DNA of 50,373 nucleotides, taken from contig JAJYNO010000036.1 in the NCBI GenBank assembly GCA_021786295.1, positions 1 through 50,373 of the forward strand, written 5' to 3'. A program made the position numbers and the translations under genes. The notes beneath the pieces were generated by a model. It had not been told where the DNA came from. It saw only the letters and a list, made by a program, of their open reading frames with translations, and ran no database searches. This DNA is from a bacterium (GTDB taxonomy: Bacteria; Elusimicrobiota; Elusimicrobia; Elusimicrobiales; UBA9959). Below, one piece after another: positions 1-50,373 of this stretch (positions are counted from its first letter, which is position 1; each line of letters starts with the position of its first letter).

Positions 1-2
1 TT

Positions 3-866
3 CCGATCTACCTCGCCGATTTTGAGACCGGCGCAAAGGTGGCCGGGTTCAGAGGCTACTTCCTAAAGAACGAGGGCGCGCAGTTGGAGCTGGCGATCTG
101 GCAGCTGACGGTGGACCTTTTTCGCGAGAAACACCGCGATTATTCCATGATGATAGTGCCTTCTCTGGTCAGAAGGGAGCCCCTGCTCGGAACCGGCTTC
201 CTGCCCCAGGGCGAGGAGGACCTGTATAAGACGCAGGATTCCGGATACCTGGCGGGCACAGCCGAGGTGGCGGGCATGGGGTTTTACGGGGACAAGGTCC
301 TGGAGAAGAAGGACCTTCCCAAGAAGATGCTGGCTTTCTCTCCGGCTTTTCGCAGGGAGGCCGGAAGCTACAGCAAGGATACGAAGGGGCTTTATCGCGT
401 CCATGAATTCATGAAGTTCGAGCAGATCGTCCTCTGCGAGGCGGACCACGAAGAGAGCGTAAGATATCACGAAGAGATCCTGTCAAACGCGGAAGAACTG
501 CTGCGCGAACTCGGCCTGCCATACCGCGTCGTGGTCAACTGCGGCGGCGATCTTGGTCTGGGGCAGGTGAAAAAATACGACATCGAGACCTGGATGCCTT
601 CCCAGAACAGGTACGGAGAGACCCATTCCGCGTCGTACTTCCACGATTTCCAGACCCGCCGGCTGAACATCCGTTATCGCGGCGAGGACGGCAAGCTTCG
701 CTTCGCCCATTCCCTCAACAATACCGCCGTGGCGACCCCCAGGATACTTATCCAGCTTTTGGAGAACAACCAGCAGGATGACGGCAGCGTCAGGGTCCCG
801 GAGGCCCTAAGGAAATACATGGGAGGAAAAGAAGTGATAAGCGCGCCTTCGGTGTCCCGCGGATAA
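3..866 (+). CDS. serS: Serine--tRNA ligase, 5'-truncated by window edge
   Basis: Charges tRNA-Ser with serine in the cytoplasm. Only the C-terminal catalytic part (about 287 residues) is present; the reading frame is open to the left edge, so the N-terminal tRNA-binding coiled-coil arm lies outside. Class II synthetase motif 2 is visible as FRREAGSYSKDTKGLYRVHEF, the SerRS form with its ATP-contacting arginines. Motif 3 is visible as LNNTAVATPRILIQLLEN near the C-terminus. It ends at TAA 864-866 with no evident intrinsic terminator. It is unrelated in function to the lanthipeptide locus that follows. Identification is firm. Confidence 0.95.
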   Translation, partial: PIYLADFETGAKVAGFRGYFLKNEGAQLELAIWQLTVDLFREKHRDYSMMIVPSLVRREPLLGTGFLPQGEEDLYKTQDSGYLAGTAEVAGMGFYGDKVLEKKDLPKKMLAFSPAFRREAGSYSKDTKGLYRVHEFMKFEQIVLCEADHEESVRYHEEILSNAEELLRELGLPYRVVVNCGGDLGLGQVKKYDIETWMPSQNRYGETHSASYFHDFQTRRLNIRYRGEDGKLRFAHSLNNTAVATPRILIQLLENNQQDDGSVRVPEALRKYMGGKEVISAPSVSRG

Positions 867-970
867 GCAGTCCAGGAAGAGCCAGTGCCGGAGCTCGGCC
901 ATTTTCGCAGTACCCCCCCTATCCGTACAATTTCCCGTAACTTTTGTTCTGGGCTTGATATCGGTGAGCT

Positions 971-1003
971 TTTCATTTGAGAATAAGTATTTCATTTGAA
1001 AAT
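971..1003 (+). promoter_or_regulatory. Paired palindromic sites, candidate enhancer for sigma-54 activator
   Basis: Two copies of a 12-bp near-palindrome lie here: TTTCATTTGAGA at 971-982 and the perfect form TTTCATTTGAAA at 990-1001, with starts 19 bp apart. They sit about 125-155 bp upstream of the start predicted from the -24/-12 promoter at 1101-1116, a usual distance for enhancer-binding-protein sites. The same pair arrangement (TTTCCCTTGAGA at 11408, TTTCAAATGAAA at 11428, 20 bp apart) precedes the other sigma-54 promoter at 11496. Binding by the activator encoded at 10046-11404 is inference. Confidence 0.6.
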
Positions 1004-1100
1004 GACTCTCCGGTTTTTCTGGCCTTTTTCTCTTACTTCCATTACGGTCTCCACCGGTATCGGTGATCGGCATAAAATTGAATGTCTAGGGGTTAAGTGT

Positions 1101-1116
1101 TGGCATAAAAAATGCT
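1101..1116 (+). promoter_or_regulatory. Sigma-54 (-24/-12) promoter of the precursor-peptide genes
   Basis: TGGCATAAAAAATGCT matches the -24/-12 consensus TGGCAC-N5-TTGCW, with GG and GC ten bases apart. Transcription should begin near 1127, giving a 5' leader of about 41 nt before the first precursor ATG at 1168. The same 16-mer precedes the sigma-54-like gene at 11554. The remaining part of the 301-bp gap 867-1167 holds the paired palindromes and no supported gene. Confidence 0.85.
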
Positions 1117-1167
1117 CTGTATGGGGTGAAGGTGTCGGAGAAGCAAAACAAAAGGAGAAACGAAAAA

Positions 1168-1266
1168 ATGAACAAGATACTGGAACTGCAGAAGGTGGAG
1201 ACCCCGGAGACCGCGTCCGTGACCAGGGAATGGAGCACGATCAGCAATACCTGCAACAATGGCTGA
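1168..1266 (+). CDS. lanA1: Class III lanthipeptide precursor, copy 1
   Basis: A 32-residue peptide, probably ribosomally made and then modified by the LanKC synthetase at 2351. The leader (about residues 1-21) carries ILELQ at 4-8, matching the hydrophobic leader-binding motif of class III lanthipeptides. The short core begins near Trp22 and contains S23-T-I-S26-N-T-C29, i.e. S-x2-S-x2-C, the spacing used to form labionin or lanthionine rings. A strong ribosome site AAAGGAG lies at 1151-1157. It is the first gene after the sigma-54 promoter. Copy 2 follows 142 nt later with four residue differences. The assignment rests on the motifs and the adjacent LanKC; the cleavage site and ring type are unknown. 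Confidence 0.85.
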   Translation: MNKILELQKVETPETASVTREWSTISNTCNNG

Positions 1267-1309
1267 TCCCGGCGAAGTTGGACCATACACTATATAAGGA
1301 GACAAGAAA

Positions 1310-1408
1310 ATGAACGAGATACTGGAACTGCAGAAGGTGGAGACCCCGGAGACCGCGACCGTGACCAGGGACTGGAGCACGATCAGCAATACCTGCAACA
1401 ACCACTGA
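1310..1408 (+). CDS. lanA2: Class III lanthipeptide precursor, copy 2
   Basis: A 32-residue near-duplicate of the gene at 1168, differing at K3E, S17T, E21D and G32H (six base changes in 96). The ILELQ leader motif and the S23-x2-S26-x2-C29 core are unchanged, so both peptides should be modified alike and differ only at the last residue (Gly or His) and at the leader/core border. It has its own ribosome site, TAAGGAG at 1296-1302. The identical core and nearly identical leader indicate a recent tandem duplication. No third copy or remnant was seen in the 110 nt that follow. Confidence 0.85.
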   Translation: MNEILELQKVETPETATVTRDWSTISNTCNNH

Positions 1409-1480
1409 GCGGGTGCTTCTATCGAAGCCGCGGTCGGTGCGGCGCGGGATCGGCAACATCGGGATGGCCGCGGTTCTTGG

Positions 1481-1486
1481 TAGAAT
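1481..1486 (+). promoter_or_regulatory. Possible -10 element (TAGAAT) for the DUF4097-like gene
   Basis: TTGGTAGAAT resembles a -10 hexamer and lies 32 nt upstream of the start at 1519. The same GGTAGAAT string occurs before the genes at 21933 and 34010. No convincing -35 box is seen. It suggests the secreted protein can be transcribed apart from the sigma-54 promoter. Confidence 0.35.
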
Positions 1487-1518
1487 CTGTTTAAGCAAAA
1501 AGTAATCAGGGGAACATT

Positions 1519-2274
1519 ATGATGATCAAAAGCGGTATTTTCGTGGGAATGATGGTCGCTCTGTGCTCAGCGGGGGCTGCGGCGGGCGGGACTTTCCCGG
1601 CCGAGGGGCTTTCCGGGGTTTTCGTCAGTGCCGGCGGCGGGCAGATATCCGTCGAAGGCGCGGCGGGAGGTTCGGTGGAGGTCTCTCCTCTGAAAGCGGA
1701 CGGGGTCTGCGAAGTGCGGGCGAAGGTGGTTGGCAAGGAACTGCGGATAACAAAACAGAAAGGCAAGGATGGCGCCGTAAGCGACTGCCTGATAAAACTA
1801 CCGGCAAAACTGGCGCTGAAAGTGAAGATGGGCGCCGGCGACCTGGAGGTGAAGGGGCTTTCCGGCCCTGTCGCCATACACAAGACGGTCGGGAAGACTT
1901 CTCTGTCCGGCCTTACCGGCGACCTGAAGGTGGACATGGTCTCCGGCAGCCTGAGTGGGACGATAAATCCCTCCGAACTCTCCATCACCGGCACGGGCGG
2001 CCGGGTGGATCTTTCAGGGCTTGGCTGCGGCGTGTCCGTGCAGCGGGTCACCGGCGGGCTGGCCCTGGCGTGGGCGTCGCCACCGTCCTCGGAGGTGCGG
2101 ATAAAGTCCGCCGGCGGCAAGGTGCGGCTCGCCTTCCCCGCCGACGCTAAGATCTCCACCGAGCTGAAGACCAAGGAGAACGGCAGGATTCACGACGAAT
2201 TCGGGAAGGGCGCCGGCACGCTGGTGGCGGTCACCCTCTCGGGCGGCAGCGTGGACGTTGTAAAAGCGAAGTGA
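1519..2274 (+). CDS. Secreted DUF4097-like beta-repeat protein
   Basis: A 251-residue exported protein of unknown function lying between the lanthipeptide precursors and the synthetase. It has a signal peptide (about residues 1-22, ending in a GAAAGG stretch). The rest consists of glycine-rich beta-strand repeats such as GDLEVKGLSGPVAIHKTVGK and GDLKVDMVSGSLSG. This is the look of DUF4097/head-GIN-type beta-helix proteins. A ribosome site GGGGAA precedes the double ATG. A short secreted ORF at 12651 shares its TFPA-x-G beginning and may be a truncated paralogue. A role in producer self-protection or at the cell surface would fit its position but is a guess. Confidence 0.65.
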   Translation: MMIKSGIFVGMMVALCSAGAAAGGTFPAEGLSGVFVSAGGGQISVEGAAGGSVEVSPLKADGVCEVRAKVVGKELRITKQKGKDGAVSDCLIKLPAKLALKVKMGAGDLEVKGLSGPVAIHKTVGKTSLSGLTGDLKVDMVSGSLSGTINPSELSITGTGGRVDLSGLGCGVSVQRVTGGLALAWASPPSSEVRIKSAGGKVRLAFPADAKISTELKTKENGRIHDEFGKGAGTLVAVTLSGGSVDVVKAK

Positions 2275-2284
2275 ACCGGCGTAT

Positions 2285-2314
2285 CGCCGGCCCCGGGTCT
2301 GGATGGGGCCGGCG
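2285..2314 (+). other. Hairpin between the secreted protein and lanKC
   Basis: A 10-bp perfect stem (CGCCGGCCCC / GGGGCCGGCG) with a 10-nt loop stands in the 76-nt gap. There is no U-run after it, so it is not a classical terminator. It could modulate the amount of lanKC message or protect upstream mRNA. Confidence 0.4.
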
Positions 2315-2350
2315 GCGGACCGCGGGAACGGACTTCCGGCGGCTTGAACT

Positions 2351-5020
2351 ATGAAGAAAGACACCCGCGCGCTTCAACCCTACATGGTGGCCGACGAACG
2401 GTATTACGACACTATGGACCGTTACAAGTTCGCCGAAGGCGACTTCCGCGGAGTGGCGGAGCCGCTGCTGGACGGCGGCTGGAAGCTGGCGCGCAAAGGG
2501 GTCTGGCTGAACTGCCTGCCGGAGGGGGCGGAACTGCCGCTGCAGGGATGGAAGATCCATCTCTCTGCCCGCCGCAAGGACGCGGCGGAAATACTCCGGC
2601 TGGCGGCGGGCGTGCTGGTCCCGCTCAGGGTCCCTTTCAAATTCCTGCTGGACGGCAGGGTGCTGTCGCTGGCCAACTCCAAGTCGTGGGGACGCGGCGG
2701 GGCGGGTAAGTTCATTACGGTGTACCCGTCTGGCGAGGGGCAGTTCCAGGAACTGCTGGAAGCTCTCGGCCGGGCCACAGCTTCGTTCAGCGGTCCTTAC
2801 ATCCTTTCCGACCGAAGGTATAAGGACTACAAGGTGGTGTTCTACCGCTACGGCGGCATAAAGCTCAACACCGTGCTTGAACCGGACGGCCAGAGGACGC
2901 CGGTGCTGGTGTCGCCTTCCGGCAGCAAGGTGCCTGACGTGCGCGCCCCGTATTTCGTTCTGCCGCAGTGGGTGAAGGACATCTCCGAGGCGGAAAAGAG
3001 CGACGGGGAAGGGCTTAACGGCGGCCGCTACAAGGTTCAGAGCTCCTTGGGTTTTTCCAATTCCGGCGGCGTGTACCTGGCCCTGGACGGCTCGACCGGA
3101 CGGAAGGTGGTGATAAAAGAGGCGCGGCCCTGGGTGAACGAGGACGGCCGCGGGCAGGACATGGTGAGCCTGCTCCGCAAGGAGCACAGTATCCTTGAGA
3201 AGATCTCGGACCTGGATATAGCTCCCCGGCCGGTAGAATTGTTCAGGCAGTGGGAGCACACCTTCCTGGTGCAGGAATATCTGGAGAAGCATATCCCGCT
3301 GGGAAAATGGGCCGCCGGCAACGATATAGTGCTGCGCACCAGGTTCACGCGCTCCAGTGCAAGGGAGTTCTTCCGCGAATACGCGGCAATATTCGGCCGT
3401 CTCGCCGGGGTGATAGAAAAGCTGCACGGCCGCGGCGTCGTCTTCGGGGATTTCTCCGCCAACAACATAATGCTGGAGCCGGGTTCGCTGGACATAAAGC
3501 TCATAGATTTCGAGGGCGCGCGGGAGGAGGGTAAGGAGGGGCCGGCCTGGTTCTTCACCCCGGGGTTCTCCGACCCGGCCCGTCCGCACGGCAAGCCCCT
3601 GTCGTTCGAAGACGACTACTACGCTTTCGGAGCGAACATGCTTTATGCGCTGATGCGGGTGGGGCAGATGTCGCAGCTTATTCCGGAGGCGCCGCGGCGC
3701 TGGCTGGACAGCCTGGTAGAGGAGTTCGGTTTCCCGGCGGAACTGCGCTCGGCGGTAACCTCGCTCATGCATCCGGACCCGGCGGCGCGGCCGCGGCCGC
3801 TGGAAGCGCTGGCTCCGCTGGCCGCCGCGGTGGACGCCATGCCGGAAGGCGGCGATCCGGTTAGGCTCGCGCTGGAACCGCGGCCGGCCGGCCATTACGG
3901 CGGCCTCGCGGCCCGGATAGCCGCGCAGCTGGGCGGGGCCGCTGACACGGGCCGCGCCGACAGGCTGTGGCCTTCGCAGCCCGAAGTGTACGAGACCAAT
4001 CCGCTCTGCGTAGCCTGGGGCGCCGCCGGGGTGCTCAAGACGCTGCACCAGGCCGCGCCTGAGAAAGTGTCGCGGGAGATGCTGGACTGGGTGCTGAAAA
4101 AGGAAGTGCGGCCGGAGGATTATCCGCCCGGGCTGTATTTCGGCATAAGCGGCATAGCCTGGACCCTGCTGGACATGGGTTTCGAGCGGGAAGCGGCGGA
4201 CATTTTCTCCCGGGCCGACGGGCATCCGCTGCTGTATTCTTCCCATGACCTGTTCTCCGGCGCGGCGGGCTGGGGCATGACGAACCTGCGCTTCTGGCGC
4301 GGCAACGGGGGGCGTAAATATTTGGACCGGGCCGTGGAGTGCGGAGAAAAGCTGGTCGCCTCCGCCAGCGAGGAGGCCGGGAAGATGTTCTGGCGGACCG
4401 CGGCCAAAGCGGTCCCGCTGGGCCTAGGCGCAGGGGCCGCAGGGGTCGCCGTGTTCCTGGCTTATCTCGCCAAGGCAACTGGCGGCGCGGCATACGCCGC
4501 CGCGGCGGAGAAGGCGCTGGCGCACGATCTGTCGTACGGAGTGCGGTCGCCCGACGGCGGGCTAAGCTGGCCCGCCAGCGCTGCGCCCGAAGAGGCCCTG
4601 CTGCCGTACTTCGAGGCAGGCGGCGCCGGGGTAGGCGCGGCCTGCCTGCGCCTCTGGAAGCTCACCGGCAAGCGGGAATATCTCGACGAAACGGAAAAGA
4701 TATACATCGACTGCGACAGGCTTTACACGGTCTACCCGGGCCGCGACAACGGCCTTGCCGGGCTGGGAGAGTTCCTGCTGGACGCCCACCAGTTCACAGG
4801 AGAAAATAAGTATAGGGAAGCCGCCTGTAAAGTGGCCGCAGGCCTGGAAAAATTCGCAGTCAGGGAAGGGGACGGCCTGCTCTTTCCAGGGAACGGGCTT
4901 TTGCGGTTCAGCTGCGACTACGCCACCGGCTCCGCCGGGATCTGCGCCTTCCTCCACAGGCTGGAGAGCGGCCGCGGCGCCGATTATATGCTGGACGGGC
5001 TGCTGGAAGACAAAAAATGA
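2351..5020 (+). CDS. lanKC: Class III lanthionine synthetase (lyase-kinase-cyclase)
   Basis: An 889-residue enzyme expected to phosphorylate and dehydrate Ser/Thr of the two precursors and close thioether rings. The N-terminal lyase part (about 1-200) has the family signature GRGGAGKFITVYP near residue 113. The kinase part (about 220-490) shows a glycine loop LGFSNSGGVYLA near 232, the ATP lysine in VIKEA, a catalytic loop GDFSANNIM near 367, and DFE in place of DFG. The C-terminal LanC-like part (about 510-889) keeps the GxxG repeats but lacks zinc ligands: EAGGAG and CDYATGSAG stand where WCxG and CHG would be. That separates it from class IV LanL. Its stop overlaps the exporter start (ATGA). 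No strong ribosome site is seen before 2351. Confidence 0.92.
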   Translation: MKKDTRALQPYMVADERYYDTMDRYKFAEGDFRGVAEPLLDGGWKLARKGVWLNCLPEGAELPLQGWKIHLSARRKDAAEILRLAAGVLVPLRVPFKFLLDGRVLSLANSKSWGRGGAGKFITVYPSGEGQFQELLEALGRATASFSGPYILSDRRYKDYKVVFYRYGGIKLNTVLEPDGQRTPVLVSPSGSKVPDVRAPYFVLPQWVKDISEAEKSDGEGLNGGRYKVQSSLGFSNSGGVYLALDGSTGRKVVIKEARPWVNEDGRGQDMVSLLRKEHSILEKISDLDIAPRPVELFRQWEHTFLVQEYLEKHIPLGKWAAGNDIVLRTRFTRSSAREFFREYAAIFGRLAGVIEKLHGRGVVFGDFSANNIMLEPGSLDIKLIDFEGAREEGKEGPAWFFTPGFSDPARPHGKPLSFEDDYYAFGANMLYALMRVGQMSQLIPEAPRRWLDSLVEEFGFPAELRSAVTSLMHPDPAARPRPLEALAPLAAAVDAMPEGGDPVRLALEPRPAGHYGGLAARIAAQLGGAADTGRADRLWPSQPEVYETNPLCVAWGAAGVLKTLHQAAPEKVSREMLDWVLKKEVRPEDYPPGLYFGISGIAWTLLDMGFEREAADIFSRADGHPLLYSSHDLFSGAAGWGMTNLRFWRGNGGRKYLDRAVECGEKLVASASEEAGKMFWRTAAKAVPLGLGAGAAGVAVFLAYLAKATGGAAYAAAAEKALAHDLSYGVRSPDGGLSWPASAAPEEALLPYFEAGGAGVGAACLRLWKLTGKREYLDETEKIYIDCDRLYTVYPGRDNGLAGLGEFLLDAHQFTGENKYREAACKVAAGLEKFAVREGDGLLFPGNGLLRFSCDYATGSAGICAFLHRLESGRGADYMLDGLLEDKK

Positions 5021-6564
5021 GAACACTGCGCAAATTCGCCGGCGTAATAGGAGCCCATCGCGGAAAATATCTGTTGCTGCTGGCCTGTTCTGCGTTCCTT
5101 AACGCGTTCATGGCGGTGGCGAACCCGCTGCTGCTGAAGTACCTCTTCGACCAGGGCGTGATAAAGAAGGATTTCCGTCTTTTCATCGGGCTGGCGGTCG
5201 GTTTCATCCTTCTGGCCACGCTCTGGCGTTTCCTCAGCCTGAAGCTTTCCCTCGGAGTGCAGCGCCTGAAGAACGCCCTGCTGCGCTCGCTTTCGGTCCG
5301 GTTGCTTTCTGAGTACTACGCTATCCCGTACGGGAGCGTGCTCTCGAAGCCGAAAGGCTATTTCGCTTCAAGGATCTACGACGAGCCGGCCGCTGCGGCG
5401 AATTCCGCCGTAGATCTCGGCTTCAACCTGACAGGCTCGCTGGTGAACTCGGTCGCCGCGTTCTGTCTGATAGTCACCATTTCGCCGAAGGCCACCGCCG
5501 CGCTGGCCCTGACGGTCCCCGCCCTGGTGCTGCTTTCCAAACGCTTCAGCGGCCGCATCAAAAAGCATTCCAGCGACGAGAAGGAGGAGGAGGGCCTGCT
5601 GCGCGGGGTGCTGGCCAGGGCCGCGGAAGCCTACCGCACGGTGCGCGTTTTCGGGCTTCAGGAACGGGCGAGCAGAAAACTGCAGGAGCAGACCGGGAAG
5701 TTCGTGGACAGCCAGTACCTGCGGTTCAGCAGCAGCGCGCTTTACGGGACGCTGGCCTCGGTGCTGGCCTCTTACGCCGAGACCCTGGTGATCATAGTCT
5801 GCGGCTACGAGATGCTCCAGGGCGCTATGACGTTCGGCGGGTTCATGGCCTTTATGAACGCCTTCTGGATAGCCATGGGCGGGGTGCGCGGTCTGATAAA
5901 CAAGGTGCCGGAGATCTCCAGGACGGAGGCGGTGCTGGACCGCATGGCCGAGTTCTTCAGGCCCGCTCCCGCTCCGGCGCGCGCCGGTTCCGGCGGCATT
6001 TCTTTCGATGACGTTGATTTCGGGTACGACGGAAAAAAAGTGCTTTCCGGTTTGAGCTTCAGCATAGCGCCGGGACGCAGGATGCTGGTCTCCGGCGGCA
6101 ACGGCTGCGGCAAGTCGACACTGGCCGGACTGGTGTACGGTTTTCTGGACCCGGATTCCGGAAAAGTTTCGTCCTTCGCGCCTGCCGCGATAAGCGCCTG
6201 CATCTCTCCGCACGGTTTCATTCCCGGCACGCTCGGCGACAACCTGGGCTACGACGGACTGGATGAGGAGCGCCGCCGCTATGCGGACCGGCTGCTGGCG
6301 GACCTGGGCATGGCCTCACTGCTGGACAAGGACCCCGAGAGCATGTCGGCCGGGCAGAAGAAGAAAGCCGAGGTGATCATGGGCCTGCTAAAGGAGGCAG
6401 AGCTGTACCTTTTCGACGAGCCCCTGGCCAACGTGGACGTGGACGGCAAGGGCCGCATAATGGAGCACATTTTCGAACGCGCTAAAGGCCGGACGCTGCT
6501 GGTGATAATGCACGGGGACGAGGAATACCGCGCCCGTTTCGACGGGGAGCTGGCGCTTTCTTGA
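5017..6564 (+). CDS. lanT: ABC exporter, fused membrane and ATPase domains, probable LanT
   Basis: A 515-residue half-transporter, likely exporting the modified peptide as a homodimer. Six predicted membrane segments fall in about residues 1-310. The ATPase follows with Walker A GGNGCGKST near 361, signature MSAGQKKK near 443, Walker B LYLFDEP near 465 and the H-loop histidine in IMHGDEE near 498. It has no N-terminal C39 peptidase domain, so it should not remove the leader itself; as in other class III systems a separate protease is needed. The ATGA overlap with lanKC makes co-translation likely and supports the assignment. Confidence 0.85.
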   Translation: MRTLRKFAGVIGAHRGKYLLLLACSAFLNAFMAVANPLLLKYLFDQGVIKKDFRLFIGLAVGFILLATLWRFLSLKLSLGVQRLKNALLRSLSVRLLSEYYAIPYGSVLSKPKGYFASRIYDEPAAAANSAVDLGFNLTGSLVNSVAAFCLIVTISPKATAALALTVPALVLLSKRFSGRIKKHSSDEKEEEGLLRGVLARAAEAYRTVRVFGLQERASRKLQEQTGKFVDSQYLRFSSSALYGTLASVLASYAETLVIIVCGYEMLQGAMTFGGFMAFMNAFWIAMGGVRGLINKVPEISRTEAVLDRMAEFFRPAPAPARAGSGGISFDDVDFGYDGKKVLSGLSFSIAPGRRMLVSGGNGCGKSTLAGLVYGFLDPDSGKVSSFAPAAISACISPHGFIPGTLGDNLGYDGLDEERRRYADRLLADLGMASLLDKDPESMSAGQKKKAEVIMGLLKEAELYLFDEPLANVDVDGKGRIMEHIFERAKGRTLLVIMHGDEEYRARFDGELALS

Positions 6565-6599
6565 ACTGTCCCGAAGCCCTCCCGGCAGATCGCTCTGTC

Positions 6600-6731
6600 T
6601 TAACAAAAGATCAGGGCCAGCATCTCCTTCTTCTCGGCGGCGGAGCAGTCCTTGTAGAGCTCGGCCGCGCTCTTGAGGCTCGAGCACTTGGAGCGCAGGT
6701 CGCGCAGCAGTTTGGAAGTCCCCTCGCTCAT
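6600..6731 (-). pseudogene. Truncated copy of the 58-residue H-box-like small protein
   Basis: A 43-residue ORF nearly identical over residues 6-40 to the 58-residue protein at 9873-10049, with the shared block SKCSSLKSAAELYKDCS. It differs in two telling ways. The candidate phosphoacceptor His10 is Arg (LLRDLRSK). The last 17 residues of the second helix are replaced by IFC and a stop. It follows the permease gene on the same strand after a 119-nt gap and has no obvious promoter. It is most likely a decayed duplicate, although a decoy role cannot be excluded. Confidence 0.6.
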
Positions 6732-6850
6732 TCTTCGTCCACTTTGGCAAGGTGGTTTTCTGCGAAAATAAGAGTCAAAGAGGGGCACGGTGCGGAAAGC
6801 TCGGCCTATGCCTCCAGGCTCTATCAGCTGTAAAGAACGCAAAACAATTC

Positions 6851-8404
6851 TTATGCCGGGAGATGCCCGCCCGGACCTTGCCGGACGGCGCCGCCCCAGG
6901 TTTCTTCGCGGGCCGCGCTGCCGGCGCCCCAGGCGCTCAGCAGCGCCGTGGCTATCGCCATCGCCGCCAACGGGGTCCAGGCCGGTTTGCCCGGTATCAG
7001 CGCGGCCATGATCGTCCAAGAAAGCGTGCTGAACAGTTCGATGAAACCCGCGGGACCGCCAGCCTTCAGCCTGTTCTTCAGGTCGCCGCGCCTGGCCCGC
7101 CGCGGGCTCCAGGCCTGTATCAGCGCGGCCGAAAGCATGGCCCCGGCGCCGCAGAAAAGCAGCGTGGCCGCGGCCGCCGGCCCGCGCCGCGCCCACCAGG
7201 CGGCCAGCGGCAGCAGGAGGCAAAGCACCGGCAGCACGGCTGCCGCGGCCTTTAGCCACAGGACCCGCGGCAGCGGGACCGGGGAGGAGGAGATCAGCTC
7301 CGGGGCGTCCTCCGCGTTCACGGTTATCCAGGCCAGGCTGCCTGTCAGCATGCCGGCGGCCGCCACCAGCCCGGGTACCAGCATAAAATTACCGGGGCCG
7401 GACTTGAAACCCATGAAGATCATGGGCGCCAGGTAGAGCAGCTGCAGCAGCGACTGCGAGATGACCTGCATGTCCCGCAGTATCAGGCGCCATTCCTTGA
7501 GCAGCAGCACGCGGGAGAGTCCGGGGCGGAACACGGGCCCGCCTGCCCCGGCCGCGGCGGCGGCCGTAGTGCCGCCGGAGACGGATTCCTGCGTGCCCGA
7601 CACGAAACTCCGGTAAGCGATGTTCACGGCCAGCCAGAAGAGGCCCGCCCCGGCCGCGGCCACGGCCAGCAGCGGCAGCGGCTCGCCGTACATGGCGCGC
7701 ACTGGCCACCACAGCGGGCTAGCCGGCCCCAGCGCGCCGCCGGAGAAAGCTCCGTTCTTCAGCCACAGCACCAGCGAGGCCTTCTGCGCCTCCGTCAGGG
7801 CCCGCGGCAGCTGGAAGGCCAGGAAGAACGCCGCGCCGGAGCAGGCTCCGATGACCTGGCCCGCGGTCCTGGCGCGGCGCGCGCCGAGCAGGCGCACCAG
7901 CGCCATCATTATGGCCAGCCCGGCGGCCGCGCAGCCGAGCGCGGCGGCGGCCAGTACGGGGTAGATGGCGATGAAGCCGGGATAGCCGCGCAGCGGCCCG
8001 ACATGCGCCAGCGGCAGCAGCGCGAAGCCGGGCAGCAGCGCCGCGCTGAGCGCTATCGAAAGGGCGCGGACCAGGAAAATGTCGCGCTGGGGCATGGGGG
8101 AGGAAAGCAGCAGGTCCAGGTCGCCGCGCGTGACGAAAGCGTTCACCGAATGCAGTATGGCCTGCGACAGCATCAGCGAGGCCAGCATCCAGAACAGCGC
8201 GCCGGGGACCATGGGCGCCGCCCGCATGCCGTCGATGAGCCCGCGCATTGCGGGCAGCGCGGTCCAGGCGCCCCAGTGCATGAGCAGCCAGAGCAGGGCG
8301 CCGAAGGCGGAGAGCACTTTCAGGTGGCTGCCGCTGGCGCCGCGCCAGCTGAGGCGCATCTCGTTGCGCAGCAGCCAGAGCCAGGTTCCGGGCGCCGGCT
8401 TCAT
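6851..8404 (-). CDS. ABC-2-type transporter permease
   Basis: A 517-residue membrane protein with roughly ten or more hydrophobic segments, forming the channel for the ATPase encoded just upstream at 8401-9210 (4-nt ATGA overlap). The segment order, a long N-terminal block and a conserved short cytoplasmic stretch (LLLKEWRLILRDMQVISQSL), is typical of large ABC-2 permeases. Because the pair is driven by its own sigma-54 promoter inside the lanthipeptide locus, it may serve as LanFEG-like self-immunity or as a second exporter. The substrate cannot be read from the sequence. Confidence 0.75.
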   Translation of the reverse strand: MKPAPGTWLWLLRNEMRLSWRGASGSHLKVLSAFGALLWLLMHWGAWTALPAMRGLIDGMRAAPMVPGALFWMLASLMLSQAILHSVNAFVTRGDLDLLLSSPMPQRDIFLVRALSIALSAALLPGFALLPLAHVGPLRGYPGFIAIYPVLAAAALGCAAAGLAIMMALVRLLGARRARTAGQVIGACSGAAFFLAFQLPRALTEAQKASLVLWLKNGAFSGGALGPASPLWWPVRAMYGEPLPLLAVAAAGAGLFWLAVNIAYRSFVSGTQESVSGGTTAAAAAGAGGPVFRPGLSRVLLLKEWRLILRDMQVISQSLLQLLYLAPMIFMGFKSGPGNFMLVPGLVAAAGMLTGSLAWITVNAEDAPELISSSPVPLPRVLWLKAAAAVLPVLCLLLPLAAWWARRGPAAAATLLFCGAGAMLSAALIQAWSPRRARRGDLKNRLKAGGPAGFIELFSTLSWTIMAALIPGKPAWTPLAAMAIATALLSAWGAGSAAREETWGGAVRQGPGGHLPA

Positions 8405-9210
8405 GACGGCTCCGTCAGCTGCAGGAAGACGTCCTCGAGAGTGCCGGAATTCCCTCCGACGGAGGCCCCCGCCCGGGAGCGCAGCTCCTCCAGCGTGCCC
8501 TGCGCTATTATTCGGCCGCCGAGGATGATGCTGATGCGCTCGGCCAGGCGCTCCGCGATCTCCAGGATGTGCGTGGTAAGGAGCACGCTGTTGCCGCGCT
8601 TCACGTAATCCGCCAGCATGTCCTTTACCGACCGCGCGGCGCGGGCGTCGAGACCGGTCAGCGGTTCGTCCAGGACCATCAGCCGCGGCCCGTGTATCAT
8701 GGCTCCCGCCAGGGCGAGCTTCTGGCGCATGCCGCGCGAAAATCCCTCGGTGTACTGCGAACGGTTATCCCAGAGCTCCAGCCATTCCAGCAGCTCTTTG
8801 GCGCGGGAGGCGGCGGTCCCGGCCGGGACTCCCCAGAGGCCCGCCACGAATTCAAGGTATTCCAGCGGCGTCAGCTTGCCGTAGAGCAGCGGGTCGTCCG
8901 GCAAAAAAGCCGTAGCGCGCTTGGCTTCGGCGGGGCGGGCCGCATTGTCATGGCCGTAGATGGAGACCGAGCCGGCATCCGGCCTGAGCAGGCCGGCCAC
9001 CATCCTCAGCGTCGTGGTCTTGCCGGCGCCGTTCGGGCCCAGCAGGGCGTGGAACTCTCCGGCCGGGACCTCCAGATCGAGGCCGTCCACCGCCCGCTTG
9101 TCGCCAAAGTTCTTGGCCAGGCCGCGTATGCTCAGGGCAGCGCCCTTCTCCTTTGCGGTCCCTTCCTCTGATCCGGCTAAAAGTCCGTTAGTGTGAGTGG
9201 CATTGGTCAT
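8401..9210 (-). CDS. ABC transporter ATP-binding protein
   Basis: A 269-residue ATPase powering the permease at 6851-8404. Walker A is GPNGAGKTT, the signature is FSRGMRQKLALAGA, Walker B is LMVLDEPLTGLD and the H-loop is LLTTHILE. The C-terminal tail is short. The start is uncertain. The sigma-54 promoter at 9222-9237 predicts transcription from about 9211, so longer forms from 9219 or 9264 are unlikely. ATG 9210 would then be almost leaderless, and a downstream non-ATG start after AAGGAG is also conceivable. The immunity or export role in the lanthipeptide locus is inferred from position and shared regulation. Confidence 0.85.
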   Translation of the reverse strand: MTNATHTNGLLAGSEEGTAKEKGAALSIRGLAKNFGDKRAVDGLDLEVPAGEFHALLGPNGAGKTTTLRMVAGLLRPDAGSVSIYGHDNAARPAEAKRATAFLPDDPLLYGKLTPLEYLEFVAGLWGVPAGTAASRAKELLEWLELWDNRSQYTEGFSRGMRQKLALAGAMIHGPRLMVLDEPLTGLDARAARSVKDMLADYVKRGNSVLLTTHILEIAERLAERISIILGGRIIAQGTLEELRSRAGASVGGNSGTLEDVFLQLTEPS

Positions 9211-9221
9211 GTCGAACATAT

Positions 9222-9237
9222 AGCAATTTATATGCCA
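9222..9237 (-). promoter_or_regulatory. Sigma-54 promoter for the ABC-2 transporter operon
   Basis: On the minus strand TGGCATATAAATTGCT is a near-perfect -24/-12 element (GG, ten bases, GC). It points at the ATPase gene with a predicted start near 9211. It stands back to back with the plus-strand promoter at 9259-9274, only about 21 bp apart, so one activator could serve both directions. Confidence 0.8.
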
Positions 9238-9258
9238 AAAATGTGCGGATATTATCTG

Positions 9259-9274
9259 CGGCACATAAATTGCT
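9259..9274 (+). promoter_or_regulatory. Sigma-54 promoter for the secreted anchored protein
   Basis: CGGCACATAAATTGCT fits TGGCAC-N5-TTGCW with a single mismatch outside the invariant GG/GC. The predicted start near 9285 leaves a 54-nt leader before ATG 9339, containing a GGGCCG/CGGCCC hairpin (9290-9313) and the ribosome site AAGGAG. No TTTCATTTGAAA palindrome was found near this divergent pair. Confidence 0.82.
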
Positions 9275-9338
9275 CTGTATCGGTCAAGCGGGCCGGCTGG
9301 GGGTAGGCGGCCCGCCCTGGATATAAGGAGATACGGAG

Positions 9339-9863
9339 ATGAGGAACTTGTTCGGAGGTTTGGTTTTCGGCGCGGCCGTGCTGGCCGGGCTTTCTCTGCC
9401 GGCTGCGGCTCAAGGCTATGTGAACATCAGGCCGTCGTTCGGCGCGGACGGCGGGTGCGAGGGGGGCCTCGGCGCGGCCGCCGAAAGGATACGGGCCGCG
9501 GTGGATGCGGGGGACAACGCCGGGGCGGAGGCTTCGCTGTCGGCGGTGTTCTCCGGCGTCGGCGTAAAAGGTGAGGCGGTCCCGGTATATTTAACCGCGC
9601 GTCCGGAGGCGCAGGCGAGGGCGGCGGCGCCGGTCCCGGTCCTGGTGCCGGCGGCGCCGGCGGCCGGGGGGGCCCATAATAAGCCGCCGCCTGCGGCCGA
9701 CGACGACGAGTCTGCCGCCCCGGACGACGCCAAGCCGGCCGACAGCAATCCGGCCGCATCCGGGAAGGCCGACGGCGGCGACAAGAAAAAGCCGCCGCTC
9801 TGGCAGGGCTTCCTGGCCGGCTGCCTGGGCATACTGGTGGTGATGATCTTTATCTGCCTGTAG
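9339..9863 (+). CDS. Secreted protein with Ala/Pro-rich linker and C-terminal membrane anchor
   Basis: A 174-residue protein of unrecognised family. It has a signal peptide (about 1-24, LSLPAAAQG cleavage region), a small folded segment (about 25-85) with one cysteine, and a long low-complexity Ala/Pro/Asp linker (about 88-150). A basic KKKPPLWQ stretch precedes one C-terminal membrane helix (about 156-174). This layout would hold the small domain in the periplasm tethered to the inner membrane. Its sigma-54 promoter and position between the ABC-2 transporter and the regulator suggest a part in the lanthipeptide response, possibly sensing or immunity; that is inference. Confidence 0.6.
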   Translation: MRNLFGGLVFGAAVLAGLSLPAAAQGYVNIRPSFGADGGCEGGLGAAAERIRAAVDAGDNAGAEASLSAVFSGVGVKGEAVPVYLTARPEAQARAAAPVPVLVPAAPAAGGAHNKPPPAADDDESAAPDDAKPADSNPAASGKADGGDKKKPPLWQGFLAGCLGILVVMIFICL

Positions 9864-9872
9864 TCCGGGCGT

Positions 9873-10049
9873 TCAGGACTGCGACAGCTGGGCGAGTATC
9901 TTAGTTATCTCGGCCGCGGCGGAGTTCATCAGGGCGAGCATCTCCTTCTTCTCGGCGGGAGAGCAGTCCTTGTAGAGCTCGGCCGCGCTCTTGAGGCTGG
10001 AGCACTTGGAGCGCAGGTCGTGCAGAAGTTTTGAATTCTCTTCGGTCAT
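9873..10049 (-). CDS. 58-residue helical protein resembling a stand-alone histidine-kinase H-box hairpin
   Basis: A small protein translationally coupled to the sigma-54 activator upstream: the activator's TGA overlaps this ATG as ATGA. It is predicted all-helical. Residues 8-25 (LLHDLRSKCSSLKSAAEL) look like the H-box of a HisKA domain, with His10 in the phosphoacceptor place, and residues 31-56 could form the second hairpin helix. There is no ATP-binding domain. If the reading is right, it could act as a phosphotransfer or docking partner of the receiver domain. The usual proline of the H-box is Lys15, so caution is needed. Two cysteines (16, 29) are conserved in the truncated copy at 6600. 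Confidence 0.55.
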   Translation of the reverse strand: MTEENSKLLHDLRSKCSSLKSAAELYKDCSPAEKKEMLALMNSAAAEITKILAQLSQS

Positions 10050-11404
10050 TTCTTGTCCCCCTTGGTGTCCAGCCCCAACTTCTTAAGCGTCGAATAGAGA
10101 AGGCGCGTGGAGATCTTCAGGTCCGTCATGGTCTTGGTGCGCACGCCGCCGTTCTCGTTCAGGTTGCGGGCTATCATCTCGTCGGAAACCTTGGCCAGCG
10201 CGGCCTCCAGGCCGTGCTCCAGCGCGTACCGGTAAAGCCCGTCGTCGCCGGCCCGCGGCTCCTGGCCGCCCGCCGCCGCGGCCTCGCCCCGCAGGTGCTT
10301 CTTCGCCTCCTCCAGGCCCACGCGGCCGTCCGAGCCGCTGGAGAGCAGGTCCGTGAACTTCTTGAGCTCGCGCACATTGCCGGGCCAGGCGTAGGACTCC
10401 ATGAAGGCCTTGGCCTCCCGCGTGAACGAGAGGCGCCTGCCGCTCCTGGTGAAGTGCAGCATCAGCGGGGCTATGTCACCGGGCCGGCGGCTGAGCGGCT
10501 TCAGGTTTATAGTGTAGCCGTGCACGCGCTGGAACAGGTCGAAGCGCATCTTGCCCTGCGCTATCAGCTTCTGCGGGTCCTCGAGCGTGGCGCTGATGAT
10601 GCGGAAATCCGAGCGTTCCGGCTTGTCGGAGCCGAGCGGGTGGAAAATGCGCTCCTCTATGGCCTTCAGCAGCTTCATCTGCATGTTCGGGCTCATCGTG
10701 CCGATCTCGTCGAGGAACAGCGTGCCCTTGTGCGCCTCGAGCAGGCGGCCCTTGCGGCTGTCGGCGGCTCCGGTGAACGCGCCCTTGCGGTAGCCGAACA
10801 GCTCCGCCTCCAGCAGGTCCTCGGTGTAGGCCGAACAGTTGATGGAGACGAAGGCGCCGGGGCGGCCGGAGTGGTCGTGCAGGATGTTGGCCAGCGAGGT
10901 CTTGCCGGTGCCCGAGGGTCCGAGTATCATTATCGGCAGGTCGGTGGGCGCGTACTTGAGCGCCTCGGTCACCATGGCCCGGGTCTCCGGGTCCTGCGTG
11001 ATGAAGGCCGAGGTGAAGATGTCCGCCGCGGCGGCCGCCTTGCGCCCCGCCGCGAACTTGCGCAGGATGTCCGCCACGTTGGACTCCTCGTTGCCCTTGG
11101 CGTAGAAGTCCCGCGCGCCCAGCTCGTAGGCGCGGTCTATGATCTCCTCGGAGTCGGAGCTGGAGACCACCACGCAGTAAATGCCCTTCTCCGCGGCCGC
11201 GGCTATGGCCTTGAGGCCCGAGTGGTCGTCCTCCGGGCCGAGCATCAGGTCGAAGAAGCCGATGTCGTACCGGCCGGTCTCTATCTTCTTGAGCACGGTC
11301 TTCAGGTCGCCGGCCGTGTCGGTGTTGTGCTCCGCCAGCTGCATGGTCATTATCTTCTGAGCCAGCCTGTCGTCGTCCAGCACCAGGATATTGAGCTTTT
11401 CCAT
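10046..11404 (-). CDS. Sigma-54-dependent response regulator (NtrC family)
   Basis: A 452-residue enhancer-binding activator. The receiver domain (about 1-125) has acidic DDD at 10-12, phosphoacceptor Asp52 in FFDLML and the conserved lysine in YAKG. The AAA+ domain (about 135-370) has Walker A GPSGTGKT, the sigma-54-contacting GAFTGA loop near 206, Walker [10 protein letters not shown] and an arginine-finger region. A FIS-type helix-turn-helix closes the protein ([15 protein letters not shown]). The start at 11404 is chosen for its ribosome site AAGGGAAA. It is divergent from the sigma-54-like gene at 11554 and is the natural activator of the locus. No full sensor kinase is present in the window. 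Confidence 0.92.
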
Positions 11405-11407
11405 TAT

Positions 11408-11439
11408 TTTCCCTTGAGAAAGACTATTTTCAAATGAAA
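11408..11439. promoter_or_regulatory. Second pair of palindromic activator-like sites
   Basis: TTTCCCTTGAGA (11408-11419) and TTTCAAATGAAA (11428-11439, the exact reverse complement of the copy at 990) lie 20 bp apart in the divergent region between activator and sigma factor. They are 57-88 bp upstream of the -24/-12 promoter at 11496. The first site overlaps the activator's ribosome site, so bound activator might also limit its own expression. Function is inferred from recurrence at two sigma-54 promoters. Confidence 0.55.
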
Positions 11440-11495
11440 GAGGCAACCCCTGTGGGTATTATAGCGAAAATCTGGGGGCGTGGAGCGTTGAGTAT

Positions 11496-11511
11496 TGGCA
11501 TAAAAAATGCT
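11496..11511 (+). promoter_or_regulatory. Sigma-54 promoter of the sigma-54-like gene
   Basis: TGGCATAAAAAATGCT is identical over 16 bases to the promoter of the precursor peptides at 1101. The predicted start near 11522 gives a 32-nt leader before ATG 11554. The sigma-54-like gene would thus be under sigma-54 control itself, a possible positive feedback loop. Confidence 0.85.
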
Positions 11512-11553
11512 CTTATATCTGCGACAGTTGATATTTAAGGAACGGGGTCGGCA

Positions 11554-12615
11554 ATGAAACACGGATTCAAGCTTAATCTTTCCACCGGGGCGCGCACTTC
11601 GGCCGCGCTGCTGGGCGCGCTGAAGATGGCGCATATGGCGTCCATGAGCGAGGAGGATTTCTCCAAGTTCTTGAAAGAACTGGAGGGCGGCCGCGTTTTC
11701 CAGCTCCTTAAGAGCTCCGGCGCCATCAACCTGAGCGAATTTCCCTCCGCCCGCTACGCCGCGCGCAAGTACGCCGGCTGCGGCCTCAGGCAGACCGCCG
11801 GCTCCCTGCCGGAGCTGGCCGACGGCGCGGGCGACCTGGTGGCCCTGATGCAGGGCATAGGGCCTGAGAAGTTCGAGGCCTGCTTCCTGCGCGACGCCGC
11901 GATGAGCGACGTGGAGCGCGCCGAGGCCTGCGACATCAGCGTCAAGGACGCGGAGCGCCTGCGCGATTTCGTCAACCGCGCCTTCATCCAGGAGGAGACC
12001 TCTCAGGGTTCGCTCAGTACCGAGGCGCCCGCCGCCGCCGTCTACAGCGCGGTGGCCGGCATAGAGATAGTGGACGGGGAGCCCGAGCTGGCCTTCTTCA
12101 ACCGCGAGGTCTGGAAAGGCCGTTACAAGATCGACAGTGAGAAGCTGGCCCAGCTGCTGCCCGGGCTGGACCCGGCCGAGCGCCGCCGCGCAGAGAACAC
12201 GCTGAAGAAGCTGGAGTTCGCCGACAAGCGCAAGACCACCCTTTACCGCGCGCTGGAGCTGCTGCTCAGCGTGCAGACGGATTACCTTGTCACCGGAGAG
12301 CCCGGCCGCCGCCGCCCGCTGTCGCAGAAGACGCTGGCCAAGAACCTCGAGGTGGACCCCAGCGTCCTCAACCGCCTTATTTCCAACAAGTCCATCCAGA
12401 TGCCGTGGGGCCTGGAGGCGCCTATGGAGGTGCTGCTGCCCAGCTCCAAGAAGGTGAACCTGGAGCGCCTCTACGCCATCGCGGCCGAGAACCCGAGCTT
12501 GAGCGACGAGAAGCTGCGCGCGGAGCTGCGCTTCCGCCACGGCGTGGACCTCAGCCGCCGCTCCATCGCCCAGTACCGCCAGGACCTGCGCCTGGCCGCC
12601 GCCGGCTCCCGGTAG
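11554..12615 (+). CDS. Divergent, short sigma-54 (RpoN-like) factor
   Basis: A 353-residue protein aligning with sigma-54 by motif order. A degenerate region I (about 1-45) lacks the usual glutamines, and a core-binding part follows. Then comes the TLYRALELLLSVQTDYLVTG stretch typical of the centre. A helix-turn-helix ends in NKSIQMPWG (compare NKYxQxPxG). The RpoN box SRRSIAQYRQ is at 334-343, against the usual ARRTVAKYRE. Ordinary RpoN is about 430-500 residues, so linker regions are missing. Its place beside the activator and behind a sigma-54 promoter suggests a sigma factor dedicated to this locus. Whether a standard rpoN exists elsewhere is unknown. Confidence 0.8.
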   Translation: MKHGFKLNLSTGARTSAALLGALKMAHMASMSEEDFSKFLKELEGGRVFQLLKSSGAINLSEFPSARYAARKYAGCGLRQTAGSLPELADGAGDLVALMQGIGPEKFEACFLRDAAMSDVERAEACDISVKDAERLRDFVNRAFIQEETSQGSLSTEAPAAAVYSAVAGIEIVDGEPELAFFNREVWKGRYKIDSEKLAQLLPGLDPAERRRAENTLKKLEFADKRKTTLYRALELLLSVQTDYLVTGEPGRRRPLSQKTLAKNLEVDPSVLNRLISNKSIQMPWGLEAPMEVLLPSSKKVNLERLYAIAAENPSLSDEKLRAELRFRHGVDLSRRSIAQYRQDLRLAAAGSR

Positions 12616-12650
12616 CGGATGGTCGTGCCGGACTATATTCTGGAGGAAAA

Positions 12651-12848
12651 ATTAAGATACTTGCGGCAGTGTTGACCGTGGCGGCTTTGGGCGCTTCGCG
12701 GCCGTGTTCCGCGCAGGAAGTCAAAACTTTTCCCGCCGCCGGGATCGGTAGTATACATGCTGGCACGGAATCGGGCTTCATAACAGAGGCTCCCGGTTCC
12801 ATGCCGCTGAAGCTGGGATCGGCCTCCGGGAACGTGGGCGCGGCCTGA
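12651..12848 (+). pseudogene. Short secreted ORF with ATT start, likely truncated DUF4097-like paralogue
   Basis: A strong ribosome site GGAGG (12642-12646) is followed by ATT AAG ATA CTT. Read from ATT as an initiator it gives 65 residues with a clear signal peptide (KILAAVLTVAALGASRPCSA). After cleavage it begins EVKTFPAAGIGSI, resembling TFPAEGLSGV of the secreted protein at 1519, then ends early. ATT is a rare start known from infC. This could be a short functional secreted protein or the remnant of a duplicated gene. No ATG in frame fits the signal peptide. Confidence 0.45.
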
Positions 12849-12878
12849 CGGGACGGTCCCGCCAGCCCGGAAAAAAGA

Positions 12879-12884
12879 TATACT
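12879..12884 (+). promoter_or_regulatory. -10-like TATACT just before the M13 peptidase gene
   Basis: TATACT ends 8 nt before ATG 12893, and no ribosome site is seen. Transcription would start at or next to the ATG, suggesting a leaderless message. No clear -35 box is visible. Confidence 0.35.
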
Positions 12885-12892
12885 TTGAGACC

Positions 12893-14875
12893 ATGAAAAC
12901 CCTTTACGCGCTCCTTTCGCTTTTACTGGTCCGGCCCTCTTTCGCCGCGGAGCCTGTCGCTCCAGCGGACCCGTGCACGGACTTCTATCGGTACGCCTGC
13001 GGTTCCTGGCTGGCCGCAAACCCTGTGCCGCCGGACCAGTCGCAGTGGGGCCGGTTCAGCGAGCTGGCCGAGCGCAATCGCGCGGTCCTGAGGGGGATAC
13101 TGCAGAAGGCCTCCGACGCCTCTGCGGCGCGCTCCCCGGACGAAGTCAAACTGGGGGATTACTACTCCTCCTGTATGGACGAGAAGGCCGTGGACGCGCT
13201 GGGGGCGGAGCCGATAAAGGGTTACCTGGAAGAGATAGCCGCGCTGAAGAGCGCGGAGGAACTGCCCGGAGAGATCTCCCGGCTGTACGCCGCCGGTATC
13301 CCCGCCTTCTTCTATTTCGGCTCCGAGCAGGACTATAAGGACGCCGGCAGCATGATAGCGGCGATAGGCCAGGGCGGCCTCGGCCTTCCGGACAAGGACT
13401 ATTATCTGCGCATGGACTCGGACTCGGCGGAGCTCCGCGGCAAGTATGAGGAGCACGTCCGCAGGATGTTCGCGCTGGCCGGCTACGACGAAGCCGCCTC
13501 CTCCGCGGCCGCGGCGGCGGTGATGCGCGTGGAGACTGCGCTGGCGGAGGCCTCGATGGACAGGGTGACCCGCCGGAACCCGGAGAAGACCTACCATAAA
13601 ATGACGCCCTCCGAGCTGAAGGCGCTGGCCCCCGAGCTGGACTGGCGCGGCTTCTTCTCAGCGGTGAAGGCGCCCGAGATAAAGTACATCAACGTAGAGT
13701 CGCCCGACTTCCTGAAAAAAGCGGCGGCCATGCTGCGTGGGACGCCGCTGGCGGACTGGAAGACCTACCTGAGCTGGCGGGTGCTCAACGGCAGCGCTTC
13801 CCTGCTCTCCAAGCCTTTCGTGGACGAGGACTTCGCCTTCTACGGCAGGACGCTCAGCGGGGCCAGGGAACTGCGCCCGCGCTGGAAACGCTGCGTGGAC
13901 TACGCCAACTCCGGTCTGGGCTTCCTGCTGGGCAAGCGCTACGTGGCGGAGGAGTTCAGCCCCGCCGATAAGACCGCGGCCGGGGAGATGATAGCCGGCA
14001 TAGAGAAGGCCCTGGCCGGCGACATAGACAGCCGGGACTGGATGTCGCCCGCCACGCGCGAGCTGGCCCAAAAGAAGCTGGCGGAAGTGGATAACAAGAT
14101 AGGCTACCCCGATAGATGGCGCGACTATTCCGCGCTGGAGGTGAAACCGGGCGACTGGTTCGGCGACCACCGGCGCGCCGCGCTGTTCGAGATGCACCGC
14201 GACCTCAATAAGATCGGCAAGCCGGTGGACAGGAGCGAGTGGGAGATGACCCCGCCCACCGTCAACGCCTATTACGATCCGTCGATGAACACTATCAACT
14301 TCCCGGCCGGCATACTCCAGCCGCCGTTCTACCGGGCCGGGGGCGACCCGGCCATGAACTACGGCGCGATAGGGGCCGTGATGGGCCACGAACTGACGCA
14401 CGGCTTCGACGACCAGGGGCGAAAATTCGACGGGAAGGGCAACATGACGGACTGGTGGACGAGGTCCGACGCCGAGGCCTTCGACAGGCGCAGCGAGTGC
14501 TTCGTCGACGAGTATTCCAGTTTCACCGTGGCCGGCGGGCTGCACGTTAACGGCAAGCTGACGCTGGGGGAAGATACCGCCGACAACGGCGGCCTGCGTC
14601 TGGCGCTGATGGCGCTGGAGAACGGCTCCTTCCTTAAAGCCGGCGGTCTGCGGGACGGGCATACTCCGGAGCAGCGCTTCTTCCTGGGCTGGGCCGGAGT
14701 CTGGTGCACCAACTACACCGACGCCTATATAAAGCTGCTGGTCCTGACGGACCCGCACCCGCCGGCGCAGGACCGCGTCAACGGCGTGCTGATAAACATG
14801 CCGGAGTTCGCCAGGGCCTACGGCTGTAAAGCCGGCAGTCCGATGACCGCGACGCACCCCTGCCGCGTCTGGTAA
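12893..14875 (+). CDS. M13 family zinc metallopeptidase (neprilysin/PepO-like)
   Basis: A 660-residue secreted endopeptidase cutting oligopeptides in the periplasm or outside. It has a signal peptide (about 1-19). The zinc site HELTH lies near residue 499 with the third ligand in GEDTADNGG near 560. The substrate-groove motif NAYYDPSMNTINFPAG is present, and the family's CxxW ending appears as CRVW. The start lacks a ribosome site but begins a good signal peptide. It adjoins the lanthipeptide locus, whose exporter has no protease domain, so this enzyme is one candidate for trimming exported leader peptides. That link is only positional. Confidence 0.9.
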   Translation: MKTLYALLSLLLVRPSFAAEPVAPADPCTDFYRYACGSWLAANPVPPDQSQWGRFSELAERNRAVLRGILQKASDASAARSPDEVKLGDYYSSCMDEKAVDALGAEPIKGYLEEIAALKSAEELPGEISRLYAAGIPAFFYFGSEQDYKDAGSMIAAIGQGGLGLPDKDYYLRMDSDSAELRGKYEEHVRRMFALAGYDEAASSAAAAAVMRVETALAEASMDRVTRRNPEKTYHKMTPSELKALAPELDWRGFFSAVKAPEIKYINVESPDFLKKAAAMLRGTPLADWKTYLSWRVLNGSASLLSKPFVDEDFAFYGRTLSGARELRPRWKRCVDYANSGLGFLLGKRYVAEEFSPADKTAAGEMIAGIEKALAGDIDSRDWMSPATRELAQKKLAEVDNKIGYPDRWRDYSALEVKPGDWFGDHRRAALFEMHRDLNKIGKPVDRSEWEMTPPTVNAYYDPSMNTINFPAGILQPPFYRAGGDPAMNYGAIGAVMGHELTHGFDDQGRKFDGKGNMTDWWTRSDAEAFDRRSECFVDEYSSFTVAGGLHVNGKLTLGEDTADNGGLRLALMALENGSFLKAGGLRDGHTPEQRFFLGWAGVWCTNYTDAYIKLLVLTDPHPPAQDRVNGVLINMPEFARAYGCKAGSPMTATHPCRVW

Positions 14876-14893
14876 TCCGGCCCGCGGGCGTAA

Positions 14894-14931
14894 AAAAAGA
14901 AGGAGCGGGCCCGGGCCCGCTCCTTCTTTTT
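14894..14931. terminator. Perfect bidirectional terminator
   Basis: A 38-nt perfect palindrome, with A-rich and U-rich ends (AAAAAGAAGGAGCGGGCCC and its complement), sits between the convergent genes ending at 14875 and 14945. It can stop transcription from both sides. Confidence 0.9.
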
Positions 14932-14944
14932 GTTCCCGGTCCGG

Positions 14945-17002
14945 TTAATCCTTCTTCAGCACTATCCAGTCCTCGGAGAGCTGGGCCAGAGCTTCCTTGA
15001 AGGCCTTGTACTGCTGATAGCCGGCCGGCGGGATCCAGGTGTTGTCGAAGCGGAGGGTTTCCCTGAAGACCAGCGTCCCGCGCTCGTCCCTGAAAGAGGC
15101 CTTATAGGTCTCTCCGTCCGCGCTCAGGTCCAGGTCCTTGGGGGCGTAGTACAGGCGGTAGCCCTTGGGCAGCTTTATCTTTATGTCGCTGGAGTTAAGG
15201 CTGCGGGAGTACCAGAACATGGGCAGTTCGCGCGACGTTTCCGCCACGTTGTAGGCGGAATATTCCAGGCCCGGCACTTTGAGTATCATGTACTTGCCGG
15301 CCTTCATCGCGTAGCCGGGTATCTCCATAGAGAGCCTGAAGTCTATGTTCCGGGAGAGGTCGTTCAGGTTGTCCATCGTATAGCCGGTGAGGCGGGCGTT
15401 GGGATGGACGGAGTGGGCCAGCTTCTGCATGGCCTTGTCCAGGTCCTCTTTCTTGTAGTCCTTGTAGCCGCGCAGGCCTGCCTGGAAATCGCCGCTCACC
15501 TTTTCGGTATAGGAGCCGGCCAGCTTCCCGTCCTCGGACAGCGCGTAGGAGGCGTCCGTGAGGTCGGCCTCCTGCTCGGGGGAATGGTCGGCGTTGGTGA
15601 AGAGCGCGGGGCCGTCCCCCAGCACCCGGAAGGCGGGCACGCCCTGCAGTTCGGGCGACAGTTCCGTGTAGCGGCGCCTGTCGGAAAGCGGCGCCAGCGT
15701 CAGCTCCTTGCCGTCGGCTTCCAGCAGGCATTCCGCGTAGTCGAACTGGCGGATGTTCACCAGCTTGTCAGAGAAAGGAGAGTTCTTGCTGTGCGCGTAG
15801 GCGAACCCGGGGTTCAGTCCTGCCGCCTTCAGCATGGCGTACAGCAGGAACGGCTTGTCCAGCGCGTTGCCCGCCTTGCTGTCGAAGATCTCGCCTGCCG
15901 GCCGCGGCAGATAGGAGTAGTCGTCCATCCCTACGGGCTGGTATTTTACCGCGGTCGCCGTCCAGTCGTATAGCGCTTCCGCCTTCTGCGTGTCGGTGGT
16001 CTTTCCGGCTATCAGCTCCTCCGCTTTTGCCTTCATGGCCGCGGTGGCGGCCGCCTTCTCCTCTAGCAACGGGGCGAGCCGGGCGCGCAGGCCGTCCCAC
16101 GAGCCGTTGTCCAGCGACAGCAGCACCTGCGGCGAATAGCGCAGGAAAGGGGGGGAGTTCGGTTCCTCGTGATAGGAAGGAAGGTCGGAAACCTGCCAGA
16201 CGTAGGTCGTCGTCCCGTCCTTCTCCGTCCGCGACAGCTCCGCGCCTTTCGGCAGGTCGAACTCGTAATAGTCCAGCTTGAGCGGGGCTGGCACGGTCAC
16301 GACCAGCTTGAACGTCCTGACCGGCTCGTAGCGGCGCAGCGCGTAGTCGGCGAAGAACGGGTAGGTGGAGGCGTATACCGTGTCGGTGCGGGAGCCGTAG
16401 CCCAGAACGGTCCCTATCTGTACGTTGGGGATGGCGTATTTAAGCAGCTTCAGCCTGTCGTAGGAGGGGTACTCCGTGTTCGGCGAGCCCTCCATGACGG
16501 AGATGTCGTTGAGGTAGCTCACGGTGGAATCCGTTATGGAATAGGCGTAGTCTATCCGCGCCCTCTGCAGGCCGGGCAGGTAGGTGTGCTGCATGTACGC
16601 CGACGGGCTTTTGCCGCGCTCGCGCAGCACGTAGCTCAGGCCGCTGCTGGCCGTGTCCCAGCCCCCGTCCGGCGCGATCGTTATGACGTAGGACTCCAGC
16701 CAGTGGACGAAGCCGTCGTTGGGGTAGGCGGCGGGCGAAGGCGGGGCGGCCAGCAGCCCGGCCACGGCGGGGTCCTTCATCGGGTCCTCCTCTCCGGCCG
16801 AGTACTTCCTGACGAACTGCAGCTTCATCACGTCCTCGCGGGGGTGCGTCTGCGTTTTTCCGTCGACAACGATGCTGACCGCGCCGGAGCTCATCGAGAC
16901 GATGTCCCCGTTTATCTCGTCGCCGTTGTTCATGAACAGGATGTCGGCGCGGGCCGCGGCGGAGCAAAAGAACAGCAGGGCTATGGCGCTTAGAGTTTTC
17001 AT
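14945..17002 (-). CDS. Secreted DUF3857/transglutaminase-like protein, apparently inactive
   Basis: A 685-residue exported protein. It has a signal peptide (about 1-19) and a small N-terminal beta domain (LFMNNGDEINGDIVSM region). A DUF3857-like part follows (about 100-290) with VQIGTVLGYG, then a transglutaminase-like part (about 330-480). The site where active relatives have G-x-C-x-D reads SKAGNALDKPFLL, so the catalytic cysteine is missing; the partner histidine is not evident either. It is likely a non-enzymatic paralogue of the protein just upstream at 17004-19127, to which it is coupled with a 1-nt gap. Function is unknown. Confidence 0.75.
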   Translation of the reverse strand: MKTLSAIALLFFCSAAARADILFMNNGDEINGDIVSMSSGAVSIVVDGKTQTHPREDVMKLQFVRKYSAGEEDPMKDPAVAGLLAAPPSPAAYPNDGFVHWLESYVITIAPDGGWDTASSGLSYVLRERGKSPSAYMQHTYLPGLQRARIDYAYSITDSTVSYLNDISVMEGSPNTEYPSYDRLKLLKYAIPNVQIGTVLGYGSRTDTVYASTYPFFADYALRRYEPVRTFKLVVTVPAPLKLDYYEFDLPKGAELSRTEKDGTTTYVWQVSDLPSYHEEPNSPPFLRYSPQVLLSLDNGSWDGLRARLAPLLEEKAAATAAMKAKAEELIAGKTTDTQKAEALYDWTATAVKYQPVGMDDYSYLPRPAGEIFDSKAGNALDKPFLLYAMLKAAGLNPGFAYAHSKNSPFSDKLVNIRQFDYAECLLEADGKELTLAPLSDRRRYTELSPELQGVPAFRVLGDGPALFTNADHSPEQEADLTDASYALSEDGKLAGSYTEKVSGDFQAGLRGYKDYKKEDLDKAMQKLAHSVHPNARLTGYTMDNLNDLSRNIDFRLSMEIPGYAMKAGKYMILKVPGLEYSAYNVAETSRELPMFWYSRSLNSSDIKIKLPKGYRLYYAPKDLDLSADGETYKASFRDERGTLVFRETLRFDNTWIPPAGYQQYKAFKEALAQLSEDWIVLKKD

Positions 17003-17003
17003 G

Positions 17004-19127
17004 TTATTTCCCTCCGGCCGCTGAAGCGGAAAGGTCTTTAAGGAAAAGCTGGCTCTTGCTGTAGGCGGCGGCCTTCTGCAGGAGCGCCTTGTAGCCGGCG
17101 TAGCCGGCTGGCGGGACCAGGCGCACGGGCCTTTCCCAGGACATCGAACAGGTCAGCTCTTTTTTTGAGACCCGCCGGCAGCCGGCGGAGAAGGAGACGT
17201 ACTTATCCCTAAGCGTTATCTTCGGCGGCAGCGAGACCAGCTCGTAGTCCGCGGGCAGGGTTATCGTGTAGCGCTTGTACTGGCCCATGGAGGCCATATA
17301 CTCAATGGGGTACCTGCGCTTGTCCAGAGAAACCTCCCTTATGTAATAGGGGTTGATCTCGAAGTCGGGGAGCTTGACTATCAGTATGTCGCCGGCCCTC
17401 TGCGGCAGGTCTCGGACGGAGTAATTCAGTTCCACCGTGAAAGGCTTATCTATCTCTTCCGCGTTGTTCACCGCGTAGGAGGCCAGCTCCGCGTCCGGAT
17501 ATTCTCCTTTTGCCATGCGCTGGAAGGTCTGTTTCTGCTCCTCTTTCTTGATGGAGCGGAAGTAGCCGCGGTATTCTCCCTCCTCGGACCCGGTGAAGCT
17601 CATCGTCTCCGCTATATCGGCGGCGCCGGCGGAGGAGAGGGACATCTTGAAATCGCTGTAGTCGCCGTTGTCCTTGGGCGCCGGCACCGGCACGTAGTCT
17701 ATCTTCTTTCCGAAGATGTTCAGCACGTGCACGCCGTAGTCGAAGCTGGCTATCTCCGGGTACCTGTAGTCGTAGTTGGTGGAGTCCAGGAACACCTCCT
17801 TGCCTCCTATCTCGGCCACGGTTATCGCGTGGTCGAAGCCTATCTGCGGGACGGCGAAGTCGGTGGCCGCGAGGTTGTTGGTGTTGAGGATGATCGTGGA
17901 GGCCTTTATGCCGGCCGCGTTCAGCATGGCCACCAGCAGCAGCGACTTGTCTATGCAGCAGCCGTAGCGCCGCTTCCAGGTGACGTTGGCGTCGTAGCCT
18001 CCCCAGCCCGAGGCGACGCCCACCTTGACGGCGATATAACGGATGTCCTTCTGCACGTAGTGGTAGATCTTCGCCGCCTTTTCCTCGTCGGTCCTGGAGC
18101 CCTTGATCAGGTTCAGCGTGAACTGCCTCAGTTCGGGCGAGGCTTTGGAGCGCTCCCTGTGCATGGCGCCCATCCAGTCGAAGATGCGGCTCCAATCCTT
18201 GAATATGGCCCCGCGCACGAAGGGAGCCACGTCCTCGTAGGCCGGCATCTTAGGCTCTCCGACTATCGGCGGAACGTCCGCAAGAGACCAGGTGTAGGTC
18301 CTGTTCCCGGCGGAGGCGGAAATGACCGGCTTTGGGCTGCCGAAGCCGGAGAAGTTCTTGGCCGAATAGTAGAACGTGGCGCCGGCCGGCAGCGTTACCG
18401 ACATCCTGGAGAGGGCCTCCGGACCCTGGTAGTCCTGGAAACCCCACTGCGGAAAGAAGAAATCCTTGCGGAAAGGGTTGTAGGTCTCTATGGAATATTC
18501 GTAGTCGACTATGGACCCTATCTGGACGTTGGGCAGTTCGTACTGCGTGCAGATGTCCCCGCTGGTGAAGAAGTCTCCGCCTTCTTCCTGCGGTTTCGAG
18601 GTCTTTATCTGCGACGGGTCCAGGGTGTAAATGCCGCCGTCCGGATCGTAGACGTTAGCTTTAGTTATTTTCACCCTGTCCCGGCCGTCCTCCACGCAGG
18701 CGACTATCTGCCCCCAATCCTGCTTCAGGGAATCCTTGAGTATCTGCTTCACCTCGTGCTCGCGCAGGAGCTGGGTGCCGTCCGGGTTAAGGGTGTAGTC
18801 CCCCGAATCCAGCAGGGTGATGCCGTTGACCCCGGGGAACCTTTTGGCAAGCGCCGCGGCCTGGGCGAAGTACTTCCCGGCGGCGGCCCGGTCCTCCGGG
18901 GCGGCGGCCGAGGCCTTGGCGGCGGGCGCGGCGGCGGCTCCGGTCCTGAGCTGTATCTCGGATACCTCCGAGCGCGGCAGTGTCTTGCCGTCCTCCAGCT
19001 TTACTTCGGACGCGTCGAAAGAGGCGACCTGCGCGTCGACCTCTGCTCCCGAGCGCAGCGTGAGCTGCGCAGCGGCGGCCGGGCCGCAGGCCAGGGCCAG
19101 AGCGGAAAATAACAGAACTGTTCTCAT
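17004..19127 (-). CDS. Secreted DUF3857 and transglutaminase-like protein
   Basis: A 707-residue exported protein with a signal peptide (about 1-20), a short beta domain (LTLRSGAEVDAQVASF region), an Ala-rich linker, DUF3857 (about 95-300) and a transglutaminase-like fold (about 330-480). The triad is plausible: Cys in RYGCCIDKSLLL, His in GFDHAITV and Asp in FLDSTNYDY. Such proteins may cleave or crosslink proteins, but substrates are unknown. The start at 19127 is chosen because GGGAGG stands 4 nt before that ATG; a longer TTG start at 19139 would overlap the ribosome site. The paralogue at 14945 follows at once. Confidence 0.82.
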   Translation of the reverse strand: MRTVLLFSALALACGPAAAAQLTLRSGAEVDAQVASFDASEVKLEDGKTLPRSEVSEIQLRTGAAAAPAAKASAAAPEDRAAAGKYFAQAAALAKRFPGVNGITLLDSGDYTLNPDGTQLLREHEVKQILKDSLKQDWGQIVACVEDGRDRVKITKANVYDPDGGIYTLDPSQIKTSKPQEEGGDFFTSGDICTQYELPNVQIGSIVDYEYSIETYNPFRKDFFFPQWGFQDYQGPEALSRMSVTLPAGATFYYSAKNFSGFGSPKPVISASAGNRTYTWSLADVPPIVGEPKMPAYEDVAPFVRGAIFKDWSRIFDWMGAMHRERSKASPELRQFTLNLIKGSRTDEEKAAKIYHYVQKDIRYIAVKVGVASGWGGYDANVTWKRRYGCCIDKSLLLVAMLNAAGIKASTIILNTNNLAATDFAVPQIGFDHAITVAEIGGKEVFLDSTNYDYRYPEIASFDYGVHVLNIFGKKIDYVPVPAPKDNGDYSDFKMSLSSAGAADIAETMSFTGSEEGEYRGYFRSIKKEEQKQTFQRMAKGEYPDAELASYAVNNAEEIDKPFTVELNYSVRDLPQRAGDILIVKLPDFEINPYYIREVSLDKRRYPIEYMASMGQYKRYTITLPADYELVSLPPKITLRDKYVSFSAGCRRVSKKELTCSMSWERPVRLVPPAGYAGYKALLQKAAAYSKSQLFLKDLSASAAGGK

Positions 19128-19225
19128 CTTGCCTCCCAAGAAACCTGGCGGCCACGGGCCGCCGCTCCGTTAAATGATAGTAAATTTGTGCCCCGGGCTC
19201 TATTTCAATCCGGGGGAAATAATGC

Positions 19226-19231
19226 TAAAAT
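19226..19231 (+). promoter_or_regulatory. Probable extended -10 of the tRNA-Ile2 gene
   Basis: TGCTAAAAT is an extended -10 element whose predicted start (near 19238) lies 14 nt before the tRNA. The -35 region (TTTCAA at 19203) is poor. Confidence 0.45.
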
Positions 19232-19251
19232 ACTTGTTCCTTAAGATTTAC

Positions 19252-19325
19252 GGGCCCATAGCTCAGTTGGTTAGAGCAAGCGACTCATAATCGCTGGGTC
19301 GTAGGTTCAAGTCCTACTGGGCCCA
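19252..19325 (+). tRNA. tRNA-Ile2 (anticodon CAT, expected lysidine)
   Basis: A 74-nt cloverleaf: acceptor GGGCCCA/TGGGCCC with discriminator A, anticodon loop CTCATAA in an AGCGA/TCGCT stem, T-arm GTAGG-TTCAAGT-CCTAC. CAT could mean Met, but C4-G69 and C5-G68 pairs, A37-A38 and overall likeness to known Ile2 tRNAs favour the AUA-reading tRNA modified by TilS. CCA is not encoded. Confidence 0.85.
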
Positions 19326-19337
19326 GACTTTAAAATG

Positions 19338-19373
19338 AAAAAGCCGTCCGGAGTCGCCGGGCGGCTTTTTTTC
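19338..19373. terminator. Terminator after tRNA-Ile2
   Basis: The stem AAAAAGCCG-TCCGG / CCGGG-CGGCTTTTT with a short loop and a T7 run stops tRNA transcription. Its A-rich left side may also serve the converging gene ending at 19386. Confidence 0.8.
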
Positions 19374-19385
19374 GGAAGGCGGGCC

Positions 19386-20495
19386 TTATTTCAGCTTAAC
19401 GGCCCTGTCGTCGGAGTAGGAGTACTGCGCGGGCGTCGGGCCGGCCCCGTAGACGCGCAGCAGGACCAGCTGGTTGTCCTTGAATACGAATTCGCGCGAG
19501 AGCGCGCCGTCTTTCCCGAAAGCCTTCACCGTGCCGTCCGGGACCTTGCCTTCCTTGCGCAGCAGGTTGGACCCCTCGTCCAGCGTCAGCCTGCCTATCA
19601 GCTTGTCGTTGAGCCTGAAAGTGAAGAGTTCTCCGCGGGCCAGCCGCCTGGTCTGGACCGTCACCAGCGTGGCGGGCAGCTGCTGCGCCGGGGCTTCCGG
19701 CTTCCGCCCTGCCGGCAGGGCGGCGGGAGCCCCGGGTTGGACCGCAGCCGGCCGTCCGGCGGAATAGTAGGTGCGGGAGGTGACGGCGCCATCCGGGCCG
19801 TATTCTGTCTTCCAGCCGTCCAGCTTGTCGGCCTTGTAAGAGGCCTCCATCAGCAGCCCGCCGTCCTCGGTATAGTACCTGAGCGGCCCGTTCTTGAGCC
19901 CGCCCTGGTAGCCGGCCTCGGCCTGCAGCCTGCCGGAGGGATAATAGGCCTTGAGGGTGCCGTCGGCCTTGCCGTTCAGCATGGTCTTGACCGTTTTCGT
20001 GGCGCCGTCCGGGTAGTACTCGGTGTAGACGCCGTTCCCTATGCGGCCTTCGGAGGAAAGCAGTGCTCCGGAGGCGTCGAAGGTCTCGGTGGCTATTATC
20101 ACGCCGTCGTCCATGTAGACCTGCAGGCGGATGGCCGCGCCGGGGGAGACCGTGACGAAGGAGAGGCCTGGCGCGGATGTGGCGGTCATGGAGCTCTGCG
20201 GCTGCCCCGCGGGCGGAGCCGCGGTTGCGGCCGCGGCGGACGGGATGGGCGCCGCGGCTGCCGCGGCTGCGGAAGAGCTCTGGATGCCAGCGGCCGCGGC
20301 CGGGTCGTCTATCTTCTGCTCCTTGATGTCGGTGAGTTGTATGGTGAGGGGACCGTACTTGGTCTGCACCAGCAGGGTGCCGTTAATGGTGCCGGTCACG
20401 CTGCCTTCCACCCGCGTCCCGTCATTCAGGACGAAGGTGTCGGCTCTCCCCAGTGAGGGGAGCGCGAGAAGCGTTATCATCAGAAAGGTCTTCAT
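19386..20495 (-). CDS. Secreted YwqK/MORN-like repeat protein
   Basis: A 369-residue exported protein with a signal peptide (about 1-18). A small N-terminal beta domain (FVLNDGTRVEGSVTGT) is shared with the two transglutaminase-like proteins downstream of the tRNA. An Ala/Pro-rich linker (about 65-110) leads to at least four copies of a roughly 23-residue repeat of the form YYPDGxxKxxxxxxNGKxDGxxKxYY (about 150-265), and a further two near the C-terminus. Such repeats occur in YwqK-like and MORN-like proteins and are probably structural or binding. The ribosome site AGGAG precedes ATG 20495. Confidence 0.75.
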   Translation of the reverse strand: MKTFLMITLLALPSLGRADTFVLNDGTRVEGSVTGTINGTLLVQTKYGPLTIQLTDIKEQKIDDPAAAAGIQSSSAAAAAAAPIPSAAAATAAPPAGQPQSSMTATSAPGLSFVTVSPGAAIRLQVYMDDGVIIATETFDASGALLSSEGRIGNGVYTEYYPDGATKTVKTMLNGKADGTLKAYYPSGRLQAEAGYQGGLKNGPLRYYTEDGGLLMEASYKADKLDGWKTEYGPDGAVTSRTYYSAGRPAAVQPGAPAALPAGRKPEAPAQQLPATLVTVQTRRLARGELFTFRLNDKLIGRLTLDEGSNLLRKEGKVPDGTVKAFGKDGALSREFVFKDNQLVLLRVYGAGPTPAQYSYSDDRAVKLK

Positions 20496-20572
20496 TTCTT
20501 TCTCCTGTTCCCGGTTATTTTACCAAAAGAAAGGCTTTGCGCGGCGCAGGGCCCTGTGCGGGCGGATATTGA

Positions 20573-20601
20573 ATGAATGATACCCAAATGGTATCATTCA
20601 T
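20573..20601. promoter_or_regulatory. Perfect palindromic operator before the Rrf2 gene
   Basis: The 12-bp arms ATGAATGATACC and GGTATCATTCAT are exact complements around a 5-nt spacer (CAAAT), 4 nt before the Rrf2 start codon at 20605. A dimeric Rrf2 regulator binding here would cover the start region and repress its own operon. Confidence 0.75.
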
Positions 20602-20604
20602 GCC

Positions 20605-21000
20605 ATGAAGATATTGAACAGGGATGTGGATTACGCCGTCCGCGCGCTGGTGCTGATGGCCAGGAACGACAGGCCGGCTACGCCTGTTGCCGGGATGCGG
20701 GAGGAGGTCAGGGTTTCCGGTCCCTTCCTGAGGAAGATCATGCAGAAGCTTCAGCGGTCGGGCTTCGTGCATTCCGTCAAGGGCAAGGGCGGGGGCTTCG
20801 CGCTGGCGCGCGACCCCGGGAACATAAGGCTCGGCGAACTGGTTTCCGCGCTGCAGGGCGGAATAAGACTGAACGATTGCGTCTCGGGAGGAAAGCTCTG
20901 CGCCTTTCACTCGGCCTGCAAGCTGCGCGGCCGGCTGGCCTCGATGGAGGGCCGGCTTTTGGAAGAGCTGGCGGCCATAACGGTAAAGGACCTGGCATGA
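20605..21000 (+). CDS. Rrf2 family iron-sulfur transcription regulator
   Basis: A 131-residue regulator with an N-terminal winged helix (about 1-75; DVDYAVRALVLMA, LRKIMQKLQRSGFV and the wing KGKGGGFAL). The cluster-binding loop is NDCVSGGKLCAFHSACKLR with three cysteines, as in Rrf2/IscR-type proteins that hold an Fe-S cluster. It probably senses redox, iron or Fe-S status and controls the coupled ferredoxin-like gene. The next gene's ATG overlaps its stop (ATGA). The palindrome at 20573-20601 is the likely operator. Confidence 0.9.
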   Translation: MKILNRDVDYAVRALVLMARNDRPATPVAGMREEVRVSGPFLRKIMQKLQRSGFVHSVKGKGGGFALARDPGNIRLGELVSALQGGIRLNDCVSGGKLCAFHSACKLRGRLASMEGRLLEELAAITVKDLA

Positions 21001-21869
21001 AAACGAAAAGGCGGATCATAAGTATAGACGAAGAGAAATGCGACGGCTGCGGAGCCTGCGAGACCGGTTGCCATGAGGGCGCGCTGCGGGTTATAGACGG
21101 CAAGGCCCGGCTGGTCAGCGAACTGCTCTGCGACGGGCTGGGAGCCTGCATAGGGGACTGCCCGCGGGGCGCCATCAGGATCGAGGAACGCGCCGCCGAG
21201 CCCTACGACGAGGCGAAGGTCATGGAGGGCATGGTCAAGTACGGTTCTGGCACGATAAAAGCCCACCTGGAGCACCTGGCCGGCCGCGGCCAGAGGACTC
21301 TGCTGGCCCGGGCCCTGGCTTATCTGAAGGAGCGCGGCATCAGCAGCCCTATGGAGGAAGAAATGACGCTTAATGGAAGGAGCGGCCAGCTGCACGGCGG
21401 TCACGGTCCCTGCGGCTGCCCGGGTGAGAAGACCATGGATCTCAGGGGGGAGGGCGCGTCCGGCGCGGAGGCGGCGCGGAAGGGCGGGTCGCAACTGCGG
21501 CAGTGGCCGGTGCAGCTGCACCTTATCTCCCCCATGGCCCCGTATTTTGAGAAGGCGGACCTCCTGGTGGCGGCAGATTGCACGGCCTACGCCTACGGCG
21601 ATTTCCACGGCGACTTTATAAAGGGCAGGGCCATGGTCGTGGCCTGCCCAAAACTGGACGACGGGCTGGAAATATACGAGGAAAAACTGCGGGCCCTCAT
21701 AGAGGACGCCGGTGTGAACACCATAACGGTGGCGCAGATGGAGGTGCCATGTTGCGGCGGGCTGCTGGCGCTTGTGCGGCGCGCGGCTGAAGCGGCCGGG
21801 CGGAAGGTGCCGGTGAAGCGCGTGGTGCTGGGAGTCCAGGGCGGAATAAAAAGCGAGGAGTGGCTCTAG
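20997..21869 (+). CDS. Ferredoxin-like 4Fe-4S protein of an Rrf2-controlled operon
   Basis: A 290-residue cytoplasmic iron-sulfur protein. Two 4Fe-4S motifs lie at the N-terminus (CDGCGACETGC and CDGLGACIGDC, about residues 14-60). A further cysteine cluster, HGGHGPCGCPG, lies near 140 and a CCGG motif near 250. The C-terminal half (about 175-290) looks like a conserved domain found with ferredoxins in anaerobes. The start at 20997 is set by the ATGA overlap with the Rrf2 gene. A role in redox regulation or electron transfer is likely; the partner is unknown. Confidence 0.8.
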   Translation: MKTKRRIISIDEEKCDGCGACETGCHEGALRVIDGKARLVSELLCDGLGACIGDCPRGAIRIEERAAEPYDEAKVMEGMVKYGSGTIKAHLEHLAGRGQRTLLARALAYLKERGISSPMEEEMTLNGRSGQLHGGHGPCGCPGEKTMDLRGEGASGAEAARKGGSQLRQWPVQLHLISPMAPYFEKADLLVAADCTAYAYGDFHGDFIKGRAMVVACPKLDDGLEIYEEKLRALIEDAGVNTITVAQMEVPCCGGLLALVRRAAEAAGRKVPVKRVVLGVQGGIKSEEWL

Positions 21870-21900
21870 TTCCCCCCTTTACCGCCGGCCCGCTTAGCGG

Positions 21901-21906
21901 TAGAAT
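21901..21906 (+). promoter_or_regulatory. Possible -10 element (TAGAAT)
   Basis: GCGGTAGAAT lies 27 nt before the start at 21933, with the ribosome site AAGGGGAGGAG between. It resembles the strings at 1481 and 33998. A -35 box is not clear. Confidence 0.35.
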
Positions 21907-21932
21907 ATAGCCGTCGGTAAGGGGAGGAGCCC

Positions 21933-22619
21933 ATGAAGAAGATCGTATTCCTTTTGATCCTGGCCCTGCTCGGCGGCTACGCGCTGCTGCTGGCCAAGCC
22001 GGAGCTGTATTTCGACAAGAGCGCCGATTACGGCATATTCACCCTGAGGGCGAGGGGAGAACTGCCGGCGTCCCCGGAGGCCGTGCTGAATTCCGCCGGG
22101 GACAGGATCTCGGGTTCCGATATCTACACGCCTGGCCAGAGGTTCGAACTGATACTCACTTCCGGGCCGTGGGAGTACAGGCTCTTCACTCCTTTCCTGA
22201 AAGGAGATTTCTTCAGGGTTAACCCATACAACGCCGCCGTTTTCCTGGCGCCCGGGGCGGATTTCGCCGGCGACAAGGCCGTGACGGCCTCCGGCTACCT
22301 CCGCAGCCTCAGCGGGGTGGTGACGGCCGCGGCCGCCTGGGTGATGACCCTGCGCAAGGTGCTGCCCCTGACCTACCTGACCATGGGGGACTGGGAGCTG
22401 CGCGGCTACGCTGAACTGCTGTCCGGGGGCACCGGCGAGTTCAATCCCTCTGACGCCTGCGCAGGCGGGGACCGGCCGGGCCTGGAGGACTACAAGGACG
22501 GGCTGATGCTGGACAGGCTGCTGAAGGAGGAGAACCTGGTCTACAACGACCTGCTGCTCCGTGGCGCCAGCGAAGAGGACGCCGAAAGGCGGTTCAGAAG
22601 GAATTACTGCGGCGGCTGA
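21933..22619 (+). CDS. Hypothetical secreted or membrane-anchored protein
   Basis: A 228-residue protein of no recognised family. A hydrophobic N-terminus (about 3-22) acts as signal peptide or anchor. The remainder is soluble apart from a mildly hydrophobic stretch near 130-150 (GVVTAAAAWVMTLRKVLPL). The ribosome site AAGGGGAGGAG is strong. The C-terminus is helical and charged. It stands alone between the ferredoxin-like gene and tRNA-Cys, so context does not suggest a function. Confidence 0.6.
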   Translation: MKKIVFLLILALLGGYALLLAKPELYFDKSADYGIFTLRARGELPASPEAVLNSAGDRISGSDIYTPGQRFELILTSGPWEYRLFTPFLKGDFFRVNPYNAAVFLAPGADFAGDKAVTASGYLRSLSGVVTAAAAWVMTLRKVLPLTYLTMGDWELRGYAELLSGGTGEFNPSDACAGGDRPGLEDYKDGLMLDRLLKEENLVYNDLLLRGASEEDAERRFRRNYCGG

Positions 22620-22624
22620 CGGTT

Positions 22625-22653
22625 TTGTCAGGCGGCCCGCTTTTTGATAAGAT
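22625..22653 (+). promoter_or_regulatory. Sigma-70 promoter of tRNA-Cys
   Basis: TTGTCA at 22625 and TAAGAT at 22648 with a 17-nt spacer give a good housekeeping promoter whose start falls a few bases before the tRNA. Confidence 0.65.
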
Positions 22654-22663
22654 ATTCCGACAC

Positions 22664-22735
22664 GGCGCGGTGGCCAAGTGGTAAGGCGACAGTCTGCAAA
22701 ACTGTTATTCGCGGGTTCGATTCCCGCCCGCGCCT
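22664..22735 (+). tRNA. tRNA-Cys (anticodon GCA)
   Basis: A 72-nt cloverleaf with acceptor GGCGCGG/CCGCGCC, discriminator T (typical for Cys), anticodon loop CTGCAAA in an ACAGT/ACTGT stem, and T-arm GCGGG-TTCGATT-CCCGC. CCA is not encoded. The aminotransferase gene follows after 49 nt and may be co-transcribed. Confidence 0.95.
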
Positions 22736-22784
22736 TTCTTCTTTTAAACATCTACCGGAGGAGGGGAACAGACCCCTTACCGCC

Positions 22785-23945
22785 ATGAACCTCAGCAGAT
22801 TAGCCCAGTCCTTAGGCCAGTCGGCCACACTCAAGCTCAACGAGATAGCCAACAACCTTAAAGCGGAAGGCAAACCGGTGGTCCATCTGGGCGGCGGGGA
22901 GCCTGAGGAGAAGATACCGCGCGGCGCGCTGGAGGAGAGCGGCAAACTGCTGGACTCCGGCTTCGTGCGCTATACCCCCACTTCCGGCACGGCGGCGCTC
23001 AAGAAGGAGATAGCGGCCTACACCGAGAAGCATTACGGCGTGAAGCCAGGCCCCAGGAACATCCTCGTCTCTTCCGGGGCAAAGCAGGCCATCTACAATT
23101 TTCTGGTCTCAGTAGCGGACCCCGGCGATGAGGTTATCTTTCCCGCGCCCTATTGGGTAAGCTACCCTGAGATGGTGCGCCTGGCCTACGGTAACCCGGT
23201 GGTGGTGAAGCCGCGCGAGGGAGAGCTGCTGGCCAAGGCTGCCGACATAGAGGCGCATATCACCAGCCGCACCAGGGCCATACTGCTAAACAGCCCCAAC
23301 AACCCGTCCGGCCAGGTCTATCCTGAAGATCTTGTCCGCCATCTGGTCGAGATCTGCGAGGACCGCGGCGTCTACCTCCTGATGGACGACATCTACAACA
23401 GGCTGGTCTTCGACGGGCTGAAGGCGCCTTCCGCCTTCGCTTTCACTAAAAAGCCGCTCAACGACTCCCATATCGTCTCCATCAACGGCGTCTCCAAGAC
23501 CTTCTCCATGACCGGCTACCGCATAGGCTGGAGCGTGGCCAACGAGGCCCTGACGCAGGCCATGGTGAAGGTGCAGGCCCAGGTTTCGTCCTGTCCGTCG
23601 GCCCTGAGCCAGGCCGCGGCCGCCGGCGCCCTGGCGGAGGGGGACGGCTTCGTGGGGGCGCTGCGCGACGGCCTAGAGAAGAAGCGAGACGTGATGGTGG
23701 CCGAACTTTCCAGGCTGAAGAAGGTGAAGCTTCACAAACCGCAGGGCACCTTCTATAGTTTCCCCGATTTCAGCGCCTACGAGAAGGACTCCGCCAAGCT
23801 TTCCGGCATGCTGCTGGAGAAGGCCCTGGTCGTCACCGTGCCCGGGGTGGAGTTCGGCCTGGAGGGCCACCTGCGCCTGAGCTACTGCGGCTCCGAGAAG
23901 GACATAGTGGAGGGCGTAAAGCGCATACGCGAAATCCTGGACTGA
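22785..23945 (+). CDS. Class I pyridoxal-phosphate aminotransferase (aspartate/aromatic type)
   Basis: A 386-residue enzyme moving amino groups between an amino acid and a 2-oxo acid, most likely aspartate or a similar substrate. The cofactor lysine lies in SKTFSMTGYRIGW (near residue 238). The NSPNNPSGQVY motif and the C-terminal LRLSYCGS arginine region are those of the aspartate aminotransferase I-gamma group. The start at 22785 is the first ATG past the tRNA; reading further upstream would run into tRNA-Cys. GGAGGAGGGG lies rather far (about 19 nt) before it. PEP carboxykinase follows after 11 nt, linking amino-acid and C4-acid metabolism. Confidence 0.88.
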   Translation: MNLSRLAQSLGQSATLKLNEIANNLKAEGKPVVHLGGGEPEEKIPRGALEESGKLLDSGFVRYTPTSGTAALKKEIAAYTEKHYGVKPGPRNILVSSGAKQAIYNFLVSVADPGDEVIFPAPYWVSYPEMVRLAYGNPVVVKPREGELLAKAADIEAHITSRTRAILLNSPNNPSGQVYPEDLVRHLVEICEDRGVYLLMDDIYNRLVFDGLKAPSAFAFTKKPLNDSHIVSINGVSKTFSMTGYRIGWSVANEALTQAMVKVQAQVSSCPSALSQAAAAGALAEGDGFVGALRDGLEKKRDVMVAELSRLKKVKLHKPQGTFYSFPDFSAYEKDSAKLSGMLLEKALVVTVPGVEFGLEGHLRLSYCGSEKDIVEGVKRIREILD

Positions 23946-23956
23946 GGAGGGGAATC

Positions 23957-25540
<1,584 letters not shown>

Positions 25541-25578
25541 AACAGAAAAAACAGAAAAATAGGGACAAAAATAGGACA

Positions 25579-25661
25579 AAAATAGGGACAGACACCGTTT
25601 TTAGCGTTTTTTCCGCATTAGAGATGGCATATGCGCGGAAAACGGTGTCTGTCCCTATTTT
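25579..25661. repeat. 23-bp perfect inverted repeat, REP/MITE-like
   Basis: The arms at 25579-25601 and 25639-25661 are exact complements, each built on AGGGACAGACACCGTTTT. A second, inner arm pair (TTTTCCGCAT / ATGCGCGGAAAA) shortens the 37-nt loop. Three partial direct copies of AATAGGGACAAA precede it (25558-25590). The structure and the wording GGTGTCTGTCCC are like short palindromic elements scattered in many environmental genomes and tied to REP-type transposases. It lies directly after pckA and may double as its terminator. Confidence 0.75.
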
Positions 25662-25665
25662 CTCA

Positions 25666-25695
25666 TTGACATTAGGTTGGGAAAATAGGTTATAT
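25666..25695 (+). promoter_or_regulatory. Sigma-70 promoter of the SWIB gene
   Basis: A perfect TTGACA at 25666 and TTATAT at 25690 are separated by 18 nt. The predicted start is near 25702, 39 nt before ATG 25741, with the ribosome site AGGAGG in between. Confidence 0.75.
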
Positions 25696-25740
25696 GTAGG
25701 GGTAATTTGAGAAGTGCATAGTTCATAGGAGGAAGTATCA

Positions 25741-26001
25741 ATGCCCGCTGCTAAAGCAAACTCGAAGTTCATGGCTCCCATCACCCCGAACGAGACCCTG
25801 GCCGCGGTCGTCGGCAACAAGCCGATGCCCCGCACCGAGATCGTGAAGAAAATGTGGGCCTACATCAAGAAGAACAACCTGCAGGACAAGAAGAACAAGC
25901 GCAACATCAATGCCGACGAGAAGCTCCTGAAGCTCTTCGGCGGCAAGAAGCAGGTCACGATGTTCGACCTGGCCAAGATCATCGGCAAGAACGCGAAGTA
26001 A
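25741..26001 (+). CDS. SWIB/MDM2 domain protein
   Basis: An 86-residue protein that is almost wholly one SWIB domain: LAAVVGNKPMPRTEIVKKMW, then YIKKNNLQDKKNKRNINADE, then a VTMFDLAKII ending. In eukaryotes the domain belongs to chromatin remodellers. Stand-alone copies occur in Chlamydiae and some other bacteria, where a nucleoid-associated or topological role has been suggested. A strong promoter and ribosome site and a terminator at 26021 mark it as a well-expressed single-gene unit. Confidence 0.92.
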   Translation: MPAAKANSKFMAPITPNETLAAVVGNKPMPRTEIVKKMWAYIKKNNLQDKKNKRNINADEKLLKLFGGKKQVTMFDLAKIIGKNAK

Positions 26002-26020
26002 GCCGATAGCTGTTCAACTG

Positions 26021-26053
26021 ACGCCGTCCGCTTAAAACCGGGCGGCGTTTTTA
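26021..26053 (+). terminator. Terminator after the SWIB gene
   Basis: ACGCCGTCCG and CGGGCGGCGT form a 10-bp stem (one mismatch) with an 8-nt loop, followed by TTTTATTT. Confidence 0.85.
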
Positions 26054-26140
26054 TTTGCCCTCAGGGCCCTGGGGAGGCCTGGGCCCTATGGGGATTGACA
26101 TTCGTCAACCCACCCGCCATAATATTATCAGGTGACGATC

Positions 26141-27337
26141 ATGAAACGCGCGACCCTCACAGCGGCTTTTTTGGCACTGGCCCTTGGCTGGGCTGGCCCG
26201 CTGCGCGCCCAGTACGCCGGGGCTCATATAGAGCGCACTTCCTATTACGGCGATAATAACCTGGAGGAATACTACCAGGCGCACAGGACCATGCGCCAGC
26301 TGTCGGACTCCACCGTGGCCCTCTTCAACGGCCGCCTGCTGAACTTTGACAGCGCCTCAGGGGAGTATACCCTCGCCGTTCGCACGCTGCAGGACAAGTA
26401 CAACCTCCGCCAGGGAGAGACCTACGGGGGCGAGCCGGTCGGCTCCTACTGTTCCGGTGTCCTGGTCGGCGACGACCTGGTGCTGACCGCCGGGCACTGT
26501 TTCACCCCCTACGAGGGCGGCGGCCCCTGCGACAAGGTTAAGTTCGTTTTCGGTTATGCCATGACGGCGCAGGGGACCCCGAGGACTTCCTTCCCGGCTT
26601 CCGAGGTCTACGGGTGCAAGCAGATCATAAAGCAGAGGGTGATGGACGCCCCCGGCAAGTTCGGCCGCGGCCATAACTTTACCTGCGTCGGCGGCTCCTG
26701 CACCCAGGGCCTGCCCGGAGCGGACGGCCCTGATTACGCCCTTATAAGGCTGGACCGCAAGGTGACCGGGCATTACCCGCTTCCGATCAGCCGTACTCCC
26801 ATAACCGCCGGGACCAAGGTCGGAGTGATAGGCTACCCCAGCGGTATGCCGGTAAAGATACAGGAGACAGGGGCCTCGGTCCGGAGGGTGGACGGCAACG
26901 GTTATTTCGTGACCGATCTGGACACCTTCAGGGGCAATTCCGGCAGTCCGGTCTTCAACCTCTCCACGTTCAAAATAGAGGGTATTATAGTGCGCGGCGG
27001 GGACGACTACCTCTACAACCCGCGCTATTCAACCTCTACTGTGGTGGCCGATCCGCAGAGCCCTGAATTCTACAGCCCCGGCCGGGCCAACTATTACGCG
27101 CAGGACGGCGGCCGCGGCGAGGACGCCACGCTCTGCGGCGAGTTCCAGGCGTTGATCCCGCGGAACCGGCTGGAGGATATGTTCGACAAGGCCGCCCTGC
27201 TGCGCAGCCGCCGGTCCAGGCCCGCGGCGGCGCCCGTGCCGGCGGTCTACACCCCGGGCGGGGAGGGGGTTCCGCAGGTGCAGCCGGCCGTGTATTATGC
27301 TCCTGAGCCCTCGGCTCCGGCGCCGGTACGGATCTGA
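26141..27337 (+). CDS. Secreted trypsin-like serine protease
   Basis: A 398-residue exported peptidase with chymotrypsin fold. It has a signal peptide (about 1-22, ending GPLRAQ). The triad is His in LTAGHC near 119, Asp in GPDYALIRL near 198 and Ser in FRGNSGSPVF near 266, closest to the V8/glutamyl-endopeptidase type. A proline-rich tail closes it. The start at 26141 is preferred to GTG 26132 because AGGTGA (26130-26135) is then a properly spaced ribosome site. Extra cysteines suggest disulfides in the periplasm or outside. Confidence 0.9.
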   Translation: MKRATLTAAFLALALGWAGPLRAQYAGAHIERTSYYGDNNLEEYYQAHRTMRQLSDSTVALFNGRLLNFDSASGEYTLAVRTLQDKYNLRQGETYGGEPVGSYCSGVLVGDDLVLTAGHCFTPYEGGGPCDKVKFVFGYAMTAQGTPRTSFPASEVYGCKQIIKQRVMDAPGKFGRGHNFTCVGGSCTQGLPGADGPDYALIRLDRKVTGHYPLPISRTPITAGTKVGVIGYPSGMPVKIQETGASVRRVDGNGYFVTDLDTFRGNSGSPVFNLSTFKIEGIIVRGGDDYLYNPRYSTSTVVADPQSPEFYSPGRANYYAQDGGRGEDATLCGEFQALIPRNRLEDMFDKAALLRSRRSRPAAAPVPAVYTPGGEGVPQVQPAVYYAPEPSAPAPVRI

Positions 27338-27365
27338 CGCCGCGCTAAAAAGCGGCCAGTAAAAA

Positions 27366-27402
27366 AGGGGCGCCCCCGTACGGGACGCCCCCGGATTTTT
27401 TC
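27366..27402 (+). terminator. Terminator after the serine protease gene
   Basis: GGGGCG and CGCCCC enclose an inner CCCCGTACGGG, followed by GGATTTTTT. A second small stem, CAGCCCTT-GCA-AAGGGCTG, lies at 27408-27426 before the next gene. Confidence 0.75.
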
Positions 27403-27449
27403 TTCTCCAGCCCTTGCAAAGGGCTGTGGTGTGTGGTAAGAATTAGATT

Positions 27450-28634
27450 ATGACCGGCAGGTCCCTGCTTGCGGCCGCCATGGCCGTCCTGGTGTCGGCC
27501 CCCGCCGCGGGCGCGGCTGGGGGGGCGCATTATTTCGTGGCGGTGGAGAACGGCGGCTACGATTTTCCCGGCGGCGAAAAGCAGATGGCCGAATCCTTCA
27601 AGGTGCTGGAGGCCATGGTGAAGCTGGCAGAGGCGCAGAACGCGCGCCTGACACTGCTTTTCAGCGCCCAATACGCGGTCTATATAGCCACGGACCCGTC
27701 CCGACTGGCAGAACTTCAGGCCTGGAAGGACGCGGGCAACGAGGTGGGGGCCTATCACGTAGGGCCATGGGCCGCCGGGTGGGACGGCTATTCCGACCTG
27801 CAGTCCAAGAGGCTGTCCGGCCTGCGCGGGGCGGCCGCTGGCGCCGGAGGCGTGCCTGGCCACTCCGCCTACCTGGCCGCCCTGAACAGGCTGGAACCGG
27901 ACCTAAAGACCGGCTGCATGGAGGCCTCTGCCGGCGATAGGAGATTCCTCGCCGCGGCCCCTCCTTACGAAGTCTGCCGGCATCCTTCCGAGCCGCCCGG
28001 AGCGGCGCCGGGCGCCAAGGGCGCCAACAGTTTCATAGGTGTCGGACCCAAAGGGGGCGGGCAGAAGTTCCTCTTCGCCTTCCATCCGGTGGAAAAGAGC
28101 GGGGTGGATGAAGCGGAGCGGGCCTTCTCGGCCCTGTCCGAAGGGGTTTATGGCGCGGTTTTCCGGAGCACTCCTTCTGAATTCGGGGCCTTCTACGCCT
28201 GGCTTGACTTCCTGCGCAGGCAGGACCCGCGCGGGGGCCGCAGCCGCACCGTGAACACTGCCATGAACAGCGGCCTGCTGGCCGAAAGACGGCTGCCAAG
28301 GCCGGTCCGAACCGCCGAAAAGACCGTGAAGAAGATCTTGCTGCCAAGGCCTAAGCCGATAACCGGGCCGGGCCAGGCCCGGGCCGAGCCACGCATTCCG
28401 CGGCTTCAGCCGGTGCCCTCGTTCTTCGGCAGCGTGGAGCGTATCCCGTCCGGCCGTGGCCGCATCGCGACTTACGGGCAGATCGGCTCCTCCTTGCTGG
28501 GCAATATAAACCGCGTAATGTTCGGCGTCTACCCCAAAAAGCGCCGGCCCGGCCTGGGCAGGTGCGGCGACGGCGTCTGCGACGTCTTTGAGCGCAGCCA
28601 TCCCGGCAGCTGCCCGCGGGACTGCGGCCGCTGA
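27450..28634 (+). CDS. Secreted protein with a C-terminal CGDGxC motif
   Basis: A 394-residue exported protein of unrecognised family. It has a signal peptide (about 1-23). The N-terminal domain (about 28-260) resembles in outline a deacetylase- or glycosidase-like barrel (HYFVAVENGGYDF, NEVGAYHVGPWA, FLFAFHPVEK), but no catalytic set can be named. A basic, proline-rich linker follows (about 285-335). The tail holds CGDGVC, then SCPRDCG, a cysteine motif often seen at the ends of secreted or surface proteins. No ribosome site precedes ATG 27450; a TAAGAAT string 7 nt before it suggests a leaderless message. Confidence 0.6.
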   Translation: MTGRSLLAAAMAVLVSAPAAGAAGGAHYFVAVENGGYDFPGGEKQMAESFKVLEAMVKLAEAQNARLTLLFSAQYAVYIATDPSRLAELQAWKDAGNEVGAYHVGPWAAGWDGYSDLQSKRLSGLRGAAAGAGGVPGHSAYLAALNRLEPDLKTGCMEASAGDRRFLAAAPPYEVCRHPSEPPGAAPGAKGANSFIGVGPKGGGQKFLFAFHPVEKSGVDEAERAFSALSEGVYGAVFRSTPSEFGAFYAWLDFLRRQDPRGGRSRTVNTAMNSGLLAERRLPRPVRTAEKTVKKILLPRPKPITGPGQARAEPRIPRLQPVPSFFGSVERIPSGRGRIATYGQIGSSLLGNINRVMFGVYPKKRRPGLGRCGDGVCDVFERSHPGSCPRDCGR

Positions 28635-28741
28635 GGCCGGGACTTTGGGCCTAGGCCCGTCCGGGTCCTGGGTCACTTACGCCGCGCCCGCCTGCAGGCT
28701 ACAATACAATAAGTAGAGCGGAACGAGAGGGCCGTATAATT

Positions 28742-30103
28742 ATGAAGAACGATCTGAAACTTCTCTTCTCAGGCGCGCTGGCCGCGGGGCTGCTGCTGCA
28801 GTACGGGCCGGCTTTCTCCGCGCAGGACGATTTCGGCCTTAACGGGATAACCGCCGCCAGCTTCTCCGGTGCTCCCGCGCCTGCCGCCCCGCGCGCGGCC
28901 GCCGTCCTGCCCGCTTCCTCCCGGGCGCCCAAGGACTGGACCGTGATGGTCTTCATGAACGGCAAGAACAACGTGCAGAAATACGCCGAGCTCAACCTCA
29001 AGGAGATGGAGCAGGTGGGCTCCACCGCCCGCATGAACGTGGTGGTGGAGATAGGCCGCCTGCACCAGGGCTCCCAGCGCCTGCTGGTGGAGAAGGCCAG
29101 CGGGAACACCGTCAACGACGTGCTGCTCTCCAACGACCCCAACGCCGACATGGGGGACTACAGGGACGCGGTGGATTTCATAAAGTTCGCCAAAGCCAAC
29201 TATCCGGCTAAGCATTACATGTTCATCCTCTGGAACCACGGCCTGGGCTGGCTTGACCCGATCATGAAAGGCGGCTCCGAGAAAGGCATCTCCTTCGACG
29301 ACGACACGCACGATTACATCCGCACGCCGCAGATGGGCGAGATCTTCCGCGAGGCCGGTCCCGTGGACGTGTACGCGGCCAACGCCTGCCTGATGCAGAT
29401 GGCCGAGACGGCCTACGAGGTAAAGGATTACGTGAAGGTCATAATCGGTTCCGAGGAGACCATGCTGGCCGTAGGGTTCGACTACCAGGACCTGCTCGGC
29501 TACATCGATTCCAACCCCGACGTCTCCCCCAGGGACATCGGCGCCAGGATAGTGGGCGACTGGAAGAACTTCATGAACGCCTACCCGCAGATAGCCAGGG
29601 TGCCGGGCACGATGTCCGCGCTGGACCCGGCCGCGGTGGGCGAGCTCCCCTCCCGGCTGGACGCCTTCGCCGGGGCCGTGATGGCCTCCAACGACAGGGC
29701 CGCCGTGGACTACGCCATAGCCAACGTGATTCGCTTCACCAGCATAGCCGGCGACACCGACACGGCCAAAGCCCTCTCCACCTACGGCGACCTGTACGAC
29801 TTCGTCCGCCTGATCTGCGAGAAGACGCAGGACCAGGCGGTAAAGGCCGCCGGCCGCGGCCTGATGGACTTCATCACCGGCCGCCTGGTGCTCTCCTACA
29901 CCGGCGTGCACGTGGACGCGCAGGGACAGGACTACTCCCGCACGCGCGGCATCTCCATCAACCTGACGATGAAGCGCAAGCTCAAGCCGGGCCAGTTCGA
30001 CAGCATCCTCGAGACCAAGTACGGCGACCTGGCGCTCGCGCGGGCCAGCCGCTGGGGCCAGTTCGTGGACTGGACCGACCAGGTCTGGGCCGCCTCCAGG
30101 TAG
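28742..30103 (+). CDS. Clostripain-like cysteine peptidase (family C11)
   Basis: A 453-residue exported peptidase with a signal peptide (about 1-27), a short Ala/Pro stretch, and the C11 fold starting at KDWTVMVFMNGKNNV. The catalytic dyad is visible as His in FILWNHGLGW near 166 and Cys in ANACLMQM near 215, with the substrate-facing SEET after it. Such enzymes cut after basic residues, often Arg, and self-process. A possible role in nutrient breakdown outside the cell is inferred. The glycosyltransferase gene starts 38 nt downstream. Confidence 0.9.
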   Translation: MKNDLKLLFSGALAAGLLLQYGPAFSAQDDFGLNGITAASFSGAPAPAAPRAAAVLPASSRAPKDWTVMVFMNGKNNVQKYAELNLKEMEQVGSTARMNVVVEIGRLHQGSQRLLVEKASGNTVNDVLLSNDPNADMGDYRDAVDFIKFAKANYPAKHYMFILWNHGLGWLDPIMKGGSEKGISFDDDTHDYIRTPQMGEIFREAGPVDVYAANACLMQMAETAYEVKDYVKVIIGSEETMLAVGFDYQDLLGYIDSNPDVSPRDIGARIVGDWKNFMNAYPQIARVPGTMSALDPAAVGELPSRLDAFAGAVMASNDRAAVDYAIANVIRFTSIAGDTDTAKALSTYGDLYDFVRLICEKTQDQAVKAAGRGLMDFITGRLVLSYTGVHVDAQGQDYSRTRGISINLTMKRKLKPGQFDSILETKYGDLALARASRWGQFVDWTDQVWAASR

Positions 30104-30141
30104 CGGCTCGGCCCAGGCGCGAAAGACCGGGGCGCTTCGCT

Positions 30142-32169
30142 ATGGGCCCGGAACGTCCGTCAAGGAAAGCCGGCGGTTACGCGGCGGCCGCCGCCGTCGC
30201 GCTGCTGCTGGCGGTCTTCTTCGTCCGGGAGCTCTACTACGTCTCCTATTCCTCCCCCACCTTCGACGAGGCGCAGTACACGGCCTACGGCTTCTCGCTG
30301 CTGAAGACCGGGGATTTCAGGCTGGCCAACTACAAGCCTGACCTGGTGCCCGTGCTCTCCGCGCTGCCGCTGCTGGCCACCCGCGCCAGGCTGGACACGT
30401 CCGATCCGCACTGGAAGAACGCCGCGGCGAGCACCGACGACCTCTGGCGGGCCACGCTGGACTTCCTGCACCGCAACGTCCTGCCCGCCGACGAGCTCCT
30501 CTTCTACGCGAGGCTCCCCATTATCTTCCTGGCCATGCTGCTGGGCCTGGCCGTCTACGACTGGTCCTCGCGCCTCTACGGCAGGGCAGCCGGCCTGCTG
30601 TCGCTGCTGCTCTTCACCACCGGTCCCAACATGCTCGCGCACGGCGGGCTGGTGACGGAGGACATGGCCTTCGCGGCCCTCTCCTTCTCCGCCGTCTACG
30701 CCTGGTACCTCTACAACAGGACCGGCGGAAAGGGCGCGCTGGCCGCCTGCGGTCTGCTGCTGGGCCTGGCCCTCAACGCCAAGTACACGGCCGTGCTGCT
30801 GCCGCCGTCCCTGGCGGTCTATCTCCTGCTGGAGCTCCGGCAGCGGCGCGCCGCGGCCCCGGAGGTCCGGCGCGGGCTGGCGGCGCTCGGGACGGCCTTC
30901 GGGCTGGCGGCTTTCACGCTGCTGGCCTTCTACGGCTTCGCGCACGCGGGGCATTACCTGGGCGGGCTGCTCGAGACGCGTTCGCATATCCACGGCGGGC
31001 AGATGTCGTACCTGAACGGCGGCTATTCCCCGACGGGCTTCTGGTACTATTTCCTCTACGCGCTCCTGGTCAAAACGCCGCTCCCCGTACTGCTGCTCGC
31101 CCTGCTGGCGGCGGCGGCCGGACTGAAGGAGAGGAGCCTGCTCTCCCTCGACGCGCTGTACCTCTCGTTCTTCCCGGCGCTGCTGCTGGTCTCTGCGTCG
31201 TTCTCCAATTTCCACATAGGCCTGCGCCACGTCCTGCCCGTCTACCCTTTCCTGTTCGTCTTCTGCGGCGGGGCGCTGAAGCTGTTCAGGAAAAGGCTCT
31301 TCTGGACCGTCCCGGGGCTGCTGCTGCTCTGGCAGGTGAAGGCCTCGGCCGGCGTGCAGCCGTATTTCCTGACCTATTTCAACGAACTGGCCGGAGGACC
31401 GGCGCGCGGCGACGAGCACCTGCTGGACTCCAACCTGGACTGGGGCCAGGACCTGAAGGGGCTCAGGCGCTACCTGGAAGACGAGAAGGTCTCGGACCTC
31501 ATACTTTCCTATTACGGCTCCACGCTGCCGGACTATATAGGGCGGCCTTACCAGGACCTCTTCTCCACGATAGAGCCGCGCTCCCATCACCTTAACGGCC
31601 CGACGCCGGCCAGGGAATACCTCGCCGTCAGCGCGACCAACCTGCACGGGCTCTATTACAAGGAGTTCGGCAAGGACATGTTCTACTGGCTGCGCGGCAG
31701 GAAGCCGAAGGCGGTCATAGGCAACGACATCCGCGTCTACGACGTGACCTCCGACGCCGGGGCGCACGAGAACCTGGCAAGCGTCTATTTCCTGGCCGGC
31801 TACCCGGCGCAGGCCGTGCGCGAGTGCGAAAGGGCGCTGCTGCTGGACCCGGCCTCGCGCAGGACGGAATTCCTGCTGGCGCTGGTGCTGCTGAAGGACC
31901 CGGCGACGATGAAGGAGGGGCTGAAGGAGCTCCGGGGGTATCTGCGCGTCCGCGGCCGGGAAATCCCGGACGGGCTTTTCGGCTTCATGCCGTCCCCTTT
32001 CTTCCGCTACCGCTACTACCTGGCGGCCGGCTACGCGGCGGAAAAACTCCGCGGGGCAGGGGACCCCGCGGACGCGGACTTCATGCTGAGGCTGGCGGAC
32101 CGGATAAGGGAAGAGGGGGCCAGGGCGCGGGCCGCGGCCGTCCGTGGCCGAACGCGGCGCTTCTGGTGA
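30142..32169 (+). CDS. GT39-like membrane glycosyltransferase with C-terminal repeats
   Basis: A 675-residue inner-membrane protein of the GT-C type, using a lipid-linked sugar. About ten membrane helices lie between residues 12 and 415. The first outer loop carries the acidic SSPTFDEAQY motif typical of the PMT/ArnT group (catalytic Asp). A soluble C-terminal part (about 420-675) holds a TPR-like segment (HENLASVYFLAGYPAQAVRE). The acceptor (protein, lipid A or other glycan) is unknown. Confidence 0.8.
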   Translation: MGPERPSRKAGGYAAAAAVALLLAVFFVRELYYVSYSSPTFDEAQYTAYGFSLLKTGDFRLANYKPDLVPVLSALPLLATRARLDTSDPHWKNAAASTDDLWRATLDFLHRNVLPADELLFYARLPIIFLAMLLGLAVYDWSSRLYGRAAGLLSLLLFTTGPNMLAHGGLVTEDMAFAALSFSAVYAWYLYNRTGGKGALAACGLLLGLALNAKYTAVLLPPSLAVYLLLELRQRRAAAPEVRRGLAALGTAFGLAAFTLLAFYGFAHAGHYLGGLLETRSHIHGGQMSYLNGGYSPTGFWYYFLYALLVKTPLPVLLLALLAAAAGLKERSLLSLDALYLSFFPALLLVSASFSNFHIGLRHVLPVYPFLFVFCGGALKLFRKRLFWTVPGLLLLWQVKASAGVQPYFLTYFNELAGGPARGDEHLLDSNLDWGQDLKGLRRYLEDEKVSDLILSYYGSTLPDYIGRPYQDLFSTIEPRSHHLNGPTPAREYLAVSATNLHGLYYKEFGKDMFYWLRGRKPKAVIGNDIRVYDVTSDAGAHENLASVYFLAGYPAQAVRECERALLLDPASRRTEFLLALVLLKDPATMKEGLKELRGYLRVRGREIPDGLFGFMPSPFFRYRYYLAAGYAAEKLRGAGDPADADFMLRLADRIREEGARARAAAVRGRTRRFW

Positions 32170-32238
32170 AGAATGCGGGCCGGGGCGGCGGGCGAGAACG
32201 CGCCTGTTAGCCCGGATCCTGCCCGCCCGGGTCTTTTC

Positions 32239-33960
32239 TCAGTCCTTGCGGCGGTCCACTATGTAGTGGCTTTTATCGGAGGCCTTGGCGCCTTTCTTCA
32301 GCTCGGTGCCGATGTTGCTGACCTGGGCGAAGGAACTCAGCCGGCGGCTGCCGTTGTGCACTATGCCTATGGCTATAGAGAGGAACGGGAACTTCTTGAT
32401 GTTGCCCTGCCGGTCCGTGGCCACTATGTGGCCCCGCTCGCGGTCCGTCTTGTTGTAGAAGGAAGGCGCGATCTCGTCGAAGCCGCGCACTATTCGCTGG
32501 GCCAGCTGCTCGGCGCGCTCGTAGCCGGTCACCACTATGAAGTCGTCGCCGCCGATGTGGCCTATGAAGTCCTCGGTCTTCTCGTTCTGTATCGTCAGCT
32601 TCACCAGCAGGTTGGCCGTGGCCTTTATCACGCGGTCGCCGGCCTCGAAACCGTAGATGTCGTTATAGGCCTTGAAATTGTTGAGGTCCAGGTAGAGCAC
32701 GGCGAACTTGCCGCCCTTCTGGAGCTCGCGCTCCACGCGCGCCTGGATGGACGGGTTGCCGGGCAGGCGGGAGAGCGGGTTGGTGTCGAGCACCTGGCGG
32801 TTGCGCTTGAGGATCATGCGGATGCGCGCCACCAGCTCGTCGGCGTCCACCGGTTTTATCAGGTAGTCGTCTATGCCCATGCTCAGGCCCTTGAGCTTGG
32901 CGTGCTTCTCGCCGAAGGCCGTCACGATGATGATCGGGATGTGCGCGAACAGCGGGTTGTCCTTGAGGTCCTGCGCCACCTCCAGGCCGTTCTTGCGCGG
33001 CATGTTGTAGTCCAGCACTATGATGTCGGGGTTGGTCTCGAAGACGGCCCGCATGGCCTCCACGCCGTCGTTGGCCGTGACGACCTCGAAGCCGGCGTAC
33101 TCCACCATCTCCTTCATCAGCATCAGCAGCTCGGTCTGGTCGTCCGCCATCAGCACCCGGGGCCGGTCGGTGCGCCCGCCCTCAGGCTGCGGCGCTTCCG
33201 CTGCGGCCTCGCCGTTCCCGCCGGTCTGCTCTTCCACCAGCTTCAGCAGCAGGTCGCCTGGGATCTCGCGGGCCACTATCTCCGGCAGGCCGGTCAGCAC
33301 CCCCCGCTCCTGGTAGTTCTCCAGCCTCAGCGCGCTGAGGATTATTATCGGTATGCCGACCGTGTCCACCGACTCCTGCATCTCCTCCATTATCGCAAAG
33401 CCGTCCTTGCCAGGCATCATGATGTCCAGCAGCAGGGCGTCGGGTCTGCGCTCGCGCAGCCTGGCCATCACCTGCATGGGATCGTTCACTACCTCGGGGG
33501 CGTAGTTGTTGGCCTCCAGGAACATCGTGACCAGGTCCGAGAACTCGGTGTCGTCGTCGGCCACCATCACGGTCGGCTGGCGGCCTTCCTGGGGCGGGGC
33601 GGCCTTGGCCAGCGCCGCCTTCAGCGCGTCGAAGTCCACCGGCTTGGTGAGGTAGCCGCTCACGGTCGGGGCCGGCCCTGTGACGATGTCCGTTTTCGGG
33701 GTCTGGGAGAAGATTATGATCTTCTGTCCCTCGGTGAAGGGGTTCTTGCGCAGCTCTGCGATGAGGTCCAGTGGGTTGAAGGCCTGGATCAGGATGTTCA
33801 GGATGACCAGGTCCGGCTTCCAGTTCTGCGCGGCGGTCAGGGCCTGCTGGTATCCCCCCACGGTCTGGACGGCGTAACCGTGCTCCTCCAGGAAAGCGGC
33901 CGTACCGGAGGCCGCCTTGTCGGTGTCCACCAGCAGTATCTTCTTCCCGTCGCCGGCCAT
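32239..33960 (-). CDS. Triple-receiver GGDEF response regulator
   Basis: A 573-residue signalling protein. Receiver 1 (about 6-120) has Asn55 where the phosphoacceptor Asp should be (VILNILI) but keeps the lysine in YLTKP. Receiver 2 (about 123-240) keeps LLLDIMMPG but has no matching lysine (VAREI). Receiver 3 (about 262-382) is complete: ADDQ, IVLDYNMP, YLIKP. The C-terminal GGDEF domain (about 405-570) carries GGDDF at the active site, an uncommon but possibly active variant, and would make cyclic di-GMP. Only receiver 3 is likely to respond normally. It is divergent from the F-ATPase operon. Confidence 0.9.
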   Translation of the reverse strand: MAGDGKKILLVDTDKAASGTAAFLEEHGYAVQTVGGYQQALTAAQNWKPDLVILNILIQAFNPLDLIAELRKNPFTEGQKIIIFSQTPKTDIVTGPAPTVSGYLTKPVDFDALKAALAKAAPPQEGRQPTVMVADDDTEFSDLVTMFLEANNYAPEVVNDPMQVMARLRERRPDALLLDIMMPGKDGFAIMEEMQESVDTVGIPIIILSALRLENYQERGVLTGLPEIVAREIPGDLLLKLVEEQTGGNGEAAAEAPQPEGGRTDRPRVLMADDQTELLMLMKEMVEYAGFEVVTANDGVEAMRAVFETNPDIIVLDYNMPRKNGLEVAQDLKDNPLFAHIPIIIVTAFGEKHAKLKGLSMGIDDYLIKPVDADELVARIRMILKRNRQVLDTNPLSRLPGNPSIQARVERELQKGGKFAVLYLDLNNFKAYNDIYGFEAGDRVIKATANLLVKLTIQNEKTEDFIGHIGGDDFIVVTGYERAEQLAQRIVRGFDEIAPSFYNKTDRERGHIVATDRQGNIKKFPFLSIAIGIVHNGSRRLSSFAQVSNIGTELKKGAKASDKSHYIVDRRKD

Positions 33961-33997
33961 CTAGCGATTCTAACATTTTTAAGGTAGGGACTTTTGG

Positions 33998-34003
33998 TAG
34001 AAT
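33998..34003 (+). promoter_or_regulatory. Probable -10 of the F-type ATPase operon
   Basis: TTGGTAGAAT ends 6 nt before GTG 34010 in the 49-bp divergent gap, so transcription would begin at or beside the start codon. A -35 box is not clear. Confidence 0.4.
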
Positions 34004-34009
34004 TGGAAG

Positions 34010-34231
34010 GTGGGGCAGAAGGACGATTACTGGAATTACGCCCAGATAGGGCTGGAGCTGACAGCGGCGGTGCTGCTGGGGTTCTGGGCCGGGTACGAGC
34101 TGGATAAGAAGCTCGGGACTTCCCCCTGGCTGATGCTGGGCGGGGCCGCGGCCGGCATGGCGGCCGGTTTCTACTCGGTGGCGCGGGAGCTGTTCCGCCT
34201 GAACGGGCCGCGCGGGGGGGGGAGGAAATGA
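34010..34231 (+). CDS. AtpZ/AtpI-family assembly protein of the F-ATPase
   Basis: A 73-residue membrane protein with two helices (about 10-27 and 38-60) and the family motif YELDKKLGTSPW between them. Such proteins open many F-ATPase operons and help assemble the c-ring or carry magnesium or calcium. It starts with GTG and has no well-spaced ribosome site. The next gene overlaps its stop by 4 nt. Confidence 0.8.
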   Translation: MGQKDDYWNYAQIGLELTAAVLLGFWAGYELDKKLGTSPWLMLGGAAAGMAAGFYSVARELFRLNGPRGGGRK

Positions 34232-34515
34232 CCCTTGTCCCCGCCACGGCCGCGCTTTACGGCGCGCTTACCGGGCTGGCGTCCGGCTGGCTTTCCAGGC
34301 TGGCGCTGAAGCGGGTGCTCCACTCCGGGGACAAGGCTTTTTATTCGGTCTTCGCGGGCGGCATACTGGCCAGGCTGGCGCTGCTCGCCTGCGCGATTTG
34401 GATTTTAAGACGCGAAAATCATATAATAATTGTCCTGTTTTCCGCGGCTTTGATCTTGACGCAGACGGTTTTCGAGGTTTTTCCTCTTAAGCATGGGACT
34501 AAAAGAAATACTTGA
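34228..34515 (+). CDS. ATP synthase subunit I-like protein
   Basis: A 95-residue protein with about four short membrane helices, in the position and of the type of subunit I, an assembly helper of the F-ATPase. It overlaps the previous gene by 4 nt, and its last 23 nt overlap the start of atpB. The family assignment is by size, hydrophobic profile and context. Confidence 0.65.
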   Translation: MTLVPATAALYGALTGLASGWLSRLALKRVLHSGDKAFYSVFAGGILARLALLACAIWILRRENHIIIVLFSAALILTQTVFEVFPLKHGTKRNT

Positions 34516-35254
34516 GCACCATGTAGTGGACCATGTCTGGTCCTGGATAGCGCTTGGGCCGCTGCACCTGCCCATCTCCCGCTATCTGCTGATGATGGGC
34601 ATCGCCGCCTTCATCCTGCTGGTCGTCTTCCCGCTCGTCCTGCGCAGCCGCTCGGCCGCGCTGGCGCCGTACCGTTCGATGATAGAGATGGTGGTGCTGT
34701 TCATCCGCGACGAGATCGTGCTGCCGAACCTGGGCCCGAAGGGCTCGGGCTACATGCCCTATTTCACCACGCTCTTCTTCTTTATCCTGGTCATGAACCT
34801 TATAGGGCTGGTTCCCTACGGCTCCACCGCCACCGGCAACTGGTCCGTCACGGGCGGGCTGGCGCTGACCAGCTTCGTGATCATAAACTTCGCCGGCATG
34901 CGCGAACAGGGCGTGCTGGGCTATTTCGGCCACATAGTGCCCAGGGGCGTGCCTGGCTGGCTGTACGCGCCGCTGTTCGTCATAGAGCTGCTGAGCCTGG
35001 TCACCAAGACCGTGGCGCTCTGCGTGCGTCTCTTCGCCAACATGGTGGCGGGGCACATCGTCATACTCTCCTTCATCAGTTTCATCTTCATCTTCGGCAC
35101 GCTTGGCACCGGCGTGGGGCTGGCGGTGTCGCCGGTGTCGGTGGGTCTGGTGCTGTTCTCGCTGCTCCTGGAGGTCTTCGTGGCCTTCCTGCAGGCCTAC
35201 GTTTTCGTCTTCCTGACTGCCATCTTCACCGGCGCGGCGATGCACCCGCATTGA
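34493..35254 (+). CDS. atpB: F-type ATPase subunit a
   Basis: A 253-residue membrane stator that conducts protons at the rotor interface. The essential arginine stands in CVRLFANMVAGH (near 179), with the last-helix motif LLEVFVAFLQAYVF. Five to six helices are predicted. It is translated from inside the preceding gene's end. Confidence 0.95.
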   Translation: MGLKEILEHHVVDHVWSWIALGPLHLPISRYLLMMGIAAFILLVVFPLVLRSRSAALAPYRSMIEMVVLFIRDEIVLPNLGPKGSGYMPYFTTLFFFILVMNLIGLVPYGSTATGNWSVTGGLALTSFVIINFAGMREQGVLGYFGHIVPRGVPGWLYAPLFVIELLSLVTKTVALCVRLFANMVAGHIVILSFISFIFIFGTLGTGVGLAVSPVSVGLVLFSLLLEVFVAFLQAYVFVFLTAIFTGAAMHPH

Positions 35255-35599
<345 letters not shown>

Positions 35600-35602
35600 G
35601 CC

Positions 35603-35652
35603 GCGCGCGAGCAGCGGGCGGGGCCGCGCGCCGCCGCCCGCCGCGCGCTTTT
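35603..35652 (+). terminator. Attenuator-like hairpin between atpE and atpF
   Basis: Nested stems GCGCGC and GCGGGCGG with their exact complements end in TTTT. A partial terminator here would yield more c-subunit message than the rest of the operon, in line with the many c copies per rotor. Confidence 0.6.
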
Positions 35653-35675
35653 GGAACCAGCAGCCAGGAGCCGTT

Positions 35676-36197
35676 ATGGAAGCGTTGATAAAGCCCGAAT
35701 TCGGTCTGATGTTCTGGACCATACTCTGCTTCGTCCTGCTGACCGTGGTGCTGGCCCGCACGGCCTGGGGCCCGCTGATGAAAGCGGTGGACGACCGCGA
35801 GAGGGCCATAAAGAACGACCGCCGCGCCGCGGAGACGGCCAAGGCCGAGGCCGAAAAGGCCAGGGCCGAACTGGAGGCCAAGCTGGCCGAGCTGAAGGCC
35901 GAGATGGCGCGCCGGCTGGAAGAGGCCCGCGCCCAGGCCTCCCGCGAGAAGGACTCCGTTATAGAGGAGGCCCGCCGCAGCGCGGCCCAGATAGTGGAGT
36001 CCTCCCGCCGCGAGATAGAGGCGCAGAAACTGGAGGCCGCCCGCGACCTCAGGAACAAGGTGGCCGAGCTCTCCGTGCTGGCCGCCGAGCGCATCCTGCT
36101 CAAGCAGCTTGACCGCCGCGCCAACACCGACCTGGCCTCCCGCTACCTCTCCGAACTGGAGAAGGAAAAGCCGGAGCTGAGCCTGGGGAGCAACTGA
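35676..36197 (+). CDS. atpF: F-type ATPase subunit b
   Basis: A 173-residue peripheral stalk with one membrane helix (about 8-26, FWTILCFVLLTVVLARTAWG) followed by a long charged coiled coil. Its stop and the atpH start overlap (ATGA-type). Length is normal. Confidence 0.93.
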   Translation: MEALIKPEFGLMFWTILCFVLLTVVLARTAWGPLMKAVDDRERAIKNDRRAAETAKAEAEKARAELEAKLAELKAEMARRLEEARAQASREKDSVIEEARRSAAQIVESSRREIEAQKLEAARDLRNKVAELSVLAAERILLKQLDRRANTDLASRYLSELEKEKPELSLGSN

Positions 36198-36751
36198 TGG
36201 ACCCGGGCGCCAGGATACTAGCCAAGCGCTACGCCAGGGCTTACATGGACCTGGACGGCAAGCCCTACGGCCCTGAAGCCGAGACGTCCGCGCTGAAGAA
36301 GCTGGAGTGCCTGATAAAGGTCTTCGAGCTGGCCCGCCCCTACCGGAGGGTGCTGACCCATCCCGCGATAAACAGCGGGGTGAGGCTGGAGGTGCTGGGG
36401 AAGATACTGGGCGCGACCAACTGCGGCCAGGCGGCGGCCTTCGCAGCCCTGCTGGTGCGCGAGGGGCGCTTCGGCCTGCTGGACGAGGTCATGGAGGAGT
36501 GCGTGCGCCTCAACGACGCCTTCCGCGGCCTGGTGCGCGCCGAGGTGTTCAGCCGCTACGAGATCACCGACGCCGAGATGAAGCGGATGACGGCGCTGCT
36601 GGCCGCCGCCGTCGGCGGGAAAGTGAGCCTGCGCCAGGTGCTGGCCGAGCGCGTGCTCGGGGGCTTCGAGATAAAGATCGGGGACAACCTTATAGACGCC
36701 AGCGCGCGCGGCCGGCTGGAGGCCATGAAGGCCGGCCTGCTGAAATCATAG
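36197..36751 (+). CDS. atpH: F-type ATPase subunit delta
   Basis: A 184-residue OSCP/delta subunit joining the stalk to F1. An N-terminal helical domain starts RILAKRYARAYMDL, and the C-terminal motif GGFEIKIGDNLIDASARGRL is diagnostic. It is coupled to atpF and followed by atpA after 12 nt. Confidence 0.93.
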   Translation: MDPGARILAKRYARAYMDLDGKPYGPEAETSALKKLECLIKVFELARPYRRVLTHPAINSGVRLEVLGKILGATNCGQAAAFAALLVREGRFGLLDEVMEECVRLNDAFRGLVRAEVFSRYEITDAEMKRMTALLAAAVGGKVSLRQVLAERVLGGFEIKIGDNLIDASARGRLEAMKAGLLKS

Positions 36752-36763
36752 TTCAAGGACCTT

Positions 36764-38281
<1,518 letters not shown>

Positions 38282-38296
38282 GATAAGGAGACGGCC

Positions 38297-39220
38297 ATGA
38301 AAAGGTACCTTGTAACGGGCGGGGCGGGTTTCGTCGGGGCCAACGTGGCCTTCGCGCTCGAGCGCGAGCGCAAGGCCGCCGTTACGGTGCTGGACGACTT
38401 CTCCTCCGGCCATTACAAGAACCTGACCGGCTTCGGCGGCGAGGTGGTTGCCGGAGACATAGGCTCGCGCGACTGGTTCGAGCGGGTGGGCCCGGCGGAC
38501 GGCCTCCTGCACCAGGCCGCGGTGGTGGACACCACCGAGACCGACCAGCGCAAGATGATGGCCGTCAACGTGGACGCGTTCCGCAATTTGCTGGAGTACG
38601 CCGCCAAATACGGCGTGAAGAACGTGGTTTACGCCTCCTCGGCCGCCGTCTACGGCAATTCCAAGTGCCCGATGCGCGAGGACCAGGAGCCCGCGCCGGA
38701 GAACGTCTACGGCTTCTCGAAGGCCATCATGGACAACGTCGCGCGCGAGTTCGCCGCCGCGCACAGGGACATGACGATAGTAGGCCTGCGCTACTTCAAC
38801 GTCTACGGCCCGCGCGAGTACTACAAGGGCAAGATGGCCAGCATGGTCTTCCAGCTCTACAACCAGATGAAGGCCGGCAAGCGCCCGCGCGTCTTCAAGT
38901 ACGGCGAGCAGACGCGCGACTTCGTCTACGTCAAGGACATCGTGCGCGGCAACCTGAACGCGCTCGACGCCAAGCGCTCCTGCGTCTGCAACCTCGCCAC
39001 CGGCAAGCCCGGCAGCTTCAACGACATCATCGAGGCGCTCAACAAGGCGCTGAAGACCGACCTGGCCCCGGAATACATCGACAACCCCTATCCGTTCTAT
39101 CAGAACAGGACGCAGGCCGACATGCGCAACGCGAAGGCGCTGATCAACTACCGGCCCGAATGGAGCCTGGCCGACGGCGTGGCGGACTACGTCAAGATAC
39201 TGGAGAAGGCTAAGATCTGA
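38297..39220 (+). CDS. hldD: ADP-L-glycero-D-manno-heptose-6-epimerase
   Basis: A 307-residue short-chain dehydrogenase/epimerase giving the heptose donor for the LPS inner core. It has the NAD loop GGAGFVGANV at 8-17, the active-site NVYGFSK (Tyr and Lys) near 140, RYFNVYGPREYYKGKMASM and the C-terminal EYIDNPYPFYQ, the last two characteristic of HldD. It has the ribosome site AAGGAG and lies 15 nt after atpA and 4 nt before atpG, so it is embedded in the ATPase operon. Other close epimerases are possible but fit less well. Confidence 0.88.
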   Translation: MKRYLVTGGAGFVGANVAFALERERKAAVTVLDDFSSGHYKNLTGFGGEVVAGDIGSRDWFERVGPADGLLHQAAVVDTTETDQRKMMAVNVDAFRNLLEYAAKYGVKNVVYASSAAVYGNSKCPMREDQEPAPENVYGFSKAIMDNVAREFAAAHRDMTIVGLRYFNVYGPREYYKGKMASMVFQLYNQMKAGKRPRVFKYGEQTRDFVYVKDIVRGNLNALDAKRSCVCNLATGKPGSFNDIIEALNKALKTDLAPEYIDNPYPFYQNRTQADMRNAKALINYRPEWSLADGVADYVKILEKAKI

Positions 39221-39224
39221 ACTT

Positions 39225-40127
39225 ATGGCCTCATTGCGAGACATCCGGAAGCACATCTCTTCCGTCAAGAGCATCAAGCAGATAACCTACGCCATGAAGA
39301 TGGTGGCGGCCGCGCGCATCAAGCGCGCGCAGAGCGCCATCCTGGCTGCGCGCCCCTTCGCGGAGGAGATGGACCGCCTGATCGCGGACCTCTACGGCGA
39401 GCTGGGGGGCGATGACCTCTACGGCGCCGAGGCCGGCAGGCTCTTCGCGGAACGGGCCGCTGGCGGCCCCCTCTGCCTGGTGCTGGTGACCGGCGATAAG
39501 GGGCTCTGCGGCTCCTTCAACACCAATCTGCTCAAGGCCGCCGCCGCCTGGATGCGCGCGAACCGCGGCCGGAAGATCTACGCGCTGGCAGCCGGCCGCA
39601 AGGGCCGGGACTTCCTGCGCCGCCTGAAGGGCCTGGACCTGGAGCTGTCCAACGAGCTGGTCGGCATCTTCCCCAAGGTCACCTACGCGCACGCGCAGAT
39701 CCTCAAGGAGGCCGTGCTGAAGCTCTACGACGAGGCCGGCGTGGAGAGCGTGACGCTGATCTACAACGAGTTCAAGTCCATGATGGCGCAGCGCGTTGTC
39801 ACCGACCAGCTGCTGCCGCTGAAGAAGCACATACTGGAGGCCGGCCCGGAGCGGCCTCCCAGGAGGACGGACTTCTCCTTCGAGCCGCAGAAGACGGAGC
39901 TGCTGGGCGCTCTGCTGCCGCGCCACATAGGCGCGCAGCTCTACCGCGCGCTGCTGGAGTCGCAGGCGGCCGAACTGGCGGCCCGCATGAGCGCGATGGA
40001 GGCCGCCTCCAAGAACGCGGCGGACCTGATAGACGGGCTGACGCTCAAGATGAACAAGACCCGCCAGGCGATGATCACCACCGAGCTCAACGAGATCGTG
40101 AGCGGCTCGGAAGCGCTGAACGGTTAG
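39225..40127 (+). CDS. atpG: F-type ATPase subunit gamma
   Basis: A 300-residue central shaft with N-terminal coiled-coil motif IRKHISSVKSIKQITYAMKM, the middle TGDKGLCGSFNTNL and the C-terminal MNKTRQAMITTELNEIV. It is separated from atpA only by hldD. Confidence 0.95.
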   Translation: MASLRDIRKHISSVKSIKQITYAMKMVAAARIKRAQSAILAARPFAEEMDRLIADLYGELGGDDLYGAEAGRLFAERAAGGPLCLVLVTGDKGLCGSFNTNLLKAAAAWMRANRGRKIYALAAGRKGRDFLRRLKGLDLELSNELVGIFPKVTYAHAQILKEAVLKLYDEAGVESVTLIYNEFKSMMAQRVVTDQLLPLKKHILEAGPERPPRRTDFSFEPQKTELLGALLPRHIGAQLYRALLESQAAELAARMSAMEAASKNAADLIDGLTLKMNKTRQAMITTELNEIVSGSEALNG

Positions 40128-40136
40128 AGGATTTAG

Positions 40137-41582
<1,446 letters not shown>

Positions 41583-41591
41583 GCCTGGTCC

Positions 41592-42026
41592 ATGGACAAG
41601 AAACACCTCCTGCTCACCATAGTAACGCCGGAAGGGACCGTGCTTTCGGAGAAGCCGGTGGACTCCGTGGCCGTTCCGGCGGCCTGCGGCGAGCTGGGCG
41701 TGCTGCCCGGCCACGCGCCCTACGTCGTGCAGCTCAGAGAAGGGATGATGCACTACAAGGACGGCCCGAACAAGGAGTTCTTCTCGGTGCTCTCCGGCTT
41801 CGCCGAGATCTCGCCCGACCGGGTGCTGGTGCTGGCCGAGGCGGCCGAACTGGCCAAGGAAGTGGACGAGGAGCGCGCCAGGCAGGCCTACCAGAAGGCC
41901 AAGGACAAACTGGCCCTCAAGCCGGCCGACTTGGACCTGGACGAGGCGGGCGCGGCCCTGCGCCGCGCGGCCGCGCGCCTGAAGGTGGCCGAGTTCCAGC
42001 GCAAGCGCCGCCGGCAGCAGCAATAG
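41592..42026 (+). CDS. atpC: F-type ATPase subunit epsilon
   Basis: A 144-residue rotor subunit with the N-terminal beta barrel (LTIVTPEGTVL; GELGVLPGHAPYV) and a C-terminal helical hairpin. The tail (KRRRQQQ) is strongly basic. It is the last gene before the terminator. Confidence 0.93.
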   Translation: MDKKHLLLTIVTPEGTVLSEKPVDSVAVPAACGELGVLPGHAPYVVQLREGMMHYKDGPNKEFFSVLSGFAEISPDRVLVLAEAAELAKEVDEERARQAYQKAKDKLALKPADLDLDEAGAALRRAAARLKVAEFQRKRRRQQQ

Positions 42027-42044
42027 CCCCCCGGCCGGCCCCTG

Positions 42045-42073
42045 ATACCCCGCCCCGCGGCGGGGTATTTTTT
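42045..42073 (+). terminator. Terminator of the F-type ATPase operon
   Basis: ATACCCCGCC and GGCGGGGTAT form a perfect 10-bp stem with a 4-nt loop, ending in a T6 run. Confidence 0.92.
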
Positions 42074-42366
42074 CGCCCCGCAGCCAGCTGCGTTCTTCTC
42101 GGTCCCATGACAGGCGAGAGGCCATCCTCCCGCGCAAGACTGCTGCCGGCGCCCCCCGGCTCCCAGGACTTGAAAGCTGGTGAAAAAGAAAAGAGCCTCG
42201 CCGGGGCATGGCATTTCCCAAAAAAATCGCTGCGCTCCATACCGGCGGCCTTGCATTTCCGGGCTCCGTTTGCTAACCTGACCTTGGGGGAAGTCAATAG
42301 AACGTAAGGCACCGGTTCCGCGGCTCCGCCGCGGCGAGCGGCTTTTTCGCGCCGCGGGGTGGGGGG
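42074..42366 (+). other. Intergenic stretch between the two ATPase operons
   Basis: This 293-bp gap holds no supported gene. It must contain the V/A-ATPase promoter, but no convincing -35/-10 or -24/-12 pair could be picked. A short hairpin (CCGCGG-CTCCG-CCGCGG, 42318-42334) and a G-run precede the first start codon. Confidence 0.5.
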
Positions 42367-42708
42367 ATGAGGGAGATCATAGACAGGATACTGGCCGCCG
42401 AGGCAGAGGGCGAGCGGGCCGTAACAGAGGCCCGCTCCCGCGCGGAGGCGATCTTGGCCGCCGCTAGGGCGCGGGCGGGGGAACTGCGGGAGACCCTGCT
42501 CCGGTCCGCGGAGCTGGAGGCCGCCGCGCGGGCGGCGGAACTCCTTGCCGCGGCCGGCAGGGAGAGGGCGGAAAGGCTCGAGCGCAGGCGCGGGGAACTG
42601 GAGGCCGCCATCTCCGGGCGCGCGGGGAGACGGGCCGAGGCGGCGCGCGAGGCGGCGCGCCGGGTGCTTGGAGCGGGGCGGGGGGCATGGACGGGGTCAA
42701 GGACATAG
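42367..42708 (+). CDS. V/A-type ATPase peripheral-stalk subunit (G/H-like)
   Basis: A 113-residue, almost wholly helical and charged coiled-coil protein (Ala/Glu/Arg-rich). By size and first position in the operon it matches the G/H stalk subunit that pairs with subunit E. Sequence motifs are not diagnostic. Its last 22 nt overlap the next gene. Confidence 0.65.
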   Translation: MREIIDRILAAEAEGERAVTEARSRAEAILAAARARAGELRETLLRSAELEAAARAAELLAAAGRERAERLERRRGELEAAISGRAGRRAEAAREAARRVLGAGRGAWTGSRT

Positions 42709-43634
42709 AATATCTGGCGGCCAGGCTCAACGGCCGCCGCGTCGGGCTGGCGGAGGGCGCGCGCCTGCGGGCCCTCTGCGCCCTCGGCTCAACGGCGGCC
42801 CTGGCCGAAACGCTGCTGCCCGGCTCCGCCATAAAGGAGGCCGCGCCGCTGCAGCGGGCCCTCGCCGGGCGGCTGGCCGCGGAGATCCTGGAGATAGCGG
42901 ATTCGCTCGCCGGCCCGCGGGGGGAGTTGGTGCGCGGGGAATGCGACCGCTTCAGGCTGGAGAACGTCAGGACGGCGGCGCGCTTCCTGGAATCCGGGCG
43001 CGAAGGGCCGGCGCCGGAAGAACTTTTCATCCCGCTGCCGGCGGAGCTTGGCTGCGGCCCGGAACTGGCCGCGGCCGGCAGCAGGGAGGAACTGGTCTCC
43101 CTGGTGCCGGCCGGACCGCTGCGCCGGTGGCTGTCCCGCGCTTACGCGGGGCGGCCCGCGCCGGTCTTCGCGCTGGAGACGGCCTTGGAAAGGGACCGGC
43201 TGGAATACGCCTCGGAGCTGGCGGGGCGGCTCGGCGGCCCCGACGGGGAGGCCGCTTCGCTTTTCTGCCGGCTGAACGCGGCGCTGTTCGGGGCGCTGCT
43301 TTCAGCGCGCCTGCGGCTGACGCCGGGAGCCGCGGCCGCGGAGGAGCCGGCCGGCGCCAAGGAGTTAGCGGAAGAGGCCTTCGCTCTCCGCTGTCTGGCG
43401 GCCGCCGGCAAGGCCCCGGCGGACCCTGGGCGGGCGGTCTGGACGCTTTACTCCGGGCTGGCGGGCAGGTATTTCAGGCTCTGGCACATGACCTTCGGCG
43501 CGGCGCTGTTCTACCTGGCGCTGCGGCTGAGCGAGCTGCGCGCGCTTGGCGCCGTTTCGGAGGGGCTGCGCCTGAAGGTCCCCGCGGGCGAACTGGCCGT
43601 TCTCGCCGGCGCCGCCGGAGGCGCCGATGCTTAG
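42687..43634 (+). CDS. ntpC: V/A-type ATPase subunit C (d-like)
   Basis: A 315-residue helical protein linking the central shaft to the membrane ring. It is a diverged member: recognisable by length (about 330 usual), helix pattern, and features such as IEYLAARLNGRR and RFRLENVRTAARFL, and by its place directly before subunit I. The stop overlaps the next start. Confidence 0.7.
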   Translation: MDGVKDIEYLAARLNGRRVGLAEGARLRALCALGSTAALAETLLPGSAIKEAAPLQRALAGRLAAEILEIADSLAGPRGELVRGECDRFRLENVRTAARFLESGREGPAPEELFIPLPAELGCGPELAAAGSREELVSLVPAGPLRRWLSRAYAGRPAPVFALETALERDRLEYASELAGRLGGPDGEAASLFCRLNAALFGALLSARLRLTPGAAAAEEPAGAKELAEEAFALRCLAAAGKAPADPGRAVWTLYSGLAGRYFRLWHMTFGAALFYLALRLSELRALGAVSEGLRLKVPAGELAVLAGAAGGADA

Positions 43635-45516
43635 GCCCGCCGAAATGCGGAGGCTGGAGGCCGTGCTGCCGGCCGAAAGGCTGGAGGCCGCCCTGCGCGG
43701 CCTGGGGGGGACGGGCGCGGTGGAGCTTTCCCGGGCGGCCTATCCACCAGGGCGCGGCGCGGAGCGGCCTGGTACCGATTACGCCGCGCTGTCCGTCCGG
43801 CTGCGCGCCCTGATAAAAGAACTTGATTGCGGCGGCGCGGCGCCCGCCGGACGCTTGAGCGCCGCGGAGGCCGCCGCCGCGCTGGACCGCTGGGAGCTGG
43901 CCTCCGCCTACCCGCTCAAGCGCCGCGCCGAGCTGGAGGCGGAACTGCCCGGCCTGCTGGAGGCTGCAAGAAGGGCCGCTCCTTACCGCGGTCTGGCGCT
44001 GCCCTGCGGGGGGCGCGGCCTGGACTTCGTCTGTCTGCGCGCGGGCAGTCTGCCTGCGCCCCCGGCGGGCGGGTCCTGGGGGGGCGTTCCGAGGCTCTCG
44101 GCGCTGCTGGTCCTGGCCTCCGGCGGAGGGCGCGCCGAGGTCCTGGCGCTGGCTCCGAAAAGCTCGGAGGCGGAACTGGACGCCTGGCTTTCGCGCCTCG
44201 GTTTCGCCGCGGCCGCGGCCGGCGGGCCGGGACCGACGCTGGGCGACCTGGCTGCCGGGGCCGCCGCGCGTGCCGGGGCCGCCGCGGCGGAACTGCGCAG
44301 GTTCTCCGACGGGGTCCGCGCTCTGGCGCGGGCTGCCGCCGGACCGCTGGCCGCGGCCTCCCTGGCGCTGGCCGAAGCCGGGGCGCTCGCAAAGGCCGGC
44401 GCCCTGGCCGGGCGTACGGCTAGGACGGCAGTACTCTCCGGCTGGGTGCCGGCCTCGCAGGCCGGCAGGGCCGGGCGGGCGCTGACCGAAGCCTGCGGGG
44501 GTCTCTGCGCGGCGGAAAGCCGTCCGCCCGAGCGCGGCTCGTCCCCCCCGGTGCTGCTGGCCCAGCCGAGGCTGCTGAAGCCTTTCGCCGCGCTGGTGGG
44601 AGCTTACGGCCTGCCCCGCTACGGCGGCCTGGACCCTACGGTCTTCGCGGCGCTGAGCTTCCTGCCGATGTTCGGCATGATGTTCGGCGACTGCGGTCAC
44701 GGAGCTGTCGTCGGCCTCGCCGGGCTGTGGCTGGCCCTGCGCGGCCGGCCTGGCCTGCGGGCCGCTGGCTGGGGCGTCTTCGCCTGCGGTCTTTCCTCCG
44801 TCTTCTTCGGCCTCCTCTACGGCAGTTTCTTCGGCCTGGAGGGCTTCAAAAAATATGCGCTGTGGCGGGACCCGCTGGCTGGCGACCCGCTGGCCCTGAT
44901 AAAGGCCGCGCTGGCCGGAGGCGCGGCGGTCATAACGCTCGGGCTGATCCTCAACATCTATTCCCGCCTGCGCTCCGGGGACCTGGCCGGGGCGCTGCTG
45001 GGCAGGTTCGCCCTGGCCGGCCTGGTGTTCTACTGGGGAGCGCTTTCCGCCGCGGCCGGCCTGCTTTCTCTCGCGGCCGCCATGCCGGTAGTCGGGGCCG
45101 GCGTTCTTTGCTGGGTGGCTGGCGGGCTGGTCCAGGGCCTGGAGCCGGGGGCGGAGGGGAGCGGGCGCGCCGGGGCCTTCGCCGCCGCGGCGATAGGGGC
45201 CTTCGAGGGCGCGCTGCTCTACTTGGCCAACACGGTCAGCTTCGTGCGCCTGGCCGCCTACGCGCTCAGCCACGCAGCTCTGCTGGCGGCCGCGCTTTCC
45301 CTGCGGACCGCGGCCGACGGGATCTGGGGGAAGGGGTGTCTGGCCGGGGTGCTGGCCCTCGCGGCCGGCAACGCCGCGGCCATAGGCCTGGAGGGGCTGG
45401 TGGCCTCGGTGCAGGCGCTCAGGCTGGAATACTACGAATTCTTCGGTAAGTTCTTCGAGACCGGCGGCAGGCCTTTCAGGCCTTTCGCCCTGCAAGCTGG
45501 AGGTGAGCCTACATGA
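43627..45516 (+). CDS. ntpI: V/A-type ATPase subunit I (a)
   Basis: A 629-residue stator and ion-path subunit. The N-terminal soluble half (about 1-300) is Ala-rich and helical. The membrane half shows the diagnostic FGMMFGDCGHGAVVGL near 345 and SFVRLAAYALSHAALL near 540, the latter with the essential arginine. Its end overlaps the next gene by 4 nt. Confidence 0.9.
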   Translation: MLRPAEMRRLEAVLPAERLEAALRGLGGTGAVELSRAAYPPGRGAERPGTDYAALSVRLRALIKELDCGGAAPAGRLSAAEAAAALDRWELASAYPLKRRAELEAELPGLLEAARRAAPYRGLALPCGGRGLDFVCLRAGSLPAPPAGGSWGGVPRLSALLVLASGGGRAEVLALAPKSSEAELDAWLSRLGFAAAAAGGPGPTLGDLAAGAAARAGAAAAELRRFSDGVRALARAAAGPLAAASLALAEAGALAKAGALAGRTARTAVLSGWVPASQAGRAGRALTEACGGLCAAESRPPERGSSPPVLLAQPRLLKPFAALVGAYGLPRYGGLDPTVFAALSFLPMFGMMFGDCGHGAVVGLAGLWLALRGRPGLRAAGWGVFACGLSSVFFGLLYGSFFGLEGFKKYALWRDPLAGDPLALIKAALAGGAAVITLGLILNIYSRLRSGDLAGALLGRFALAGLVFYWGALSAAAGLLSLAAAMPVVGAGVLCWVAGGLVQGLEPGAEGSGRAGAFAAAAIGAFEGALLYLANTVSFVRLAAYALSHAALLAAALSLRTAADGIWGKGCLAGVLALAAGNAAAIGLEGLVASVQALRLEYYEFFGKFFETGGRPFRPFALQAGGEPT

Positions 45517-45836
45517 AAAAGAAACGTTCGAGCCTGGCGGCGGCGGTCCTGGCGTTCTGCGCCAGCCCGGCGGCGGCCGCCGCCGCCGCGGCGGCAGATC
45601 CCGGGGGCGGGGTGAACCGCTACAAGGAGATAGGCGTGGCCTTTTCGGCCGCCCTGACGATGAGCGTGTGCGTGCTCGGCGCGGCCTACGCCGTGGCGCG
45701 CATAGGCGCCGCCGCGATGGGGGCCGCGACGGAGAAGCCCGAGCTGCTGATGCGCAGCCTGATGTTCGTGGCGCTGGCGGAGGGGCTGGCCGTGCTGGGC
45801 TTCGTCATCGCGATGCTGATGGTGGGGAAGATGTGA
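45513..45836 (+). CDS. ntpK: V/A-type ATPase subunit K (c)
   Basis: A 107-residue rotor subunit with one hairpin, so two mature helices rather than the four of some sodium V-ATPases. An N-terminal Ala-rich hydrophobic extension (about 6-28) looks like a signal sequence. The ion carboxylate is Glu90 in ALAEGLAVLGF; Gly follows it and no helix-1 Gln is present, favouring protons. Confidence 0.88.
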   Translation: MKKKRSSLAAAVLAFCASPAAAAAAAAADPGGGVNRYKEIGVAFSAALTMSVCVLGAAYAVARIGAAAMGAATEKPELLMRSLMFVALAEGLAVLGFVIAMLMVGKM

Positions 45837-46102
45837 GCGCCAGGGACTCGTTCTTCTGCGTGGGAGGGGAGGAGGCCGTGCGCGGTTTCGCGCTGGCCGG
45901 CGTGCCGGGGGCCGCGGCGCGCGACCGGGCCGGCGCCGCGGCGGCGCTGGCCGCGGCCGCCGCCTCCGGCTGCGCCGTGCTGATAGTGACCGCCCCGGCC
46001 GCGGCGTTGGCGCGCGCGGCGGTGGACAGGCTGAGGCTCGGGCGCCGCCCGCTGGTAGTGGAGATAGAGGAGGCCGCGGCGGGAGGCTCCGTGTGGAAGT
46101 GA
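45833..46102 (+). CDS. V/A-type ATPase subunit F
   Basis: An 89-residue central-shaft subunit. The opening SFFCVGGEEAVRGFALAGV is the subunit F pattern (usually DEDTVxGFRLAGV). The GTG start at 45833 overlaps the preceding stop. The far C-terminal helix is shorter than usual. Confidence 0.8.
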   Translation: MSARDSFFCVGGEEAVRGFALAGVPGAAARDRAGAAAALAAAAASGCAVLIVTAPAAALARAAVDRLRLGRRPLVVEIEEAAAGGSVWK

Positions 46103-46710
46103 TAGGCGACCCCGAAGGTCTGGCCGTCCACGCGCTGGAGGCGGCGCGCCGCGAGGCCGCGGAGCTGCTGGCCGCGGCGGAAGCCGAAGCCGCGGAGCTG
46201 CTGGAGAAGGCCCGGGCCGGGGCCGAGGCCGAAGCCCGCGGCCGCGCCGCGGCCGCCGGAGCGGCCGCCGCCCTCCGCGCGGAAACGCTGCTGGCCGCGG
46301 CCGGGGGCGAGGAGGCCCTGCTGCTGGCCGCGCTCCTGGAGGCCGAGCTGGAGGAGGTCAGGACGGAGGCTGAACGCCTGCTGCGCGAGGAGAAGGCCGC
46401 GCACGAGGGCGGGACGCTGGCCGCGCTGGCGGCCCAGGCCGTGGCCGGCATGGACGGGGCGGCTTTCGTGCTGCGGACACACCCGGGGGACGCGGCCGCG
46501 CTGCGCGCCGCGCTGCCCGAGGTGGGCCGGCTGGCCGGCAGGGAAGGGCTGCAGCTGGCGCTGGAGGACGACGCCTCCGTAGGCGGGGGAGTGGTCGTCC
46601 GGGCCGCCGGCGGCGGGCAGCTCTGGGACAACAGTCTGACCGGCAGGCTGGAGAGGCTCTGGCCTTCGCTGAGGGCGGAACTGGCCGGGTTCCTGGGGGA
46701 TAAGGCATGA
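46093..46710 (+). CDS. ntpE: V/A-type ATPase subunit E
   Basis: A 205-residue peripheral-stalk subunit with a long N-terminal Ala/Glu coiled coil (about 10-115) and a compact C-terminal domain (LEDDASVGGGVVVRAAGG near 155, DNSLTGRLERLWPSLRAEL), as in subunit E. It starts with GTG inside the previous gene's end. Confidence 0.85.
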   Translation: MEVIGDPEGLAVHALEAARREAAELLAAAEAEAAELLEKARAGAEAEARGRAAAAGAAAALRAETLLAAAGGEEALLLAALLEAELEEVRTEAERLLREEKAAHEGGTLAALAAQAVAGMDGAAFVLRTHPGDAAALRAALPEVGRLAGREGLQLALEDDASVGGGVVVRAAGGGQLWDNSLTGRLERLWPSLRAELAGFLGDKA

Positions 46711-48479
46711 CAGACCGGTACGCAAAGGGGCGCGTTACGGCGGTGAGCGGCCCGGTGGTGTCCGCCGACGGGATGGCCGGCGCGCGGATGTACGAGGTTG
46801 TGCGCGTGGGCGGGCTGGGGCTGGTCGGAGAGGTGGTCAGGCAGGCCGGTGATTCGGCCACGGTGCAGGTCTACGAGGATACCTCCATGCTGAGGCCCGG
46901 GGCGCCGGTGGAGCTGACGGGCGCGCCTCTCTCCATCTGGCTGGGTCCGGGGCTGATCGGGAATATTTTCGACGGGGTGCAGCGCCCGCTGCCGGAACTT
47001 AAAAGGCTGTCCGGAGCGTGGATACGGCGCGGCGACAGGGCCGACCCGCTGGACCTCTCCAGGCGCTGGGACTTCGAGCCGCTGCTGAAGGCGGGGCAGG
47101 AGGTGTCCCCGGGCCAGGTCATAGGGCTGGTCAGGGAGACGCCGCTCGTGACGCACAAAGTTATGGTCCCGCCGGATATGAAGGGAACGGCGGTCTCCGC
47201 CGTTCCGGCCGGGCGGTATACGCTGGAGGACGAGCTGGCAGCCGTGAGGACCGCAGGCGGAACGGCGCCGTTGAGGATGCTGCAGAAGTGGCCGGTGCGG
47301 ACGCCGCGGCCGGTGCGCGGGAGACTGCGCGTCAGCGAGCCGCTCGTCACTGGCCAGCGCGTGATAGATTCCCTGTTCCCGCTGGCCAAGGGCGGCTGCG
47401 CCTGCATCCCGGGCGGCTTCGGCACCGGCAAGACGATCACGCAGCACCAGCTGGCCAAGTGGTCCGACGCGGCGATCGTGATCTTCATCGGCTGCGGCGA
47501 GCGCGGCAACGAGATGACAGAGGTGCTGCGCGAGTTCCCGGAACTCAAGGACCCGCGTTCGGGCCGCCCGCTGATGGAGCGCACTATCCTGATAGCCAAC
47601 ACCTCCAACATGCCTGTGGCCGCGCGCGAGATCTCCATCTACACGGGCATCACGATGGCGGAGTACTACCGCGACATGGGCCTCGACGTAGCCGTGTTCG
47701 CGGATTCAACCAGCCGCTGGGCAGAGGCGCTGCGCGAGATGGCCGCGCGCCTGGAGGAGATGCCCGCCGAAGAGGGCTTCCCGGCCAGCCTGCCTTCGAG
47801 GCTGGCGCAATTCTACGAGCGCGGAGGCGCCGCGATCCCGCTCGGCGGGGGGAAGGGCTCGGTCAGCATCGTAGGCGCCGTCAGTCCGCCCGGCGGGGAT
47901 TTCTCCGAGCCTGTCACGCAGCACACGCGGCGCTTCACGCGCGTGTTCTGGTCGCTCGACACGGAGCTCGCGAACGCCCGCCACTACCCGTCGATAAACT
48001 GGCTGCGCTCCTATTCCGACTACCTCGACGAGGTCGGGGAGAGCGCGGAGAAGACCTGCCCGGGCTGGCGCGGGCTGAGGGACGGGGCCGTGGAAGCGCT
48101 GCAGCGAGAGGAGCACTTCCGGCAGGTGGCCAGGCTGGTGGGACCGGACGCGCTTCCCGACGGCCAGCGCCTGCACCTCTTCTTCGGCGGCCTGCTGCGC
48201 GACGGGTTCCTGGCGCAGAACGCCTTTGACCCGGAGGACTCCTGGTGCCCGCCGGAGAAGCAGGGCGCGCTGCTGGGGCTGCTGATGGAGTTCTACCGGG
48301 CCGCGGGCGAGCTGATAGCCGCCGGCACGCCGCTCTCCGACGTGGCGGCCCTGCCCTGCGCGGCCGCCCTGGTCAGGGCGAAGACCGATCTCCGCGGGAC
48401 GGCGGAGCTGGCGGCGCTGCGGGAACGGATGCGCCGGGAGCTGGCCAGCCTCGGGCGGGCCGGAAGGGGCGAAGAATGA
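46707..48479 (+). CDS. ntpA: V/A-type ATPase catalytic subunit A
   Basis: A 590-residue catalytic subunit. It shows [16 protein letters not shown] at the start, the extra non-homologous insertion typical of A subunits (about 115-190) and Walker [18 protein letters not shown] near 235. [13 protein letters not shown] with the catalytic Glu and [14 protein letters not shown] follow. Overlaps on both sides keep subunits in step. Confidence 0.97.
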
Positions 48480-49903
48480 GCGCCGGGGACGGTCTGGAAT
48501 ATGTGGGGGCCTCGCGCATAGCGGGCCCGATAGTGGCCGTGGAGCGCGTGCGCGAAGCCGGCTTCGACGAGCTGGTGGAGATAAGGGACCCGTCCGGCCT
48601 GCGCAGGCTCGGGCGCGTGCTGGAAGTCTCGCGCGAGAGCGCGGTGGTGCAGGTGCTGGAGGGGACCGATGGCCTGTGCGGGACCACGCTGCGCGCCCGC
48701 TTCCTGGGCGAGAGCCTGCGGATCCCTGTCGGGGAGGAGATGCTCGGGCGCGTCTTCGACGGGCTGGGCCGGCCCGCCGACGGCGGGCCGCCGCCCTTCT
48801 CCGGGGACAGGCGCGACGTCAACGGCGCCCCGATAAATCCCGTGGCGCGCCGCTACCCGCGCGAGTTCATCCAGACCGGCATCTCTGCGATAGACGGCAT
48901 GAACTCGCTGGTGCGCGGCCAGAAGCTGCCGGTCTTCTCCGGCAACGGCCTGCCGCACGACCGCGTGGCCGCGCAGCTGGCCCGCCAGGCGAAGCTGCCG
49001 GGCGAGGACGGGAGGTTCTGCGTGGTCTTCGCCGCGATGGGCGTCAAGCGCGACGTGGCCGATTATTTCAGGCGCGACTTCGCCGGGTCAGGCGCGCTGT
49101 CCCGCACGGCGATGTTCCTTTCGCTGGCCGACGCTCCGGGCGTGGAGCGGCTGCTGACGCCCCGGGCCGCGCTGACGCTGGCCGAGCATCTCGCCTTCGA
49201 CCTGGGCCGCCACGTGCTGGTGATACTCACCGACATGACCAACTACTGCGAGAGCCTGCGCGAGGTCGGGACCGCCCGCGGCGAGATCCCGGGCCGCAAG
49301 GGCTACCCCGGCTACCTCTATTCCGACCTCGCCTCGCTCTACGAAAGGGCGGGGCGCGTGGAGGGTTCGCCGGGCTCGATCACGCAGACCGCGATCCTGA
49401 CGATGCCCTCCGACGATATCAGTCATCCAGTGCCGGACCTGACCGGCTATATCACCGAAGGGCAGATAGTGCTCGACCGGGGGCTGTTCCAGCGCGGCGT
49501 CTACCCGCCGATAGCCGGCCTGCCCAGCCTGTCGCGCCTGATGAAGGACGGCGTCGGCGAAGGCTATACGCGCGAGGACCACCCGGCACTGGCGAGCCAG
49601 CTGTTCGCCTGCTACGCCTACGTCAAGCGCGTGCGCGCGCTCGCGGACATCATAGGCGAGGAGGAGTTGAGCGCGCTGGACAGGCGCTATCTGGAGTTCG
49701 GGGAAGCCCTTGAACGACGCTTCCTAAGCCAGGGGGAGCGCGAGGACCGGCCTATAGCCGCGACGCTGGACCTGGGCTGGGAGATGCTGTCCATGCTTCC
49801 GCGCGACGAACTGCGCCGCGTCGGCGCCGGTCTTCTGGACGCGCATTACGGGAGGAAACCGGGCGCGCCTCCGGCCGGGGAGGGGAAAGATGGCGCTGCT
49901 TGA
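48476..49903 (+). CDS. ntpB: V/A-type ATPase subunit B
   Basis: A 475-residue non-catalytic subunit. The Walker loop position reads [18 protein letters not shown], without GKT, as in B subunits. [22 protein letters not shown]-type and [18 protein letters not shown] motifs are present. The start at 48476 overlaps the ntpA stop (ATGA). Confidence 0.96.
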
Positions 49904-50373
49904 GGTGCCGGCCACCAAGTCGTCCCTGCTCGAGCTGCGGCGCCAGCTCTCCTTCGCCGAGGAGGGCTACGAGCTGCTGGACCGGAAGAGGGAGCTCCTG
50001 CTCCTGGAACTGGCGGAAACCAGGAAGAAGACGGCCGCGGCCGGCCTGGAGGCGGGCATGACGCTGCGCGCCGCCTTTTCCGCGCTGCGCGCCGCCGAAC
50101 TTTCCGGAGGCGGAGCGGCGGTGGACAGGGGCTCCGCCGGCGCTCCGCCCGCTCCGGCCGCCGTCATAAAGGAGCGGCGGCTGATGGGTGTGGCCCTGCC
50201 TGCGGCTTCGGCGCCGCCGCCAGCGGGGTCCCAGGTCTTCGGCCCCGCCGGGATCCCCCCCGAAGCGGCGCTGGCGCGCGAACTCTTCTGCCGGGCGCTG
50301 CCGGGGCTGGCCGCGCTGGCCGGCCTGCAGACCTCGGCCGCGCGTCTGGCGGCGGAGCTCAAAAAGACCCAGC
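49890..50373 (+). CDS. ntpD: V/A-type ATPase subunit D, 3'-truncated by window edge
   Basis: The first 161 residues of the central shaft. The opening [20 protein letters not shown] followed by [13 protein letters not shown] is the subunit D signature. It begins 14 nt before the ntpB stop. The C-terminal coiled coil continues beyond the window. Confidence 0.92.

Follow-up and report, generated by a model that had tools for sequence, protein, structure and literature searches.

Is the sigma-54 circuit that lies beside a class III lanthipeptide gene set of an Elusimicrobiota genome dedicated to this gene set, or does it serve other biosynthetic genes as well? The locus lies at one end of a 50,373-base stretch of DNA (hereafter the window) and was described in the initial annotation as self-contained and as having a dedicated sigma-54 circuit. 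SapB-like clusters are under RamR-type regulation. The majority of class III lanthipeptide clusters (i.e., those with LanKC) belong to Actinobacteria and Firmicutes (PMC7268733), and a text search of the available portion of that paper returned no mention of "Elusimicrob." Sigma-54 control of natural-product genes is already known, as sigma-54 and Nla28 control such genes in Myxococcus xanthus (PMC7910581); the available text of that study, when searched, contained no mention of lanthipeptide or bacteriocin. Our searches found no open-access literature joining class III lanthipeptides and sigma-54, the open-access matches for lanthipeptides in Elusimicrobi were unrelated as judged mainly by title, and no sigma-54-controlled lanthipeptide was among the top matches listed in wider literature searches. 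RiPPs are not new in this phylum as such, since surveys, in the portions available, count four biosynthetic clusters in Elusimicrobiota (PMC8692599) and place the phylum among those richer in such clusters (PMC11834409).

The lanthipeptide genes and their neighbors

The two tiny precursors, LanKC and a coupled exporter reported initially are borne out by gene calls, profile score and gene overlap. Each predicted precursor (1168..1266 and 1310..1408, + strand) has 32 aa and an S-x2-S-x2-C core, and their scores against NF038159 (23.4 and 24.0 bits, respectively) are under its cut-off of 30. LanKC (2351..5020, +) is identified by family profiles as a class III lanthionine synthetase, with 748.1 bits against class III NF038151 (cut-off 575) and 605.9 bits against class IV NF038150, which is under the cut-off of 650; the lyase (RamC_N), kinase and LanC-like domains are all present. 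Its gene overlaps by 4 nt with that of an ABC exporter with TMD-NBD architecture (5017..6564, +). The zinc-ligand motifs of the cyclase are Cys-His-Gly and Trp-Cys-x-Gly, and a motif scan found neither in LanKC of the window or of two relatives, L033 and L034; the predicted LanKC cyclase is one without zinc ligands, as class III requires.

For comparison, 340 genomes of the phylum were used, in which lanKC was counted at E ≤ 1e-60. They hold four lanKC genes, and 31 of them hold 34 full-length copies, at least 60% identical, of the sigma-54 paralog of the locus (hereafter close sigma). A lanKC family search at E ≤ 0.001 matched 150 of 198 genomes, nearly all via kinase domains, with one of the 198 over the cut-off. 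All 10 precursors across the four lanKC loci (2, 2, 4, and 2) have a Ser-x2-Ser-x(2-5)-Cys core and an LQK-type leader, and the spacer before the core Cys is x2 in three loci and x3 in L034. As far as the available portion of PMC7268733 allows comparison, these loci resemble known class III systems in the three-domain LanKC, short precursors, Ser-x2-Ser-x-Cys core and ABC export, and differ from them in sigma-54 control and, at three of the four loci, in having an x2 spacer in place of x3.

Between the precursors and the downstream genes is a hairpin (1406..1493, +), possibly a partial terminator, whose z of -2.35 compares with -5.18 in L125; no comparable signal follows the precursors in L033 (z -0.20) or L077 (z -0.73). 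It is followed by a gene for a secreted DUF4097-like protein (1519..2274, +; E 0.0021, under the cut-off) that has a homolog 56% identical in L033. An ABC-2 transporter is present as annotated, consisting of a permease (6851..8404, −) and a DrrA-like ATPase (8401..9219, −; family profile, true start uncertain). The permease has no family match and is called ABC-2-like because of its seven hydrophobic segments and the neighboring DrrA-like ATPase; the pair was not found at the lanKC loci of L033 and L034. A secreted protein (9339..9863, +) has a hydrophobic N-terminus and a C-terminal tail and is similar to a family that recurs behind −24/−12 sites. The region 12640..12848 (+) is, by eye, a remnant like the DUF4097-like gene found 3′ of sigma in some relatives.

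The −24/−12 promoters and the paired palindromic enhancer

A weighted scan for GG-N10-GC over the whole window gave its four top scores at 9238−, 1100+, 11495+, and 9258+, which are exactly the four −24/−12 promoters initially reported. The site of the precursor operon (TTGGCATAAAAAATGCT; 1100..1116, +), that of the sigma gene (11495..11511, +; autoregulation) and one facing the ABC-2 pair (9222..9238, −) fit the own-genome pattern TGGCAYNNNNNWTGCT, which has eight matches, three of them at the locus, and one in the reversed control; the site facing the secreted protein (9258..9274, +) does not fit it. Four native sites of the window scored at least 22, against none in the reversed sequence. 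As 50 dinucleotide shuffles of the window yielded a mean of 1.18 and a maximum of 4 such sites, the −24/−12 sites alone are modest evidence; they rise above chance because they are located before genes, are accompanied by an enhancer pair and recur in relatives.

The enhancer is a palindrome, TTTTCAWWTGAAAA, present in paired copies about 20 bp apart and about 95–115 bp upstream of the promoter. Before the precursors the pair spans 970..1002 (TTTTCATTTGAGAA at 970 and ATTTCATTTGAAAA at 989), and in the region between activator and sigma one copy lies at 11427..11440, with a weak second copy (3 mismatches) at 11407. At the 9238−/9258+ site pair, no enhancer was detected at up to 4 mismatches. 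In the 2.3-Mb source genome the exact core TTTCAWWTGAAA occurs at three places, all at promoters of the regulon. One precedes the precursors (990–1001) and another lies in the activator/sigma intergenic region; the third precedes a second RiPP locus, of radical-SAM type, which has an identical 17-mer promoter and an enhancer pair. A self-contained lanthipeptide locus is in this respect not supported. Among 12 places with one mismatch, four are at −24/−12 sites and eight elsewhere as far as examined. Among 109 distinct −24/−12 sites, 60 have an enhancer (≤2 mismatches) within 260 bp, 39 of them with two copies, and the distances peak at about −115 and −95; the corresponding rates are 242/7,550 at random positions and 81/884 at gene starts. 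Scrambled palindromes gave 9–17 matches vs. 125 with the true palindrome. The palindromes are likely binding sites of the activator. Like the mini-HisKA gene and the hybrid kinase described below, the enhancer is an addition to the parts of the initial annotation.

The activator and its putative phosphorelay

The activator (10046..11404, −; Response_reg + Sigma54_activat) is a response-regulator bEBP with a receiver, an AAA+ domain and GAFTGA, and with the divergent sigma-54 gene on the + strand it makes up the activator/sigma pair as annotated. GAFTGA is found in 29/29 activators, and in the receiver Asp is found in 28/29 (one gap) and Ser 81 and Lys in 29/29. Its DNA-binding domain has no HTH family match in Pfam; its tail is Fis-like by eye. 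The activator adjoins sigma in 28 of the 31 loci and was not seen in the other three (one of which is a contig end), nor in L126.

The activator gene overlaps by 4 nt with, and is translationally coupled to, a gene (9873..10049, −) for a DHp/HisKA-like mini-protein of 58 aa, of which a truncated copy, possibly a recombination scar, lies at 6600..6731 (−; 89% nt identity over 131 bp). Its match to HisKA is weak (E 0.004, under the cut-off), its His is invariant (28/28), and its structure model is a confident helical hairpin (pLDDT 92.9). Foldseek gave no match at E ≤ 0.001, the top rows being assorted two-helix hairpins, with histidine kinases at ranks 23, 30, 43, 46, and 47 and E above 1; histidine kinases were absent among the best 50 VIA matches. 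These fold matches are not diagnostic, because the two-helix fold resembles many unrelated hairpins. The modeled hairpin would carry the phospho-acceptor His as in ChpT/Spo0B-type phosphotransferases, and the 58-aa protein is without their C-terminal (degenerate) ATP-binding-like domain. Spo0B keeps such a degenerate domain. ChpT also keeps it (PMC9981736, available portion), whereas the protein studied here is a DHp hairpin only. The mini-protein may work like a ChpT/Spo0B-type phosphotransferase and is not classed as a member.

The putative source of phosphate is a hybrid kinase with HisKA and HATPase_c by Pfam, HisKA being under the cut-off in the kinase of the source genome and above it in L034 and L082. 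It ends in a receiver-like tail with conserved Asp/Thr/Lys, as read from an alignment of 19 sequences. Its gene lies at the second RiPP locus of the source genome and adjoins the module in some relatives. The kinase is matched in 26 of the 31 sigma genomes, and the within-family association (Fisher p 7e-8) is confounded by ancestry and draft genomes; five of 31 kinase genomes are without close sigma, five of 31 sigma genomes are without the kinase, and seven of 31 kinase genomes match in the kinase-receiver half only. The partner of the kinase is substrate-binding-protein-like: with a 21-sequence profile, E against NikA/OppA-type proteins is 9.8e-6 at best, with a 3-sequence profile it is 0.2 or worse, and there is no Pfam match to the OppA/NikA family. 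The proposed chain of hybrid kinase (cf. CckA), DHp-fold phosphotransferase with a conserved His and response regulator is similar to the CckA-ChpT-CtrA and Spo0F-Spo0B relays, as described in the available portion of PMC9981736, and differs from them in having a sigma-54 activator as its output.

We lean away from, and still take seriously, a reading in which the hybrid kinase does not feed the activator via the mini-protein but pairs with something else, and in which the mini-protein acts on the bEBP as a phosphatase or as an anti-activator that sequesters it. The missing ATP-binding domain and the weak HisKA match would suit such a role, as would the location of kinase and sigma on different contigs in many genomes, including the source genome. 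The invariant His and the kinase–sigma co-occurrence, however, favor a relay, as does the receiver-like end of the kinase, given that receivers of multistep relays pass phosphate to a histidine phosphotransferase (PMC9981736, available portion).

The sigma-54 paralog

The sigma-54 paralog (11554..12615, +; Sigma54_DBD) has an intact DNA-binding domain and RpoN box. No activator-interacting (AID) or core-binding (CBD) Pfam domain was recognized in any of 28 sigma paralogs, nor in the other sigma-54 of the genome (C5). The PDB profile match of the paralog is restricted to its C-terminal part, and its structure model (pLDDT 47) is unusable. A loss of region I by the paralog was considered and rejected, because the other sigma-54 shares the unrecognizable N-terminus and because region-I-like spacing is kept, by eye, in some sigmas of the phylum. 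By eye, the N-terminal spacing of the paralog is like that of a diverged region I.

The source genome and both lanKC relatives have two sigma-54 genes each, and C5 is far diverged from the paralog in the sigma tree, for which eight of 23 non-module sigma stretches passed an RpoN-box filter. L180, the same gene as L102, groups with it; the seven remaining non-module sigmas form one group (support 0.999), and L101, a 51% sigma, is placed with a support of 0.506 only. A plasmid search for a classical rpoN with the other sigma as query gave no match. Of the close sigma genes fetched (31), 21 have a −24/−12 site before them, accompanied in 20 cases by the enhancer; the other 10 show none at the threshold used. 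As far as the available portion of the source goes, Rhodobacter and Bradyrhizobium have multi-rpoN genomes with sigma-54 paralogs, some with separate roles (PMC3162934), and Ralstonia is also multi-rpoN, like the source genome. Unlike in those genomes, the paralog studied here usually has one partner activator, is autoregulated in most cases and is linked to RiPP loci.

Either sigma-54 could read these promoters. We regard it as unlikely that the activator drives the RiPP promoters while C5 reads them, the paralog being a specialized variant, an inhibitor or the sigma of another regulon. The presence of two sigma-54 genes per genome and the unrecognizable AID/CBD of the paralog would fit this, but the latter applies equally to the far diverged C5, and the intact DNA-binding domain and RpoN box of the paralog, its adjacency to the activator and its usual possession of the same enhancer-promoter point to the paralog itself.

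Distribution of the module

The gene-order search in relatives recovered the lanKC cassette together with the sigma/activator module twice, differently flanked, in L033 and L034. Identity to the window proteins is 75–77% for sigma and activator and lower for LanKC (67 and 58%, respectively). All four lanKC loci have a −24/−12 site and two enhancer copies (≤2 mismatches) before the precursors, and in three the sigma/activator pair adjoins lanKC, in agreement with the initial proposal that lanthipeptide genes and sigma-54 circuit form one regulon. The contig of the fourth lanKC (G287), 5.7 kb long, does not include the pair and has the same exporter type 3′ of lanKC; as this genome carries two sigma copies elsewhere, no lanKC was seen in a genome without sigma.

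The module is not lanthipeptide-specific, because 27 of the 31 close-sigma genomes have no lanKC match and several have the module beside radical-SAM RiPP maturases; with 34 sigma copies in 31 genomes and lanKC in four, the notion of a dedicated circuit was abandoned. At many loci the module lies in shared housekeeping neighborhoods (gene maps, by eye). A RiPP maturase is near sigma in 18 of 33 loci, which is a count and not a test, because the queries were drawn from those same loci, several of which are under 10 kb. In 31 genomes totaling about 89 Mb there are 196 TIGR04085 matches; about one would be expected in the 0.46 Mb around sigma, where at least seven among the matches listed fall (tail probability 8e-5, a rough check). 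Elusimicrobium minutum is without sigma-54 (PMC3162934, available portion), which fits a sister family without sigma among the matches listed. That an ordinary lanthipeptide locus lies by chance beside an unrelated core sigma-54 regulator, its motifs being generic sigma-54 consensus, would suit the genomes without lanKC and the many fetched sigma loci in which no RiPP gene was found, but is very improbable given that enhancer copies precede the precursors at every lanKC locus and that the exact core is rare in the rest of the source genome.

Proposed mechanism and significance

The activator gene faces its own sigma-54 paralog, and near-invariant −24/−12 sites with paired palindromes mark the sigma, precursor and other RiPP operons. 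The regulon is well supported by these sequence comparisons; a phosphorelay and the sensing of peptide are inferred. The hybrid kinase with its substrate-binding-protein-like partner would supply phosphate, which the 58-aa HisKA-like protein would relay as a histidine phosphotransferase to the activator. The phosphorylated activator would bind the palindromes and remodel RNA polymerase carrying the paralogous sigma, by which precursors, LanKC and exporter would be switched on and the sigma level would rise too, as positive feedback. On S-T-I-S-N-T-C, LanKC would form a ring of the (methyl)lanthionine or labionin type, and export of the modified peptide would fall to the ABC protein. Like Nla28, the activator is a bEBP response regulator with tandem sites, here predicted ones, upstream of −24/−12 promoters in biosynthetic loci; according to the available portion of the source, Nla28 is a starvation regulator of polyketide/non-ribosomal clusters with mostly intragenic promoters (PMC7910581), whereas the enhancer-sigma-activator module adjoins RiPP genes and includes a sigma-54 paralog.

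With good though not full confidence, we conclude that a class III lanthipeptide gene set is under a family-wide, autoregulated sigma-54 switch that would be kinase-fed via the mini-protein. This switch probably serves several classes of RiPP within a single family of bacteria and is probably phosphorelay-fed. A wider and distinctly more tentative reading, to which we give slightly less than even credence, is that of a lineage-wide "RiPP operating system." In it, a periplasmic sensor similar to peptide-binding proteins and a hybrid kinase would relay phosphate via a 58-residue DHp-only phosphotransferase to the bEBP, which together with its own autoregulated sigma-54 would read one enhancer-promoter code before exchangeable RiPP clusters that differ in chemistry (class III lanthipeptide and several radical-SAM/SPASM types); on sensing peptide that has been released, cells would switch collectively to production. 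If the proposed circuit is correct, its phosphotransferase, at 58 aa, would be very small, and a single 14-bp enhancer code would define a testable regulon in uncultured bacteria, help to find short precursors and point to the signal that turns on silent RiPP clusters.

The Lanthipeptide Genes of the Window

Re-calling the genes of the window returned the coordinates that the initial annotation had given for the locus. Two precursor peptide genes (1168-1266 and 1310-1408; 32 aa each, pattern MN[KE]ILELQKVETPETA..W-S-T-I-S-N-T-C-N-N-[GH]) are followed by those for a DUF4097-like secreted protein, LanKC and an ABC exporter, the last overlapping lanKC by 4 nt. LanKC scored 748 against the class III cut-off of 575 and 606 against the class IV cut-off of 650, which is below it, and its best solved-structure relatives include entries named LanKC (8sao, 8sap, 8sam) and SalKC (9ugq). 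The opposite strand carries an ABC-2-like permease/ATPase pair, then a 58-aa HisKA-like (mini-HisKA) gene and the activator gene, with which a secreted protein gene (9339-9863) is convergent; the activator and sigma genes face each other.

DUF4097-like secreted proteins recur next to sigma or RiPP cargo (window 1519-2274 and 12640-12848; L069, L076, L078-L080, L086, and L098), and the window copy 3' of sigma (12640-12848) appears degenerate. By eye, the 9339-9863 protein shares a loose "GDN..a..LL..LfsG" motif with L123:2081-2662, L124:5642-6142, L137, L144, and L146; genes for such small secreted proteins are preceded by -24/-12 sites, often with the enhancer too. An M13 peptidase (Pfam M13_N, M13; 12893-14875) that adjoins the locus is a possible leader protease, but no homolog at E ≤ 0.1 was found in the loci of the two lanKC relatives. 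Elsewhere in the window, F-type alpha-like and V/A-type subunit genes (36764-38281 and 46707-49903) suggest two ATP synthases.

Relatives and History of the Locus

The related-locus search yielded two lanKC relatives (LanKC 67 and 58% identical), which share one gene order (precursors, LanKC, exporter, mini-HisKA, activator, sigma); their flanks differ from the window's, and the ABC-2 pair was found in neither locus. Phylum-wide, lanKC occurs in 4 of 340 genomes. The fourth copy (44% identity, another genus) lies on a 5.7-kb contig, where an enhancer pair and promoter precede two precursors (..SWISNSC.., ..SWISNCC..), LanKC and a 51% identical exporter. Directly 3' of the window exporter is a truncated mini-HisKA copy (89% nucleotide identity over 131 bp), and an intact mini-HisKA gene occupies the equivalent place in L033, the locus of one relative. 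Most simply, the lanKC block would have come in by recombination at the mini-HisKA gene.

Predicted Promoters and the Putative Enhancer Palindrome

The four reported -24/-12 sites were the top four of the window in a weighted GG-N10-GC scan. At score 22 the reversed window gave 0 sites and 50 shuffles a mean of 1.18 (maximum 4), so that the scan controls by themselves are mixed. The pattern TGGCAYNNNNNWTGCT has 8 matches in the window's own genome, 3 of them in this locus, against 1 for the reversed pattern.

A palindrome, TTTTCAWWTGAAAA, the predicted activator site or enhancer, lies 5' of the precursor promoter and again between the activator and sigma genes, and is frequently paired at ~20 bp spacing. 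It was found within 260 bp of 60 of 109 distinct -24/-12 sites (score ≥22, all fetched loci minus eight duplicates), with two copies at 39 and peaks near -115 and -95, against 242 for 7,550 positions drawn at random and 81 for 884 gene starts; the rate at -24/-12 sites applies to module- or maturase-bearing DNA, for which most loci were fetched, and not to genomes at large. The true palindrome gave 125 hits vs. 9-17 for four scrambled palindromes. The 60 enhancer-bearing sites share the consensus TGGCATAAAAATTGCTCTGTA, which is partly a product of the scan itself.

Exact copies of the core are confined, in the own genome, to C1:990, C1:11428, and C20:4887, which lie at the precursors, between activator and sigma, and at a second RiPP locus, respectively. 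Four of the 12 one-mismatch places (C1:971, C20:4867, C20:11100, and C34:30481) are at -24/-12 sites; the remaining 8 are not, as far as examined. The second locus, on contig C20, comprises in a row a hybrid kinase gene, an enhancer pair, a promoter with the identical 17-mer, a gene for a 29-aa Cys-bearing peptide and a radical-SAM gene (peptide and radical-SAM motif identified by eye, the SPASM match by family search). Its shared enhancer and promoter are the strongest evidence for one predicted regulon. Counting against one regulon, no enhancer was located near the divergent site pair at 9238 (minus strand) and 9258 (plus strand), even with 4 mismatches allowed, although elsewhere (L129, from a different genome) a related ATPase gene does have it.

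The fetched C20 stretch (L121:3499-4716 and 10531-11979) encodes the 29-aa peptide MDKKIIYQAPDFEVIDVSGCMSTMRDLEN, radical SAM proteins and an MFS-like protein, and carries a divergent promoter pair at ~11.0-11.2 kb near genes for a 62-aa peptide and a secreted protein.

Distribution of the Module

The window sigma matched proteins at E ≤ 0.001 in at least 142 of the 340 genomes, in three bands: 34 full-length matches of ≥63% in 31 genomes, every one in the own family; matches of ~40-53%, most of them outside that family but within the class; and, among the matches listed, other sigma-54s at ~30% and lower. The own genome and both lanKC relatives have two sigma-54 genes each. An activator was present at 28 and mini-HisKA at 25 of 31 fetched close sigma loci; L093 and L095 had no activator in 14-20 kb of sequence, and L088, also without one, reaches a contig end. 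The initial annotation took the sigma-54 circuit as dedicated to the lanthipeptide locus, a view that is not supported, as the module spans the 31 close-sigma genomes vs. four with lanKC.

Among 33 sigma loci examined, LanKC was found at 3, a radical-SAM relative of the cargo maturases at 15, and neither at 15. The cargo includes a Clo7bot/TIGR04463-like radical SAM protein with an MFS transporter and 30-44-aa peptides (L079, L086, and L098), a TIGR04463/PapB-like protein with a weakly protease-like protein (L076 and L094), another radical SAM protein with an ABC-2 transporter and two 42-43-aa peptides (L073), and a YydG-like fragment (L082 and others); scores fell far under equivalog cut-offs, so that the named families denote relatives, not memberships. 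On gene maps inspected by eye, the neighbors of the module in many loci are shared housekeeping genes, and the DNA retrieved there holds no RiPP gene.

The class-level relatives L100 and L102 have module sigmas of lower identity (50-53%) that lie, by eye, near B12-binding-like radical SAM genes, with -24/-12 sites of their own. Short ORFs of 31-33 aa occur between the sigma promoter and sigma (Gly/aromatic-rich; L090, L092, L096, and L098) or 3' of sigma (one-helix "YSFIIAAFLSAAL"; L069 and L072).

Where enough upstream DNA was available, 21 of 31 close sigma genes are preceded by a -24/-12 site (20 also by the enhancer) and 10 by none at the threshold used, which makes positive feedback on sigma likely in most module loci, but not all.

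Proposed Signal Input

The activator receiver keeps the acidic pair, Asp, Ser and Lys. The mini-HisKA His is conserved in 28 of 28 sequences, and the structure model is a confident helical hairpin. The kinase has HisKA and HATPase_c domains and, at its C terminus, a receiver-like region in which Asp, Thr and Lys are conserved (19 aligned). Its gene overlaps that of a partner protein in 20 of 22 loci with both, and a 21-sequence profile of the partner matched NikA/OppA-type binding proteins (best E 9.8e-6); peptide sensing may be the signal input. At E ≤ 1e-90 the kinase was detected in 31 of 340 genomes, 26 of which also have a close sigma. In 7 of these 31 the match is limited to the kinase-receiver half, two of the 7 (G057 and G114) reaching contig ends, and G272, a lanKC relative, had no match at this threshold. 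Among the 59 listed genomes of the family, co-occurrence with close sigma gave p = 7e-8, a value confounded by shared ancestry and by gaps in the drafts. Known relays require a histidine carrier to link a kinase that ends in a receiver with an activator that begins with one (PMC9981736). The mini-HisKA protein would fit this role, passing the phosphoryl signal from the kinase receiver to the activator receiver.

Relation to Known Systems

In the sections consulted, sigma-54 control of polyketide/non-ribosomal genes (PMC7910581), LanKC mostly from Actinobacteria and Firmicutes (PMC7268733), and biosynthetic cluster counts for Elusimicrobiota (PMC8692599, PMC11834409) are described; the consulted parts of these four and of PMC3162934 contain no sigma-54-controlled lanthipeptide. 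The open-access collection searched, which takes in few subscription papers, yielded no paper that combines a class III lanthipeptide with sigma-54. The components are of known kinds, and what is new is their combination.
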